From the IMG/VR virus record IMGVR_UViG_3300044568_000742, positions 1 through 44,273 of that record: a stretch of 44,273 nucleotides of DNA; one strand, given 5' to 3'. Source of the DNA: a virus. The notes below the pieces were generated by a model. The model worked only from the letters and a program-made list of their open reading frames with translations, had not been told where the DNA came from and ran no database searches. The position numbers and the translations under genes are program-made. This document shows positions 1-44,273 of the stretch, one piece after another. Each line of letters starts with the position of its first letter. Positions within the stretch are counted from its first letter, which is position 1.

Positions 1-40
1 AGGTTCTACCCACCCCACCCACTGAGCTTAGGTGTTAGTT

Positions 41-60
41 TTATGGTATAATCAATTATT
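41..60 (+). promoter_or_regulatory. Extended -10 promoter, leaderless type
   Basis: GGTATAAT with the hexamer at 47-52, followed by only 8 bases before the ATG at 61 and no Shine-Dalgarno. Transcription would start at or next to the A of the start codon. No convincing -35 is visible; the extended -10 may suffice. Confidence 0.6.
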
Positions 61-462
61 ATGTGCACCCCTACAATTGATAAGTATGGAGCTACTCCAG
101 CAAACATTAAATGGACAGTGGTTCGTGGGGATAGCGCAAACCTTAAAATTGAATTTTTTGAGGACGATGAAGTAACAGAATACGATACTACGGACTGGAC
201 TTACATTGCTACAGCCTATGATCCAAGTGGTCAAGTATTAGATGATCTTCCTGTTGTTTCTGGATTAGGTTATGGTGAAATTCAAGTATCATCTGGGACT
301 ACCGCAAATTGGGGAACAGCCTATAGATCTGTAGTGGCAGAACTTTCTTTTGATTTACAAGTTGTAATCCCAGCTGGCTCTGGAGAAGGTGAAGATACAA
401 CTTGGACTCCAGTTATTGGAACTATTTGTGTACTTGGTGATGTTAGCGGAACGAGCCTTTAA
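61..462 (+). CDS. Small BppU-like virion protein, copy 1
   Basis: A 133-residue protein with no signal peptide or membrane segment. Residues 19-33 (WTVVRGDSANLKIEF) match the opening of two other small proteins here, at 1311 and 5049, which share a Trp or Tyr, then GDS/GDT, then an alternating hydrophobic strand. This resembles the N-terminal beta-sandwich of BppU-type baseplate or fibre-support proteins, so I infer a structural role in adsorption. It starts directly after a -10 box with no ribosome binding site, so the mRNA is probably leaderless. Its stop overlaps the start of the next small gene (TAATG). The family assignment is from pattern only. Confidence 0.6.
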   Translation: MCTPTIDKYGATPANIKWTVVRGDSANLKIEFFEDDEVTEYDTTDWTYIATAYDPSGQVLDDLPVVSGLGYGEIQVSSGTTANWGTAYRSVVAELSFDLQVVIPAGSGEGEDTTWTPVIGTICVLGDVSGTSL

Positions 463-545
463 TGCCTGTTGTAAAGATTTCTACTCCAAAAACTAATTTG
501 CCACCTGTTATAAAAATTGGTAAAAAAACATTTAAGGTAAAATAG
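462..545 (+). CDS. 27-residue basic peptide, coupled to upstream gene
   Basis: A short reading frame whose ATG overlaps the stop of the upstream gene in TAATG, the same coupling used elsewhere in this genome. The product starts MPVVKISTPK and is Lys/Pro-rich with a hydrophobic centre. Its start resembles that of the gene at 1675 (MPEVLVSTDS), and both follow a small BppU-like gene, which suggests it is a shortened relative of that protein rather than chance. Function unknown; it could also be untranslated. Confidence 0.4.
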   Translation: MPVVKISTPKTNLPPVIKIGKKTFKVK

Positions 546-1283
<738 letters not shown>

Positions 1284-1286
<3 letters not shown>

Positions 1287-1311
1287 TGGTATAATATATT
1301 AGGAGGAATCA
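1284..1311 (+). promoter_or_regulatory. Extended -10 promoter plus Shine-Dalgarno
   Basis: GGTATAAT (hexamer 1290-1295) begins a few bases after the stop of the collagen-like gene. It is followed by AGGAGG at about 1300 and the ATG at 1311. It gives a short leader with a perfect ribosome binding site, unlike the leaderless copies of the box. Confidence 0.55.
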
Positions 1312-1682
1312 TGGCATTTCCAGGAACTTATAATTTTAATTACTATCGTGGCGACACATCAGAATTTGTTATCCAACCAAAAAATTCTAATGGAGAAGCA
1401 TTTGACCTAACTGGCTATACTGCAAGTTTTACAATTGCTAGTGCAAGAGGGCCTATTGGTGCAGCCCCAGCGTTTTCTTACACTGCATCCGCAGTAGTAA
1501 ATGATGTAACAAACATTATAACTTGTAAAATTATTCCGTCACTAGGAAGAACTCTCCTAGCTGGAACACATGTATATGATGTTCAAATAACTAATACAAC
1601 ACCTGAACCAGATGTTATTTTTACACTTTTAACAGGAACAATTACAGTAACAAATGATATTACGGGTGCTGGTAGTGCCTGA
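1311..1682 (+). CDS. Small BppU-like virion protein, copy 2
   Basis: A 123-residue protein with the same opening pattern as the genes at 61 and 5049: an aromatic pair, RGDT, then strand-like segments and a FDLTGYTASF element typical of BppU-type N-terminal domains. The second half ends in alternating hydrophobic/Thr strands. It is likely a structural adaptor in the baseplate or fibre complex. It has the strongest Shine-Dalgarno of this region (AGGAGG). Its 3' end overlaps the next gene by 8 bases in a different frame, so the two are probably translationally coupled. Confidence 0.6.
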   Translation: MAFPGTYNFNYYRGDTSEFVIQPKNSNGEAFDLTGYTASFTIASARGPIGAAPAFSYTASAVVNDVTNIITCKIIPSLGRTLLAGTHVYDVQITNTTPEPDVIFTLLTGTITVTNDITGAGSA

Positions 1683-2262
1683 AGTATTAGTGTCAACTGA
1701 TAGTATAACGGTTGTAGGACCACCAAACATTATTGAAGTATTAGTTGATATTGGTTCAACTGGAACTCGTGGAAATAGATTTATTGTTGGTTCTGGAGAT
1801 CCAAATTTAGCAACAGTACAAGGTGTTTTACTCTCAAACAATTTAATATTAAACGATATGTATATTAATACATCTCCAGGAGCAGATTATGGTTATCTTT
1901 ATCAGTATCTAGCTGTTCCTGGCGCAAGCGACCAATGGATTCAGGTTCTCGATATGAATCCTGTCTTGTATTCTCAAACACACTTGACAACATATACTGC
2001 TGGAACAGCACAAATTACCATTCCAATTGCAAACATTGTAACTATATCTGGAACTCCGCTTACAGCAGAAAATTTTAATATTCAATATAGTATTGCACAT
2101 TCAGACCCCGTAGCATCATCTATGTCCATACCAGCACTTGCTGGGTCTGGAACAAACCTTGTAATCAATTTTAACGCAGTAGAGTATGACGGTACTAGTT
2201 GGGCAAACTTAACTGGAAATGTAACTACTCATCTATTTATATCAATAGTTGAAGGAATATAA
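1675..2262 (+). CDS. Putative short tail-fibre or minor tail protein
   Basis: About 195 residues if begun at the GTG at 1675. I prefer this start because the product then opens M-P-E-V like the peptide at 462, and it overlaps the upstream stop in the genome's usual manner. An ATG at 1654 would add seven residues. A short TGTRGNR...GSGDPN segment near residue 30 resembles the collagen-stub/anchor motif seen in phage fibre proteins. The C-terminal half is rich in Thr, Ser, Ile and Asn, as in beta-structured fibre domains. No enzymatic motif is visible. Function is inferred from context. Confidence 0.55.
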   Translation: MPEVLVSTDSITVVGPPNIIEVLVDIGSTGTRGNRFIVGSGDPNLATVQGVLLSNNLILNDMYINTSPGADYGYLYQYLAVPGASDQWIQVLDMNPVLYSQTHLTTYTAGTAQITIPIANIVTISGTPLTAENFNIQYSIAHSDPVASSMSIPALAGSGTNLVINFNAVEYDGTSWANLTGNVTTHLFISIVEGI

Positions 2263-2280
2263 TAGTTTTAGTCACACTTT

Positions 2281-2306
2281 GTGATATAATTCTAGAGAGG
2301 TGAATC
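2281..2306 (+). promoter_or_regulatory. Extended -10 promoter before 2307 gene
   Basis: TGATATAAT (hexamer 2285-2290) is followed by GAGAGG and the ATG at 2307. It is immediately preceded by a 5-bp inverted repeat, TCACA-CTT-TGTGA at 2272-2284, that abuts the -10 box and could be a small operator. The repeat is short enough to be chance. Confidence 0.5.
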
Positions 2307-3080
2307 ATGGCAAGTGAAAGCATAGGTACTTTAGTACCAACAAGAATTCCAAGTCTTGGAGACGCAGCTGATATTCAGGTTGCTCTTAGAACATATCATT
2401 ATGGGTCTGAAAGTTTTAATACAGCTGAAACAAATACAGCAAACTTAGTTAGCCCATCAATTGCATATACACTTAATAGCCTAGACGTACGAATTGATGC
2501 TATTGAAGGAGGAGGATCTCTTTCAGCCTCAAGCTTTAACGCAAAAGGAGATTTGCTTTCAGCTTCTGCAAATGACGTTTTATCTGTAGTCACTGTTGGA
2601 GCAAATGGAACAATCTTAACTGCAGACAGCGCAACTGCTTCTGGATTATCATGGTCTACTCCTGCTGCAGCAACTACTATAACTACAACATCCTCTACAA
2701 CAGATGCAAAAATTGCCTGGGATACTACAAACAAGCAAATTCAAGTTGGTAATGGAACAAGTCTTTTAAATTTTCAACCATTTAATGTAAATACAACTGC
2801 TAAAACTGGAGCATACACATTTGTTTTATCTGATGCTAGCACTCTTGTTCAAATGAATGGTGCTTATGCCTTTACCGTTCCACTTAACGCAACTGTTGCT
2901 TATCCTATTGGAACTCAAATACACTTAATTGCACTTACAACAGGAGTTACAGTTGCTTTCACTGTTGGAATTACTTCATATGCAACCCCAGGAGCAAAAA
3001 TACGTGCAGCTGGATCAATGGCAACATTAATAAAGCTAAATACAGATACTTGGGTACTTGCAGGAGACTTGATTGCATAA
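2307..3080 (+). CDS. Tail-fibre protein with C-terminal cap shared with the 8501 gene
   Basis: A 257-residue protein. The N-terminus (residues 10-35, with ADIQVALRTYHYG) looks like the conserved attachment segment of minor tail proteins. The middle has the low-complexity Ala/Thr/Ser composition of fibre shafts. The last ~95 residues (a TGAYTFVLSDAST-type start, then ...FTVPLNATVAYPIGT, ending WVLAGDLIA) match the end of the 690-residue fibre at 8501 (ending WVVYGDLTA). I read this as a shared distal or trimerisation cap. Its stop overlaps the start of the next gene (TAATG). Confidence 0.65.
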   Translation: MASESIGTLVPTRIPSLGDAADIQVALRTYHYGSESFNTAETNTANLVSPSIAYTLNSLDVRIDAIEGGGSLSASSFNAKGDLLSASANDVLSVVTVGANGTILTADSATASGLSWSTPAAATTITTTSSTTDAKIAWDTTNKQIQVGNGTSLLNFQPFNVNTTAKTGAYTFVLSDASTLVQMNGAYAFTVPLNATVAYPIGTQIHLIALTTGVTVAFTVGITSYATPGAKIRAAGSMATLIKLNTDTWVLAGDLIA

Positions 3081-3763
3081 TGCCAATTCCAGGAGTAACG
3101 GGTTCTTCAGATAATCGCCAGCCAGGAACTCCAACTATTGGAGCTGCAACTGCTGGCAATGCTAGTGTATCCGTAGCTTTTACTGCTCCAGCAAATACTG
3201 GAAAACCTAATACTTCTTTACTTTATACTGCAACAACAACTCCAAATTCAATTACAGGAACTAGTTCTACATCTCCAATTACTATTTCTGGTTTAGCTAA
3301 TGGTACTTCTTATACCGCAGTTGTTAAACTAAATAATACCGTTCAAGATTCTCTAAGTTCTACTGCTAGTAATTCATTTACTCCAGTAGCTCCAGGACCA
3401 TTCTTCCCGCCATTCTTCCCGCCATTCTTCCCGCCATTCTTCCCGCCATTCTTCCCACCATTCTTCCCGTTCTTCCCACCATACTTCCCACCTTCTCCAA
3501 CAATTACTAATCTTTCAATTGTTGAAGCATACAATGGAGGATTCTTAAGTTGGGATTCTACTCTTCAGGCTTCATACATGATTACAACTTCACCTAGCTC
3601 AAATCTTAATGGAGCAACTGGAAATACTGCTACATCAAGAACAATGACTGGTGGAACTCAGTTAACACAATATACCGTTACAGTAACTGTTTACACAGGA
3701 TCAAGCCAGACTGGAGTTAGTGCATCTGCTCAAATAACCTTTACAACGCCAGCTGCCCCCTAA
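3080..3763 (+). CDS. Fibronectin-III-like virion protein with Phe-Phe-Pro-Pro tract
   Basis: A 227-residue protein starting at the ATG overlapping the upstream stop. Residues ~15-105 form a fibronectin-type-III or Ig-like domain (PGTPTIGAATAGNASVSVAF, later a GLANGTSYTAVV motif). Residues 108-138 are an almost pure FFPP repeat. Residues ~140-227 form a second FN3-like domain. Tandem FN3 domains are common in phage tails, where they may bind cell-surface carbohydrate. The aromatic-proline tract between them is unusual and has a longer counterpart in the gene at 10588. It is followed by a bidirectional terminator. Confidence 0.65.
   Translation: MPIPGVTGSSDNRQPGTPTIGAATAGNASVSVAFTAPANTGKPNTSLLYTATTTPNSITGTSSTSPITISGLANGTSYTAVVKLNNTVQDSLSSTASNSFTPVAPGPFFPPFFPPFFPPFFPPFFPPFFPFFPPYFPPSPTITNLSIVEAYNGGFLSWDSTLQASYMITTSPSSNLNGATGNTATSRTMTGGTQLTQYTVTVTVYTGSSQTGVSASAQITFTTPAAP
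3401..3493 (+). repeat. 12-base tandem repeat encoding FFPP
   Basis: Units of TTCTTCCCGCCA (third base of the proline codons varies) in frame. There are seven FFPP-type units plus one FFP unit and a terminal YFPP variant. Near-identical codons suggest recent expansion by slippage or recombination. Confidence 0.9.
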
Positions 3764-3789
3764 TAATCAATTATTTTAAAGTGCATAAA

Positions 3790-3828
3790 ATAAAAAACCC
3801 CTACTTTTTACAGTAGAGGTTCTTTATT
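3790..3828. terminator. Bidirectional intrinsic terminator
   Basis: AACCCCTAC (3796-3804) pairs with GTAGAGGTT (3813-3821), one mismatch, around an 8-base loop. On the minus strand the stem is followed by a run of T (complement of the A-run at 3792-3797); on the plus strand it is followed by TCTTTATT. It lies exactly between the convergent genes ending at 3763 and 3839. Confidence 0.75.
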
Positions 3829-3838
3829 ACCTAAAGTT

Positions 3839-4384
3839 TTATTTAGGGAATTTTTGCATCCAAGCCCTAGTCTTTGGCGTAATACCTTTCCAAGAAGACC
3901 AGTCATTTCCCCCGTTGGACATATAGTATGCAATCTCCGCATTTTTTACGGGATTGAATAACTCAGCGTTTGTATCTAGATCAAACTTATCTCTACGATC
4001 AGGACCTAGATTATCGATCATGTTAATTTGAAACATCCCATAAGAGGAGTCTCCAGTCTTATGATTGCCATTGTATGCCAATGGACGACCATTAGATTCT
4101 TTTTTAGCAATAGCCCAAGCTACTACTAAATCCTTACCCTCAAACCCTACAAGAGAAAGGAGTTGCTTTAGTTCTTTATCTGTTAAGTGTGTTCTGTTTT
4201 CAAATTTAGCTAACATTTTTGCCTTAGAAACAACAAATGCCTCCTTGTCGGAGGCAGGAGCTTCTACAGACTTATTTATTAGTAAATTATTTTCGGTACT
4301 TGATGCATTAGCAGAGTTACTAAAAGGTGCAATAACACCAACTAATGCTAGGATTCCAATCCAAGCTTGCTTGTCTCTTCTCAT
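3839..4384 (-). CDS. Secreted lysozyme-like (SLT-fold) muralytic enzyme
   Basis: A 181-residue protein and the only minus-strand gene I accept. The N-terminus has RRDK, a hydrophobic stretch (residues 8-22) and a likely signal-peptidase site after SNANA (residue 27), so Sec export is expected. Residues ~85-170 carry the goose-lysozyme/soluble lytic transglycosylase pattern: Glu-96 in AKKESNGRP as the likely catalytic acid, SSYGMFQINM at 113-122, and a helix with AEIAYYMSNGG near 150. It should cleave peptidoglycan glycan strands. It may be an exported endolysin or a virion-associated lysin; I see no holin beside it. It has its own promoter, a leader hairpin and a perfect AGGAGG at 8 bases from the ATG. 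Confidence 0.8.
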   Translation of the reverse strand: MRRDKQAWIGILALVGVIAPFSNSANASSTENNLLINKSVEAPASDKEAFVVSKAKMLAKFENRTHLTDKELKQLLSLVGFEGKDLVVAWAIAKKESNGRPLAYNGNHKTGDSSYGMFQINMIDNLGPDRRDKFDLDTNAELFNPVKNAEIAYYMSNGGNDWSSWKGITPKTRAWMQKFPK

Positions 4385-4392
4385 AATAATAA

Positions 4393-4398
4393 CCTCCT
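4393..4398 (-). promoter_or_regulatory. Shine-Dalgarno of the lysozyme gene
   Basis: AGGAGG on the minus strand, 8 bases before the ATG at 4384. It fixes the start codon. Confidence 0.8.
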
Positions 4399-4407
4399 AG
4401 AGAACAA

Positions 4408-4427
4408 ATGCTACCTGTTGGTAGCAT
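4408..4427 (-). promoter_or_regulatory. Perfect 8-bp hairpin at the 5' end of the lysozyme mRNA
   Basis: ATGCTACC-TGTT-GGTAGCAT, a perfect inverted repeat with a 4-base loop. It starts about 7 bases downstream of the minus-strand -10 box, so it would form the very first bases of the transcript. It could stabilise the mRNA or be an operator overlapping the start site. There is no T-run after it, so it is not a terminator. Confidence 0.6.
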
Positions 4428-4433
4428 GTATTA

Positions 4434-4463
4434 AGTATAACATAAAAATGACCTCAAAAGCAA
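4434..4463 (-). promoter_or_regulatory. Sigma-70-type promoter of the lysozyme gene
   Basis: On the minus strand: -35 TTGCTT (4458-4463), 18-base spacer, -10 TATACT (4434-4439). The same -35 and spacer recur before the oxygenase gene at 12276. Confidence 0.65.
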
Positions 4464-4510
4464 ACTTTAGGTAACATTTTTATAACTTTTCAATAACTTT
4501 CTTAGGAAGT

Positions 4511-4527
4511 GGTATAATAATAAGATT
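4511..4527 (+). promoter_or_regulatory. Extended -10 promoter, leaderless type
   Basis: GGTATAAT (hexamer 4513-4518) with 9 bases to the ATG at 4528 and no Shine-Dalgarno. It diverges from the lysozyme promoter across a ~70-base gap. Confidence 0.6.
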
Positions 4528-5049
4528 ATGGCTGAAACTTCAATTTACGATTTTCCTTATCCCGAATTAACCGACCCAGTTGATATTGTGGGAGATATTC
4601 AGTCTTTGGCTGAGAGTATAGAAGCGGTCCTTTTTGCAGCAGAATCAAACATAACAATTGAAGTTACAAATGTTAGTGGTGTTTCTATTGCCAAGGGTGA
4701 TCCTGTTTATGTTTCTGGATTTAATAATGACAGCGGAAAACCACAAGTAACTAAACTAACTAACACAATGAATTATCCTATGTTAGGTTTGGCTAAAGAT
4801 GTTTTTGCTACAGCAACTGACGGTGTAGTTGTTATTTCTGGTATTTTTAGTAATGTTAATACTTCTTCTTATACCGCTGGAAATATTCTTTACACTGGAA
4901 CTTCTGGGGGATTAACAGCAACCCAACCAGCAACTGGAGGAACAGCAGTAGGAGTTGTAGCAAAATCACACGCAACTACTGGTGTTATAATTGTTGGTAA
5001 ACCAACAGGCAATGGAACTTGGGCAGCATTGAAAGCAGGGTTAGCATAA
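4528..5049 (+). CDS. Minor tail or capsid-decoration-like structural protein
   Basis: A 173-residue protein. The first ~30 residues (YDFPYPELTDPVDIVGDIQSL) resemble the conserved N-terminal attachment segment of phage minor tail proteins. The remainder (VTNVSGVSIAKGDPVYVSGF, then repeated Gly/Thr-rich strands ending VGVVAKS...GVIIVGKP) reads as a small beta-barrel like those of decoration or DUF2190-type proteins. There is no enzymatic motif. It heads a run of small structural genes and probably has a leaderless mRNA. Its stop overlaps the next start (TAATG). Confidence 0.55.
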   Translation: MAETSIYDFPYPELTDPVDIVGDIQSLAESIEAVLFAAESNITIEVTNVSGVSIAKGDPVYVSGFNNDSGKPQVTKLTNTMNYPMLGLAKDVFATATDGVVVISGIFSNVNTSSYTAGNILYTGTSGGLTATQPATGGTAVGVVAKSHATTGVIIVGKPTGNGTWAALKAGLA

Positions 5050-5471
5050 TGGTAAGCTATAGAAATAAAGATGAAAGTTCGTTAACATCAGTTAAAGCTC
5101 CTACCACCTATAATCTTGGAAACAGACCACCACTTATTAATTGGACTATTGTTACTGGCGATAGTGCAGCATTTAGAATTTATGTGCAAGATGATCTTGG
5201 TGATGCTATTGATGTTGACTTATGGACAATTAGATCTCAATTTAGAAGATACTCTGACAATGTTGGAGACGATCTTTTATTTACACTAACACCAACTCCA
5301 TCAGATCTTGACGGGCCTGGAGAATTTACATTATCTTTGACACCAGCACAATCTAAGCAATTATTAACTGCAGATGTATTTGATGTTCAACTATCAGATG
5401 CTACCAGAGTTTGGACGGTATGCCAAGGAGAAATGGTTATGATTGGCGAAGTTACAGATCAAGAGTCATAA
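5049..5471 (+). CDS. Small BppU-like virion protein, copy 3
   Basis: 140 residues from the ATG at 5049 that overlaps the upstream TAA. An in-frame codon at 5019 would extend it into the upstream gene and is less likely. Residues ~31-48 (NWTIVTGDSAAFRIYVQD) match the GDS segment of the 61-462 product, followed by DLWTIRSQFRR and a C-terminal strand pair. It is likely another beta-sandwich adaptor of the adsorption apparatus. Like copies 1 and 2, it is followed by a small gene. Confidence 0.6.
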   Translation: MVSYRNKDESSLTSVKAPTTYNLGNRPPLINWTIVTGDSAAFRIYVQDDLGDAIDVDLWTIRSQFRRYSDNVGDDLLFTLTPTPSDLDGPGEFTLSLTPAQSKQLLTADVFDVQLSDATRVWTVCQGEMVMIGEVTDQES

Positions 5472-5474
5472 CAA

Positions 5475-5702
5475 ATGGCTAAAGTAAAAGTTTTAGATGT
5501 AAACCATTATTCAAAAGTTGTATTTGATATAAAACCTAAAGCTTCAAAAGCAAGAAATATTGGTTATTATAAAAAAGTTCAAGTAAAAGAAACTTTACCT
5601 TTTAAATTACGAATTACAAATATTGGAATAGATGGGGTAAACCCATTAGCTCCGCCTGGAATTGGTGTTCAAATAATTGGTTTTTCTAACTATATTATCT
5701 AA
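5475..5702 (+). CDS. Small basic protein of unknown function
   Basis: A 75-residue Lys-rich, hydrophobic-strand protein with no recognised family. It starts MAKVKVLDVN three bases after the previous stop; a purine-rich stretch (AAGAG) lies 11 bases upstream. Its place immediately after a BppU-like gene parallels the 27-residue peptide at 462, and its C-terminal LAPPGIGVQIIGF resembles a short beta strand pair. It is probably a minor structural component. Confidence 0.5.
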   Translation: MAKVKVLDVNHYSKVVFDIKPKASKARNIGYYKKVQVKETLPFKLRITNIGIDGVNPLAPPGIGVQIIGFSNYII

Positions 5703-5711
5703 TATAAATGT

Positions 5712-5725
5712 GATATAATCAGCAT
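5712..5725 (+). promoter_or_regulatory. Extended -10 promoter, leaderless type
   Basis: TGATATAAT (hexamer 5714-5719), only 6 bases before the ATG at 5726, with no ribosome binding site. Confidence 0.6.
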
Positions 5726-6172
5726 ATGGCTAAAATATCAATCGCAAGTGTAAAGGCTTTATTCCAAACTGGAGATCGTCCAAGTCAAACAAATTACGAA
5801 GACTTGATTGACAGTGCTTCTGCTCGTTCTACTGACCTTGGTTCAGATGGCAACAATGAGTCTACAATTAATGGTATTGAAAATACTACAATTTTTGATA
5901 ACTTTTTAGCAAGCGAGTGGAGATCAGTAAAATACATGATCTCAATTAAAAAGACTTCTGGCGGTGCAAATAAATATTGGGCCACAGAATTAACCATAGT
6001 CCCTGATGCTACAGATGTAAACGTTAGTGAATATGGGACAGTAGATAATGATGGGAATATTGGCACCATCTCCGTATCTAGAGCAGGCGATACAGTTTCA
6101 CTTTCTGTAGTACCTGTGGGTGGACAAACCCCTATAACCTTACGCTACTTGCGTATTGGGTTAAAGGCCTAA
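5726..6172 (+). CDS. Short tail-fibre protein sharing a cap with the next gene
   Basis: A 148-residue protein. The N-terminus (ALFQTGDRPSQTNYEDLIDS, residues ~10-30) is a segment I associate with phage structural proteins and is probably an attachment element. Residues ~55-148 (FDNFLASEWRSVKYMISIKK..., then a TEL strand, VSEYGTV and RAGDTVSLSVV) align with the last ~95 residues of the 593-residue fibre at 6186. This protein therefore looks like the cap on a very short stem. It may be a decoy or accessory fibre tip. Enzymatic residues are not evident. Confidence 0.6.
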   Translation: MAKISIASVKALFQTGDRPSQTNYEDLIDSASARSTDLGSDGNNESTINGIENTTIFDNFLASEWRSVKYMISIKKTSGGANKYWATELTIVPDATDVNVSEYGTVDNDGNIGTISVSRAGDTVSLSVVPVGGQTPITLRYLRIGLKA

Positions 6173-6185
6173 CTAAGGAGATAAA

Positions 6186-7967
6186 ATGGCAACAGTAACA
6201 AAAGACTTTAGAGTAAAGGCGGGACTGGTAGTTGAGGGATCAACTGCGACCGTTAATGGAAAAAATATTATCACAGCAGGTGTCGTTGATGCTAAGGGTG
6301 ATTTAATTGTAGGTAGTGCAGATGATGCAGTAGCTCGTTTAGGTGTTGGCACAAATGGTCAAGTACTTACGGCAGCATCAGGTGCAACATATGGTGTTGA
6401 GTGGGCAGCTCCAGCAGCAGTTGGTGTCTTTGCTTCTTCAATTTCATTTGAAGGTTCTACAGCAGATGATTATGAAACAACTGTTGCAGTAACTGATCCA
6501 ACAGCAGACCGTACGATCACATTCCCAGATGCAACTGGTACAGTAGCGCTTACTTCAGATGTTACAACACACGCAAGCCTTACAGAAGCACATGGTGCAA
6601 CTGGTGCGGTAGTTGGAACAACTAATACACAAACACTTACCAACAAGACACTAACATCACCAAAGGTAAATGAAGATGTTGTTATGTCAGCAACTTCTAC
6701 AGAGCTTAATATTCTTGATGGTGCAACACTTTCAACTACAGAGCTTAACTATGTAGATGGCGTTACATCAGCAATTCAGACTCAGTTAAATAACAAGGCT
6801 GCTTCTTCAGACCTTACAACTCACACAGGAGCAACAGAAGCACACGGTGCAACTGGTGCGGTAGTTGGAACAACAAACACTCAGACTCTTACAAATAAGA
6901 CTCTTACGAGTCCAACACTTACAACACCAGCACTTGGTGTGGCTACTGCTACATCTATCAATGGAACAACCATTCCAGAGACAAAGACACTTGTTGTAAC
7001 AACAGATAAGTTAAATGTACTTGCATCAACATCTTCTTCAGAACTTGCTGGGATCATCTCTGATGAAACTGGTACTGGAGCACTTGTTTTTGCTAATACC
7101 CCAACACTTGTAACACCAAACATTGGTGCAGCAACTGGTACATCTTTGGTTCTTTCAGGGGACCTAACAGTTAATGGTACAACAACTACAATTAATTCAA
7201 CAGAAATCACAATTGATGATAAGAACCTTACACTTGGCTCAGTAGCAACACCAACAGATGCAGGTGCTGACGGTGGTGGTCTTACTCTTAAGGGTGCCAC
7301 AGACAAGACTTTCTCATGGGTAGATGCAACTGATGCATGGACCTCATCTGAACACCTTAACCTTGCTTCTGGTAAGGACTATTACTTAAACGGTACACTA
7401 GTAACAGCTGCAACACAAACTCTTACAAATAAGACAATTGATGGTGCAAGCAACACACTTACAGTACGAATTGCAAATGATGTTTCTGGTCTTGGAACTG
7501 GCATAGCTACATTCCTTGGAACACCATCATCTGCAAACCTTGCAGCAGCATTAACTGATGAAGCAGGTTCTGGAACAGTAGCATTTACTACTAGCCCAAC
7601 TTTTGTTACACCAACTCTTGGTGCAGCAGCAGCAACAAGCATTGCTCTACCAGATGCCCTTGTAGGATCTGCAACAGCAACTGCTGGAACTTCAGCAACA
7701 ACTATTGATACATTCTCAGCAACAACATATACAGCTGCTAAATATATCGTACAAATGAAAAAGGGTACTGATATTGAAGTAATTGAAATGCTTGTAGCGG
7801 TAGATGGAGCAAATAACGTTTATGTAACAGAGTACGCTGATGTAATCAGCAATGCTCAACTAGGAACAACAAATGCCGTTTATGACGGTGGAAATGTTCT
7901 TCTTCAAGTTACTGGAGCAGCAGCTGATACTGTTGTTAAGGTAAGCAAGACCTACATCGAAGCATAA
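6186..7967 (+). CDS. Large modular tail-fibre protein
   Basis: A 593-residue protein. The N-terminal motif VTKDFRVKAGLVVEG is shared with the 7987 product and is probably the anchor. The body contains repeated fibre modules: FEGSTADDYETTVAVTDPT..., TLTNKTLTSP, TELN..DG.. units and a DGGGLTLKGATDKTF module, most of which recur in the 8501 gene. The last ~95 residues form a cap shared with the 5726 product. Such Thr/Ala/Gly-rich repeats are typical of elongated beta-structured fibres. A clear AAGGAG precedes the ATG. The receptor cannot be predicted. Confidence 0.75.
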   Translation: MATVTKDFRVKAGLVVEGSTATVNGKNIITAGVVDAKGDLIVGSADDAVARLGVGTNGQVLTAASGATYGVEWAAPAAVGVFASSISFEGSTADDYETTVAVTDPTADRTITFPDATGTVALTSDVTTHASLTEAHGATGAVVGTTNTQTLTNKTLTSPKVNEDVVMSATSTELNILDGATLSTTELNYVDGVTSAIQTQLNNKAASSDLTTHTGATEAHGATGAVVGTTNTQTLTNKTLTSPTLTTPALGVATATSINGTTIPETKTLVVTTDKLNVLASTSSSELAGIISDETGTGALVFANTPTLVTPNIGAATGTSLVLSGDLTVNGTTTTINSTEITIDDKNLTLGSVATPTDAGADGGGLTLKGATDKTFSWVDATDAWTSSEHLNLASGKDYYLNGTLVTAATQTLTNKTIDGASNTLTVRIANDVSGLGTGIATFLGTPSSANLAAALTDEAGSGTVAFTTSPTFVTPTLGAAAATSIALPDALVGSATATAGTSATTIDTFSATTYTAAKYIVQMKKGTDIEVIEMLVAVDGANNVYVTEYADVISNAQLGTTNAVYDGGNVLLQVTGAAADTVVKVSKTYIEA

Positions 7968-7986
7968 TTAAGAAAAGAGGCTAGAA

Positions 7987-8460
7987 GTGGCAACTGTAAA
8001 CAAAGACTTTAAGGTAAAGCACGGGTTAGATGTAACCCAAGGCGGAACTTTCGGGGGAACTGTAACAGTTGCCACTCCTACTGAAAATACACATGCAGTA
8101 ACAAAACTATATGTAGATAACTTACTAGGATCGGCAACTCCAATTGTTCCTACTGAATCATCTGCCCCAGTTTCTCCAGTAGATGGACAGCTATGGTTTG
8201 ATACAGTATCACAACATCTATCTATTTATTCTACTGATGCTGCTGAATGGATTATGATTGCTACATTTGCTGATACCGCTGATCTTAGACAACACATTCA
8301 CGATACAGCAATTGATGGAACTGGACTAATTGTTTCTATATTCCAAGATGCAGGGTTTTATGATTCAATCTTTACATCTACAGAAATTGCTGGGTTTTAT
8401 GATTCAGCATACTGGAATAATAGTTACGACGGCGGAAGTCCATTAGATAATTTTAGTTAA
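7987..8460 (+). CDS. Fibre-associated protein with shared N-terminal anchor
   Basis: A 157-residue protein starting at GTG (AGAGG is 6-10 bases upstream). Its first 15 residues (VNKDFKVKHGLDVTQG) are nearly those of the 6186 fibre, pointing to the same docking site. Then come a TENTHAVTKLYVDNLL segment typical of fibre junctions, a SAPVSPVDGQLWFDT motif, and a Tyr/Asp-rich C-terminus with a repeated AGFYDS element. It is likely a secondary fibre or an adaptor onto which the next fibre assembles. Confidence 0.6.
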   Translation: MATVNKDFKVKHGLDVTQGGTFGGTVTVATPTENTHAVTKLYVDNLLGSATPIVPTESSAPVSPVDGQLWFDTVSQHLSIYSTDAAEWIMIATFADTADLRQHIHDTAIDGTGLIVSIFQDAGFYDSIFTSTEIAGFYDSAYWNNSYDGGSPLDNFS

Positions 8461-8466
8461 TTATCT

Positions 8467-8500
8467 GATATAATAGATAAAGGTCTGGGAGGACAAAAAT
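8467..8500 (+). promoter_or_regulatory. Extended -10 promoter plus Shine-Dalgarno
   Basis: TGATATAAT (hexamer 8469-8474), then GGGAGG at about 8488, and the ATG at 8501. It starts the second large fibre gene. Confidence 0.55.
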
Positions 8501-10573
8501 ATGGCAACAAGAATGCAACAGCGTAGGGGTACTGCAGCACAGTGGATCTCTACTAACAGTGGCAACGGTCCTATCCTAAACGCAGGAGAAATCGGGTACG
8601 AAACCGATACAAACAAATTTAAAATTGGTGATGGTACAAATCACTGGCTAAACCTTGACTACTTTATTGATGCTAATTCAACAGCAAATCCATCATTTGG
8701 TTCAAGCATTACATTTGAAGGTGCAACTGCAAATAATTTTGAAACTACGGTTTCGGTAACTGATCCAACAGATGATCGCACTATTACTTTGCCAGATGCT
8801 ACAGGAACAGTAGTTCTTGCCGATGCCAGCGGTAACGTAACAGTATCAGGAGACTTAACAGTATCAGGAACAACCACTATTATTAATAGTACAGTTCTTG
8901 AAGTTCAAACTGAAGTTAAGTTTGAAGGCGCTACAGCAAATGGATTTGAGACAAGTCTTAAGGTTGTAGATCCAACAGCAGACAGAGACATAACATTTCC
9001 AGATGCTACTGGAACAGTTGCCTTACTTGATGCTACTCAAACACTATCTAATAAGACAATTAATTTAACTTCAAATACATTAAACACTACTCTTGCTCAA
9101 TTAAATACAGCGGTATCTGATGCCGATGTTGCTTCACTTGCTGGATCAGAAACCCTTACTAATAAAACTTTAACATCTCCAAAAATTAACGAAGATGTTA
9201 TTTTATCAGCAACAGCCACAGAGCTAAATGTTCTTGATGGGATTACTTCATCTACAGCTGAGCTAAATATTCTTGATGGTGTTACAGCAACAGCAGCACA
9301 AATAAATGTTCTTGCATCTTTGACTTCATCTGCAACAGAATTAAACATTCTTGATGGTGTTACAGCTACCACAGCAGAGTTAAATAAGCTTGCTGGAGTT
9401 ACTGCAACTTCAGCTGAAATTAATACTTTAGCTGGACTTACGTCTACCGCTGCAGAATTAAACATTCTTGACGGTGCGCTTCTATCTGTAACTGAACTTA
9501 ACTATGTAGACGGTGTAACTTCATCTATTCAAACACAGTTAAATAATAAGCAAGCAGTAGTCGCTAATGTTTCAGATACTGAAATTGGATACCTAGATGG
9601 CGTTACTTCAGCTATTCAAACACAAATAAATGGCAAGCAAGCAACTGTTGCTAACGTATCAGATGTTGAAATTGGATATCTTGATGGTGTTACTTCAAGC
9701 ATTCAAACACAGCTAGATGATAAATCAACTGCTTCTAAGACTGAAACACTTACAAATAAAACTCTTACATCACCAGTAATTAACACACCTACTGGAATTA
9801 CTAAATCTGATGTTGGCCTTGCAAATGTTGATAACACAACAGATGCTAACAAGCCAGTATCAACTGCTGCTCAAACAGCACTTGACCTAAAGGCAAATCT
9901 TGCAAATCCTACATTTACAGGGACAGTAAACGCAGCAGACCTTACTCTTTCTGGAAACTTAACAGTTAACGGAACTACAACAAACCTTAACTCAACTAAC
10001 CTTGTTATTGAAGACAAAAATATTGTTCTTGGAGACACAGGAACCCCTACTGATACCACTGCAGACGGTGGCGGAATTACACTTAAGGGCGCAACTGATA
10101 AAACCTTTAACTGGGTAGATGCAACAGATTCTTGGACTTCTTCAGAGCACATCAACCTTGCTTCAGGAAAAGACCTAAAGGTAAATGGAACTGCAGTTAT
10201 TAGCTCAACTGCTGGTGGATTTATATTTACTGATGGCACACAGACAAAAGAAGGAACTCCTTCTCGTACACCAATTATTCAAAAGACAGACTCTTATACA
10301 CTGTCAGCATTAACTGAAAGAGATTCACTAATTGAAGTTGCAAAAGGATCTGCAGCAACAATTACAATTCCACTAAACTCAGCAGTAGCCTTTCCAGTTG
10401 GAACCTCAATTGATGTCCTTCAAACCTCAACAGGTCAGGTAACAATTGCAGGAGATGCTGGAGTAACAGTAAACTCAACACCAGGATTAAAACTAAGAAC
10501 ACAATGGTCAACTGCAACTCTTTTCAAGAGAGCAACAAACACTTGGGTTGTTTACGGCGATCTAACAGCGTAA
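8501..10573 (+). CDS. Large tail fibre with Mtd-like N-terminal domain
   Basis: A 690-residue protein. Residues ~5-55 (MQQRRGTAAQWIS...LNAGEIGYETDTNKFKIGDG) match the N-terminal domain of major tropism determinant-type fibres. Residues 239-342 are eight 13-residue TAELNILDGVTAT-like repeats. Then come GYLDGVTSAIQTQ repeats, TLTNKTLTSP motifs and an NLTVNGTT...DGGGITLKGATDKTF module shared with the 6186 fibre. The final ~95 residues form the cap shared with the 2307 product. It is probably the main receptor-binding fibre or its shaft. I see no reverse transcriptase or template repeat, so there is no sign of a diversity-generating system. Confidence 0.75.
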   Translation: MATRMQQRRGTAAQWISTNSGNGPILNAGEIGYETDTNKFKIGDGTNHWLNLDYFIDANSTANPSFGSSITFEGATANNFETTVSVTDPTDDRTITLPDATGTVVLADASGNVTVSGDLTVSGTTTIINSTVLEVQTEVKFEGATANGFETSLKVVDPTADRDITFPDATGTVALLDATQTLSNKTINLTSNTLNTTLAQLNTAVSDADVASLAGSETLTNKTLTSPKINEDVILSATATELNVLDGITSSTAELNILDGVTATAAQINVLASLTSSATELNILDGVTATTAELNKLAGVTATSAEINTLAGLTSTAAELNILDGALLSVTELNYVDGVTSSIQTQLNNKQAVVANVSDTEIGYLDGVTSAIQTQINGKQATVANVSDVEIGYLDGVTSSIQTQLDDKSTASKTETLTNKTLTSPVINTPTGITKSDVGLANVDNTTDANKPVSTAAQTALDLKANLANPTFTGTVNAADLTLSGNLTVNGTTTNLNSTNLVIEDKNIVLGDTGTPTDTTADGGGITLKGATDKTFNWVDATDSWTSSEHINLASGKDLKVNGTAVISSTAGGFIFTDGTQTKEGTPSRTPIIQKTDSYTLSALTERDSLIEVAKGSAATITIPLNSAVAFPVGTSIDVLQTSTGQVTIAGDAGVTVNSTPGLKLRTQWSTATLFKRATNTWVVYGDLTA
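9215..9526 (+). repeat. Eight 39-base units encoding a 13-residue repeat
   Basis: In-frame, gap-free units of the type TAELNILDGVTAT (eight copies; copies 3, 5 and 6 diverge at the LDG positions). A helical or beta-solenoid shaft element within the fibre at 8501. Confidence 0.85.
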
Positions 10574-10587
10574 TAAGGGGAATATAA

Positions 10588-11547
10588 ATGGCTAAGAAGA
10601 CGGGTAAACGTTCATCTGCATCAAATGACTTTTTAGAGCCATTAGCGCCAACAAGCGTAACTGCAACAAACGTAGGAACAGGCAGAGCGTTTAACAATGG
10701 CGCAGCCACAGTTACATTTTCTTTGCCTGCGCTATCCCCTGCTGCTACATCATTTACTGTAACCTCGTCTCCTGGCGGATATACTGGAACTGGGTCATCT
10801 TCTCCAATTACAGTCACAGGTTTGCAATCTAACACGGCCTACACGTTTACTGCAACAGCGACTAATGCTGCTGGAACATCTGCAGCCTCATCTGCTTCAA
10901 GTTCAATTACAGCTACAACAGTTCCTGCAACCATGTCTGCCCCAACACCTACTGCTGGTGTTAATCAAAACTCTATTGCCTTCTCAGCCCCCGCAACTGG
11001 TGGTAGCGCAATTACTGGGTTTACTGTAACAGGATCTGACGGTACTTCTGGAACAGGTGCTACTTCTCCAATTCTTATTAATGATACCGCTGGAACAGCT
11101 CAAACTTATACAGTCACAGCAACTAATGCTAATGGTACAAGCGTTGCTTCTGCTGCGTCTGGATCAGTTACTACATTATCTCCATTCTTTCCTCCTTTCT
11201 TTCCCCCATTCTTTCCGTTCTTCCCACCTTTCTTCCCACCGTTTTTTCCTTTCTTCCCGTTCTTCCCACCGTTTTTCCCACCATTCTTCCCGTTCTTCCC
11301 ACCATTCTTCCCTCCATTCTTCCCACCTTTCTTCCCGTTCTTCCCACCTTTCTTCCCGTTCTTCCCACCGTTCTTCCCACCATTCTTCCCACCATTCTTC
11401 CCAAGCTTCTCAAGTTGTTCAACAGCTGGTAACTATTGTGGAGCCGACGCAGGTGGTGCCCCATGCTGTGGAGGAGCAGGCTCATGTGATTTCTTTTCTT
11501 GTTTTGGAATAACAGGTTATGCTTGCGGTGGCAATAATTTCTGTTAA
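10588..11547 (+). CDS. FN3-like protein with long Phe/Pro tract and Cys-rich cap
   Basis: A 319-residue protein. Residues ~16-105 and ~108-198 are two FN3-like domains (SPAATSFTVTSSPGGYTGTG and GLQSNTAYTFTATATNAAG motifs). Residues 200-272 consist only of Phe and Pro in FFPP/FFP units. Residues 273-319 contain eight Cys (277, 284, 293, 294, 300, 305, 313 and the C-terminal 319) among Gly/Ala/Ser. The C-C-CC-C-C order resembles disulfide-knotted mini-proteins. The leading KKTGKRSSAS is basic. I see no signal peptide, so it is more likely a virion component than a secreted protein. Function is unknown; a host-surface binding or membrane-active tip is possible. Confidence 0.6.
   Translation: MAKKTGKRSSASNDFLEPLAPTSVTATNVGTGRAFNNGAATVTFSLPALSPAATSFTVTSSPGGYTGTGSSSPITVTGLQSNTAYTFTATATNAAGTSAASSASSSITATTVPATMSAPTPTAGVNQNSIAFSAPATGGSAITGFTVTGSDGTSGTGATSPILINDTAGTAQTYTVTATNANGTSVASAASGSVTTLSPFFPPFFPPFFPFFPPFFPPFFPFFPFFPPFFPPFFPFFPPFFPPFFPPFFPFFPPFFPFFPPFFPPFFPPFFPSFSSCSTAGNYCGADAGGAPCCGGAGSCDFFSCFGITGYACGGNNFC
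11185..11403 (+). repeat. Long FFPP/FFP-encoding tandem repeat
   Basis: 73 codons, all Phe (TTC or TTT) or Pro, in mixed 12-base FFPP and 9-base FFP units. It is a longer homologue of the tract at 3401-3493. Unit order is irregular, consistent with repeated unequal recombination. Confidence 0.9.
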
Positions 11548-11549
11548 AA

Positions 11550-11578
11550 TTGTTAAAAAGTAATAACTATGATATAGT
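11550..11578 (+). promoter_or_regulatory. Promoter of the small-gene pair at 11608
   Basis: TTGTTA (11550-11555), 17-base spacer, TATAGT (11573-11578). A GGAG lies before the ATG at 11608. Confidence 0.5.
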
Positions 11579-11607
11579 TAATACATTAAATAGAATATGG
11601 AGTTGAT

Positions 11608-11940
11608 ATGTTAATAACTGAAGGACTTGTAAAAAAGGGTAAAGTAATAGCTTTTATTTCTGATGGCATTGTAGAATATGTATTACATTCTGTACCACCT
11701 TTGCCAGAAATTCTTGCTCAAGGATACACTTTTGTAGATAATACACAAGACTACCCAGACTTACCTTTAGGTAAGTTTAAAATTGAATTAACTAGCACAG
11801 AAGGCATAGTTTTGCCAATTTTATCAGATGAAGCTACTTATTCTGTTTTAAAAAGCAATCTTTTGGCAGTAGAAGTTCCAGAAGGATTAGAAGTTAGAAT
11901 GGGTTGGAAATACCAAGATTCTGTCTTCTCTCAAGATTAA
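11608..11940 (+). CDS. Unknown 110-residue protein
   Basis: I do not recognise the family. The protein is acidic and strand-rich, with a hydrophobic opening (LVKKGKVIAFISDGIVEYVLH) and a Pro-rich turn, no Cys and no membrane segment. It is preceded by a promoter and GGAG. The next gene begins 2 bases after its stop, so the two are co-transcribed at the head of the oxygenase region. It may be a small structural or accessory factor. Confidence 0.55.
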   Translation: MLITEGLVKKGKVIAFISDGIVEYVLHSVPPLPEILAQGYTFVDNTQDYPDLPLGKFKIELTSTEGIVLPILSDEATYSVLKSNLLAVEVPEGLEVRMGWKYQDSVFSQD

Positions 11941-11942
11941 AC

Positions 11943-12203
11943 ATGTCTGAAAAAACTCCTTGGGAAATATATAAAGAAAAAAACAAAGATATGGTTGAAC
12001 ACCTATCTAAAACTGTAAAACCTTGGGATATGATTAATCCTAATGCTGAAAGAGCAGATGAATCTTTATCAAATAAAAGGTATGATATTTGTAAATCATG
12101 CCCAGAGTTAATTAAGTTAACTAAACAATGTAAAAAATGTGGTTGTTTTATGGCAGCTAAAACTAAACTTCTTAGCGCTACTTGTCCTTTAGATAAGTGG
12201 TAG
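11943..12203 (+). CDS. Small six-Cys zinc-binding-like phage protein (DUF6171-like)
   Basis: 86 residues from the ATG at 11943. The C-terminal half has Cys at 50, 53, 63, 66, 68 and 81 in the pattern CxxC...CxxCGC...C, ending CPLDKW. This arrangement (ICKSCPELIKLTKQCKKCGC) is, from memory, that of the DUF6171-like proteins found in many T4-like and environmental phages. Metal binding, probably zinc, is likely; the molecular role is unknown. The N-terminal half is charged and helical (TPWEIYKEKNKDMVEHL). It lies just upstream of the oxygenase operon. Confidence 0.65.
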   Translation: MSEKTPWEIYKEKNKDMVEHLSKTVKPWDMINPNAERADESLSNKRYDICKSCPELIKLTKQCKKCGCFMAAKTKLLSATCPLDKW

Positions 12204-12216
12204 CACTAGCCTTATT

Positions 12217-12246
12217 TTGCTTTAAATAGCTTTTTCATGCTATAAT
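12217..12246 (+). promoter_or_regulatory. Strong promoter of the oxygenase operon
   Basis: TTGCTT (12217-12222), 18-base spacer, TATAAT (12241-12246), the same -35 and spacing as the lysozyme promoter. A GATGGGGA ribosome-binding stretch follows before the ATG at 12276. Confidence 0.7.
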
Positions 12247-12275
12247 AAATTATAACCTTAAAAGATGGGGATCTT

Positions 12276-12986
12276 ATGGATATTTATGATGAAAATGAAA
12301 ATCATTGGTTTACAAAAGACAGGTCTGAAACAGTTTCAGGTAGAGTTGAAAGATTAATGCCTCAAATCAATATTTCTATTAGTAATCCAGGATTAGGACT
12401 AAACATTTATCATAATGTTTTTTCTAAAGATGATTCAGAAAGATATATTAATACGCTTGAGCACAATCTTTCAGGAGATAAAAAATATAAGTGGTCAGAA
12501 GCTAAAGTTACAAACTCTGATGCCCCAATTAAAAAAGCAAGAGATTGTGTAGACTTTAAATATAAGCAAGAAAATCTTGGGCCAAGAGATGAATCTAATC
12601 AAGACTTAATTGATCTTCATGAAGAGATTTACCAAAAGCTAAAAATGTGTGTAGACGACTATGCTCATTATTGGGGAATTAATGTTACATATTACGAAGC
12701 ATTTAACTTTGTAAAGTATGAGGGTGAAGGAACTCACTTTAATATTCATGCTGATCATGGCCCTGCTTATAATTGTACAGTCTCTGCTGTTATCTATATT
12801 AATGATGATTATGAAGGCGGAGAGATTAAGTTTCCAAGATTAGATAATTTTGTTCATACTCCAAAAGTTGGAGATATAGCTATATTCCCTTCAAACTATA
12901 TTTATGAACATGCTTCTTTGCCAATGAAAACAGGAACAAAATATTGTGTTGTTATTATGACAGACATAAACGAGCTGAGCCATTAA
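12276..12986 (+). CDS. 2OG-Fe(II) dioxygenase 1, prolyl-4-hydroxylase type
   Basis: 236 residues. The double-stranded beta-helix core spans ~130-236. The iron ligands are His158 and Asp160 (HAD) and His212; Lys222, ten residues after the distal His, should bind the 2-oxoglutarate carboxylate as in P4H enzymes. The signature INDDYEGGEIKF is at ~175-186. Its closest relative here is the gene at 13767 (shared EAFNF.KY...H..H.DHG...NCTVS). It is the first gene of the operon and overlaps the next by TAATG. It should hydroxylate a peptide side chain or small molecule using O2. The substrate is unknown; the family's usual substrates include proline in proteins. Confidence 0.85.
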   Translation: MDIYDENENHWFTKDRSETVSGRVERLMPQINISISNPGLGLNIYHNVFSKDDSERYINTLEHNLSGDKKYKWSEAKVTNSDAPIKKARDCVDFKYKQENLGPRDESNQDLIDLHEEIYQKLKMCVDDYAHYWGINVTYYEAFNFVKYEGEGTHFNIHADHGPAYNCTVSAVIYINDDYEGGEIKFPRLDNFVHTPKVGDIAIFPSNYIYEHASLPMKTGTKYCVVIMTDINELSH

Positions 12987-13756
12987 TGAATAAGTTGGCA
13001 ATCTTTAGATCTTTTAGGCCTTGGCTAAATAAGGATAGTGTTTCTGTTCCAGCACCAACACAGAATGTTATTCCTCAATGGTATAAGGATGCAGACAGAT
13101 TTGCAAAAAATCCAATGAACAATGAATATTATAATGCACCAAAAGAAACTTGCCCTTTTCCAAAAGACGGTACAGTAGATGACTATGGAAAAATTCCTAC
13201 ATGGAAAGCATGTCCTGCAATCATGGATGCATTTTCAACTGGATATGTTTTTAAAACTCCTTGCGATTTAATATTTTCTAAAAACGTACAAGGAGTTATT
13301 GGTGTAAAGATTGAAGATAGTAGATATCAAGATTTCTGTACTCAAAGACCACCGATGCCACAGTTTGAGCATCCAAAAGGATTCTATGAGCACCATTTTG
13401 CTTGGTCTTCTGATTGGGGGCTAGAGTTACCAGAAGGATATAGTGCTTTGTTTATGACACCAATGAATAGATTTGATCTGCCATTTTTAAACACAACAGG
13501 AATTGTTGACTCAGATAAGGTTCATTTGCTTGGAAGCTTTCCATTCTTTATTGCAGAAGGTTGGGAAGGAACAATTCTAGCAGGCACTCCATACCTACAA
13601 GTCTTACCATTTAAAAGAGAAAACTGGAAAAGTGAAGTAGAGATATTAGGACAGGCTGAGATTTATGATAAAATGTTTAACAACATGAAGTTTTATAGAC
13701 AGCCTGATGGCGGAGTATATAAAAATAAAGTTTGGTCAAGAAGAGAATACAAATAA
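12986..13756 (+). CDS. DUF6065-like beta-sandwich protein, copy 1
   Basis: 256 residues from the ATG overlapping the upstream stop; an earlier in-frame codon at 12944 lies inside the previous gene. The N-terminus has NVIPQWYKDADRF, a motif common in phage proteins of unknown function. The second half has GYSALFMTPMNRFDLPF, an AEGWEGTILAGTPYLQVLPF strand pair and a helical tail. The GTP.L..LP strand and the preceding domain layout resemble the gene at 14423, which I relate to DUF6065, so I infer a distant homologue with a cupin-like barrel. Function unknown. It sits directly between two oxygenases. Confidence 0.55.
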   Translation: MNKLAIFRSFRPWLNKDSVSVPAPTQNVIPQWYKDADRFAKNPMNNEYYNAPKETCPFPKDGTVDDYGKIPTWKACPAIMDAFSTGYVFKTPCDLIFSKNVQGVIGVKIEDSRYQDFCTQRPPMPQFEHPKGFYEHHFAWSSDWGLELPEGYSALFMTPMNRFDLPFLNTTGIVDSDKVHLLGSFPFFIAEGWEGTILAGTPYLQVLPFKRENWKSEVEILGQAEIYDKMFNNMKFYRQPDGGVYKNKVWSRREYK

Positions 13757-13766
13757 GGAGAATAGA

Positions 13767-14423
13767 ATGGAAACATGGACAGAAAAAATAGACCTTGGTA
13801 ATGGAATCTTTTGTTACAAGGGTGTAATTAAAAAAGAAATTGATGTAATAAAAAGACTTGAAGATAATCTTAAGCCAGAAGGAGATACCACTGGGTACAG
13901 CTGGCAACCTGCGTATGTAGGATACAAACAACTAATGCCAGACTATAGAGATTGTAATGATTTTAAGTTTAAGAAAACAGATATTGAAAATGATAAAAGT
14001 CAAGTCAGTCTAAACCTTCAATCACTTTGGCAAGATCTTTATGATGTAAAATTACCAGCAGTAGAAGATTATTGCAGAATGTACAATATTCATAATTTGA
14101 AATATTGGGAAGCTTTTAATTTTATTAAATATGGTCAAGGTCAACACTTTATGGAACATCACGATCATGGGTTTTCTTATAATTGTACTGTTTCTTTAGT
14201 TTCATATGTTAATGATGACTATGAGGGCGGAGAACTTTTCTTTAGACTACAGAACCTAAAAGTCAAAGCAGAGGCTGGGGATTTGTTTATTTTCCCATCA
14301 AACTTTATGTATCCACATCAAGCCATGCCAGTAACTTCTGGAACTAAATATTCTATTGTAACAATGCTTGATTACAGTAAAAAGTTTCACACTCCAGAAA
14401 TGTATAGTGCAGAGGCAGACTAA
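13767..14423 (+). CDS. 2OG-Fe(II) dioxygenase 2, prolyl-4-hydroxylase type
   Basis: 218 residues from the ATG at 13767, with a good AAGGAG 7-12 bases upstream; an upstream in-frame codon at 13707 would overlap the previous gene. The iron ligands are His131, Asp133 and His184, and Lys194 is the 2OG-binding residue. VNDDYEGGELFF at ~148-159 is the conserved core strand. It shares more with oxygenase 1 than with the others (EAFNFIKYG...H.DHGFSYNCTVS), so the two are probably a duplication. The N-terminal ~100 residues differ between the copies, which suggests different substrates. Confidence 0.85.
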   Translation: METWTEKIDLGNGIFCYKGVIKKEIDVIKRLEDNLKPEGDTTGYSWQPAYVGYKQLMPDYRDCNDFKFKKTDIENDKSQVSLNLQSLWQDLYDVKLPAVEDYCRMYNIHNLKYWEAFNFIKYGQGQHFMEHHDHGFSYNCTVSLVSYVNDDYEGGELFFRLQNLKVKAEAGDLFIFPSNFMYPHQAMPVTSGTKYSIVTMLDYSKKFHTPEMYSAEAD

Positions 14424-15139
14424 TGTTTAATATCTCAGTTGAAAAAACACAGGGGGCTTTGTTTGATATTCAGCCCATGTCAATTAAAAGAGACTGGATG
14501 GATGTAACATCAGAAGGCCATGCTTATAGATGTTTTCCAGTAACCCAATCAAACGTAATTGGCTGGAGTCTTTCTTGTGTAGAAGATATTGAGTTTATTT
14601 GGGATGGAGTTAATGATCAAACTCCAGATCGTGTTGAAATATTCAGCCCATCGGGAGCATATTCTGGAAGAGGTCAATCTTCTATAAGTTTAAATACGGG
14701 TTTAGTTTTTAGAACAGACAAAGATGTAAGTATTTTTACTATTAATCCAGTAAATTATTTTAGCAATGAGTTTGAAACAATGTCATCATTAATGAGCACA
14801 TCTTTTTATGACAATCCTCTGCCTTTAGCTATTAAAGCAAAAGTAGCAAACAAAAGAGTGGTTATCAAAGCTGGAACCCCAGTTGCTACAATAATTCCTA
14901 TATCTTTGTCAAATTTAAACGGTACAAATATTGAAATTGTTAAATACCAAGACAATGATAGAACAAGATTAGAAGCCAATATGTCCTATGGAAATGCTGC
15001 ACAAGAAATAAATAAAACTGGGAAATGGACAGACTGGTATAGAGATGCGGTAAATGAAAACAAAGAATCTCAAGGTTCACATGAGGTAAAAACATTAAAA
15101 CTAAGCGTAACAGACAATACGAAGGGTGATATAATATAA
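14423..15139 (+). CDS. DUF6065-like beta-sandwich protein, copy 2
   Basis: 238 residues, beginning at the TAATG overlap. Residues ~19-70 (SIKRDWMDVT, YRCFPV, VIGWSL, IEFIWDG) match the pattern I remember for DUF6065 proteins, whose members open RDWMD...YRC.P. and contain GW. The later KAGTPVATIIPI strand also fits. DUF6065 has no established biochemistry; a cupin-like fold is likely and a metal-binding role is possible but not shown. The gene follows oxygenase 2 as copy 1 follows oxygenase 1. The promoter of the next gene lies in its last codons. Confidence 0.6.
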   Translation: MFNISVEKTQGALFDIQPMSIKRDWMDVTSEGHAYRCFPVTQSNVIGWSLSCVEDIEFIWDGVNDQTPDRVEIFSPSGAYSGRGQSSISLNTGLVFRTDKDVSIFTINPVNYFSNEFETMSSLMSTSFYDNPLPLAIKAKVANKRVVIKAGTPVATIIPISLSNLNGTNIEIVKYQDNDRTRLEANMSYGNAAQEINKTGKWTDWYRDAVNENKESQGSHEVKTLKLSVTDNTKGDII

Positions 15140-15141
15140 AT
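15128..15141 (+). promoter_or_regulatory. Internal leaderless promoter inside the operon
   Basis: TGATATAAT (hexamer 15130-15135) lies in the last codons of the previous gene, and the ATG at 15142 is 6 bases on, with no Shine-Dalgarno. Oxygenases 3-7 could therefore be expressed apart from 1-2. Confidence 0.6.
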
Positions 15142-15822
15142 ATGGAACAAAATAAAGACTCATATACAGTAGTTAAAAGAACACCGTCTATAACTCCATC
15201 TGGGTGGTTTGGGGATAGCAAAGACATGATTGTTGAGCTAGAAAACTTTATGACGCAGGAAGAGATAGAGTTTTTAGAAAAAGCTGCCAAATCTTTAACA
15301 ATTTGGGATGTAACCGAAAGCCATGTAAATGAAAATGGAACTGTTACCTATGATTCAGATTATTGGAAGGATAGAGTTGCAACTCAGCCAACCTTAGACA
15401 AGAATGATCCTAAAATATCACCAATAGTTGCTGGCCTATTTCAAAGATTAAAACCAATTGTAGAAGAGTTTTATAAAGTAGAAGTTCACCCAACTGGAAC
15501 AACCATTGTTAAGTGGCTTCCTGGACAATTTCAAAAACCTCATGCAGATAAAGAATTACATGAAGGCCCAGATGCTGGAACTCCAAACGATTTTCCCAAC
15601 TATGATCTTTCTAGTTTGTTTTATTTAAATGACGACTACGAAGGTGGAGAACTATACTTCCCACTACAAGGTGTGCAGTTTAAACCTAAAAAAGGTGCTG
15701 CTTACTTTTTCCCAGGGGATAAAAATTATATTCATGGAGTTACTGAGATTAAGAGTGGCATAAGATTTACATGTCCATTTTTTTGGGAGATTAAAAAACA
15801 TACGGGGGAGAGACAACCATGA
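15142..15822 (+). CDS. 2OG-Fe(II) dioxygenase 3
   Basis: 226 residues. The iron ligands are His134 and Asp136 (KPHADKELHEG) and His198 (YIHGV). The 2OG residue is Arg208 (SGIRFT), so this paralogue uses Arg where 1 and 2 use Lys. LNDDYEGGELYFP at ~162-174 is the core strand. A longer lid (residues ~137-155, EGPDAGTPNDFPNYD) between HxD and the core strand suggests a different substrate pocket. Its stop overlaps the next start by ATGA. It may be expressed from its own leaderless promoter. Confidence 0.85.
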   Translation: MEQNKDSYTVVKRTPSITPSGWFGDSKDMIVELENFMTQEEIEFLEKAAKSLTIWDVTESHVNENGTVTYDSDYWKDRVATQPTLDKNDPKISPIVAGLFQRLKPIVEEFYKVEVHPTGTTIVKWLPGQFQKPHADKELHEGPDAGTPNDFPNYDLSSLFYLNDDYEGGELYFPLQGVQFKPKKGAAYFFPGDKNYIHGVTEIKSGIRFTCPFFWEIKKHTGERQP

Positions 15823-16685
15823 CAGAGCCAGCGCTTAACCCAATAGAAATATATCCACAAATATTTGTTTATAAAAATATGTTTAAGGATATAACAAAGA
15901 CGCACTCCGAGTTAAAAAATTCTTCAGGTCACGAAGACGAACTGCTAAATGAGTGGACAAAATGGTCTGACTTTGGAGAGTATTTAAACCCTACATTTAA
16001 AGATCATCCACACGGATTTAGCACAGAGTATTTGCAGCAGATAGAAACTAAAACAGATAAACAGGAAGTTCAAAAACTTGCACTTCTAGAATTATTTAAT
16101 AACTTTTATGCAGTAACAAAAGACTACGCTATTAAAAATAATATAGATCTTGATCAAGATAAAGAGATAACAAATCATTATGGAGAACAGGTAAAAGAGT
16201 GGAACAGGTCTGGACCATCTATAGCAAGATATAGAACAGACATTGTAGACCCAATAGCCATGACATATCATTCTGACTATATACGCCAACCAATTGTTAG
16301 CCCAGGGTACAAGTTTGTAATAACTGCTCTAGTGTATTTTAATGATGACTATGATGGTGGAGAGATTGACTTTATTGTTGATGGAGAAGCCTATAAGTAT
16401 AAGCCAGAAGCAGGAGACTTTTTAGTATTTCCATCAGGTCATCCAGACATACTAACAAAGAACGGCTCAGTCTATATTCACGGAGTTATGCCAGCAAAAA
16501 AGACAAGTAAATACCTATCCAGAATGTATTGGATGAAGTATTCTCTTGGAGATGATGAATGGTTTGAAAAAGAGAAAGAATTTGGAAAAGATGTTTGGGA
16601 ATCAATGCAGCCAGATATAATGCAAAAGTTTAGAGATGAACATCCCAATAAAATTAATGCAGACAAAGAAAGAAGGATAAAATGA
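15819..16685 (+). CDS. 2OG-Fe(II) dioxygenase 4
   Basis: 288 residues, the longest of the set. The iron ligands are His151 and Asp153 (YHSDYIRQP) and His221 (YIHGV), with Lys231 as the 2OG residue. FNDDYDGGEIDF at ~174-185 is the core strand. The C-terminal ~50 residues (RMYWMKYSLGDDEWFEKEKEF...) form a charged helical extension not present in the others. The N-terminal ~110 residues are helical with several acidic stretches. It is coupled to both neighbours by ATGA overlaps. Confidence 0.85.
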   Translation: MTEPALNPIEIYPQIFVYKNMFKDITKTHSELKNSSGHEDELLNEWTKWSDFGEYLNPTFKDHPHGFSTEYLQQIETKTDKQEVQKLALLELFNNFYAVTKDYAIKNNIDLDQDKEITNHYGEQVKEWNRSGPSIARYRTDIVDPIAMTYHSDYIRQPIVSPGYKFVITALVYFNDDYDGGEIDFIVDGEAYKYKPEAGDFLVFPSGHPDILTKNGSVYIHGVMPAKKTSKYLSRMYWMKYSLGDDEWFEKEKEFGKDVWESMQPDIMQKFRDEHPNKINADKERRIK

Positions 16686-17437
16686 ATCTAAACAATAAAA
16701 AAAGAATTACAAAGGACATAGTTATTTATGAAAACTTTGTTACTGATGAAGAGTGCCAAAAAATGGTTCAAGCACTTGATGCTCAAGCAGAGGGTGGAAA
16801 GTTATCATGGATGCCTATCTCATTTTATGAGTCATACTCTTCTGTACTTCCACAAGACAATGACCAAGAAGTTCTTGACGTTGGACTATCTCCAACTATT
16901 TTTTCAGATATTGAAAAGATGATGCCAGAAGCAATTGCTTCCGTACACGACTTAGATCCAAAGGTAATATCAAAAATTGGATACCATACACAAAAGTGGG
17001 AGCCAGGAGCATACGCAAGAATTCACTCTGACAATACAGATGAGCATGGAAAATCTGGGGCATTTACGAGAAGTAGGTATGCAGGCTTTTTATACCTTAA
17101 TGACGACTTTGAGGGAGGACTGCTTAAGTTTCCAGCACAAGACGTAGAGATTCAACCAAAGGTTGGAATGCTTGCCGTATTTGACGGAGGATTTAACAAC
17201 ATGCACGAAGTATCCCTTATTACAAGTGGAGTAAGATATACCATCGGATCTTTCTGGGATGACAGAGAAGAATCAGATTATCCGCAAGAACTAAGAGATG
17301 CCTGGGCTGTAGAAATGAAAGAGACTAGAGCCAATCAAGAAATTGAAAGAGCAGAGTGGCAAGAGCTTTTAAAGCAAGGTTGGAAGTTGGATGCAAATGG
17401 AAATAAGTACAAGGTAGAAGATATTCTAAATGATTGA
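16682..17437 (+). CDS. 2OG-Fe(II) dioxygenase 5
   Basis: 251 residues. The iron ligands are His115 and Asp117 (RIHSDNTDEHG) and His175 (NMHEV), with Arg185 as the 2OG residue. LNDDFEGGLLKFP at ~139-151 is the core strand. A KWEPGAYARIHSD segment before the iron site is typical of P4H-family enzymes. A charged helical tail (residues ~195-250) follows the core. It overlaps its neighbours by 4 and 8 bases. Confidence 0.85.
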   Translation: MNLNNKKRITKDIVIYENFVTDEECQKMVQALDAQAEGGKLSWMPISFYESYSSVLPQDNDQEVLDVGLSPTIFSDIEKMMPEAIASVHDLDPKVISKIGYHTQKWEPGAYARIHSDNTDEHGKSGAFTRSRYAGFLYLNDDFEGGLLKFPAQDVEIQPKVGMLAVFDGGFNNMHEVSLITSGVRYTIGSFWDDREESDYPQELRDAWAVEMKETRANQEIERAEWQELLKQGWKLDANGNKYKVEDILND

Positions 17438-18089
17438 GTCCTTAAAAAAACAGTTGACAGATGCTGGCTATGTAGTTGAAGATATTACCTCAAAACTATT
17501 TTCTGTTGAAAACTTTTTATCACAAGATCAAATAGATACTTTTTGGGATATTATAAATAGTACATCTCAAGAAGACTGGGAAGTAGAATATCACGCAAAC
17601 TTAAAAAACTTTTGCATGCAAAAATTTGGTAGAGATGATGTAGATAATCTGGTTGCTGAAGGTAAGTTTGAAGTTACTCAAAATTGGAAAGATAAAAATT
17701 TTAATATATTACACCATGAGATATACAGACCATTATATGATGGTTTAAACTCAATGGTAGTAAAATCTGATCCAGAGTTAATTTTAAGTGGTTTTGCAAC
17801 AATTCAAAGAATGCAAGCGGGGGTAGAATTAAAATCTCACACAGATCAAAGAACAGATCCATCTATAAAATATGCTACAATTGTATATATTAATGATGAC
17901 TATGTAGATGGTGAGTTATTTTTCCCAAACCTTGATATCCAGTTAAGGCCTAAACCAGGAACTATGTTATTTTTTCCAGGCGATGAAAAGTATGAACATG
18001 GAGTCAAGCATGTAGGAGATGGACCAGTAAGATATGTTCTTGTTGGATTCATTAAAGAAAAAGATCACTATCAAAAGAATAGGTACTAG
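17430..18089 (+). CDS. 2OG-Fe(II) dioxygenase 6
   Basis: 219 residues. The iron ligands are His137 and Asp139 (SHTDQRTDP) and His190 (YEHGV). The 2OG residue is probably Arg201, eleven rather than ten residues after the distal His because of an insertion (GDGPVRY). INDDYVDGELFFP at ~154-166 is the core strand, with Val-Asp replacing Glu-Gly of the other copies. It starts within the end of the upstream gene (8-base overlap), so it is translationally coupled. Confidence 0.83.
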   Translation: MIESLKKQLTDAGYVVEDITSKLFSVENFLSQDQIDTFWDIINSTSQEDWEVEYHANLKNFCMQKFGRDDVDNLVAEGKFEVTQNWKDKNFNILHHEIYRPLYDGLNSMVVKSDPELILSGFATIQRMQAGVELKSHTDQRTDPSIKYATIVYINDDYVDGELFFPNLDIQLRPKPGTMLFFPGDEKYEHGVKHVGDGPVRYVLVGFIKEKDHYQKNRY

Positions 18090-18099
18090 GAGGCACCAA

Positions 18100-18729
18100 A
18101 TGGATAGAGAAATACTTGAAGAAAAGGTTTACTATTACACAAATGTAATTGAAGACCCAAAAAGACTTGTTGAAGCAATTGAGAATGACAATCAAGATCC
18201 TTGGGGCGAATGGATGGCGTGTAGTGGACAAGAGTATGTCTATGGAACAGATAAAAGTATTTCCCAGGCAGACCCATCAGATGAAAAGAATACTTATATT
18301 TATTCCACACTACAAAAGGCTTTTGACGATGTAGCAAGAGACTATGCAGCAGCCCAAGGTATTACAGAAGAGCCTAAACTATTTCCAATGTATCCAATTA
18401 AAAAATATCAAGCTGGTACATTTATGGGAGCACACTTTGATCAACAAGAGGGAGACGAAAGACTAAAAGTTTCTTTTGTTATGTACCTAAATGATGATTA
18501 TGAAGGTGGGGAAATATCTTTTACTATTGCTTCTCCAGGAGGAATATTAACAGAGGCAAGACCTCCAGCAGATTTTGCAGAAGCCGAAAAAGGATTAAAC
18601 TATACATTTGCTATAAAGCCAAAAGCAGGAAGCATCATTGTATTCCCACCATCACCTCCATATCACCATACAGCACACCTAGTTAAGAGTGGCTTTAAGA
18701 TTATGGTTCCACAACATTGGATTCATTAA
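18100..18729 (+). CDS. 2OG-Fe(II) dioxygenase 7
   Basis: 209 residues from the ATG at 18100, preceded by a good CTAGGAGG; an in-frame codon at 18034 would run through the previous gene. The iron ligands are His112 and Asp114 (GAHFDQQ) and His190, with Lys200 as the 2OG residue (KSGFKIMV). LNDDYEGGEISF at ~130-141 is the core strand. A ~30-residue insertion (ASPGGILTEARPPADFAEAEKG) after the core strand gives it a distinct active-site lid. It ends in HWIH and overlaps the SDR reading frame. Confidence 0.84.
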   Translation: MDREILEEKVYYYTNVIEDPKRLVEAIENDNQDPWGEWMACSGQEYVYGTDKSISQADPSDEKNTYIYSTLQKAFDDVARDYAAAQGITEEPKLFPMYPIKKYQAGTFMGAHFDQQEGDERLKVSFVMYLNDDYEGGEISFTIASPGGILTEARPPADFAEAEKGLNYTFAIKPKAGSIIVFPPSPPYHHTAHLVKSGFKIMVPQHWIH

Positions 18730-19399
18730 TATTAAAACAGCTATAGTAACTGGAGCAAGCAAGGGTGTAGGGTTAGCAACAGTTAAACGTTTGTCTGAAA
18801 ATGGATACAAAGTTATTGCTGTTTCAAGAAATCTTTCAAAAGTGTCTAAGATTATATCTGATAACGTTGAGGTATATAACCTAGACATAACAGACTCTAA
18901 AGCAATAGAAATATTCTTTGAAAAATACAAAGATATTACTTTAGATCTTCTAGTTAATAATGCTGGAGGAGGATCAGGTCCAACTCATATTATTAATGAA
19001 ACTCCAGAAAATTTTAGAAAAGCCTATGACATAAACGTTACTGGCCCTATGTATTTATCTCAACTATTTGTTCCTTGTATGGAGAAATCACAATCTCCAA
19101 CTATTATATTTATTACTTCTTTTGGTGGCAAGGTCCCATATCGTGGTGGAGGAAATTATACAAATGCTAAAAGAGGTGAACGTGGCTTAATTGATACAAT
19201 GAGACTTGAGTTTCCTCAATTTGGTATTAAAATTACAGAAATCTGTCCAGCAACTATTGATACCCAAGAACAAAAACGGGAGCATGCATTAACTGCAGAA
19301 GATTTAGCAGAAGCTATTTACTGGGTAGGATCATTACCAAGTCATGTTAATATAAATGAAATTGAAATTTGTCATATCAACAGTAGCAAGTATAATTAG
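18689..19399 (+). CDS. Short-chain dehydrogenase/reductase
   Basis: About 220-236 residues. It has a Rossmann motif TAIVTGASKGVGLA near the N-terminus, NNAGG (residue ~91-95), a Ser in ITSFGG, and the catalytic Tyr-Thr-Asn-Ala-Lys (YxxxK) pair, so it should be an active NAD(P)-dependent oxidoreductase of the classical SDR type. No ATG fits: the frame opens at a GTG at 18689 inside the previous gene, or at an ATT just after its stop at 18731. The true start is uncertain; a start near 18725-18734 would give the typical SDR N-terminus. The substrate is unknown. It ends the oxygenase operon, so it may oxidise a hydroxylated product or act on sugars. Confidence 0.75.
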   Translation: MALRLWFHNIGFINIKTAIVTGASKGVGLATVKRLSENGYKVIAVSRNLSKVSKIISDNVEVYNLDITDSKAIEIFFEKYKDITLDLLVNNAGGGSGPTHIINETPENFRKAYDINVTGPMYLSQLFVPCMEKSQSPTIIFITSFGGKVPYRGGGNYTNAKRGERGLIDTMRLEFPQFGIKITEICPATIDTQEQKREHALTAEDLAEAIYWVGSLPSHVNINEIEICHINSSKYN

Positions 19400-19408
19400 T
19401 TTTTTATT

Positions 19409-19426
19409 TATAACACTTTTGTTATA
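19409..19426. terminator. Possible weak terminator or hairpin after the SDR gene
   Basis: TATAACA (19409-19415), loop CTTT, TGTTATA (19420-19426): a perfect 7-bp but AT-only stem following TTTTTT at 19400-19405. It is weak for a terminator and could be incidental. Confidence 0.3.
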
Positions 19427-19494
19427 TAAAAGTACTAACTATAAACAATAACTTTATACATTAAAACTGAGCGTGGAATTGTTTTTAATTCTAT

Positions 19495-19502
19495 GCTATA
19501 CT
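19495..19502 (+). promoter_or_regulatory. Extended -10 promoter of the reductase gene
   Basis: TGCTATACT (hexamer 19497-19502). It is followed by a ~52-base leader with AAAGGTGG before the ATG at 19562, a longer leader than elsewhere here. It is too short to hold a cobalamin riboswitch. Confidence 0.5.
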
Positions 19503-19561
19503 TAGGACTACTTCCGATTCTACGAAGTACTCAACCAATATTAGAAAGGTGGCATACTTAA

Positions 19562-21592
19562 ATGTCAGATGTTTTTTCGTTTCGCTTATCAGAGGATTTT
19601 GTAAATAAATATAGTAATACTCCAGCACCGTTTGGATTTTCAGATGCGGGTAGCAACTCTTTAGGAGAAATTACTTTTATCAGAACATATTCTCGTGTTA
19701 AAGAAGATGGAACAAAAGAACGTTGGCACGAAGTATGTCGCCGTGTAATTGAGGGTATGTACTCAGTTCAAAAGAATCATGCTAAAGATAATAGACTACC
19801 TTGGAATGATAATAAATCACAGAAGTCAGCACAAGAAGCTTTCCAAAGAATGTTTGAATTAAAGTGGACACCTCCAGGCAGAGGTCTCTGGGCTTTCGGA
19901 ACCCCAATGACTATGGAGAAAAGAAACTCAGCTTCATTACAAAATTGTGCAATGGTTTCTACCCGTGACATTGATCGTAATGATCCAGGTGCCCTTTTTG
20001 CTTGGGTAATGGATGCTTTAATGTTAGGAATTGGAGTAGGGTTTGATACCTTGGGACAAGACAAACAAATGCCTATCTACGCTCCTACAGAGCCAGTTTC
20101 TACCTATGAGATTCCTGATACTCGTGAAGGATGGGTTGAGTCTGTCCGTCTTTTAATTAATTCATTTTTACGTCAAAATCAATCTATTCAAGAATTTAAG
20201 TATGACCTTATCCGTCCTCTAGGATCAGCCATTAAAGGCTTTGGTGGGGTCGCTAGCGGTCCAGAACCATTAATTCAACTACACATACGCATACGAAATG
20301 TCATTGGCTCTAGAGCAGGAGAAGTACTAGATAGTCGTGCAATTGTTGACATTGTTAATCTTATTGGAACATGTGTCGTTTCTGGAAATGTTAGACGTTC
20401 TGCTACTTTGGCTTTAGGAACACCAGAAGACAATGGTTTTATTAATTTAAAGAATCCAGAAGTATTTCCTGAAAGAAATTCATTTGATCCAGAAAAACCA
20501 GGCTGGGCATGGATGTCTAATAATTCTATTTCTGCTACTGTTGGCACTAAATATGAAGACTATGTTGATTTAATTGCTGATAATGGTGAGCCAGGATTTA
20601 TTTGGTTAGATGTTGCGAGAGACTATGGTCGTTTAGCAGATGCACCAGACTATAAGGATTCCCGTATTATGGGATTCAATCCTTGTGCGGAGCAGCCATT
20701 GGAGTCATACGAACTTTGTACACTTGTAGAAGTGCACTTAAATCGTCATGAATCCAAGGAGGACTTCCTAAAGACATTAAAATTTGCGTATCTTTATGGA
20801 AAGACTGTTACCCTTATGCCAACACATTGGCAGCAAACAAACGGTATCATGCAAAGAAACAGACGTATTGGAACATCCCTAACTGGAATTGCATCTTTTG
20901 CAGATACCTATGGATTACCAACAACTCGTGAATGGATGGATGAAGGGTATCAAAAGATTCGTTACTATGATCACAAATACTCAGAATGGCTATGCGTTAG
21001 AGAGTCTGTTCGTGTAACAACAGTTAAGCCATCAGGATCTGTATCACTGCTATCTGGAGCAACTCCAGGAGTTCACTGGGGCCCAGGAGGAGAGTTTTAT
21101 TTAAGATCTATTCGTTTTGGAAACACAGATCCTATGCTTTATTTGTTTAAAGCAGCGGGATATAAAATTGAAGATGATGTAGTATCAGCCAATACATCTG
21201 TAGTATATTTTCCAGTAGCATCTGGTCACAAGAGATCAGAAAAAGAAGTTAGCCTATTTGAAAAGATTGGTTTAGCAGCTACTGCTCAGAAGTACTGGTC
21301 AGATAATGGCGTTTCCGTTACTCTTTCTTTTGATAAAGAAACAGAAAAGAAGTTTGTTGCACCAGCCCTAAATATGTACGAAGGACAGCTAAAGGCAGTT
21401 TCTTTCCTTCCAATGGGAAATAAGACTTATCCACAGCAACCGTACACAGAGATAACAAGAGAAGAATATAACTCTTATGTGGGTACAATTGGTAAGATTG
21501 ACTGGTCTGCTATCTATGATGGAGTTGAAAATCTTGAGGCAGAAGGAGAGTCTTATTGCTCTACTGATGCTTGTGAGATTAAACTTTATTAA
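19562..21592 (+). CDS. nrdJ: Class II (adenosylcobalamin-dependent) ribonucleoside-triphosphate reductase
   Basis: 676 residues, intact, matching the Lactobacillus leichmannii-type RTPR (~739). Cys129 (NCAMVS) and Cys386 (SYELC) form the active-site redox pair. Cys375 in NPCAE is the thiyl-radical residue with Glu377 next to it. VKPSGSVSLLSGATPG is the substrate phosphate region. The C-terminal C666 and C671 (CxxxxC) regenerate the disulfide. It reduces ribonucleoside triphosphates to dNTPs for phage DNA replication, in the cytoplasm and without an oxygen requirement. No intein or frameshift is visible. It is unusual that it lies between an oxygenase operon and head genes rather than with replication genes. 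Confidence 0.92.
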   Translation: MSDVFSFRLSEDFVNKYSNTPAPFGFSDAGSNSLGEITFIRTYSRVKEDGTKERWHEVCRRVIEGMYSVQKNHAKDNRLPWNDNKSQKSAQEAFQRMFELKWTPPGRGLWAFGTPMTMEKRNSASLQNCAMVSTRDIDRNDPGALFAWVMDALMLGIGVGFDTLGQDKQMPIYAPTEPVSTYEIPDTREGWVESVRLLINSFLRQNQSIQEFKYDLIRPLGSAIKGFGGVASGPEPLIQLHIRIRNVIGSRAGEVLDSRAIVDIVNLIGTCVVSGNVRRSATLALGTPEDNGFINLKNPEVFPERNSFDPEKPGWAWMSNNSISATVGTKYEDYVDLIADNGEPGFIWLDVARDYGRLADAPDYKDSRIMGFNPCAEQPLESYELCTLVEVHLNRHESKEDFLKTLKFAYLYGKTVTLMPTHWQQTNGIMQRNRRIGTSLTGIASFADTYGLPTTREWMDEGYQKIRYYDHKYSEWLCVRESVRVTTVKPSGSVSLLSGATPGVHWGPGGEFYLRSIRFGNTDPMLYLFKAAGYKIEDDVVSANTSVVYFPVASGHKRSEKEVSLFEKIGLAATAQKYWSDNGVSVTLSFDKETEKKFVAPALNMYEGQLKAVSFLPMGNKTYPQQPYTEITREEYNSYVGTIGKIDWSAIYDGVENLEAEGESYCSTDACEIKLY

Positions 21593-21602
21593 CCCTTAGC
21601 CT

Positions 21603-21626
21603 GCTATAATAAGGGGTAGGAGATAT
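21603..21626 (+). promoter_or_regulatory. Extended -10 promoter of the 21627 gene
   Basis: TGCTATAAT (hexamer 21605-21610) begins 13 bases after the reductase stop, then GGTAGGAG, and the ATG at 21627. Confidence 0.6.
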
Positions 21627-24600
21627 ATGTCTAACCCATCTAATTTATATGCAGAAAAAATTTACTCAGAGCACCCTCTGGTACTTTGGGCACTAGACGA
21701 TCAAGCAGATTATGTAAGTTTAATTACTGAGGCAAAAAGAAATATAGTATCTCTTTGGGATGACACAGAATCCTGTACTTTAAGTTCTGGGTCAGCACCT
21801 GCAGAAGAACCTTTTCCTGATAGTTTTACAAGCCTAGTGTCTTGCAATGTTCCAGCAGGGGCATCTGGGGAATCAATTATATTAAGTCCAGATATTGATA
21901 ATTTCCAAAACCTTAATACAACATTAGGAACATTTTCTATTGGTTCTTATTTTTATATTGATAGTTTATATATTAACTCTATTGCTATTGGTTATGAATA
22001 TACAGATACAACTACTTTAGAGGTAGTTCAAAAGCTTAAAACTTTTGCAGATCCAGCCTACCAGTCATGGTCTTTTATGTCAGAAACTTTTGAAATCCCT
22101 GAAGAAAATACAAACTTTAAAATAATTATAAAAATATTAAAGTCTTCAGGCGGAGCAACATCTGCTGACTATAAAGTTTATTTTAATGGAATAACTACAG
22201 GACAATGGTCTGAAGAATTTCATAAAGAATCTTTAGGAGTTACACCAGCATCTTTTCCAGCAACAATTGCAATTGATACAACAGATACCGTAATCCCAGC
22301 TGCAGCCTATGGAGTGTCTAGTAATACCGCATACTATTTGGTAAAGAATAATGCTCTTCTTGCAAAAAATACAAGTATTCCATTAGTATTTGGTGCTTCT
22401 GGGTTAACTAAAATTATTCCAAACACATCAAACAAACCTTCATTAATATTTCCAGGTCAAGGATTTTTAAACAAATCTGGGCAGCATAAAGAATACACTG
22501 TAGAGTTTTGGGCAAGAATAATTGCAGACTCTCCAGACCCAAAAAGAATATTTGGACCAATTGCTTCTACAGATGGACTCTATGTAGATTCAGGCTTTTT
22601 AACTTTAGTTATTGGTGGTCAGTCAAATTCTCATTTTGTTGGTGAGTGGTTTAGACCAATGCTTATCCATATTAGATTAATTAAGAATTCTGTGACGGTA
22701 TTGGTAAATGGAGAACAGGTAATAGAAATTGCTATTGATACCACATCTTTAGCATTACCAGACTTACTAAATGCACAGCTAAAAAGCCAAGACTGGCTTG
22801 GATTTTATGCATACGAGAATGTAAGTTTGATTGAAGTAGACTGTTTTGCTATATACTCTTACCAAGTTTCTGTAACTGTTGCTAAACGTAGATGGGTTTA
22901 TGGTCAAGCCGTATCTTCAGCACAATCTATCAACTCATCCTATGGTGGAACTTCTGCTTTTATAGACTATTCATTTTCAAACTATACCGCAAACTATAAC
23001 TATCCAAGCTTTGCACAGTGGCAACAGGGAAGCTTTGATAATCTAGAAACAACATCTTTAGAGTTGACAACACCATCTTATAGTTTGCCTAACATATTTT
23101 TAGATACTAAAAGTCTAGATGATCTATATACTGATTGTAAAGCAATACAGACAGATCAAGAATCTGGAGCATTTCCACACAAATTTTTAACATTTAGACC
23201 AAACTCAACTTGGAGTGGACTAGGAACATATCTAAACTTTCCAAAATTAAATATTTTAAATGATAAGGTTAAGTCTATTTATGGGGTATTTGGCAGCAAT
23301 GTACTATTGCTTGATGCAGAATACTACAACACTTCTCCAGCAGACTATATTGAAGCAGGGTATTATAATACTACCAGCTGGACAGAATTTTTTGATGCTG
23401 GAAATCCAGGAACTAATCAAACATTAATTAAAATTTATAATACGCTAACAGGTGATTTTTTTATTGTTAGACTTAATGAAACCGTTATTGAGTATGTTTT
23501 AAATTATAATAAAGAAGAACAAATAGTGTATACAACAGAAAACATTGAGTCTGAACAACTTTTTGCAGTTGGAATTAATATTGATGATTTGTCTAATGTT
23601 TTTGGAGGCAATGTTTCAGCATTCTTTGGTAATGTAAATGGACTAAAAGTCTATGTTGCAGGAGACGAAGAAACATCTAACTCATTCTTTGGAAAAATTT
23701 ACTCATTAGGATTTACAACAGAGCTTAATCATAAATCAATATCAAACTATTTTAATGAATACGGTGTTGTTAAATTTGATGATTTATCTGCCCCTGGAGT
23801 AACAGAAGAAACTAATGCTATTGCTCTTATAAATCATTTAGCCAGCTATACCCTGTTGCCAACAGAAGCATACAATGAATTCTTTCTTGATATTGGAGTA
23901 TCTGGACACTGGCAAGACTACCTTCCCCTTTCTTATTTTGCTAAATATGTTAATAACGCACAAGGTGCTTCTTACTATGATTTAGATTTTTTACAGTTTA
24001 ACCTTGGGTATCCATCGCCATCTAAACTACTAGAAAAAGAAACTAACTCTTCTTGGACATATGAAGATTTAAAGGAAGAATATTCAGCACCTATTCAGCA
24101 AACCTATTATCAAATAGATAATAGCCTTATTACTGGATGGAATGACTATGAAGATTTATCTCAAAAGGCATTAAAGTACTACGAATATGATACCTCAGAA
24201 TCTTTTGTTAAAAGCTATGTTACTTTTCAATATATAGCAGATGGAGCAAATGCTCTTGATGAAACCTTTAATATTAATGTTCCAGCCAAAGAAGGATCAA
24301 TTATTGATATTGATAACTACCCAGACTGGGCTGCTAGTAAATTTGAAATTGTAGATAATACAATTATTTATCCTAGCAAGTCTGTAGATTTCAATGACTT
24401 AGCAGTTGTATATTCTATTGAGTTTAATGTGCGTGGAATTATTAATAGACCAATTAAAATTAAAGAATTAGAGATAGCTTCGCAAGCATTGAGTGATAAT
24501 GCCTTTAACTCGGTAGGTACTAGGTTTGGAGTTGATCTAGTGCCATACAAAAAATCTGGAATTTATTTTGACTATAAGTCAAAAAATCCTTTTAGTATTT

Positions 24601-25367
24601 ATAAGTCAAGCACACCATACCTTTATTTAACAAAAAATTCTGGAATAGAGGTTCGTGGGGACTTTAACTTTGAAACAAATCGTGGCATTGCTATGCCAAT
24701 TAATAAAGAATTGTCAGATGAATATCGTGTAAGCTCAATGCAAGCCTGGATGTTCGTAAATCAAGATTTTTTTTCTGCTTCACCAATTGAAATCTTTGAA
24801 ATTAAATACAAAGAAGATATTATTAAATTTTACATGGTTGCAGACAGTCCATCTGGATCAAGAGCTAAAATATATGCAACCAGTAGCTTAACTGGAACAG
24901 AATATACAGGGCTAACGTATTTCTGGAACGGCATATCAGTTCAAAATCCAGTTATTACAATAAAAGAATGGGGATCACTAGGATTACAGTTTTCATCTGC
25001 ACTAAACTTTGACCTATACACTGGTGCAATTAATCTAAATGGTCCAATACTTTTTAATAATATATCTTTCTACCAGGCAAACAATTTACAGACAATACAG
25101 AGCATTGTTACTAGGCCTTGGCTAAAGGTTTTGAACAGTGATGGAGAAAAGCTTTGGTCGTACTGGAGTGAAAACTTTAATTGGCAAGAAGCCTTAGTCG
25201 TTTCAAGCTCAGAGCTATATGGAGTCAACCCAACAGATGTTTATAAGAACTACCTAGGAACTAATAAGATTATCATTGATGATAATGAGGGTATGACGTT
25301 TGATTCTAATAAAATGAAGATATATACTGATACTACATGGGATACAAAGACCCTCTTGCCAGTCTAA
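21627..25367 (+). CDS. Giant virion protein with LamG-like domain
   Basis: 1246 residues, the second-longest gene here. The N-terminus (YAEKIYSEHPLVLWALDDQADYVSLI) is typical of large phage tail proteins that begin with a LamG-type opening. Residues ~270-415 (a KPSLIFPGQGFLNKSGQ start, YTVEFWARII, LVNGEQVIEI, FYAY, then AIYSYQVS) look like a concanavalin/LamG-like jelly roll. The rest is Tyr/Asn/Phe-rich, strand-dominated and without a recognised enzyme motif. It is likely a carbohydrate-binding tail or capsid-fibre protein. Its position just before the portal module is unusual for a tail tip. Function is inferred. Confidence 0.6.
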   Translation: MSNPSNLYAEKIYSEHPLVLWALDDQADYVSLITEAKRNIVSLWDDTESCTLSSGSAPAEEPFPDSFTSLVSCNVPAGASGESIILSPDIDNFQNLNTTLGTFSIGSYFYIDSLYINSIAIGYEYTDTTTLEVVQKLKTFADPAYQSWSFMSETFEIPEENTNFKIIIKILKSSGGATSADYKVYFNGITTGQWSEEFHKESLGVTPASFPATIAIDTTDTVIPAAAYGVSSNTAYYLVKNNALLAKNTSIPLVFGASGLTKIIPNTSNKPSLIFPGQGFLNKSGQHKEYTVEFWARIIADSPDPKRIFGPIASTDGLYVDSGFLTLVIGGQSNSHFVGEWFRPMLIHIRLIKNSVTVLVNGEQVIEIAIDTTSLALPDLLNAQLKSQDWLGFYAYENVSLIEVDCFAIYSYQVSVTVAKRRWVYGQAVSSAQSINSSYGGTSAFIDYSFSNYTANYNYPSFAQWQQGSFDNLETTSLELTTPSYSLPNIFLDTKSLDDLYTDCKAIQTDQESGAFPHKFLTFRPNSTWSGLGTYLNFPKLNILNDKVKSIYGVFGSNVLLLDAEYYNTSPADYIEAGYYNTTSWTEFFDAGNPGTNQTLIKIYNTLTGDFFIVRLNETVIEYVLNYNKEEQIVYTTENIESEQLFAVGINIDDLSNVFGGNVSAFFGNVNGLKVYVAGDEETSNSFFGKIYSLGFTTELNHKSISNYFNEYGVVKFDDLSAPGVTEETNAIALINHLASYTLLPTEAYNEFFLDIGVSGHWQDYLPLSYFAKYVNNAQGASYYDLDFLQFNLGYPSPSKLLEKETNSSWTYEDLKEEYSAPIQQTYYQIDNSLITGWNDYEDLSQKALKYYEYDTSESFVKSYVTFQYIADGANALDETFNINVPAKEGSIIDIDNYPDWAASKFEIVDNTIIYPSKSVDFNDLAVVYSIEFNVRGIINRPIKIKELEIASQALSDNAFNSVGTRFGVDLVPYKKSGIYFDYKSKNPFSIYKSSTPYLYLTKNSGIEVRGDFNFETNRGIAMPINKELSDEYRVSSMQAWMFVNQDFFSASPIEIFEIKYKEDIIKFYMVADSPSGSRAKIYATSSLTGTEYTGLTYFWNGISVQNPVITIKEWGSLGLQFSSALNFDLYTGAINLNGPILFNNISFYQANNLQTIQSIVTRPWLKVLNSDGEKLWSYWSENFNWQEALVVSSSELYGVNPTDVYKNYLGTNKIIIDDNEGMTFDSNKMKIYTDTTWDTKTLLPV

Positions 25368-25370
25368 TAT

Positions 25371-25385
25371 GGTATACTTGAGGTT
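25371..25385 (+). promoter_or_regulatory. -10 box, leaderless type, for the 25386 gene
   Basis: GGTATACT (hexamer 25373-25378), 7 bases before the ATG at 25386. A GAGG lies within those 7 bases but too close to act as a normal ribosome binding site. Confidence 0.5.
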
Positions 25386-25772
25386 ATGGATTCATTAATA
25401 AACCCAAAAACTGGTAAACCGATTGTTAACAATGTACGCAGAAAAGTCATCGATAAGCACTATGACTGGGGACTGTATGTGTATAAAAAGTCAACTGGAA
25501 AATGGTTTACAGACGGCTCAGGCTCAGTACTGAATATCCCTGCACAAAAAGGGGATATATCTAAGATTGCAGAACTAAAAAGAGAAGCAATTTCCTACGG
25601 AGATGACGGTCAAGGAACAGCAGTCTTTGTTCCTGGATTGACAAGGGTAACAGAAGAAGAATATTCAGAGCAAAAGGATAGAATGAAGCAAGGATTAATT
25701 CCTTCCCTAAATGATCTTGGTGCCATTGATGCAGCACAAAAAACTTTAAGGATGTATGGCGATGAGGGATAG
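25386..25772 (+). CDS. Unknown protein upstream of portal
   Basis: 128 residues, mixed charge, no recognised family. It has IDKHYDWGLYVYKKSTGKWF and an acidic, helical C-terminus with PSLNDLGAIDAAQKTLRMYG. It overlaps the portal gene by 17 bases in another frame, so it is co-expressed with it. Genes in this place in related phages can be small head or packaging accessory proteins, but there is no evidence to decide here. Confidence 0.5.
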   Translation: MDSLINPKTGKPIVNNVRRKVIDKHYDWGLYVYKKSTGKWFTDGSGSVLNIPAQKGDISKIAELKREAISYGDDGQGTAVFVPGLTRVTEEEYSEQKDRMKQGLIPSLNDLGAIDAAQKTLRMYGDEG

Positions 25773-27363
25773 TTCTGATTACGTTAGTGCAAAACTAAAT
25801 ACACAAGAACAAGAAGAGAACATTTTTCATGCCCAAGACCCATTTAATAAAACTTGGGATGATTTAAAAGATCTTGGTGGAATCAATCAAAACTTTAAAA
25901 GAAGAACTGTCAGACTTTTAAACAAGGCTGCTGAAATGACTCCAGCATATTTGGACTCAGCAAATGCTCAGTCATCAGGAGTTGACGGTACTGGGACAAA
26001 GGGTATTAATCCTGGAACAGTATACCGAAATGGATATGGCCTATTTGATATTATTACTCCACCATACAACATGTATGAACTAGCAAACTTTTATGATACA
26101 TCTTTTGCTAATCATGCTGCTATTGATGCTAAGGTAGAAAATATTGTAGGTCTTGGATATCGTTTTGATATTTCAGACAGAACATCTTTACGCCTTGAAA
26201 CTTCAAGTGATGAGCAAGCATCTGCTCGTGCTCGAAAAAGAATTGAGCGCATGAAGATTGAGCTTCGTGATTGGATAGAGAATTTAAATGATGATGACTC
26301 ATTTACAAAGACTATGGAAAAAGTTTATATAGACTTAGAGGCAACAGGAAATGGTTTCATTGAAATAGGAAGAACTGTTGAAGGCGACATCGGATACCTA
26401 GGTCATATTCCAGCAACTACTGTTCGTGTTCGTAGATTAAACGATGGCTTCCTTCAGATTATTGGTCAGCAAGTAGTTTACTTTAGAAACTTTGGGGCTA
26501 AGAACCAGAACCCAGTTACTGTAGATACTAGACCAAATGAGATTATTCATATTAAGCAATACTCACCACTAAATACCTTTTATGGTGTACCAGATATTGT
26601 TGCTGCTTTTCCATCTTTGATTGGTGACAAGTTAGCATCACAATACAACATTGACTACTTTGAAAATAAAGCGGTACCACGATATATCATTACTTTAAAG
26701 GGTGCCAAGCTAAGTGCAGATGCAGAAGATAATATGTTTAGATTCTTGCAGACTGGACTAAAATCTCAATCCCATAGAACTTTGTATATACCACTTCCTG
26801 GGGATACAGATCAAAACAAGGTTGAGTTCAAAATGGAGCCAATTGAAAATGGTATTCAAGACGGATCATTTAAAGAATACAGAAAGCAAAATCGTGATGA
26901 TATCCTGATTGCCCATCAGGTTCCAATTTCTAAACTTGGTGGCTCTGACTCTGGTATCGCAGCAGCTTTGTCTCAAGATCGCACATTTAAAGAACAAGTT
27001 TCACGACCAGCACAACATCATCTTGAAAAGATTATCAATAAGATCATCAAAGAAAAAACAGATATTCTAGAGTTAAGGTTTAATGAGCTAACCCTTACAG
27101 ATGAAATTGCTCAGTCTCAAATTCTTGAACGTCTTGTTAAGACTCAGATCATGATGCCAAATGAGGCAAGAGAAGCTCTTGATCTTCCACAAACTAAAGA
27201 CGGAGATACTCCATTCGTAATGTCTCCAGGTCAAGCAAATGATGCTCAATCAAATGCAACTGCAAATCGCCAACGGGATACAGAAAGAGTTAACAACCAG
27301 TCAGATGGCCCAGCAACTATAGCTGGAAGAAATCCTAAAGGTGAAGGAAGATCATCTCAATAA
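25756..27363 (+). CDS. Portal protein (PBSX/HK97 type)
   Basis: 535 residues. The wing/stem region (residues ~100-330) contains a YGLFDIITPPYN opening and IIHIKQYSPLNTFYGVPDI. The segment NYNIDYFENKAVPRYIITLKG... is characteristic of PBSX-family portals. The C-terminal ~100 residues are a helical crown. It forms the dodecameric ring for DNA entry and the neck at one capsid vertex. The start is 25756 (MAMRD...), or Met-3 at 25762, which is almost equally good. It overlaps the upstream gene, with the protease-scaffold next downstream. Confidence 0.82.
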   Translation: MAMRDSSDYVSAKLNTQEQEENIFHAQDPFNKTWDDLKDLGGINQNFKRRTVRLLNKAAEMTPAYLDSANAQSSGVDGTGTKGINPGTVYRNGYGLFDIITPPYNMYELANFYDTSFANHAAIDAKVENIVGLGYRFDISDRTSLRLETSSDEQASARARKRIERMKIELRDWIENLNDDDSFTKTMEKVYIDLEATGNGFIEIGRTVEGDIGYLGHIPATTVRVRRLNDGFLQIIGQQVVYFRNFGAKNQNPVTVDTRPNEIIHIKQYSPLNTFYGVPDIVAAFPSLIGDKLASQYNIDYFENKAVPRYIITLKGAKLSADAEDNMFRFLQTGLKSQSHRTLYIPLPGDTDQNKVEFKMEPIENGIQDGSFKEYRKQNRDDILIAHQVPISKLGGSDSGIAAALSQDRTFKEQVSRPAQHHLEKIINKIIKEKTDILELRFNELTLTDEIAQSQILERLVKTQIMMPNEAREALDLPQTKDGDTPFVMSPGQANDAQSNATANRQRDTERVNNQSDGPATIAGRNPKGEGRSSQ

Positions 27364-27402
27364 TTGAGAAAACTCATAAATGTTTGGTATAATAGATAAG
27401 CT
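27364..27402 (+). promoter_or_regulatory. Promoter of the protease gene, leaderless type
   Basis: TTGAGA (27364-27369), 18-base spacer, TATAAT (27388-27393), then 9 bases to the ATG at 27403 and no Shine-Dalgarno. It is the clearest full promoter among the leaderless group. Confidence 0.7.
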
Positions 27403-28713
27403 ATGAATATAAATAAAGCTTCCTGGGTTACCGACGGAGACAACGTTCGTCTATCAATGCCTTTTGGTAAGGTAGATCAAGAGCGAAGACTTGTTTCAGG
27501 TTTTGCCTCTCTAGACAATGTTGACAAACAAATGGACATTGTAACTACCGAAGCTAGTATGAGTGCTTTTGCAAAGTTTCGTGGAAACATTAGAGAAATG
27601 CACCAACCATCTGCTGTTGGCAAGATGATCTCATTTAAAGAAGAAAAATATTTTGATCCAGAATCAAAGAAGTTCTATAAGGGAATATACGTTTCTACCT
27701 ATATTTCTAAGGGTGCCCAAGATGCTTGGGAAAAAGTTCTTGATGGCACATACACTGGTTTTTCAATCGGGGGACGAATGAACAAGTGGGATGATGCATA
27801 TGATGATACAATGGAAAAGCAAATTAGAATTATCAAGGACTATGACCTCATTGAGCTATCTCTTGTTGATAGTCCAGCAAACCAATTTGCTAGCATTATG
27901 TCAGTTGAGAAGGTTGATGGTGTCGATATGATTAAAGCAGATAACACTGTTTTAGAAAATGTATTCTATGACAAAGAGTCTGGATTAGTTATTGTTTCTG
28001 AAGAAGAGACACAAGTAAGTCCTGCAACTGGACAAGAAATGAAGAACATTGGTTTTGTTGAAAAAGATGATTTAGAAAAAGCAAATATGATAAAGTTCTT
28101 AGTTGATAGTGCTAAAGGCATTAGTACAATTAAGATTACTAAGGAGGTAAATCCAATGACAGAAGCAACAGAAGTAGCAGTCGAATCTGCAGTTGAAGAA
28201 GTTGAGGTTACTCCAGAGGCACAGCCAGCAGTTGTTCAAGAAACACCTGCAGTAGTTGAGGAAGCACCAGCAGCTGAAAAAGCTCTTGCTGTAGAATCAT
28301 CTGATGGTAGTGCAGAGTCTTCAGTTGCACCTGCAGCTGAGACTGTAGAGAATACTGCAGACAAGGCAGATAGCCTTGATGCAAATGCAACAGCATCTAA
28401 TGAAGAAATTGCTAAAGCAGTTTCAGACATTAAGGATTCTCTAACTAATGCCTTTGGCGATCTCGCTTCAACTGTAAAATCTTTACATGAGCAGATTATG
28501 ACACTAAGTAAGTCTCTTGAATCCGTAACTAGTGAGGTTAAGGAAGTTAAGGGAACATTTGATGAGTTTGGCAAGCGAGTGGATGACGTAGTAGCAGACA
28601 CAGCTTTCCGCAAGTCTGGCGATCTAGGCGAGATCGTACAGTTCGAACCACTTAAGGTTCAAAAATCCCTATGGGGCGGTCGTTTCCTCACATCAACCGA
28701 CCTATTCAACTAA
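27403..28713 (+). CDS. XkdF-like prohead protease fused to scaffold
   Basis: 436 residues. Residues ~12-165 form the protease: His67 (REMHQP), Ser121 (TGFSIGGR) and the ELSLVDSPAN motif at 151-160 match the XkdF/peptidase U35 serine protease that matures the capsid. Residues ~252-436 are Ala/Glu-rich with a helical segment (KAVSDIKDSLTNAFGDL...SLHEQIMTL) typical of scaffolds. A perfect AAGGAGG (28141-28147) with 8-base spacing precedes an in-frame ATG at 28156 (Met252), so the scaffold is probably also made alone, as lambda C/Nu3. The capsid gene follows. Confidence 0.8.
   Translation: MNINKASWVTDGDNVRLSMPFGKVDQERRLVSGFASLDNVDKQMDIVTTEASMSAFAKFRGNIREMHQPSAVGKMISFKEEKYFDPESKKFYKGIYVSTYISKGAQDAWEKVLDGTYTGFSIGGRMNKWDDAYDDTMEKQIRIIKDYDLIELSLVDSPANQFASIMSVEKVDGVDMIKADNTVLENVFYDKESGLVIVSEEETQVSPATGQEMKNIGFVEKDDLEKANMIKFLVDSAKGISTIKITKEVNPMTEATEVAVESAVEEVEVTPEAQPAVVQETPAVVEEAPAAEKALAVESSDGSAESSVAPAAETVENTADKADSLDANATASNEEIAKAVSDIKDSLTNAFGDLASTVKSLHEQIMTLSKSLESVTSEVKEVKGTFDEFGKRVDDVVADTAFRKSGDLGEIVQFEPLKVQKSLWGGRFLTSTDLFN
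28156..28713 (+). CDS. Nested in-frame scaffold protein
   Basis: 185 residues translated from the ATG at 28156 inside the protease gene, in the same frame. The AAGGAGG 8 bases upstream is the best ribosome binding site near here, whereas the full-length gene appears leaderless. The product is a Glu/Ala-rich, mostly helical protein ending in KSLWGGRFLTS, the capsid-binding-like tail of scaffolds. In lambda and related phages such nested starts give excess scaffold over protease. Whether it is really used needs testing. Confidence 0.6.
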   Translation: MTEATEVAVESAVEEVEVTPEAQPAVVQETPAVVEEAPAAEKALAVESSDGSAESSVAPAAETVENTADKADSLDANATASNEEIAKAVSDIKDSLTNAFGDLASTVKSLHEQIMTLSKSLESVTSEVKEVKGTFDEFGKRVDDVVADTAFRKSGDLGEIVQFEPLKVQKSLWGGRFLTSTDLFN

Positions 28714-28741
28714 GATATAAAATCACTAGGAGGTGAACAAT

Positions 28742-29872
28742 ATGTCGGAACAAAATATAGAAAAGAACTACCCAGGATCTGGTGGCAGCGGAGCAGAGAT
28801 TAACTCTCAAGGCGCAACAGTATCTGGTGGTATTGGTGGTGCAACTGCCCGTGATGCAAATGGTAACGTAGATCCAGCTACATCACTCGGTAACACAGCA
28901 ACAGCTAACTTCGGTGTCACAACTGGACCTAACGCTGTTAATCCAACTGGAACATCAGGTGGTATTTTAGCACCAGAGCAAGCTCGTCGCTTCATCGACT
29001 ACGTGTGGGATGGAACAGTTCTCGCCAAAGACGGTCGTAAAGTTACAATGCGAGCAAACACAATGGAAATCGAAAAGGTTAACGTTGGAGAGCGTGTAAT
29101 CCGTGCTGCTGCTCAAGGTAGCCCAAACTACACAAACGCTGGCGCAACATTCTCAAAGGTAGAACTAACAACCAAAAAGATTCGTCTTGACTGGGAAGTT
29201 TCTACAGAATCACTAGAAGACAATATTGAAGGCGGTGCTCTTGAAGATCACCTAGTTCGTCTTATGACAAACGCTTTCGCTAATGATATTGAAGATCTAG
29301 CAATTAATGGCGATGGATCAACTGGCGACTTCCTTTCAATTATGGACGGATTCGTAAATCGTGTACAAACTGAAGACTCTCACGAAGCAGTTACAGTTAT
29401 CAGCGACAACAACTGGACAACCGCTGCTATGCAAGATATCATCTTGGCTTTGCCACGTAAGTATCGTGCACTAAAGGCTGGTCTAAAGTTCTATGCTGGT
29501 ACAGATGTTTTCCAAAGCATCGTTAAGAACAACGGTACACTTGCTGATGCAATCGCAGAAGCATTTTCACCAATCGCTGCTGGTACACCAGCAAACCGTC
29601 AATCATACCTTGATGGCGGAGCACAGACATTCGGTGGTGCTCGCACCACTCGTGTTCTAGGCATTGATGTTATGGAAGTTCCTTACTACCCTGCAGGATA
29701 TGTCGACTTGACATTCCCACAGAACCGTGTATGGGGATTCCAACGTGACATCACTGTTAACCGTGAATACAAGCCAAAGAAGGACACAATTGAATACACA
29801 GTATTCGTCCGCTTTGGTATTCAATGGGAAGAACTAGATGCAGTTGCATACCATGACATTTCAGATTCATAA
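28742..29872 (+). CDS. Major capsid protein (HK97 fold)
   Basis: 376 residues from the ATG at 28742, with CTAGGAGGTG ending 6 bases upstream; the GTG within that site at 28733 is not the start. The disordered Gly/Asn-rich N-terminal ~65 residues precede a core with the E-loop (ERVIRAAAQGSPNYTNAGATFSKVELTTKKI), a long spine helix (LVRLMTNAFANDIEDLAINGDG) and the A and P domains of the HK97 fold. Arg codons are all CGN, unlike the oxygenases, which fits very high expression. It is followed by a strong terminator. Confidence 0.85.
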   Translation: MSEQNIEKNYPGSGGSGAEINSQGATVSGGIGGATARDANGNVDPATSLGNTATANFGVTTGPNAVNPTGTSGGILAPEQARRFIDYVWDGTVLAKDGRKVTMRANTMEIEKVNVGERVIRAAAQGSPNYTNAGATFSKVELTTKKIRLDWEVSTESLEDNIEGGALEDHLVRLMTNAFANDIEDLAINGDGSTGDFLSIMDGFVNRVQTEDSHEAVTVISDNNWTTAAMQDIILALPRKYRALKAGLKFYAGTDVFQSIVKNNGTLADAIAEAFSPIAAGTPANRQSYLDGGAQTFGGARTTRVLGIDVMEVPYYPAGYVDLTFPQNRVWGFQRDITVNREYKPKKDTIEYTVFVRFGIQWEELDAVAYHDISDS

Positions 29873-29888
29873 TCTGTAGTCAACTTAG

Positions 29889-29925
29889 AGGGGGAGTAGA
29901 GTCACATCTGCTCCCCCTTCTTCAT
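29889..29925 (+). terminator. Intrinsic terminator after the capsid gene
   Basis: AGGGGGAGTAGA (29889-29900) pairs with TCTGCTCCCCCT (29907-29918), one G-T wobble, 6-base loop, followed by TCTTC. It separates the capsid gene from the connector genes. Confidence 0.8.
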
Positions 29926-29930
29926 ACTCT

Positions 29931-29957
29931 GGTATAATTTAGTCAGGAGGGAATGCC
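29931..29957 (+). promoter_or_regulatory. Extended -10 promoter of the connector operon
   Basis: GGTATAAT (hexamer 29933-29938) directly after the terminator, then AGGAGGG and a TTG start at 29958. Confidence 0.6.
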
Positions 29958-30287
29958 TTGAACATTGATAATTTGTTAAGTAAAACAGTTTTTGAATTAA
30001 AGTCGTATGCTAAAACTAACGGTATTCCTTTGGGGGATGCAAAAAAGAAAGTTGATATATTATCAACAATTGAAGAATTTACTCCATCTAGTGTTATAAC
30101 AGAAAACATTAAAGAAGAATACGATAAAGTAGCCCTATACTCAAAAAGAAATATACATTGGTCTGAAATTGGAAACCTCAAGATTGGATACAATATTGTG
30201 TCTAAAGATCAAGCAAAAGTTATGTCTACCCATAAGGCTGTGCGTGTTGCATCTCCTGAAGAGGTAGCAAGTTACTATGGTAAATAA
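29958..30287 (+). CDS. Small head-region protein with SAP/Rho-N-like helices
   Basis: 109 residues from a TTG start (AGGAGGG is 10 bases upstream; the nearby ATG at 29953 is out of frame). Residues ~7-36 (LLSKTVFELKSYAKTNGIPLGDAKKKVDILSTI) look like a SAP or Rho-N helix-extended-helix motif, seen in phage head proteins and possibly nucleic-acid binding. The C-terminal half is unrecognised. It is probably a head accessory or connector. It overlaps the next gene (TAATG). Confidence 0.55.
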   Translation: MNIDNLLSKTVFELKSYAKTNGIPLGDAKKKVDILSTIEEFTPSSVITENIKEEYDKVALYSKRNIHWSEIGNLKIGYNIVSKDQAKVMSTHKAVRVASPEEVASYYGK

Positions 30288-31264
30288 TGCAACTACTACG
30301 TAAAGCTCCATATCCACTATCTATAACCTATACCGTTCCAGATAGCCTTACAGACTACATTCTGGTCATTAGAGATATGTCTGAGCAAACAGAGCTTGAA
30401 GAATCTATCACATCTACATCTGGGTCTTTAGTTACTTATTCCCTTACTGGAGATTTTACAAAGTATGATAAATCCTATGCCCTTACAATTTATGAAGACC
30501 TAACCGATTCTGGAGCTGAGATAGTTTATGGAGATGTTGTTGTAGAGGATAATTTAGATATTCAAAGACCATACGTTGACCCAGAAACACTTGGAACCAC
30601 AGCTACAGAAATTGCTCAGTATAAAGAATATGAAAATTTAGCCAGACTTATTATCGACTCAGTAACTGGTGGATTCTATTATAATAGAACATACCTAGAG
30701 GTTGTTGGTCAGGGTACTGACTATATGCCACTTTGGAAAAAAACAGAAAAACTTTTAAAGGTGTACGAGAATACGGTATTAGTATATGACTTATCAGAAT
30801 CACCAGCAGCTCTTGGATCATTTAATTATGTAATTACAAAAGATAGAACATCAATTACAAAAGATCCAGTACTAGACGAAGGTGAAATAAATCGTGCAGA
30901 AAGAAAACCTGCGAGAATTCCATTAGCACCATCAGACTCATACAATGTTTTTGATACAGAAGATAGTGGTTTAGTTCAAACCATTTCTGCTGGAGTTGGT
31001 TTTGCCGAGGGTACAGATTATATATTCCAACTAGAAACAGGATACAAAGTAGTACCATACGATATCCAAGATGCAACAAAGATTCTTATTGAAGATATTA
31101 AGTGTGGAAAGCTAGACTATTACAAGAGATCCGTAAAGCGATATGAGACAGATCAGTTTAAGATTGAGTACGATAAACGATTAATGGATGGTACTGGAAA
31201 CCTATTAGTTGATAAGATTTTAGATAAATACAAAACCTCAATAACTCGTCCTGGGATTTTATAA
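30287..31264 (+). CDS. Head-tail connector (adaptor) candidate
   Basis: 325 residues. The N-terminal ~85 residues are strand-rich and unrecognised. From ~100 (PETLGTTATEIAQYKEYENLARLIIDSVTGGFYYNRTYLE) a helical segment resembles adaptor proteins of the HK97 gp6/SPP1 gp15 type. It likely binds below the portal and forms the first neck ring. The position after the capsid gene and the TAATG couplings on both sides support a role in the neck. The exact family is not certain. Confidence 0.6.
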   Translation: MQLLRKAPYPLSITYTVPDSLTDYILVIRDMSEQTELEESITSTSGSLVTYSLTGDFTKYDKSYALTIYEDLTDSGAEIVYGDVVVEDNLDIQRPYVDPETLGTTATEIAQYKEYENLARLIIDSVTGGFYYNRTYLEVVGQGTDYMPLWKKTEKLLKVYENTVLVYDLSESPAALGSFNYVITKDRTSITKDPVLDEGEINRAERKPARIPLAPSDSYNVFDTEDSGLVQTISAGVGFAEGTDYIFQLETGYKVVPYDIQDATKILIEDIKCGKLDYYKRSVKRYETDQFKIEYDKRLMDGTGNLLVDKILDKYKTSITRPGIL

Positions 31265-31713
31265 TGTTAGTATGTGAAGAAAATGACTTCATGTACCCTA
31301 TGAGAGCTGATATTTATTATCCAATCATAACTCAAAATGACTATGGTCAAGCAAACAAAGAGTGGGTATTTGATAGAACAATTATTTGTAACGCAACTCC
31401 TGTTGGAGGTCTCGGCAATGAGGATATCCGACCAGAGGTATTTGTCCAATATGAGAATAAGCTAATTGCCCGAAGCAAGTCTGACATACGGGCATCCTCT
31501 ACAAATACATTAAACGCTGCAACCAATATCTTAATTACTAACATCAGAGATATCCATGATAACCTTATCTATACCGAAAGTGCTGGACCAAGAGCAGGTC
31601 GTGGAACTATTTATGAACTAGGAACTTTTGATCCATTCACTGGACCATTTGGGGATACCGAATTCTTTAAAATGTTATGGCGTAGAACTGAAAACCAAAG
31701 CGTTGGTGACTAA
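31264..31713 (+). CDS. Head-closure or stopper-like protein
   Basis: 149 residues beginning at the TAATG overlap. It has a strand-rich core (MRADIYYPIITQNDYGQANKEWVF, then CNATPVGG and ARSKSDIRASS) that resembles SPP1 gp16-type stoppers, which close the portal channel. Assignment rests on size, strand pattern and gene order. It is followed by another TAATG-coupled neck gene. Confidence 0.5.
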   Translation: MLVCEENDFMYPMRADIYYPIITQNDYGQANKEWVFDRTIICNATPVGGLGNEDIRPEVFVQYENKLIARSKSDIRASSTNTLNAATNILITNIRDIHDNLIYTESAGPRAGRGTIYELGTFDPFTGPFGDTEFFKMLWRRTENQSVGD

Positions 31714-32387
31714 TGAGAGTTTATACAAATACTAAATCTTTTGAAAAACAAATGAATAACATCGTAAACTATTCTTTTGGATTTTTAGACGGAGTTCAAA
31801 AAGGCAAATCTGTATTCTTAAATAACCTAGGTCATGGAGTATTGACTGCCTTATATGATTACATTGACGCAAGTGCTAGATCTAATCCAAGAGCAATGCA
31901 CCATATTTATGAGTGGATGCAAACTGGTAGCCCAGAGGCAAGATTATATGACTTGAACTATACAGTAAGTAATTTAGGACTTAGCTTTAAATCAAAGTTT
32001 ACACAATCACAATCATTTTCAAGAAACTCTAACACCCCCTTTTATGATAAAGCAAGAATAATGGAGCAGGGAATTCCAGTAAAGATTGCTCCAGTTAAAT
32101 CTGATGTTCTTGTGTTTGAGGCAAATGGAGAAACAGTATTTACTAGAAAAGAAGTAACAGTTGAGAACCCAGGTGGTACTGAAGTTGTTGGGTCATTTGA
32201 AAGAGCTGTTGATGAATTCATGTTAGGGTATTTTAAACAATCATTTATAAGAGCTTCAGGATTGTATGATTATATAAGTAAGCCAGTTCTTTATAAAGCA
32301 AACTTTGCTGCTGGGTCTAGAATGGGAAGAGCAAAAGGCGTAGACACTGGATTTAAGTGGATTGCTAATGCAAGGGTTGGGGTATAA
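31713..32387 (+). CDS. Tail-completion/neck protein (HK97 gp10-like)
   Basis: 224 residues. It is rich in helical segments at the N-terminus (SFEKQMNNIVNYSFGFLDGVQKGK) and has a basic C-terminus, the composition of gp10-like neck proteins that join head and tail. There is no catalytic motif. Its last codons contain the -10 box of the next gene. The role is inferred from order. Confidence 0.5.
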   Translation: MRVYTNTKSFEKQMNNIVNYSFGFLDGVQKGKSVFLNNLGHGVLTALYDYIDASARSNPRAMHHIYEWMQTGSPEARLYDLNYTVSNLGLSFKSKFTQSQSFSRNSNTPFYDKARIMEQGIPVKIAPVKSDVLVFEANGETVFTRKEVTVENPGGTEVVGSFERAVDEFMLGYFKQSFIRASGLYDYISKPVLYKANFAAGSRMGRAKGVDTGFKWIANARVGV

Positions 32388-32394
32388 TAAAGAC
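32381..32394 (+). promoter_or_regulatory. -10 box inside a stop codon, leaderless type
   Basis: GGTATAAT (hexamer 32383-32388) overlaps the TAA (32385-32387) of the previous gene. The ATG at 32395 follows after 6 bases with no Shine-Dalgarno. Confidence 0.55.
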
Positions 32395-32946
32395 ATGGCT
32401 ACAATATCTCAAACAGGATTTCCACCACAGTATATCAATAAGTATATACAGGCACAGCTGGAAGAGTTTGGTATTTTAACGGGGGCAGAACAATTTGACC
32501 CCATAGTTCCAGTAACCCCTACAAACATAGAAGAGCTATACGGAAACTATGTAGGCGCACCTGGGCAGGTAGCCCCAGTACTAATCGTTTATGATAGATT
32601 AGCTCGGTATAGACCAAAATCATTTTACAGACATAAAAGAGAACAGCTTATCTATACCATTCATTCAAGCAGCCTAACAACTGCAAATGATGTGGTTAGG
32701 GTAATTTCAGAAGCCCTTGACCGTGAGGATGCTTCAGCCCAAGATGTAAATAAATGGATAAAAGATAATTTACCAGATGACAACAAAAATGTATTTTTTC
32801 ATAGATTTAAAGCTTTTCAGATTGACGAAACAAGAGACTTGCTAGAGCTATCATCAGCAAGACTTTCGGCAGTAAACAAGATAGTTATTGAATATGACTA
32901 CCACACTGGCAATCTCGCTGGGCCGTCTGGTGAGTTTTACACTTAA
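32395..32946 (+). CDS. Tail terminator candidate
   Basis: 183 residues from the ATG at 32395 (an upstream codon at 32362 overlaps the previous gene and is less likely). It has a helical opening, a strand pair around LIVYDRLARYRPKSFYRHKREQLIYTIHSS, and a C-terminal IVIEYDYHTGN strand, the alpha/beta plan of tail-terminator proteins that cap the tail tube. The place directly before the tail tube supports this. Confidence 0.55.
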   Translation: MATISQTGFPPQYINKYIQAQLEEFGILTGAEQFDPIVPVTPTNIEELYGNYVGAPGQVAPVLIVYDRLARYRPKSFYRHKREQLIYTIHSSSLTTANDVVRVISEALDREDASAQDVNKWIKDNLPDDNKNVFFHRFKAFQIDETRDLLELSSARLSAVNKIVIEYDYHTGNLAGPSGEFYT

Positions 32947-32950
32947 AAAT

Positions 32951-32961
32951 GCTGTTATAAT
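32951..32961 (+). promoter_or_regulatory. -10 box before the tail tube gene
   Basis: TGTTATAAT-type box (hexamer 32956-32961), then a ~65-base leader with AAGAGGT before the ATG at 33027. Confidence 0.4.
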
Positions 32962-33026
32962 TATCATGAGGAAACAAACGCCAAACAATTTAATATCTAT
33001 TCATCTAGAATAAGAAAGAGGTAACC

Positions 33027-33665
33027 ATGTCATATAGCCGTGGAAGTTCAACAAATATCATCGTTGGAGCAGCTGCACTATTCGTTGCAGACACAACTTT
33101 GACCCCATCAACACTAGAAGAGTTTAGCACTGAAGTATCATTTAGAGAGACCCTCTCAAATGATGCAGCTTACACTAATGTTGGTTACACAATGAACGGT
33201 CTAGAAATGCAGTTCCAACCTGACTTCGGTGAAGTTCAAGTTGACCAGATTCTTGACGTTGCTAAGCTTTACAAGCAAGGAATGCAAGTTAACCTTGCAA
33301 CAGCCTTTGCTGAAGCTACACTTGAAAACTTGTTACTAGCACTTGCTTTTAACGATGACCAACTAACTGGAAATAAAGCAACTCACTCAGGACGGGTATT
33401 AAACCTTTCTGCAGGTGAACTTGGCGAATGTCCAGTAGAGCGTGGAATTGTTGCTGTCGGACCAGGAACAGGTGATTGTGCCACATCTGCAGATGTAGAG
33501 CGTGTTTACACAGCATACCGTGCCTTGTCAATCGAGAACGTAACAGTTTCTGCAAAGCGTGACGAAGCTTCAATGTTTGAAGTTTCATTCCGTCTACTTC
33601 CAGAGGATGCATCTGGCTCATATGGTAAGATCGTTGATCGTACCTTCGGAGACACATTGTCTTAA
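33027..33665 (+). CDS. Major tail tube protein
   Basis: 212 residues. The N-terminus (YSRGSSTNIIVGAAALFVADTTLTPS) and the strand-rich body (EVSFRETLSNDAAYTNVGYTMNGLEMQFQPDFGEVQVDQILDV) fit tube proteins of the gpV/TP901-type. Nine Arg codons are CGN and one is AGA, so it has high-expression codon use like the capsid. It is followed by a strong terminator, then the chaperone and tape-measure genes, which is the standard tail order. A decoration role is the alternative. Confidence 0.7.
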   Translation: MSYSRGSSTNIIVGAAALFVADTTLTPSTLEEFSTEVSFRETLSNDAAYTNVGYTMNGLEMQFQPDFGEVQVDQILDVAKLYKQGMQVNLATAFAEATLENLLLALAFNDDQLTGNKATHSGRVLNLSAGELGECPVERGIVAVGPGTGDCATSADVERVYTAYRALSIENVTVSAKRDEASMFEVSFRLLPEDASGSYGKIVDRTFGDTLS

Positions 33666-33683
33666 TTCTTAAGCAAGCAGCAT

Positions 33684-33717
33684 AGCCCATCTCTTTGGAG
33701 GTGGGCTTTTCTGTTTT
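33684..33717 (+). terminator. Strong intrinsic terminator after the tail tube gene
   Basis: AGCCCATCTC (33684-33693), loop TTTG, GAGGTGGGCT (33698-33707), one G-T wobble, then TTTTCTGTTTT. It likely isolates the abundant tube transcript from the tape measure. Confidence 0.85.
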
Positions 33718-33718
33718 A

Positions 33719-33736
33719 TGGTAGAATAGAAGTTCA
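33719..33736 (+). promoter_or_regulatory. -10 box, leaderless type, for the long chaperone
   Basis: TGGTAGAAT (hexamer 33722-33727), 9 bases before the ATG at 33737, no Shine-Dalgarno. It differs from the consensus at one position. Confidence 0.45.
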
Positions 33737-34429
33737 ATGGCAACTAAAGTATATAAGACTGAAAATGTTCATTTATTTAATGGGACAGAGCTAGAAATAT
33801 CTCCACTTAAGATCAAGTATCTTAGAGAGTTCATGGTGGCATTTGATGATATTAAAAATGCCAAAAATGATGATGAGGCTATTGGTACCCTTGTAGAATG
33901 TGTAAGAGTTTGCATGAAACAATATTGTCCTGAGATATCTAAAACAGTAGAAGATGTAGAAGACAATGTTGACATGCCAACAATATATAAGGTACTAGAC
34001 ATATCTGCTGGGATTAAGATAAATAAAAAATCTGAAGAACCTGTAAAGAACCAAGCAGAAAAAAGTGGGGAAACCTGGGATACATTAGACTTAGCTAAAC
34101 TAGAGTCTGAAGTATTTTTGCTGGGTATATGGAAAGATTACGAAGAACTAGAAAGATCTCTATCTATGTCAGAACTAATGATTACGTTAGAAGCAGTAAG
34201 AGATCTAGACTATTCAGAAAAGAAATTTCTTGCTGCTATGCAAGGTGTTGACCTTGACGCAGAAAGCGGAAAAGACAGAGGACAAAAAGAGTGGGAAGAC
34301 ATGAAAGCAAGAGTCTTTAGTGGTGGACAAACTGGAGACTCTAATGATGTTTTATCACTTCAAGGAGTAAACGCACAAAAAGCTGGCTTTGGAATTGGCA
34401 TGGGATTAGATTACGAAAACCTAACCTGA
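33737..34429 (+). CDS. Tail assembly chaperone, long (GT-like) form
   Basis: 230 residues. Residues ~13-95 (LFNGTELEISPLKIKYLREFM, LVECVRVCMKQY, PTIYKVLDISAGIKI) are homologous to the whole of the 34479 product. Residues ~120-230 (ESEVFLLGIWKDYEELERSL, LDYSEKKFLAAMQGVDL) form the extra C-terminal domain of GT-type chaperones. Such proteins guide tape-measure and tube assembly and are absent from the mature tail. Many phages make G and GT by frameshift from one gene; here the two forms are separate genes. I saw no frameshift site. Confidence 0.7.
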   Translation: MATKVYKTENVHLFNGTELEISPLKIKYLREFMVAFDDIKNAKNDDEAIGTLVECVRVCMKQYCPEISKTVEDVEDNVDMPTIYKVLDISAGIKINKKSEEPVKNQAEKSGETWDTLDLAKLESEVFLLGIWKDYEELERSLSMSELMITLEAVRDLDYSEKKFLAAMQGVDLDAESGKDRGQKEWEDMKARVFSGGQTGDSNDVLSLQGVNAQKAGFGIGMGLDYENLT

Positions 34430-34441
34430 GCAGCGTTTTAT

Positions 34442-34478
34442 GCTATAATTGACTAAGCCTATATAGGAGGAATAAAAA
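34442..34478 (+). promoter_or_regulatory. Extended -10 promoter plus Shine-Dalgarno
   Basis: TGCTATAAT (hexamer 34444-34449), then TAGGAGG and the ATG at 34479. It gives the short chaperone its own strong start, unlike the leaderless long form. Confidence 0.6.
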
Positions 34479-34808
34479 ATGGCAAATACACAAGAGGGTA
34501 CAGAACTAACTCTGATTGATGGTACAAAGATTAAGGTACGTCCACTTAAGATTTCTTTGCTCCGTCCATTTATGAGTAAGTTTGAACAGGTGGCAGCTGT
34601 AGCAGACAACAACGAGAAGTCAATGAACATTCTTGTTGAATGTGTGCAGATTGCTATGAAGCAATACAAGCCAGAACTTGCAGATGACATTTCTGCATTA
34701 GAAGAAGTTCTAGATTTACCAACTGTATATAACATTATTGAAGCAGCTTCTGGAGTTAAACTTTCAGATGCAAACGCTTTGCTTAATACAGTACTTGCAA
34801 ATAACTAA
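34479..34808 (+). CDS. Tail assembly chaperone, short (G-like) form
   Basis: 109 residues, matching the first ~95 of the upstream protein: LIDGTKIKVRPLKISLLRPFM, LVECVQIAMKQYKPEL, LPTVYNIIEAASGVKL. It has no T-domain and a natural stop, so it is the short form. It has the better ribosome binding site and promoter, consistent with the usual excess of G over GT. The tape-measure gene begins 18 bases after its stop. Confidence 0.75.
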   Translation: MANTQEGTELTLIDGTKIKVRPLKISLLRPFMSKFEQVAAVADNNEKSMNILVECVQIAMKQYKPELADDISALEEVLDLPTVYNIIEAASGVKLSDANALLNTVLANN

Positions 34809-34826
34809 ATAAAAGAGGTGTAACTG

Positions 34827-37800
34827 ATGGCTGATGTAAATGCTAATATTGGCATACACATTGATTCGTCAGCAGCATTAGCCGAACTAAAAACACTTCA
34901 ACGTCAACTAGCAACATTTCATGCATCTATAGCAAAAAATAGTGCAGCAAGTGCTGCAGCACAAAAGGGATTACAACAAAATCTTCTTAATTCTATAAAT
35001 GCAACTGGTCAATTCCATGCACAAATGGGATTAGTCAGAACATCTACGGAGTCATTTACTCACGCACTGGAGAACAACAAACTCTCTATGCGTGAGTATT
35101 TCCGTTATGCAGGGGCATCATCAAAATCATTTGGTAAATTATTTAGATCAGAATTTGACACAATTGGCAAGGTAGCAGAAGAACGTGTAAGAAAGATGCA
35201 GACCCAATATATCAAGATGGGTCGTGATGCAAGCGGTGCAATGAAGGCAATGTCTATTACGCCTACAACACTGAATATGGATGACTATGGAAATAAAGCA
35301 GCTGTAGCATCTCAAAAACAAGCAATATTTAATCAACTAGTTAAGCAAGGATCAACATCACTTCTTAACTTTGGTAAGAATACTCAATGGGCTGGTCGTC
35401 AGCTTATGGTTGGTTTCAGTGTTCCACTAATGTATATTGGCAGCATTGCCTCTAAAACATTTATGGATATGGAAGAACAGGCAATTAGATTTAAACGTGT
35501 ATATGGTGACATATTTACAACTTCTGGAGAAACTGAAAAAGCTATAAAAGAAATAGAAATGCTTGCAAAGAGCTTTACTAAATACGGTGTTGCCCTTACA
35601 GATACAATGAAAATGGCTGCTGATGCAGCAGCAATGGGTAAAACTGGAGCAGAACTTACTGCTCAAATATCTGAAGCAACTAGGCTTGCAGTCCTTGGCG
35701 GAGTAGAACAACAACAAGCACTAGAAACGACTATCTCGTTAACAAATGCATTTGGAGTTTCTGCTGATCAACTTGCAAGTAAAATAAATTTCTTAAACGC
35801 AGTTGAAAACCAAACAGTCGTATCAATTGAAGATTTAACAATCGCAATTCCAAAAGCTGGTCCAGTAATTAAACAGCTTGGTGGAGATGTAGAAGATCTT
35901 GCCTTCTTCTTAACTGCTATGAAAGAAGGAGGAATTAATGCCTCTGAAGGAGCTAACGCACTAAAGTCTGGACTTGCTGCTTTAATTAATCCAAGTAAAA
36001 AAGCATCAGCTATGCTTATGGATCTTGGCGTAAATATTAATGGAATTGTTGAAGCAAATGCTGGAGACGTAAAAGCAACAGTGGTAGGTTTTGCACAAGC
36101 ACTAGATACCTTAGATCCACTTAATCGTGCAAGAGCAATCGAACAACTATTTGGTAAGTTCCAGTTTTCTCGTCTATCTACACTATTCCAAAATATTACT
36201 AAAGATGGATCACAAGCTAATAAAGTTTTAGGATTAACACAAGCCTCTGTTGAAGAGCTTGCCATCTTGTCACAACGGGAATTAAAAAAGGTTGAAGATG
36301 CTGTAGGCGTTAACTTTAAGCAATCTCTTGAAGATTTAAAAATTGCTATTATGCCAATTGGAAAAGCTTTCCTTGAAGCTCTTACTCCAGTAGTTAAATT
36401 TGCTGCTGATCTATTAAAAAAGTTTGATGGTCTTGGTGACGGTACTAAAAAGTTTATAGTTGTCGCAACCACACTAGTAGGAATACTTGGACCAACACTA
36501 TTAATGACATTTGGTTTAGTTGCTAACGGTGCAGCTAACATTATTAAATTATTCCTTGCTCTTCGTACAGGGTTTTTAAAACTTGGTGGAAATACAACGG
36601 TATTATCTCAACAAACATCATATTTAAATGCAGAACAACTAGAAGCAGCAACAGTAGCAGCATCTCTTAATCAAGCCCATACAAGACTTACACAATCATT
36701 TACCTTAGAAACTTCTGCTGTTATGGCCCTTCGTAATGCTTATGTACAGGCAACAACAGCAGCAATGACGTTTGCAAGAGCAAATCCAGGAATGATGGTT
36801 CCAGGATTTAAAGGTTCTGCTCCAAGAAAACTTAAAAAAGGAACAACTGGATTACCAGGACCAAAGGGAGCGGGAGATATTATTCCTATTCTCGCTGCTC
36901 CTGGAGAAGCAATTATTCCAGCAGGGATTGCACAAGACGATAGATTTAAACCAATCATTAATGCAATGGTTAATGGCAAACTTCAAGGGTTTGAATATGG
37001 AACAGCTAACCTTGGAGCAGTAGAAGGCACAGTTGATTTTGGTGGCAAGACATATACAGCATCAAGCCAAAAAACTGCACTGAGCTTAGTAGCAAGAATT
37101 AATGAAGATATGGATAAGGCAAGAGCTGGTGGTTATGAGACTGATGCTCAAAGATTAATTCAGAACAGAATGGATGATCTTTCTACTGTCTCTGATAAAA
37201 GACCAATAGTAGAACCATTAACAAAAACTCATGTATTTCATCATATTACAGATGGAAAATCAACAAGTACTGGATCAAGAAATAATCCAGCAATTGGACC
37301 TGCTCGTACAAAACTTAAGGCAGGTAATAAAGCAGAAGCAGCATTAGATATAAACAGAGAAACCATATTAGTTGCAGAAAAATTAAAAGAAGCTGGATTA
37401 AACGATGAACAAATTAAAACATTTACAAAAATAGCCGAAGCCCATATTCTTGATCCAAAAGACAAAAGTATAAAATGGCTTGAAGGTCAAGTTGTTCAAG
37501 ACTATCAGGGACTTAATCAATACTTAAATCGTGCAGGTGGTAAGTCTATCGGAGATATAATAGAAAAACTTAACACAAATCCAGATGCTCTTGAAAAGCT
37601 TGGATACACTAAAAAAGAAATTAGAAGATTAAACTATGACTATGCATTTGCTAAATCTAAAAAACATCCAACGTCTCAGTCTGAGTTTGAAAGAATAGTA
37701 AGACTTGCAGATCTTGAAGAAAGAGTAGTTAGAGCTGGTTACGCCAATGCAGATATGGAAAACAATGCTCATCAAGCAAGAGGTGTTATAGCTTTAGCAA

Positions 37801-40800
37801 AAGCAAGAACTCCAAAATTTTATAAAAAATTCTATAAAAAAGTTCTTCAACTTGAAGGAAAAACTGCAACACCAGTAAAACGTGGCAAAGTAGATTCTTT
37901 AGATATAAGTAAAAACAAAGATTTTGAAACATTAAAAATATTTACAGACACAGATAAAGATGTAAAAAAGAGTAGATTTAAAGATGAGCCAGTTACTAAA
38001 TTAGGAAACAGAACTCAAGCCACTACTGGTTGGAGTTTTAAAGAAGCTAATCATATAGGCGGAATATATACTAACCCTGACGGCTCAAGAGTATTTATAA
38101 AGCCTATGATGACCGAAGATATAGCTCTTGCAGAACAACGTTTAACAGAAATTGGAAGAAGAACTGGTTTACAAACCCCACAGCAAACACTAAGAGTTAT
38201 AGAAGATCCAAGAACAGGAAAGAAACTGTTTGCATTAGAATCTCCATACAATGAAGCATTTGATCCAGCAACTATTGCAACAACATTTAGTGAAGATGAT
38301 TACTTTAAACAAGTAGTTGGAGCAGGCGTTCGTGGAGACACAGATCTTAAAAAAGGAAATCTTGGAGGAAGTGTACTAACAGATGTTGGAAGAGCTGGAG
38401 TATTAAATAAAGCATCTGGTATGAGATATCTCACTATGGATATTCCTTCAATACAAGCAATAGCAGAAAAGAATTTGGGTGGAGTTTCAGGTCCAACAGC
38501 AGGAGGATCTCCACAATGGTTTGGAAATGCAACTGTTGACATTGCAAAGAACATGACTCCAGATGATTACCATGCAAAAATGATGGCTGAAATTATCAGG
38601 CAGGAAGAAATAATAAAACAAGCTCTAACAGACTTTAACTTAAATCCTCAAGAAAAACCATATTATGATAATATGCTTAAAAGAATTGAGGAAGCTAAAA
38701 AGGTTGACTGGAGAGAATTACACAAAAGACATACATCTATTGTAATTAAACCAGATGAAATGATTGAAGATGAAAAGGGTAAACTAACAAAACCAAAAAC
38801 AGAACCTAAACCTGCAGGCGTTAAATCTTCTTCTAAAAATGCAAAAGATACAAGAATAACACCTGCTCCTAAAAAGGGTAAACGAGTTGTTCAGCGTCCT
38901 ACTCTAAGAGGCCCAAGGGGTACTATAATTCGTCCTGGATTTGCTAGTGCACCAATTTCCCGAGCTGAGGCATTAGCAAACTTGCAAGGTATGGCACCAC
39001 CACGCTCTGGTGTTCCAACCATGGAACCACTTGATCTACCTGAATATAAGAGACAATCAGATGCACTAAAGGCAAATGTAGGTGCTGTTGAAGTAAATAC
39101 AGTTGAAACAAAAAAGACAACAAATAGAATTAAAGAACTTGGCACCAAAGGAAATGTAGCAATTGGAGCATTAACTGGTTTAACAGTTGCGGGAACATTT
39201 GCTGGTGGAAAAATTGCTGAGATGGCAAATTCAGCCATGCCATTTGTTTTTGCAGCACAAGGTGTTTCTGGAATTATGTCCCTGATGCCAGACACAATGT
39301 CAAAAATGAAAGGTGGAATGATTGCAGCAACTGCAGTAATTGGAACCTTTATTACTGTTACAACATTATTAAATAAGGCATACAATGATGCACAAAACAA
39401 AGCAATGGAGTTATCTGAAGCAACAGGTACTTCTGCTAAGGCAATTGAAAACTTTGCGGTATTTGCAAATAAAGCAAGTGCAGGACAAATGTTAGATGAA
39501 AGAAATAAACAAAAAAGAACTGGATTTTCAGTTCAACAAGGCAAAACATCTTTTGGAGAATCATACGTAGCAGCCCCAGATAATCAAGCATTAATTCAGG
39601 GAGTTGCAGAAAATATTAAGAAAAATCCAAAGACAGCAATGCAAGATTTAACTAAGCAACTATCTGTTGCTGTAGCTTCAGGAGTATTTACTCCAGAGCA
39701 AGCAAGAAGCGTTGCTGTAAATATTGGAGAAAAACTTGGCAATATTGGAGTTGGATTACAAGCTTCTGCACAATTAACTGAACTTTACGGGGAAGATGGA
39801 TCAAACCTATTAAAAGATCCACTAACACTAAGAGTTAAACTTATGGAAGAAGCAAGAAAAGGAATTGCTGGAGATGCAACCAAACTTGGTTCAGCAGGAT
39901 CAGCAGCCAAGGGTGGATCATTATCTGCAATGAATCAAAATGTAGCCCTTGGTGGAGTTACTGCCCTTGGCGCTGGCGCAGGAGCACTAATTGGCTATGG
40001 AGCAGTGGCTGGATCAGCCCTTGGGCCAATTGGAGCAATAGCTGGAGCAGCAATTGGAGCAGCTGCAGCAGGTGCTGCCTTATTGTTTACAATGAAACAA
40101 AGTTCAGCAGAACTTGGAAGATTATCAGGAATAGCAGTACAAAACCAACAAAACGCACTTAATGTTAATAAAGAAATGTCAGCAGCTGTTCAGATTTATT
40201 ACGAAAATTTAATTAAAGTAAAAAATGCAGAAGGCGATATTGTAGGAGCAAAAATAGAACAAGCTAAATATGACGATGCTCGTGCTACATTAGCAAAACA
40301 AGAAGCAAAAACTGTGAAAGCAATTGCAAACTCATATAAGAATACAGCAGGAAATAGCCAAAAGGCTCTTGTAGATGCTGCTAAAAAAGCAACTGGTAAA
40401 AGATACAAGGACACAGAGCAAGAAGCATATGTATCTTCTGCCCAATCTGCGCTTGCAAACCAAATGAATATTGGCAATAAAGGCAAAAAGGGACAGATGG
40501 AATATGTTCTTACAATGCAGATGAATGCTGGAAACATTAACCCATCAGATATCATGGCAATAATTCAAACATTTGGTAAGAGCGAAGAGTCAATGGACAA
40601 GGTAATGAATATCATTACTAAGTTTGGTGGTCAAAAGGCTGCAGAAACTCAGCAAATTCTTGGAGCATTTGTTGATAAAAATGGAAATCCAAACACTAAA
40701 GTACAAACAGAATTTTTATTAAATGTAAGTGAAACAAAAACAAGTGCAGAGCTTGATAAACTTCTTAATTTTTATGGAGCTGTTTCACAAAATGAAGGAA

Positions 40801-43800
40801 TTCTTGATGTAGGAGTAATGGTTAATTACTTCCAGAACAACCCAGCAGCAGCAGAAAGACTTCAAGGTTTGCTTGATAATATTAAAAAGAATGAAGGGAA
40901 GCTAACCTATGATGTTGTAACAAACTTCCTTCCTCCAACTGGCGACGTTGCAATAAATAAAGAATACTTTAATAAATTAAATCAAGCACAAAGAACTGTA
41001 TACACACAAGAAATTGCAACAGTTATTAGTATGTCAGATGCTCAAATTACAAGAAGTAAAGACTTTCAGAAATGGCTATCAGAAGGTAAGCCACTTGGTG
41101 GGGCACAATATGCAAACCTTTCATTTGCAAATCAAAGAGCTGCATATGCAGACGCTATTGGCCAAAAGGTAACAAACAATAGAATAGACCTAGCCATTGC
41201 TCCCCCAACTAGTAGCAGTACCAATAGCGGTGGTAGTAAGCAAAGAGATACCACACTAGACGAACTACTTAAGAAACTTAAGTTTGTTCGTGATGCTTCA
41301 ATTGATGCTGAGGGAAGCCTTAAGTATTTAATGAAGATTGTTTCTGGCGATGGTATAACAAAATTTGCTGGGGTATCTCAACAACTTATGGCTGGTACAA
41401 AAGGTGGACTTAATAGAGAATTCATAAGCATGCTAGAAGGCATGGATAATAAAACTCGTGCAATCTATATGACTGTTAAAAAGGGTAAGGTTATATTAAC
41501 TGATCAAGGTGAAGCATTAAAAGTAGCCTTTGATGAAAAAGTTGTTGGACAATACCAAGATGCACAAGTTAAAACATTACAAGATACCATAGCTCAGAAA
41601 GCAGCTTTTGTTAAATTAAAAGCAGCAGGAGTAGATACTACAACTGCTCTTGAAATGGTAGCAGATGCTAACTTAGCTGTTGCAATTAATGGAAAGAAAA
41701 TTACTTCTGATGAATTAGTAAGAATGGCTAATGCAGCAAAGGCAGCAAAAAATTCAGCTGCAGGTCTTGCTATGGAATTAGAAAAGGTTGCAGATAAAGC
41801 TAAGACTGACCTAGCAGATGCTTTTACAAAACTCAAAGCATTAACGGGAGCAAAAGGACTTGGGTTTGATACAGAATCTTTAAAGATTATTGCAGATAGT
41901 CCAGAGCTAGTACGTCAGATGACCGAGCTCCTAGCTGGCAAAGGAACAAAAGCGGGATTAGACAGACTTAAGAAAAAAATCATTAACATGATTAATAACA
42001 TAAAAGATCTTAAGGTTATTGTTGAGGTAGAGATTGGTGGCATAACAGGTGCTGACTTCCTTCAAGGTCAGTTTGGTAAGGCAAAAGATAAATTTGACAT
42101 TATAGCTGGTGCACTAATAGATAACATAAATAAAGAGTTTGATCCAAAAATAGCAACAGCTGAAGAAAACGTAGAAAAATTTCAAACAGCGGTTGAAGGC
42201 GCTGAAAATGCAGTAACATCTGCACAAGAGAAACTTGATAAATTCACTAAAGCATTTGATGATTTCTCATCAGCATTAGAAGATGCTATATCATTAGCAC
42301 AAGATGATTTACCTAAAGCCCTTGAAAATCTTGGCAAGTTAAATATAACATCTTTGACTGAGGCAATTTTTGGTAAAGACACCAAAGTTCCTGAATCTGT
42401 TCTTAAAAATGTAGTTGCAACTACAGAAGCTTTAATTAAGGCTCAATCTGAAGTAGATAAAATAGAAGCAACTATTAAAGAAATGACAGATGCTCGAAAT
42501 ATTAAAACAGAAGGACTTGCTCCATATCGTGGAACAGGTAAAGCTGCTCTTGATGATCCTCTAGGGGGAATGGATTCAATTGCAGAAGCTGAAAGACAGA
42601 TTGCAATTGTTGAAGCTAATATTGAAAACATGTTTAGCAGACCAATAGAAAAATTACAACAAGAAATTGCTGGACAACAAAGAACTTTAGAAATTGGTTA
42701 TACAAGAGTCATTGAAGATGTTCAAAAGAAAATAGCAGCCATTGAAAGAAACATTGCTGTTAATTTTGAAATACCACTAAAGAATATGCAAGAAGAATCT
42801 TCTAAGCTAAGCGAAGATTTAGCGGTAATGGATAAAGCAGCAGATGCAGTTAATGATAAGTATACAAAGCAAGAAGAAGCATTATCCAAGATTGCAGAAA
42901 TTAATCAAGATATTGTTGATCAACAAAAACAACAACTAGGATTAGCAGATGCGTTAAGTAAGGGTGATATCTCAGCAGCTGCTGCTGCAGTACAAGAAAT
43001 GCGAGCAGCCAATGCAGCAAAATCTTTGGGATCACAACAAGGAGCACTAGGCAAAGCAAAAGAAGCAGAACTAGCTGCTATAAAATCATCTTCTGGATTA
43101 ACTAGAGATCAGATTGCTGAAAGACAATATGCAATTGAAAGATCTTCTTATAGAATCCAACAACTTCAGGCAATTGAACAACAAAAAATTGTTGACTTCC
43201 AAGAGCAAATTTATAAAATTGAAACTGATCCAAACAGACTTGCTATTTTAGATTTAATCAAAGCTAAAGAAGATAAAATTTATGACTTAGATATACAAAG
43301 AGTTAATGCAAATAATGCTATTTATGCAGTTCAACAACAGATATCTGCTAGCAATCTTCTTATTGGTGGACAACAGTTAGCCCTTGCTTCAGCGCAAGCT
43401 ACACTTTCAACAGCTCAAGAAGGTAGAGAAAAAGCAATACGAGCAGCAGAAGCAGCTCATAAACTATATATAACTGAATTAACTAAGGAATTAGAATCTG
43501 CACAAACTGCACTTACAAAAGCTAATAATCTTCTATCTGATGCACAAGAAGCACTTAAAAAATTAATTAAAGACCGAGATGCACAGATTAAAGAGATTAC
43601 AGATGAAACAAAAAAGATGGATGCTCTTACAAAAGCGATTGCAGCTATGGAAGCGGGTATTGATGCTTCTACTGTTGCTGTTGGTGATCTTACAGAAGCA
43701 TTTGGCATAGCCGAAGCTGCTGCCCAAAAATTAATAGACAAGCTTGCAGAATTAGAAATAGCAAAGCAAGAAGGTCTAAATAAAGAAAAAGAAGAAATAA

Positions 43801-44273
43801 ACAAAAGGATTGTTGAACTTGAAGCCAAGATTACTGAAACAACGGATGAGGCTGATAGGCTAGAAGCCATAGCTGAAGAAAAAATGGGTACTGCATTAGG
43901 TGAGAGTGCAGGTAAACAAGCAGCAGAATTACGTAAATACCTAGAGTTATTATTTCAAGTTGCTCAAAAGTATGACGAAGTAAATCTAGGAATGACAAGC
44001 CTTGCTGTAGCCCGACAATACGACAAAGACTTACTTGGAGCTAAAGATAATGATATAGTTGATGATCCTGCAGGCGCAGGACCTGGAACTGGTGGTTCAG
44101 GACCTGGAACTGGTGGTTCAGGACCTGGAACTGGTGGTTCAGGACCTGGAACTGGTGGTTCAGGAAATTCTGGTAGTAATACACCAACACCAACACCAAC
44201 ACCAACACCAACACCAACACCAACACCAACAGCTACCTCAAAACTTTTGACAATGGCTCCTATTGATGCTCCA
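34827..44273 (+). CDS. Tape-measure protein, 3' end outside the window
   Basis: At least 3149 residues with no stop in the window, from the ATG at 34827 (AGAGGTG upstream). The N-terminal ~600 residues carry the TP901-type tape-measure repeat (ENQTVVSIEDLTIAIPKAGP, ASEGANALKSGLAALINP). PGPKGAGDIIPILAAPGEAIIPA is at ~675-700. Residues ~730-1060 are unrecognised, ~1070-1260 kinase-like, ~1310-1350 Lys/Pro-rich. Hydrophobic, Gly/Ala-rich segments (e.g. ~1445, ~1710-1755) may cross the host membrane. Residues ~2430-3050 are mostly coiled coil, then Gly/Pro and Thr-Pro repeats. It sets tail length; 0.15 nm per residue suggests a tail up to ~470 nm, less the folded domains. Confidence 0.85.
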   Translation, partial: MADVNANIGIHIDSSAALAELKTLQRQLATFHASIAKNSAASAAAQKGLQQNLLNSINATGQFHAQMGLVRTSTESFTHALENNKLSMREYFRYAGASSKSFGKLFRSEFDTIGKVAEERVRKMQTQYIKMGRDASGAMKAMSITPTTLNMDDYGNKAAVASQKQAIFNQLVKQGSTSLLNFGKNTQWAGRQLMVGFSVPLMYIGSIASKTFMDMEEQAIRFKRVYGDIFTTSGETEKAIKEIEMLAKSFTKYGVALTDTMKMAADAAAMGKTGAELTAQISEATRLAVLGGVEQQQALETTISLTNAFGVSADQLASKINFLNAVENQTVVSIEDLTIAIPKAGPVIKQLGGDVEDLAFFLTAMKEGGINASEGANALKSGLAALINPSKKASAMLMDLGVNINGIVEANAGDVKATVVGFAQALDTLDPLNRARAIEQLFGKFQFSRLSTLFQNITKDGSQANKVLGLTQASVEELAILSQRELKKVEDAVGVNFKQSLEDLKIAIMPIGKAFLEALTPVVKFAADLLKKFDGLGDGTKKFIVVATTLVGILGPTLLMTFGLVANGAANIIKLFLALRTGFLKLGGNTTVLSQQTSYLNAEQLEAATVAASLNQAHTRLTQSFTLETSAVMALRNAYVQATTAAMTFARANPGMMVPGFKGSAPRKLKKGTTGLPGPKGAGDIIPILAAPGEAIIPAGIAQDDRFKPIINAMVNGKLQGFEYGTANLGAVEGTVDFGGKTYTASSQKTALSLVARINEDMDKARAGGYETDAQRLIQNRMDDLSTVSDKRPIVEPLTKTHVFHHITDGKSTSTGSRNNPAIGPARTKLKAGNKAEAALDINRETILVAEKLKEAGLNDEQIKTFTKIAEAHILDPKDKSIKWLEGQVVQDYQGLNQYLNRAGGKSIGDIIEKLNTNPDALEKLGYTKKEIRRLNYDYAFAKSKKHPTSQSEFERIVRLADLEERVVRAGYANADMENNAHQARGVIALAKARTPKFYKKFYKKVLQLEGKTATPVKRGKVDSLDISKNKDFETLKIFTDTDKDVKKSRFKDEPVTKLGNRTQATTGWSFKEANHIGGIYTNPDGSRVFIKPMMTEDIALAEQRLTEIGRRTGLQTPQQTLRVIEDPRTGKKLFALESPYNEAFDPATIATTFSEDDYFKQVVGAGVRGDTDLKKGNLGGSVLTDVGRAGVLNKASGMRYLTMDIPSIQAIAEKNLGGVSGPTAGGSPQWFGNATVDIAKNMTPDDYHAKMMAEIIRQEEIIKQALTDFNLNPQEKPYYDNMLKRIEEAKKVDWRELHKRHTSIVIKPDEMIEDEKGKLTKPKTEPKPAGVKSSSKNAKDTRITPAPKKGKRVVQRPTLRGPRGTIIRPGFASAPISRAEALANLQGMAPPRSGVPTMEPLDLPEYKRQSDALKANVGAVEVNTVETKKTTNRIKELGTKGNVAIGALTGLTVAGTFAGGKIAEMANSAMPFVFAAQGVSGIMSLMPDTMSKMKGGMIAATAVIGTFITVTTLLNKAYNDAQNKAMELSEATGTSAKAIENFAVFANKASAGQMLDERNKQKRTGFSVQQGKTSFGESYVAAPDNQALIQGVAENIKKNPKTAMQDLTKQLSVAVASGVFTPEQARSVAVNIGEKLGNIGVGLQASAQLTELYGEDGSNLLKDPLTLRVKLMEEARKGIAGDATKLGSAGSAAKGGSLSAMNQNVALGGVTALGAGAGALIGYGAVAGSALGPIGAIAGAAIGAAAAGAALLFTMKQSSAELGRLSGIAVQNQQNALNVNKEMSAAVQIYYENLIKVKNAEGDIVGAKIEQAKYDDARATLAKQEAKTVKAIANSYKNTAGNSQKALVDAAKKATGKRYKDTEQEAYVSSAQSALANQMNIGNKGKKGQMEYVLTMQMNAGNINPSDIMAIIQTFGKSEESMDKVMNIITKFGGQKAAETQQILGAFVDKNGNPNTKVQTEFLLNVSETKTSAELDKLLNFYGAVSQNEGILDVGVMVNYFQNNPAAAERLQGLLDNIKKNEGKLTYDVVTNFLPPTGDVAINKEYFNKLNQAQRTVYTQEIATVISMSDAQITRSKDFQKWLSEGKPLGGAQYANLSFANQRAAYADAIGQKVTNNRIDLAIAPPTSSSTNSGGSKQRDTTLDELLKKLKFVRDASIDAEGSLKYLMKIVSGDGITKFAGVSQQLMAGTKGGLNREFISMLEGMDNKTRAIYMTVKKGKVILTDQGEALKVAFDEKVVGQYQDAQVKTLQDTIAQKAAFVKLKAAGVDTTTALEMVADANLAVAINGKKITSDELVRMANAAKAAKNSAAGLAMELEKVADKAKTDLADAFTKLKALTGAKGLGFDTESLKIIADSPELVRQMTELLAGKGTKAGLDRLKKKIINMINNIKDLKVIVEVEIGGITGADFLQGQFGKAKDKFDIIAGALIDNINKEFDPKIATAEENVEKFQTAVEGAENAVTSAQEKLDKFTKAFDDFSSALEDAISLAQDDLPKALENLGKLNITSLTEAIFGKDTKVPESVLKNVVATTEALIKAQSEVDKIEATIKEMTDARNIKTEGLAPYRGTGKAALDDPLGGMDSIAEAERQIAIVEANIENMFSRPIEKLQQEIAGQQRTLEIGYTRVIEDVQKKIAAIERNIAVNFEIPLKNMQEESSKLSEDLAVMDKAADAVNDKYTKQEEALSKIAEINQDIVDQQKQQLGLADALSKGDISAAAAAVQEMRAANAAKSLGSQQGALGKAKEAELAAIKSSSGLTRDQIAERQYAIERSSYRIQQLQAIEQQKIVDFQEQIYKIETDPNRLAILDLIKAKEDKIYDLDIQRVNANNAIYAVQQQISASNLLIGGQQLALASAQATLSTAQEGREKAIRAAEAAHKLYITELTKELESAQTALTKANNLLSDAQEALKKLIKDRDAQIKEITDETKKMDALTKAIAAMEAGIDASTVAVGDLTEAFGIAEAAAQKLIDKLAELEIAKQEGLNKEKEEINKRIVELEAKITETTDEADRLEAIAEEKMGTALGESAGKQAAELRKYLELLFQVAQKYDEVNLGMTSLAVARQYDKDLLGAKDNDIVDDPAGAGPGTGGSGPGTGGSGPGTGGSGPGTGGSGNSGSNTPTPTPTPTPTPTPTPTATSKLLTMAPIDAP
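38034..38610 (+). other. Kinase-like (PKL-fold) domain within the tape measure
   Basis: Residues ~1070-1260 of the tape-measure protein. GGIYTNPDGSRVFIK (1078-1092) looks like a glycine loop followed by the ATP-binding Lys1092. A helix with Glu1103 could pair with it. RGDTDLKKGN (1169-1178) matches the DxKxxN catalytic loop (Asp1173, Asn1178), and TDVG (1185-1188) could be the metal-binding Asp. The order fits protein kinase, HipA or aminoglycoside-kinase-like folds, although the Asn-to-Asp gap (8) is short. Evidence is motif reading only. Confidence 0.45.
44079..44162 (+). repeat. Four exact 21-base repeats encoding GPGTGGS
   Basis: Four identical 21-base units in frame, giving (GPGTGGS)x4, near the edge of the window inside the tape measure. 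A flexible linker. Confidence 0.95.
44181..44230 (+). repeat. Hexamer repeat ACACCA encoding Thr-Pro
   Basis: About eight copies of ACACCA in frame as (TP)n, only 19 bases after the GPGTGGS repeats. An extended stiff linker, prone to length change. Confidence 0.95.

Follow-up and report, generated by a model that had tools for sequence, protein, structure and literature searches.

Seven genes for 2-oxoglutarate (2OG)-Fe(II) oxygenases lie close together in one viral record (IMGVR_UViG_3300044568_000742; the window is this whole stretch of 44,273 nucleotides), and they raise the question of what substrate a phage could offer to so many related enzymes. We consider it somewhat probable (about 0.55) that the array is a conserved cassette that hydroxylates the prolines of a neighboring fiber stalk, its candidate substrate. 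The family assignment had been predicted from the sequence and was borne out by the profile search proposed with it: all seven products of 12276–18729 exceed the curated cut-off of PF13640, with E values from 5.5e-08 to 1.3e-13 (Table 1). Each retains HxD, the distal His and, as read from the alignment, a Lys or Arg ten residues later (in g6 an Arg at +11), again as predicted; in g1 and g2 the program set the first His wrongly, and HxD was read by eye. The core strand NDDYEGGE, described earlier as degenerate in two copies, is exact in g1, g2, g3 and g7 and varied in three (NDDYDGGE in g4, NDDFEGGL in g5 and NDDYVDGE in g6).

Table 1. Features of the stalk and oxygenase region, with positions in the window.
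Feature	Position	Strand	Evidence
fn3-anchored fiber-like protein, candidate substrate; Cys-rich end	10588..11547	+	fn3 PF00041 32.2 bits, cut-off 25
g1, 2OG-Fe(II) oxygenase	12276..12986	+	PF13640 41.8 bits; best solved match B. anthracis-type P4H, E 2.5e-05
D1, phrog_7084/distant DUF6065-like protein	12986..13756	+	phrog_7084 E 4.3e-32; no Pfam match
g2, 2OG-Fe(II) oxygenase, modeled	13767..14423	+	PF13640 52.1 bits; model pLDDT 90.6; 3gze Z 20.0
D2, DUF6065 protein, dUTPase-like fold predicted	14423..15139	+	DUF6065 88.2 bits; model pLDDT 75.2; dUTPases Z up to 11.7
g3, 2OG-Fe(II) oxygenase, most conserved of seven	15142..15822	+	PF13640 37.3 bits; dN/dS 0.023; P4H E 6.3e-04
g4, 2OG-Fe(II) oxygenase, least conserved of seven	15819..16685	+	PF13640 34.1 bits; no related solved structure (phmmer)
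g5, 2OG-Fe(II) oxygenase	16682..17437	+	PF13640 35.3 bits; P4H E 1.2e-06
g6, 2OG-Fe(II) oxygenase	17430..18089	+	PF13640 41.7 bits; P4H E 0.015
g7, 2OG-Fe(II) oxygenase	18100..18729	+	PF13640 41.6 bits; no solved match at E 0.1

The seven genes do fall within the one run that had been described, but two genes that encode no oxygenase, D1 and D2, are interleaved, and only g3 to g7 form an unbroken series. The starts of g2 and g7 are inferred, the open reading frame list placing them at 13707 and 18034, within the preceding gene, so that the next suitable ATG was taken. A six-frame PF13640 search of the record reported six places and missed g4, and oxygenase counts at the level of whole records are therefore lower bounds. 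Promoters and terminators at 10400–19700 were no commoner than in shuffled sequence (35 versus 34.9 and 5 versus 5.6, respectively), and thus the reading of the region as an operon rests on gene overlaps. No dUTPase match was found for D2 in the Pfam profile search, and its likeness to that fold is predicted from the model (pLDDT 75).

A recent tandem duplication is ruled out as the origin of the array, because the oxygenases fall into separate clades on the tree, each drawing members from many loci, and because identity to g1 across the others is 19–42 per cent. The array is under strong purifying selection: median dN/dS against orthologues is 0.02–0.15 across g1–g7 (fifteen comparisons per gene except thirteen for g6 and five for g4, with four of the fifteen for g2 saturated), and among the distinct complete oxygenase frames of the gathered loci 784 of 791 keep the HxD…H…K/R pattern, compared with 223 of 791 shuffled frames and 116 of 1255 other frames. 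The original prediction that none of the genes is decayed and that selection maintains them all is thereby upheld.

Among 155 loci retrieved through similarity searching, 114 had at least five oxygenases, with gene order mostly kept; the set includes overlaps and fragments, and the eleven oxygenase pieces of L054 are a number inflated by broken frames. Such arrays are common within the phage group of the window and are not peculiar to this phage. T4-like cyanophages likewise share many divergent PF13640 genes per phage, and published accounts give 24 2OG-Fe(II) oxygenase genes for the cultured phage S-SCSM1, ten for S-CREM1, likewise cultured, and one to five for others. The claim that a run of seven is unusual therefore holds only in part, and clusters both common and identical in many phages, which had been named as speaking against it, were found to be common and largely the same in order but not identical. 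The cyanophage genes differ in being scattered through the genome, and no conserved seven-gene order was found among them; in S-SCSM1, four and three annotated copies flank two tail-fiber genes.

The gene that may account for the array lies directly upstream of it, outside the interval covered by the original prediction, where it was overlooked. Its product carries a stalk of 74 residues, (FFP[P])n, encoded at 11182–11403 and composed of Phe and Pro only. That the FFPP repeat is a coding accident can be ruled out, since it is in frame with a selected fn3 domain (dN/dS 0.12 for the N-terminal part) and is written in mixed codons, two for Phe and four for Pro. Gly-X-Y repeats are absent from the stalk, and a profile search returned no collagen match for the protein. 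Among loci with the array, the aromatic residue and the tip differ (FFPP, YFPP, HFPP and FFAPP), while proline is constant. The fn3 part was not found in cultured phages by tblastn, in which the repeat was masked. Elsewhere in the same window, a collagen-like Gly-X-Y protein with Gly-Pro-Pro is encoded at 549–1286.

A DNA-level search for the FFPP repeat, blind to oxygenases, recovered an oxygenase frame in 85 of 115 FFPP stretches compared with 2 of 120 control stretches around tail proteins, which were not matched for habitat, and in 79 of 82 the oxygenase closest to the stalk gene lay on its downstream side. Two kinds of stalk, Pro-rich and other (FG), occur among homologues of the fn3 protein. 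At least three oxygenases lie downstream in 81 of 88 proteins with a Pro-rich stalk (fewer in 7) and in none of 20 with the other stalk (fewer in all 20), and it is this natural on/off pattern that names a concrete candidate substrate for phage oxygenases. These counts derive from 114 proteins, six being left out because their domain slice was short: the Pro-rich L083 and L030, with six and seven oxygenases; L120, a second copy in a locus with the array; L529; L545, a Gly-rich gene whose record has six oxygenases; and L084. The last counts against the stalk as substrate, as it has three oxygenases and was scored stalkless, yet its C-terminal part reads PPPFPPPF. Seven Pro-rich rows lacked a nearby array (L532, L469, L533, L544, L453, L493 and L049); in L453 and L049 it is present farther off in the locus, and whole-record PF13640 matches number six in L532, seven in L469, six in L533, two in L544 and none in L493 (8.3 kb).

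Among the loci with FG stalks, the tail-fiber gene is kept in 21 of 21 and ribonucleotide reductase, at 83–88 per cent identity, in 11; the distance from stalk gene to reductase is 842–4974 bases in these 11 compared with 5354–13269 in 45 Pro-rich loci. Matches to g1, g4–g7 or D2 were found in none of these 21 loci, which were hand-picked from the 114-protein set and include L529. Phages with FG stalks carry zero to six PF13640 genes elsewhere in the record, which again counts against the stalk as substrate. The covariation evidence is not independent, since the phages are related: 100 of 115 FFPP loci fall in one group (single linkage, 70 per cent identity). An oxygenase lay within the stretch examined in only 4 of 11 FFPP groups, and the link is thus weak outside the main group; 9 of 23 FFPP records searched whole had no PF13640 match, two of the nine exceeding 30 kb. 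Three independent stalk/array pairs were all concordant (sign test p 0.25), and independent contrasts were set aside as a test because too few changes of stalk kind were available, at least five on the tree.

There is reason to think that g1–g7 would be peptidyl, mostly prolyl, hydroxylases that act on the Phe/Pro stalk before or during assembly of the virion, in which the stalk protein would presumably reside. For g1, g2, g3, g5 and g6 the best-matching solved structures are prolyl hydroxylases (E 1.2e-06 to 0.015); for g4 and g7 no match was found among solved structures, which counts against a prolyl reading of the whole set. A double-stranded beta-helix fold is predicted for g2, the sole oxygenase of the seven that was modeled, and the model is closest to an algal prolyl 4-hydroxylase crystallized with (Ser-Pro)5. 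Chain 6ax6, which we take to be L230 of mimivirus, matches g2 as well (E 9e-04). The known prolyl 4-hydroxylases (algal type I 3gze/2jig, Bacillus anthracis 5hv0, Pseudomonas 4iw3 and chlorella virus vCPH 5c5t) modify peptides, have the fold and the 2OG/Fe ligands in common with the array enzymes and are their top sequence and structure matches, at 13–21 per cent identity in the structural rows. They differ in that there are usually one or a few enzymes per substrate, and they are known to act on collagen-like sequences, (Ser-Pro)n or single sites rather than on FFPP.

A stretch of Phe and Pro only, tens to more than 100 residues long, should be very hydrophobic, and a hydroxyl on each proline would yield a more soluble stalk, a stiffer extended rod and perhaps sites for sugar attachment. 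Such effects of prolyl hydroxylases are familiar from collagen and from the extensins of plants and algae. The paralogues may divide this work by context, according to which Pro of a PP pair is involved, whether the unit is FFP or FFPP, or whether it lies at an end of the stalk. The covariation, together with the conserved position of the array immediately after the stalk gene, points to the stalk as the one shared candidate substrate, where the original prediction had suggested different substrates or partners. The earlier proposal of fiber peptides as test substrates is in keeping with this reading.

It is a serious though on balance doubtful possibility that several substrates are involved, some enzymes acting on the stalk and others on the variable tip, the collagen-like protein or host proteins. 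The seven separate clades and the Gly-Pro-Pro sequences of the collagen-like protein are what this would lead one to expect, and exploratory comparisons agree: loci with g6 more often have a Cys-rich tip (25 of 59 versus 2 of 18 without g6, p 0.02), and those with g4 have more repeats (median 20.5 versus 13, p 0.002), these being among 12 uncorrected tests on related loci. Set against it, g1, g2, g3, g5 and D2 each occur in 73–75 of the 75 loci with a Pro-rich stalk, irrespective of tip. We regard as unlikely that the block from stalk to reductase is merely swapped as a unit by recombination while the enzymes act elsewhere, on the host wall, glycans or small molecules. The adjacency of stalk gene and array, the conserved backbone genes on both flanks, the small number of changes in stalk kind and the parallel covariation of D2 (75 of 75 Pro-rich loci versus 0 of 21 FG loci) all accord with such linkage; however, the fn3 N-terminal part is common to both stalk kinds, which places the break inside the gene, second FFPP copies stand at other places in L453 and L049, yet with the array in those loci, and prolines are constant while other stalk letters and tips differ. 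A role in host metabolism, as 2OG drawdown or nucleic-acid repair or modification, has been proposed for cyanophages (PMC3037559) and finds weak echoes in a sub-cut-off match of g3 to Tet_JBP (E 2.7e-04) and in a Tet-like dioxygenase match with a joint profile (E 6.3e-04), but it is very improbable here, as a single enzyme would suffice to consume 2OG and such a role would not explain why the array adjoins a Pro-rich stalk and covaries with it.

Hydroxylation of the stalk, if true, would make protein hydroxylation a maturation step of a phage fiber and would define a new aromatic-proline fiber material. More boldly, and a little short of what we would call probable, the locus may encode a dedicated multi-enzyme phage pathway to a new hydroxyproline-rich, extensin-like (Phe-Phe-Pro-Pro)n stalk, with seven or more specialized hydroxylases and DUF6065 helpers, such that structural maturation, not host metabolism, would be one main reason that some phages carry many 2OG oxygenases. 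The link between oxygenases and stalk was not found in a literature search of titles and abstract openings, subscription papers and preprints being outside its scope, and it appears to be new, whereas the carriage of many 2OG genes per phage has been published already. A close viral likeness is mimivirus, for which collagen and the virus's own lysyl hydroxylase have been described (cited in PMC8968730): there too one virus encodes a repetitive structural protein together with its modifying oxygenase, but the virus is a giant one of amoebae, the repeats are Gly-X-Y, the residue is lysine and the enzyme is a single bifunctional one. In cellular genomes, the FFPP pattern was recovered in 28 stretches, 25 of them with a single match.

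All seven genes of the array (g1–g7) encode 2-oxoglutarate (2OG)-Fe(II) oxygenases, as the original prediction had held: each product, of 209–288 residues from start codons that we chose, exceeds the PF13640 cut-off in profile searches (7/7), and each carries the HxD motif, the distal His and a Lys or Arg at +10 or +11. The further claim that every copy is maintained also stands, and the genes are under strong selection, with median dN/dS between 0.02 and 0.15 (g1 0.05, g2 0.04, g3 0.02, g4 0.15, g5 0.09, g6 0.10, g7 0.08). Neighbouring genes of the array overlap by at most 8 bases or are spaced within 10 bases, which suggests a single operon. In profile searches of the window, which spans an entire linear virus record (44,273 bases), tail-fibre-like proteins lie upstream of the array, and short-chain dehydrogenase, ribonucleotide reductase, portal, protease, head and tape-measure genes lie downstream. 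Because the closest cultured relatives of the portal (∼46 per cent) are Streptomyces phages of 120–134 kb, the host is likely to be actinobacterial.

Positions of the array and of other features in the window
Feature	Positions	Description	Match
Collagen-like protein	549–1286	Gly-X-Y protein with Gly-Pro-Pro; possible second prolyl hydroxylase substrate	
Stalk gene	10588–11547	encodes fn3 protein	
F/P stalk	11182–11403	74 residues of F and P	
Small Cys-rich protein	11943–12203	lies after the stalk gene and before the array; present in 39 of 77 loci	DUF6171
Array g1–g7	12276–18729	seven oxygenase genes	PF13640
D1	12986–13756	interleaved in array	phrog_7084
D2	14423–15139	interleaved in array	DUF6065
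Long frame	21627–25367	1246 residues	no PHROG or Pfam match

A run of seven had been thought unusual, and the seven are present, but such runs are less extraordinary than supposed. Searches of a viral collection with the g1–g7 alignment and with the fn3 protein (80 loci listed for each), together with the window's own pieces, gave at least 155 loci and at least 896 oxygenase frames among the matches listed. Among these matches five or more oxygenases occur in 114 of 155 loci (five in 19, six in 31, seven in 37, eight or more in 27), a set in which certain contigs are present twice and many short loci are incomplete. Of the 77 loci that reach 12 kb and have four or more oxygenases, all contain g2, g3, g5 and D2, 74 contain g1 and D1, 69 contain g7, 58 g6 and 52 g4, and most of the 40 loci displayed keep the window's gene order, some with extra copies or with D1 and D2 swapped. 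The array is a conserved cassette, and g1–g7 fall in separate clades of a tree built from the 60 clusters, out of 148, that have at least two members, plus six cyanophage rows, where the window's genes stand as identical or closest rows. One 45.5 kb contig (L087), with all seven oxygenases 100 per cent identical to the window's, is probably the same virus.

Compared with solved proteins, the g1–g7 profile best matches a bacterial prolyl 4-hydroxylase (P4H) from B. anthracis (5hv0, E 4.5e-13), followed by prolyl 3-hydroxylase 1, chlorella-virus P4H, PiuC, PHD2 and Tet-like dioxygenases. A model of g2 (40-sequence alignment, pLDDT 90.6, pTM 0.88) is matched about equally well by algal P4H with (Ser-Pro)5 (Z 20.0, 173 residues at rmsd 2.1) and by a Trichoplax prolyl hydroxylase (Z 19.4); next come PHD2 and P4H-EF-Tu (Z 18–19), vCPH (17.4) and the PKHD-type 3dkq (17.3). 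Shared fold alone does not establish function, and our best guess is that g2 and, judged by sequence, g1, g3, g5 and g6 are prolyl-hydroxylase-like.

The product of the stalk gene has ∼200 residues with an fn3 domain, then the F/P stalk, then a Cys-rich end. Its relatives vary in stalk length and end in Cys-rich, Hint/intein-like (profile matches all below cut-off) or short tips; in the tracts examined, FF pairs are separated by PP 1307 times, by P 791 times and by all other spacers 46 times. An anchor, a stalk and a variable tip, adjoining tail-fibre genes, suggest a fibre or adhesin, which we infer to be part of the virion. The C-terminal tips of four Pro-rich stalk proteins (L044, L053, L056, L060), with weak Hint/intein-splicing matches, all below cut-off, are possibly self-processing. 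D2 has a predicted dUTPase-like fold, and since dUTPases are trimers it is conceivable, no more, that it helps to assemble a trimeric stalk.

The link of the array to this Pro-rich stalk, whose prolines would be its substrate, appears to be the new part of the finding and is testable; its main weakness is that it relies on association and covariation in related, uncultured and fragmentary genomes, and hydroxylation is putative. Homologues of the fn3 protein were gathered with three queries; 114 distinct ones had 7 kb or more of sequence downstream, and 108 of these were tabulated. At least three oxygenases lie within 8 kb of a Pro-rich stalk in 81 cases and fewer in 7, as against 0 and 20 for other stalks, which are of FG kinds (FGFTPFG, FGAFGA, VFGFSPFG) plus one FSPF/FAPF. 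A set of 21 loci with such other stalks all have the tail-fibre gene, followed in 11 by the reductase at 83–88 per cent; none of the 21 has a match to g1, g4, g5, g6, g7 or D2, the best matches being g3-like in 11 and g2-like in 7 (29–45 per cent), with D1-like proteins at 24–32 per cent in 13. D2 is present in 75 of 75 Pro-rich loci versus 0 of 21 FG loci, and the stalk gene is 842–4974 bases from the reductase in 11 FG loci versus 5354–13269 in 45 Pro-rich loci. Whole FG records of 50–116 kb hold 0–6 PF13640 genes at other positions, so FG phages employ the family for other purposes too. Stalk kind changes at least five times on the fn3 tree, where supported branches yield three independent pairs that are concordant in almost every pairing (p 0.25).

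When a DNA pattern encoding FFPPFFPPFF was applied without regard to oxygenases, it matched at least 119 stretches, analysed as 115 loci; among the matches listed 85 of 115 contain at least one oxygenase frame and 52 contain at least three, versus one or more in 2 of 120 control stretches with a tail-protein repeat pattern (3.0 versus 0.03 oxygenases per 10 kb). For the 82 stalk genes sharing a stretch with an oxygenase, the closest oxygenase follows downstream in 79 cases and shares the strand in 67; it does both, at a distance of up to 1.5 kb, in 55. Of 74 newly added loci, 23 lack an oxygenase in the analysed stretch, and 14 of these carry PF13640 matches in other parts of the record (13 above cut-off); 2 of 41 control records searched whole (from the 120) have a match. 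Relatedness among the FFPP loci (at 70 per cent identity one group takes in 100 of the 115, and only 4 of the 11 groups have an oxygenase in the analysed stretch) means that the Fisher value is not readable as a probability.

Published accounts give cyanophages up to five such genes each, with 2OG signalling and DNA repair as proposed roles (PMC3037559), give S-CREM1 ten (PMC9964418), and describe PiuC-like signatures for most of the viral copies in the set studied (PMC13184970). Our profile search found 13 PF13640 matches in S-SCSM1 (9 above cut-off) and 7, 8 and 11 in three other cyanophages picked from the matches. Annotated 2OG oxygenases of S-SCSM1 (4 and 3) flank two tail-fibre genes, one of which, a short tail-fibre gene (L423:17880–19142), has a long Arg/Gln/Pro/Phe-rich stretch, and this arrangement may be another example of the proposed link.
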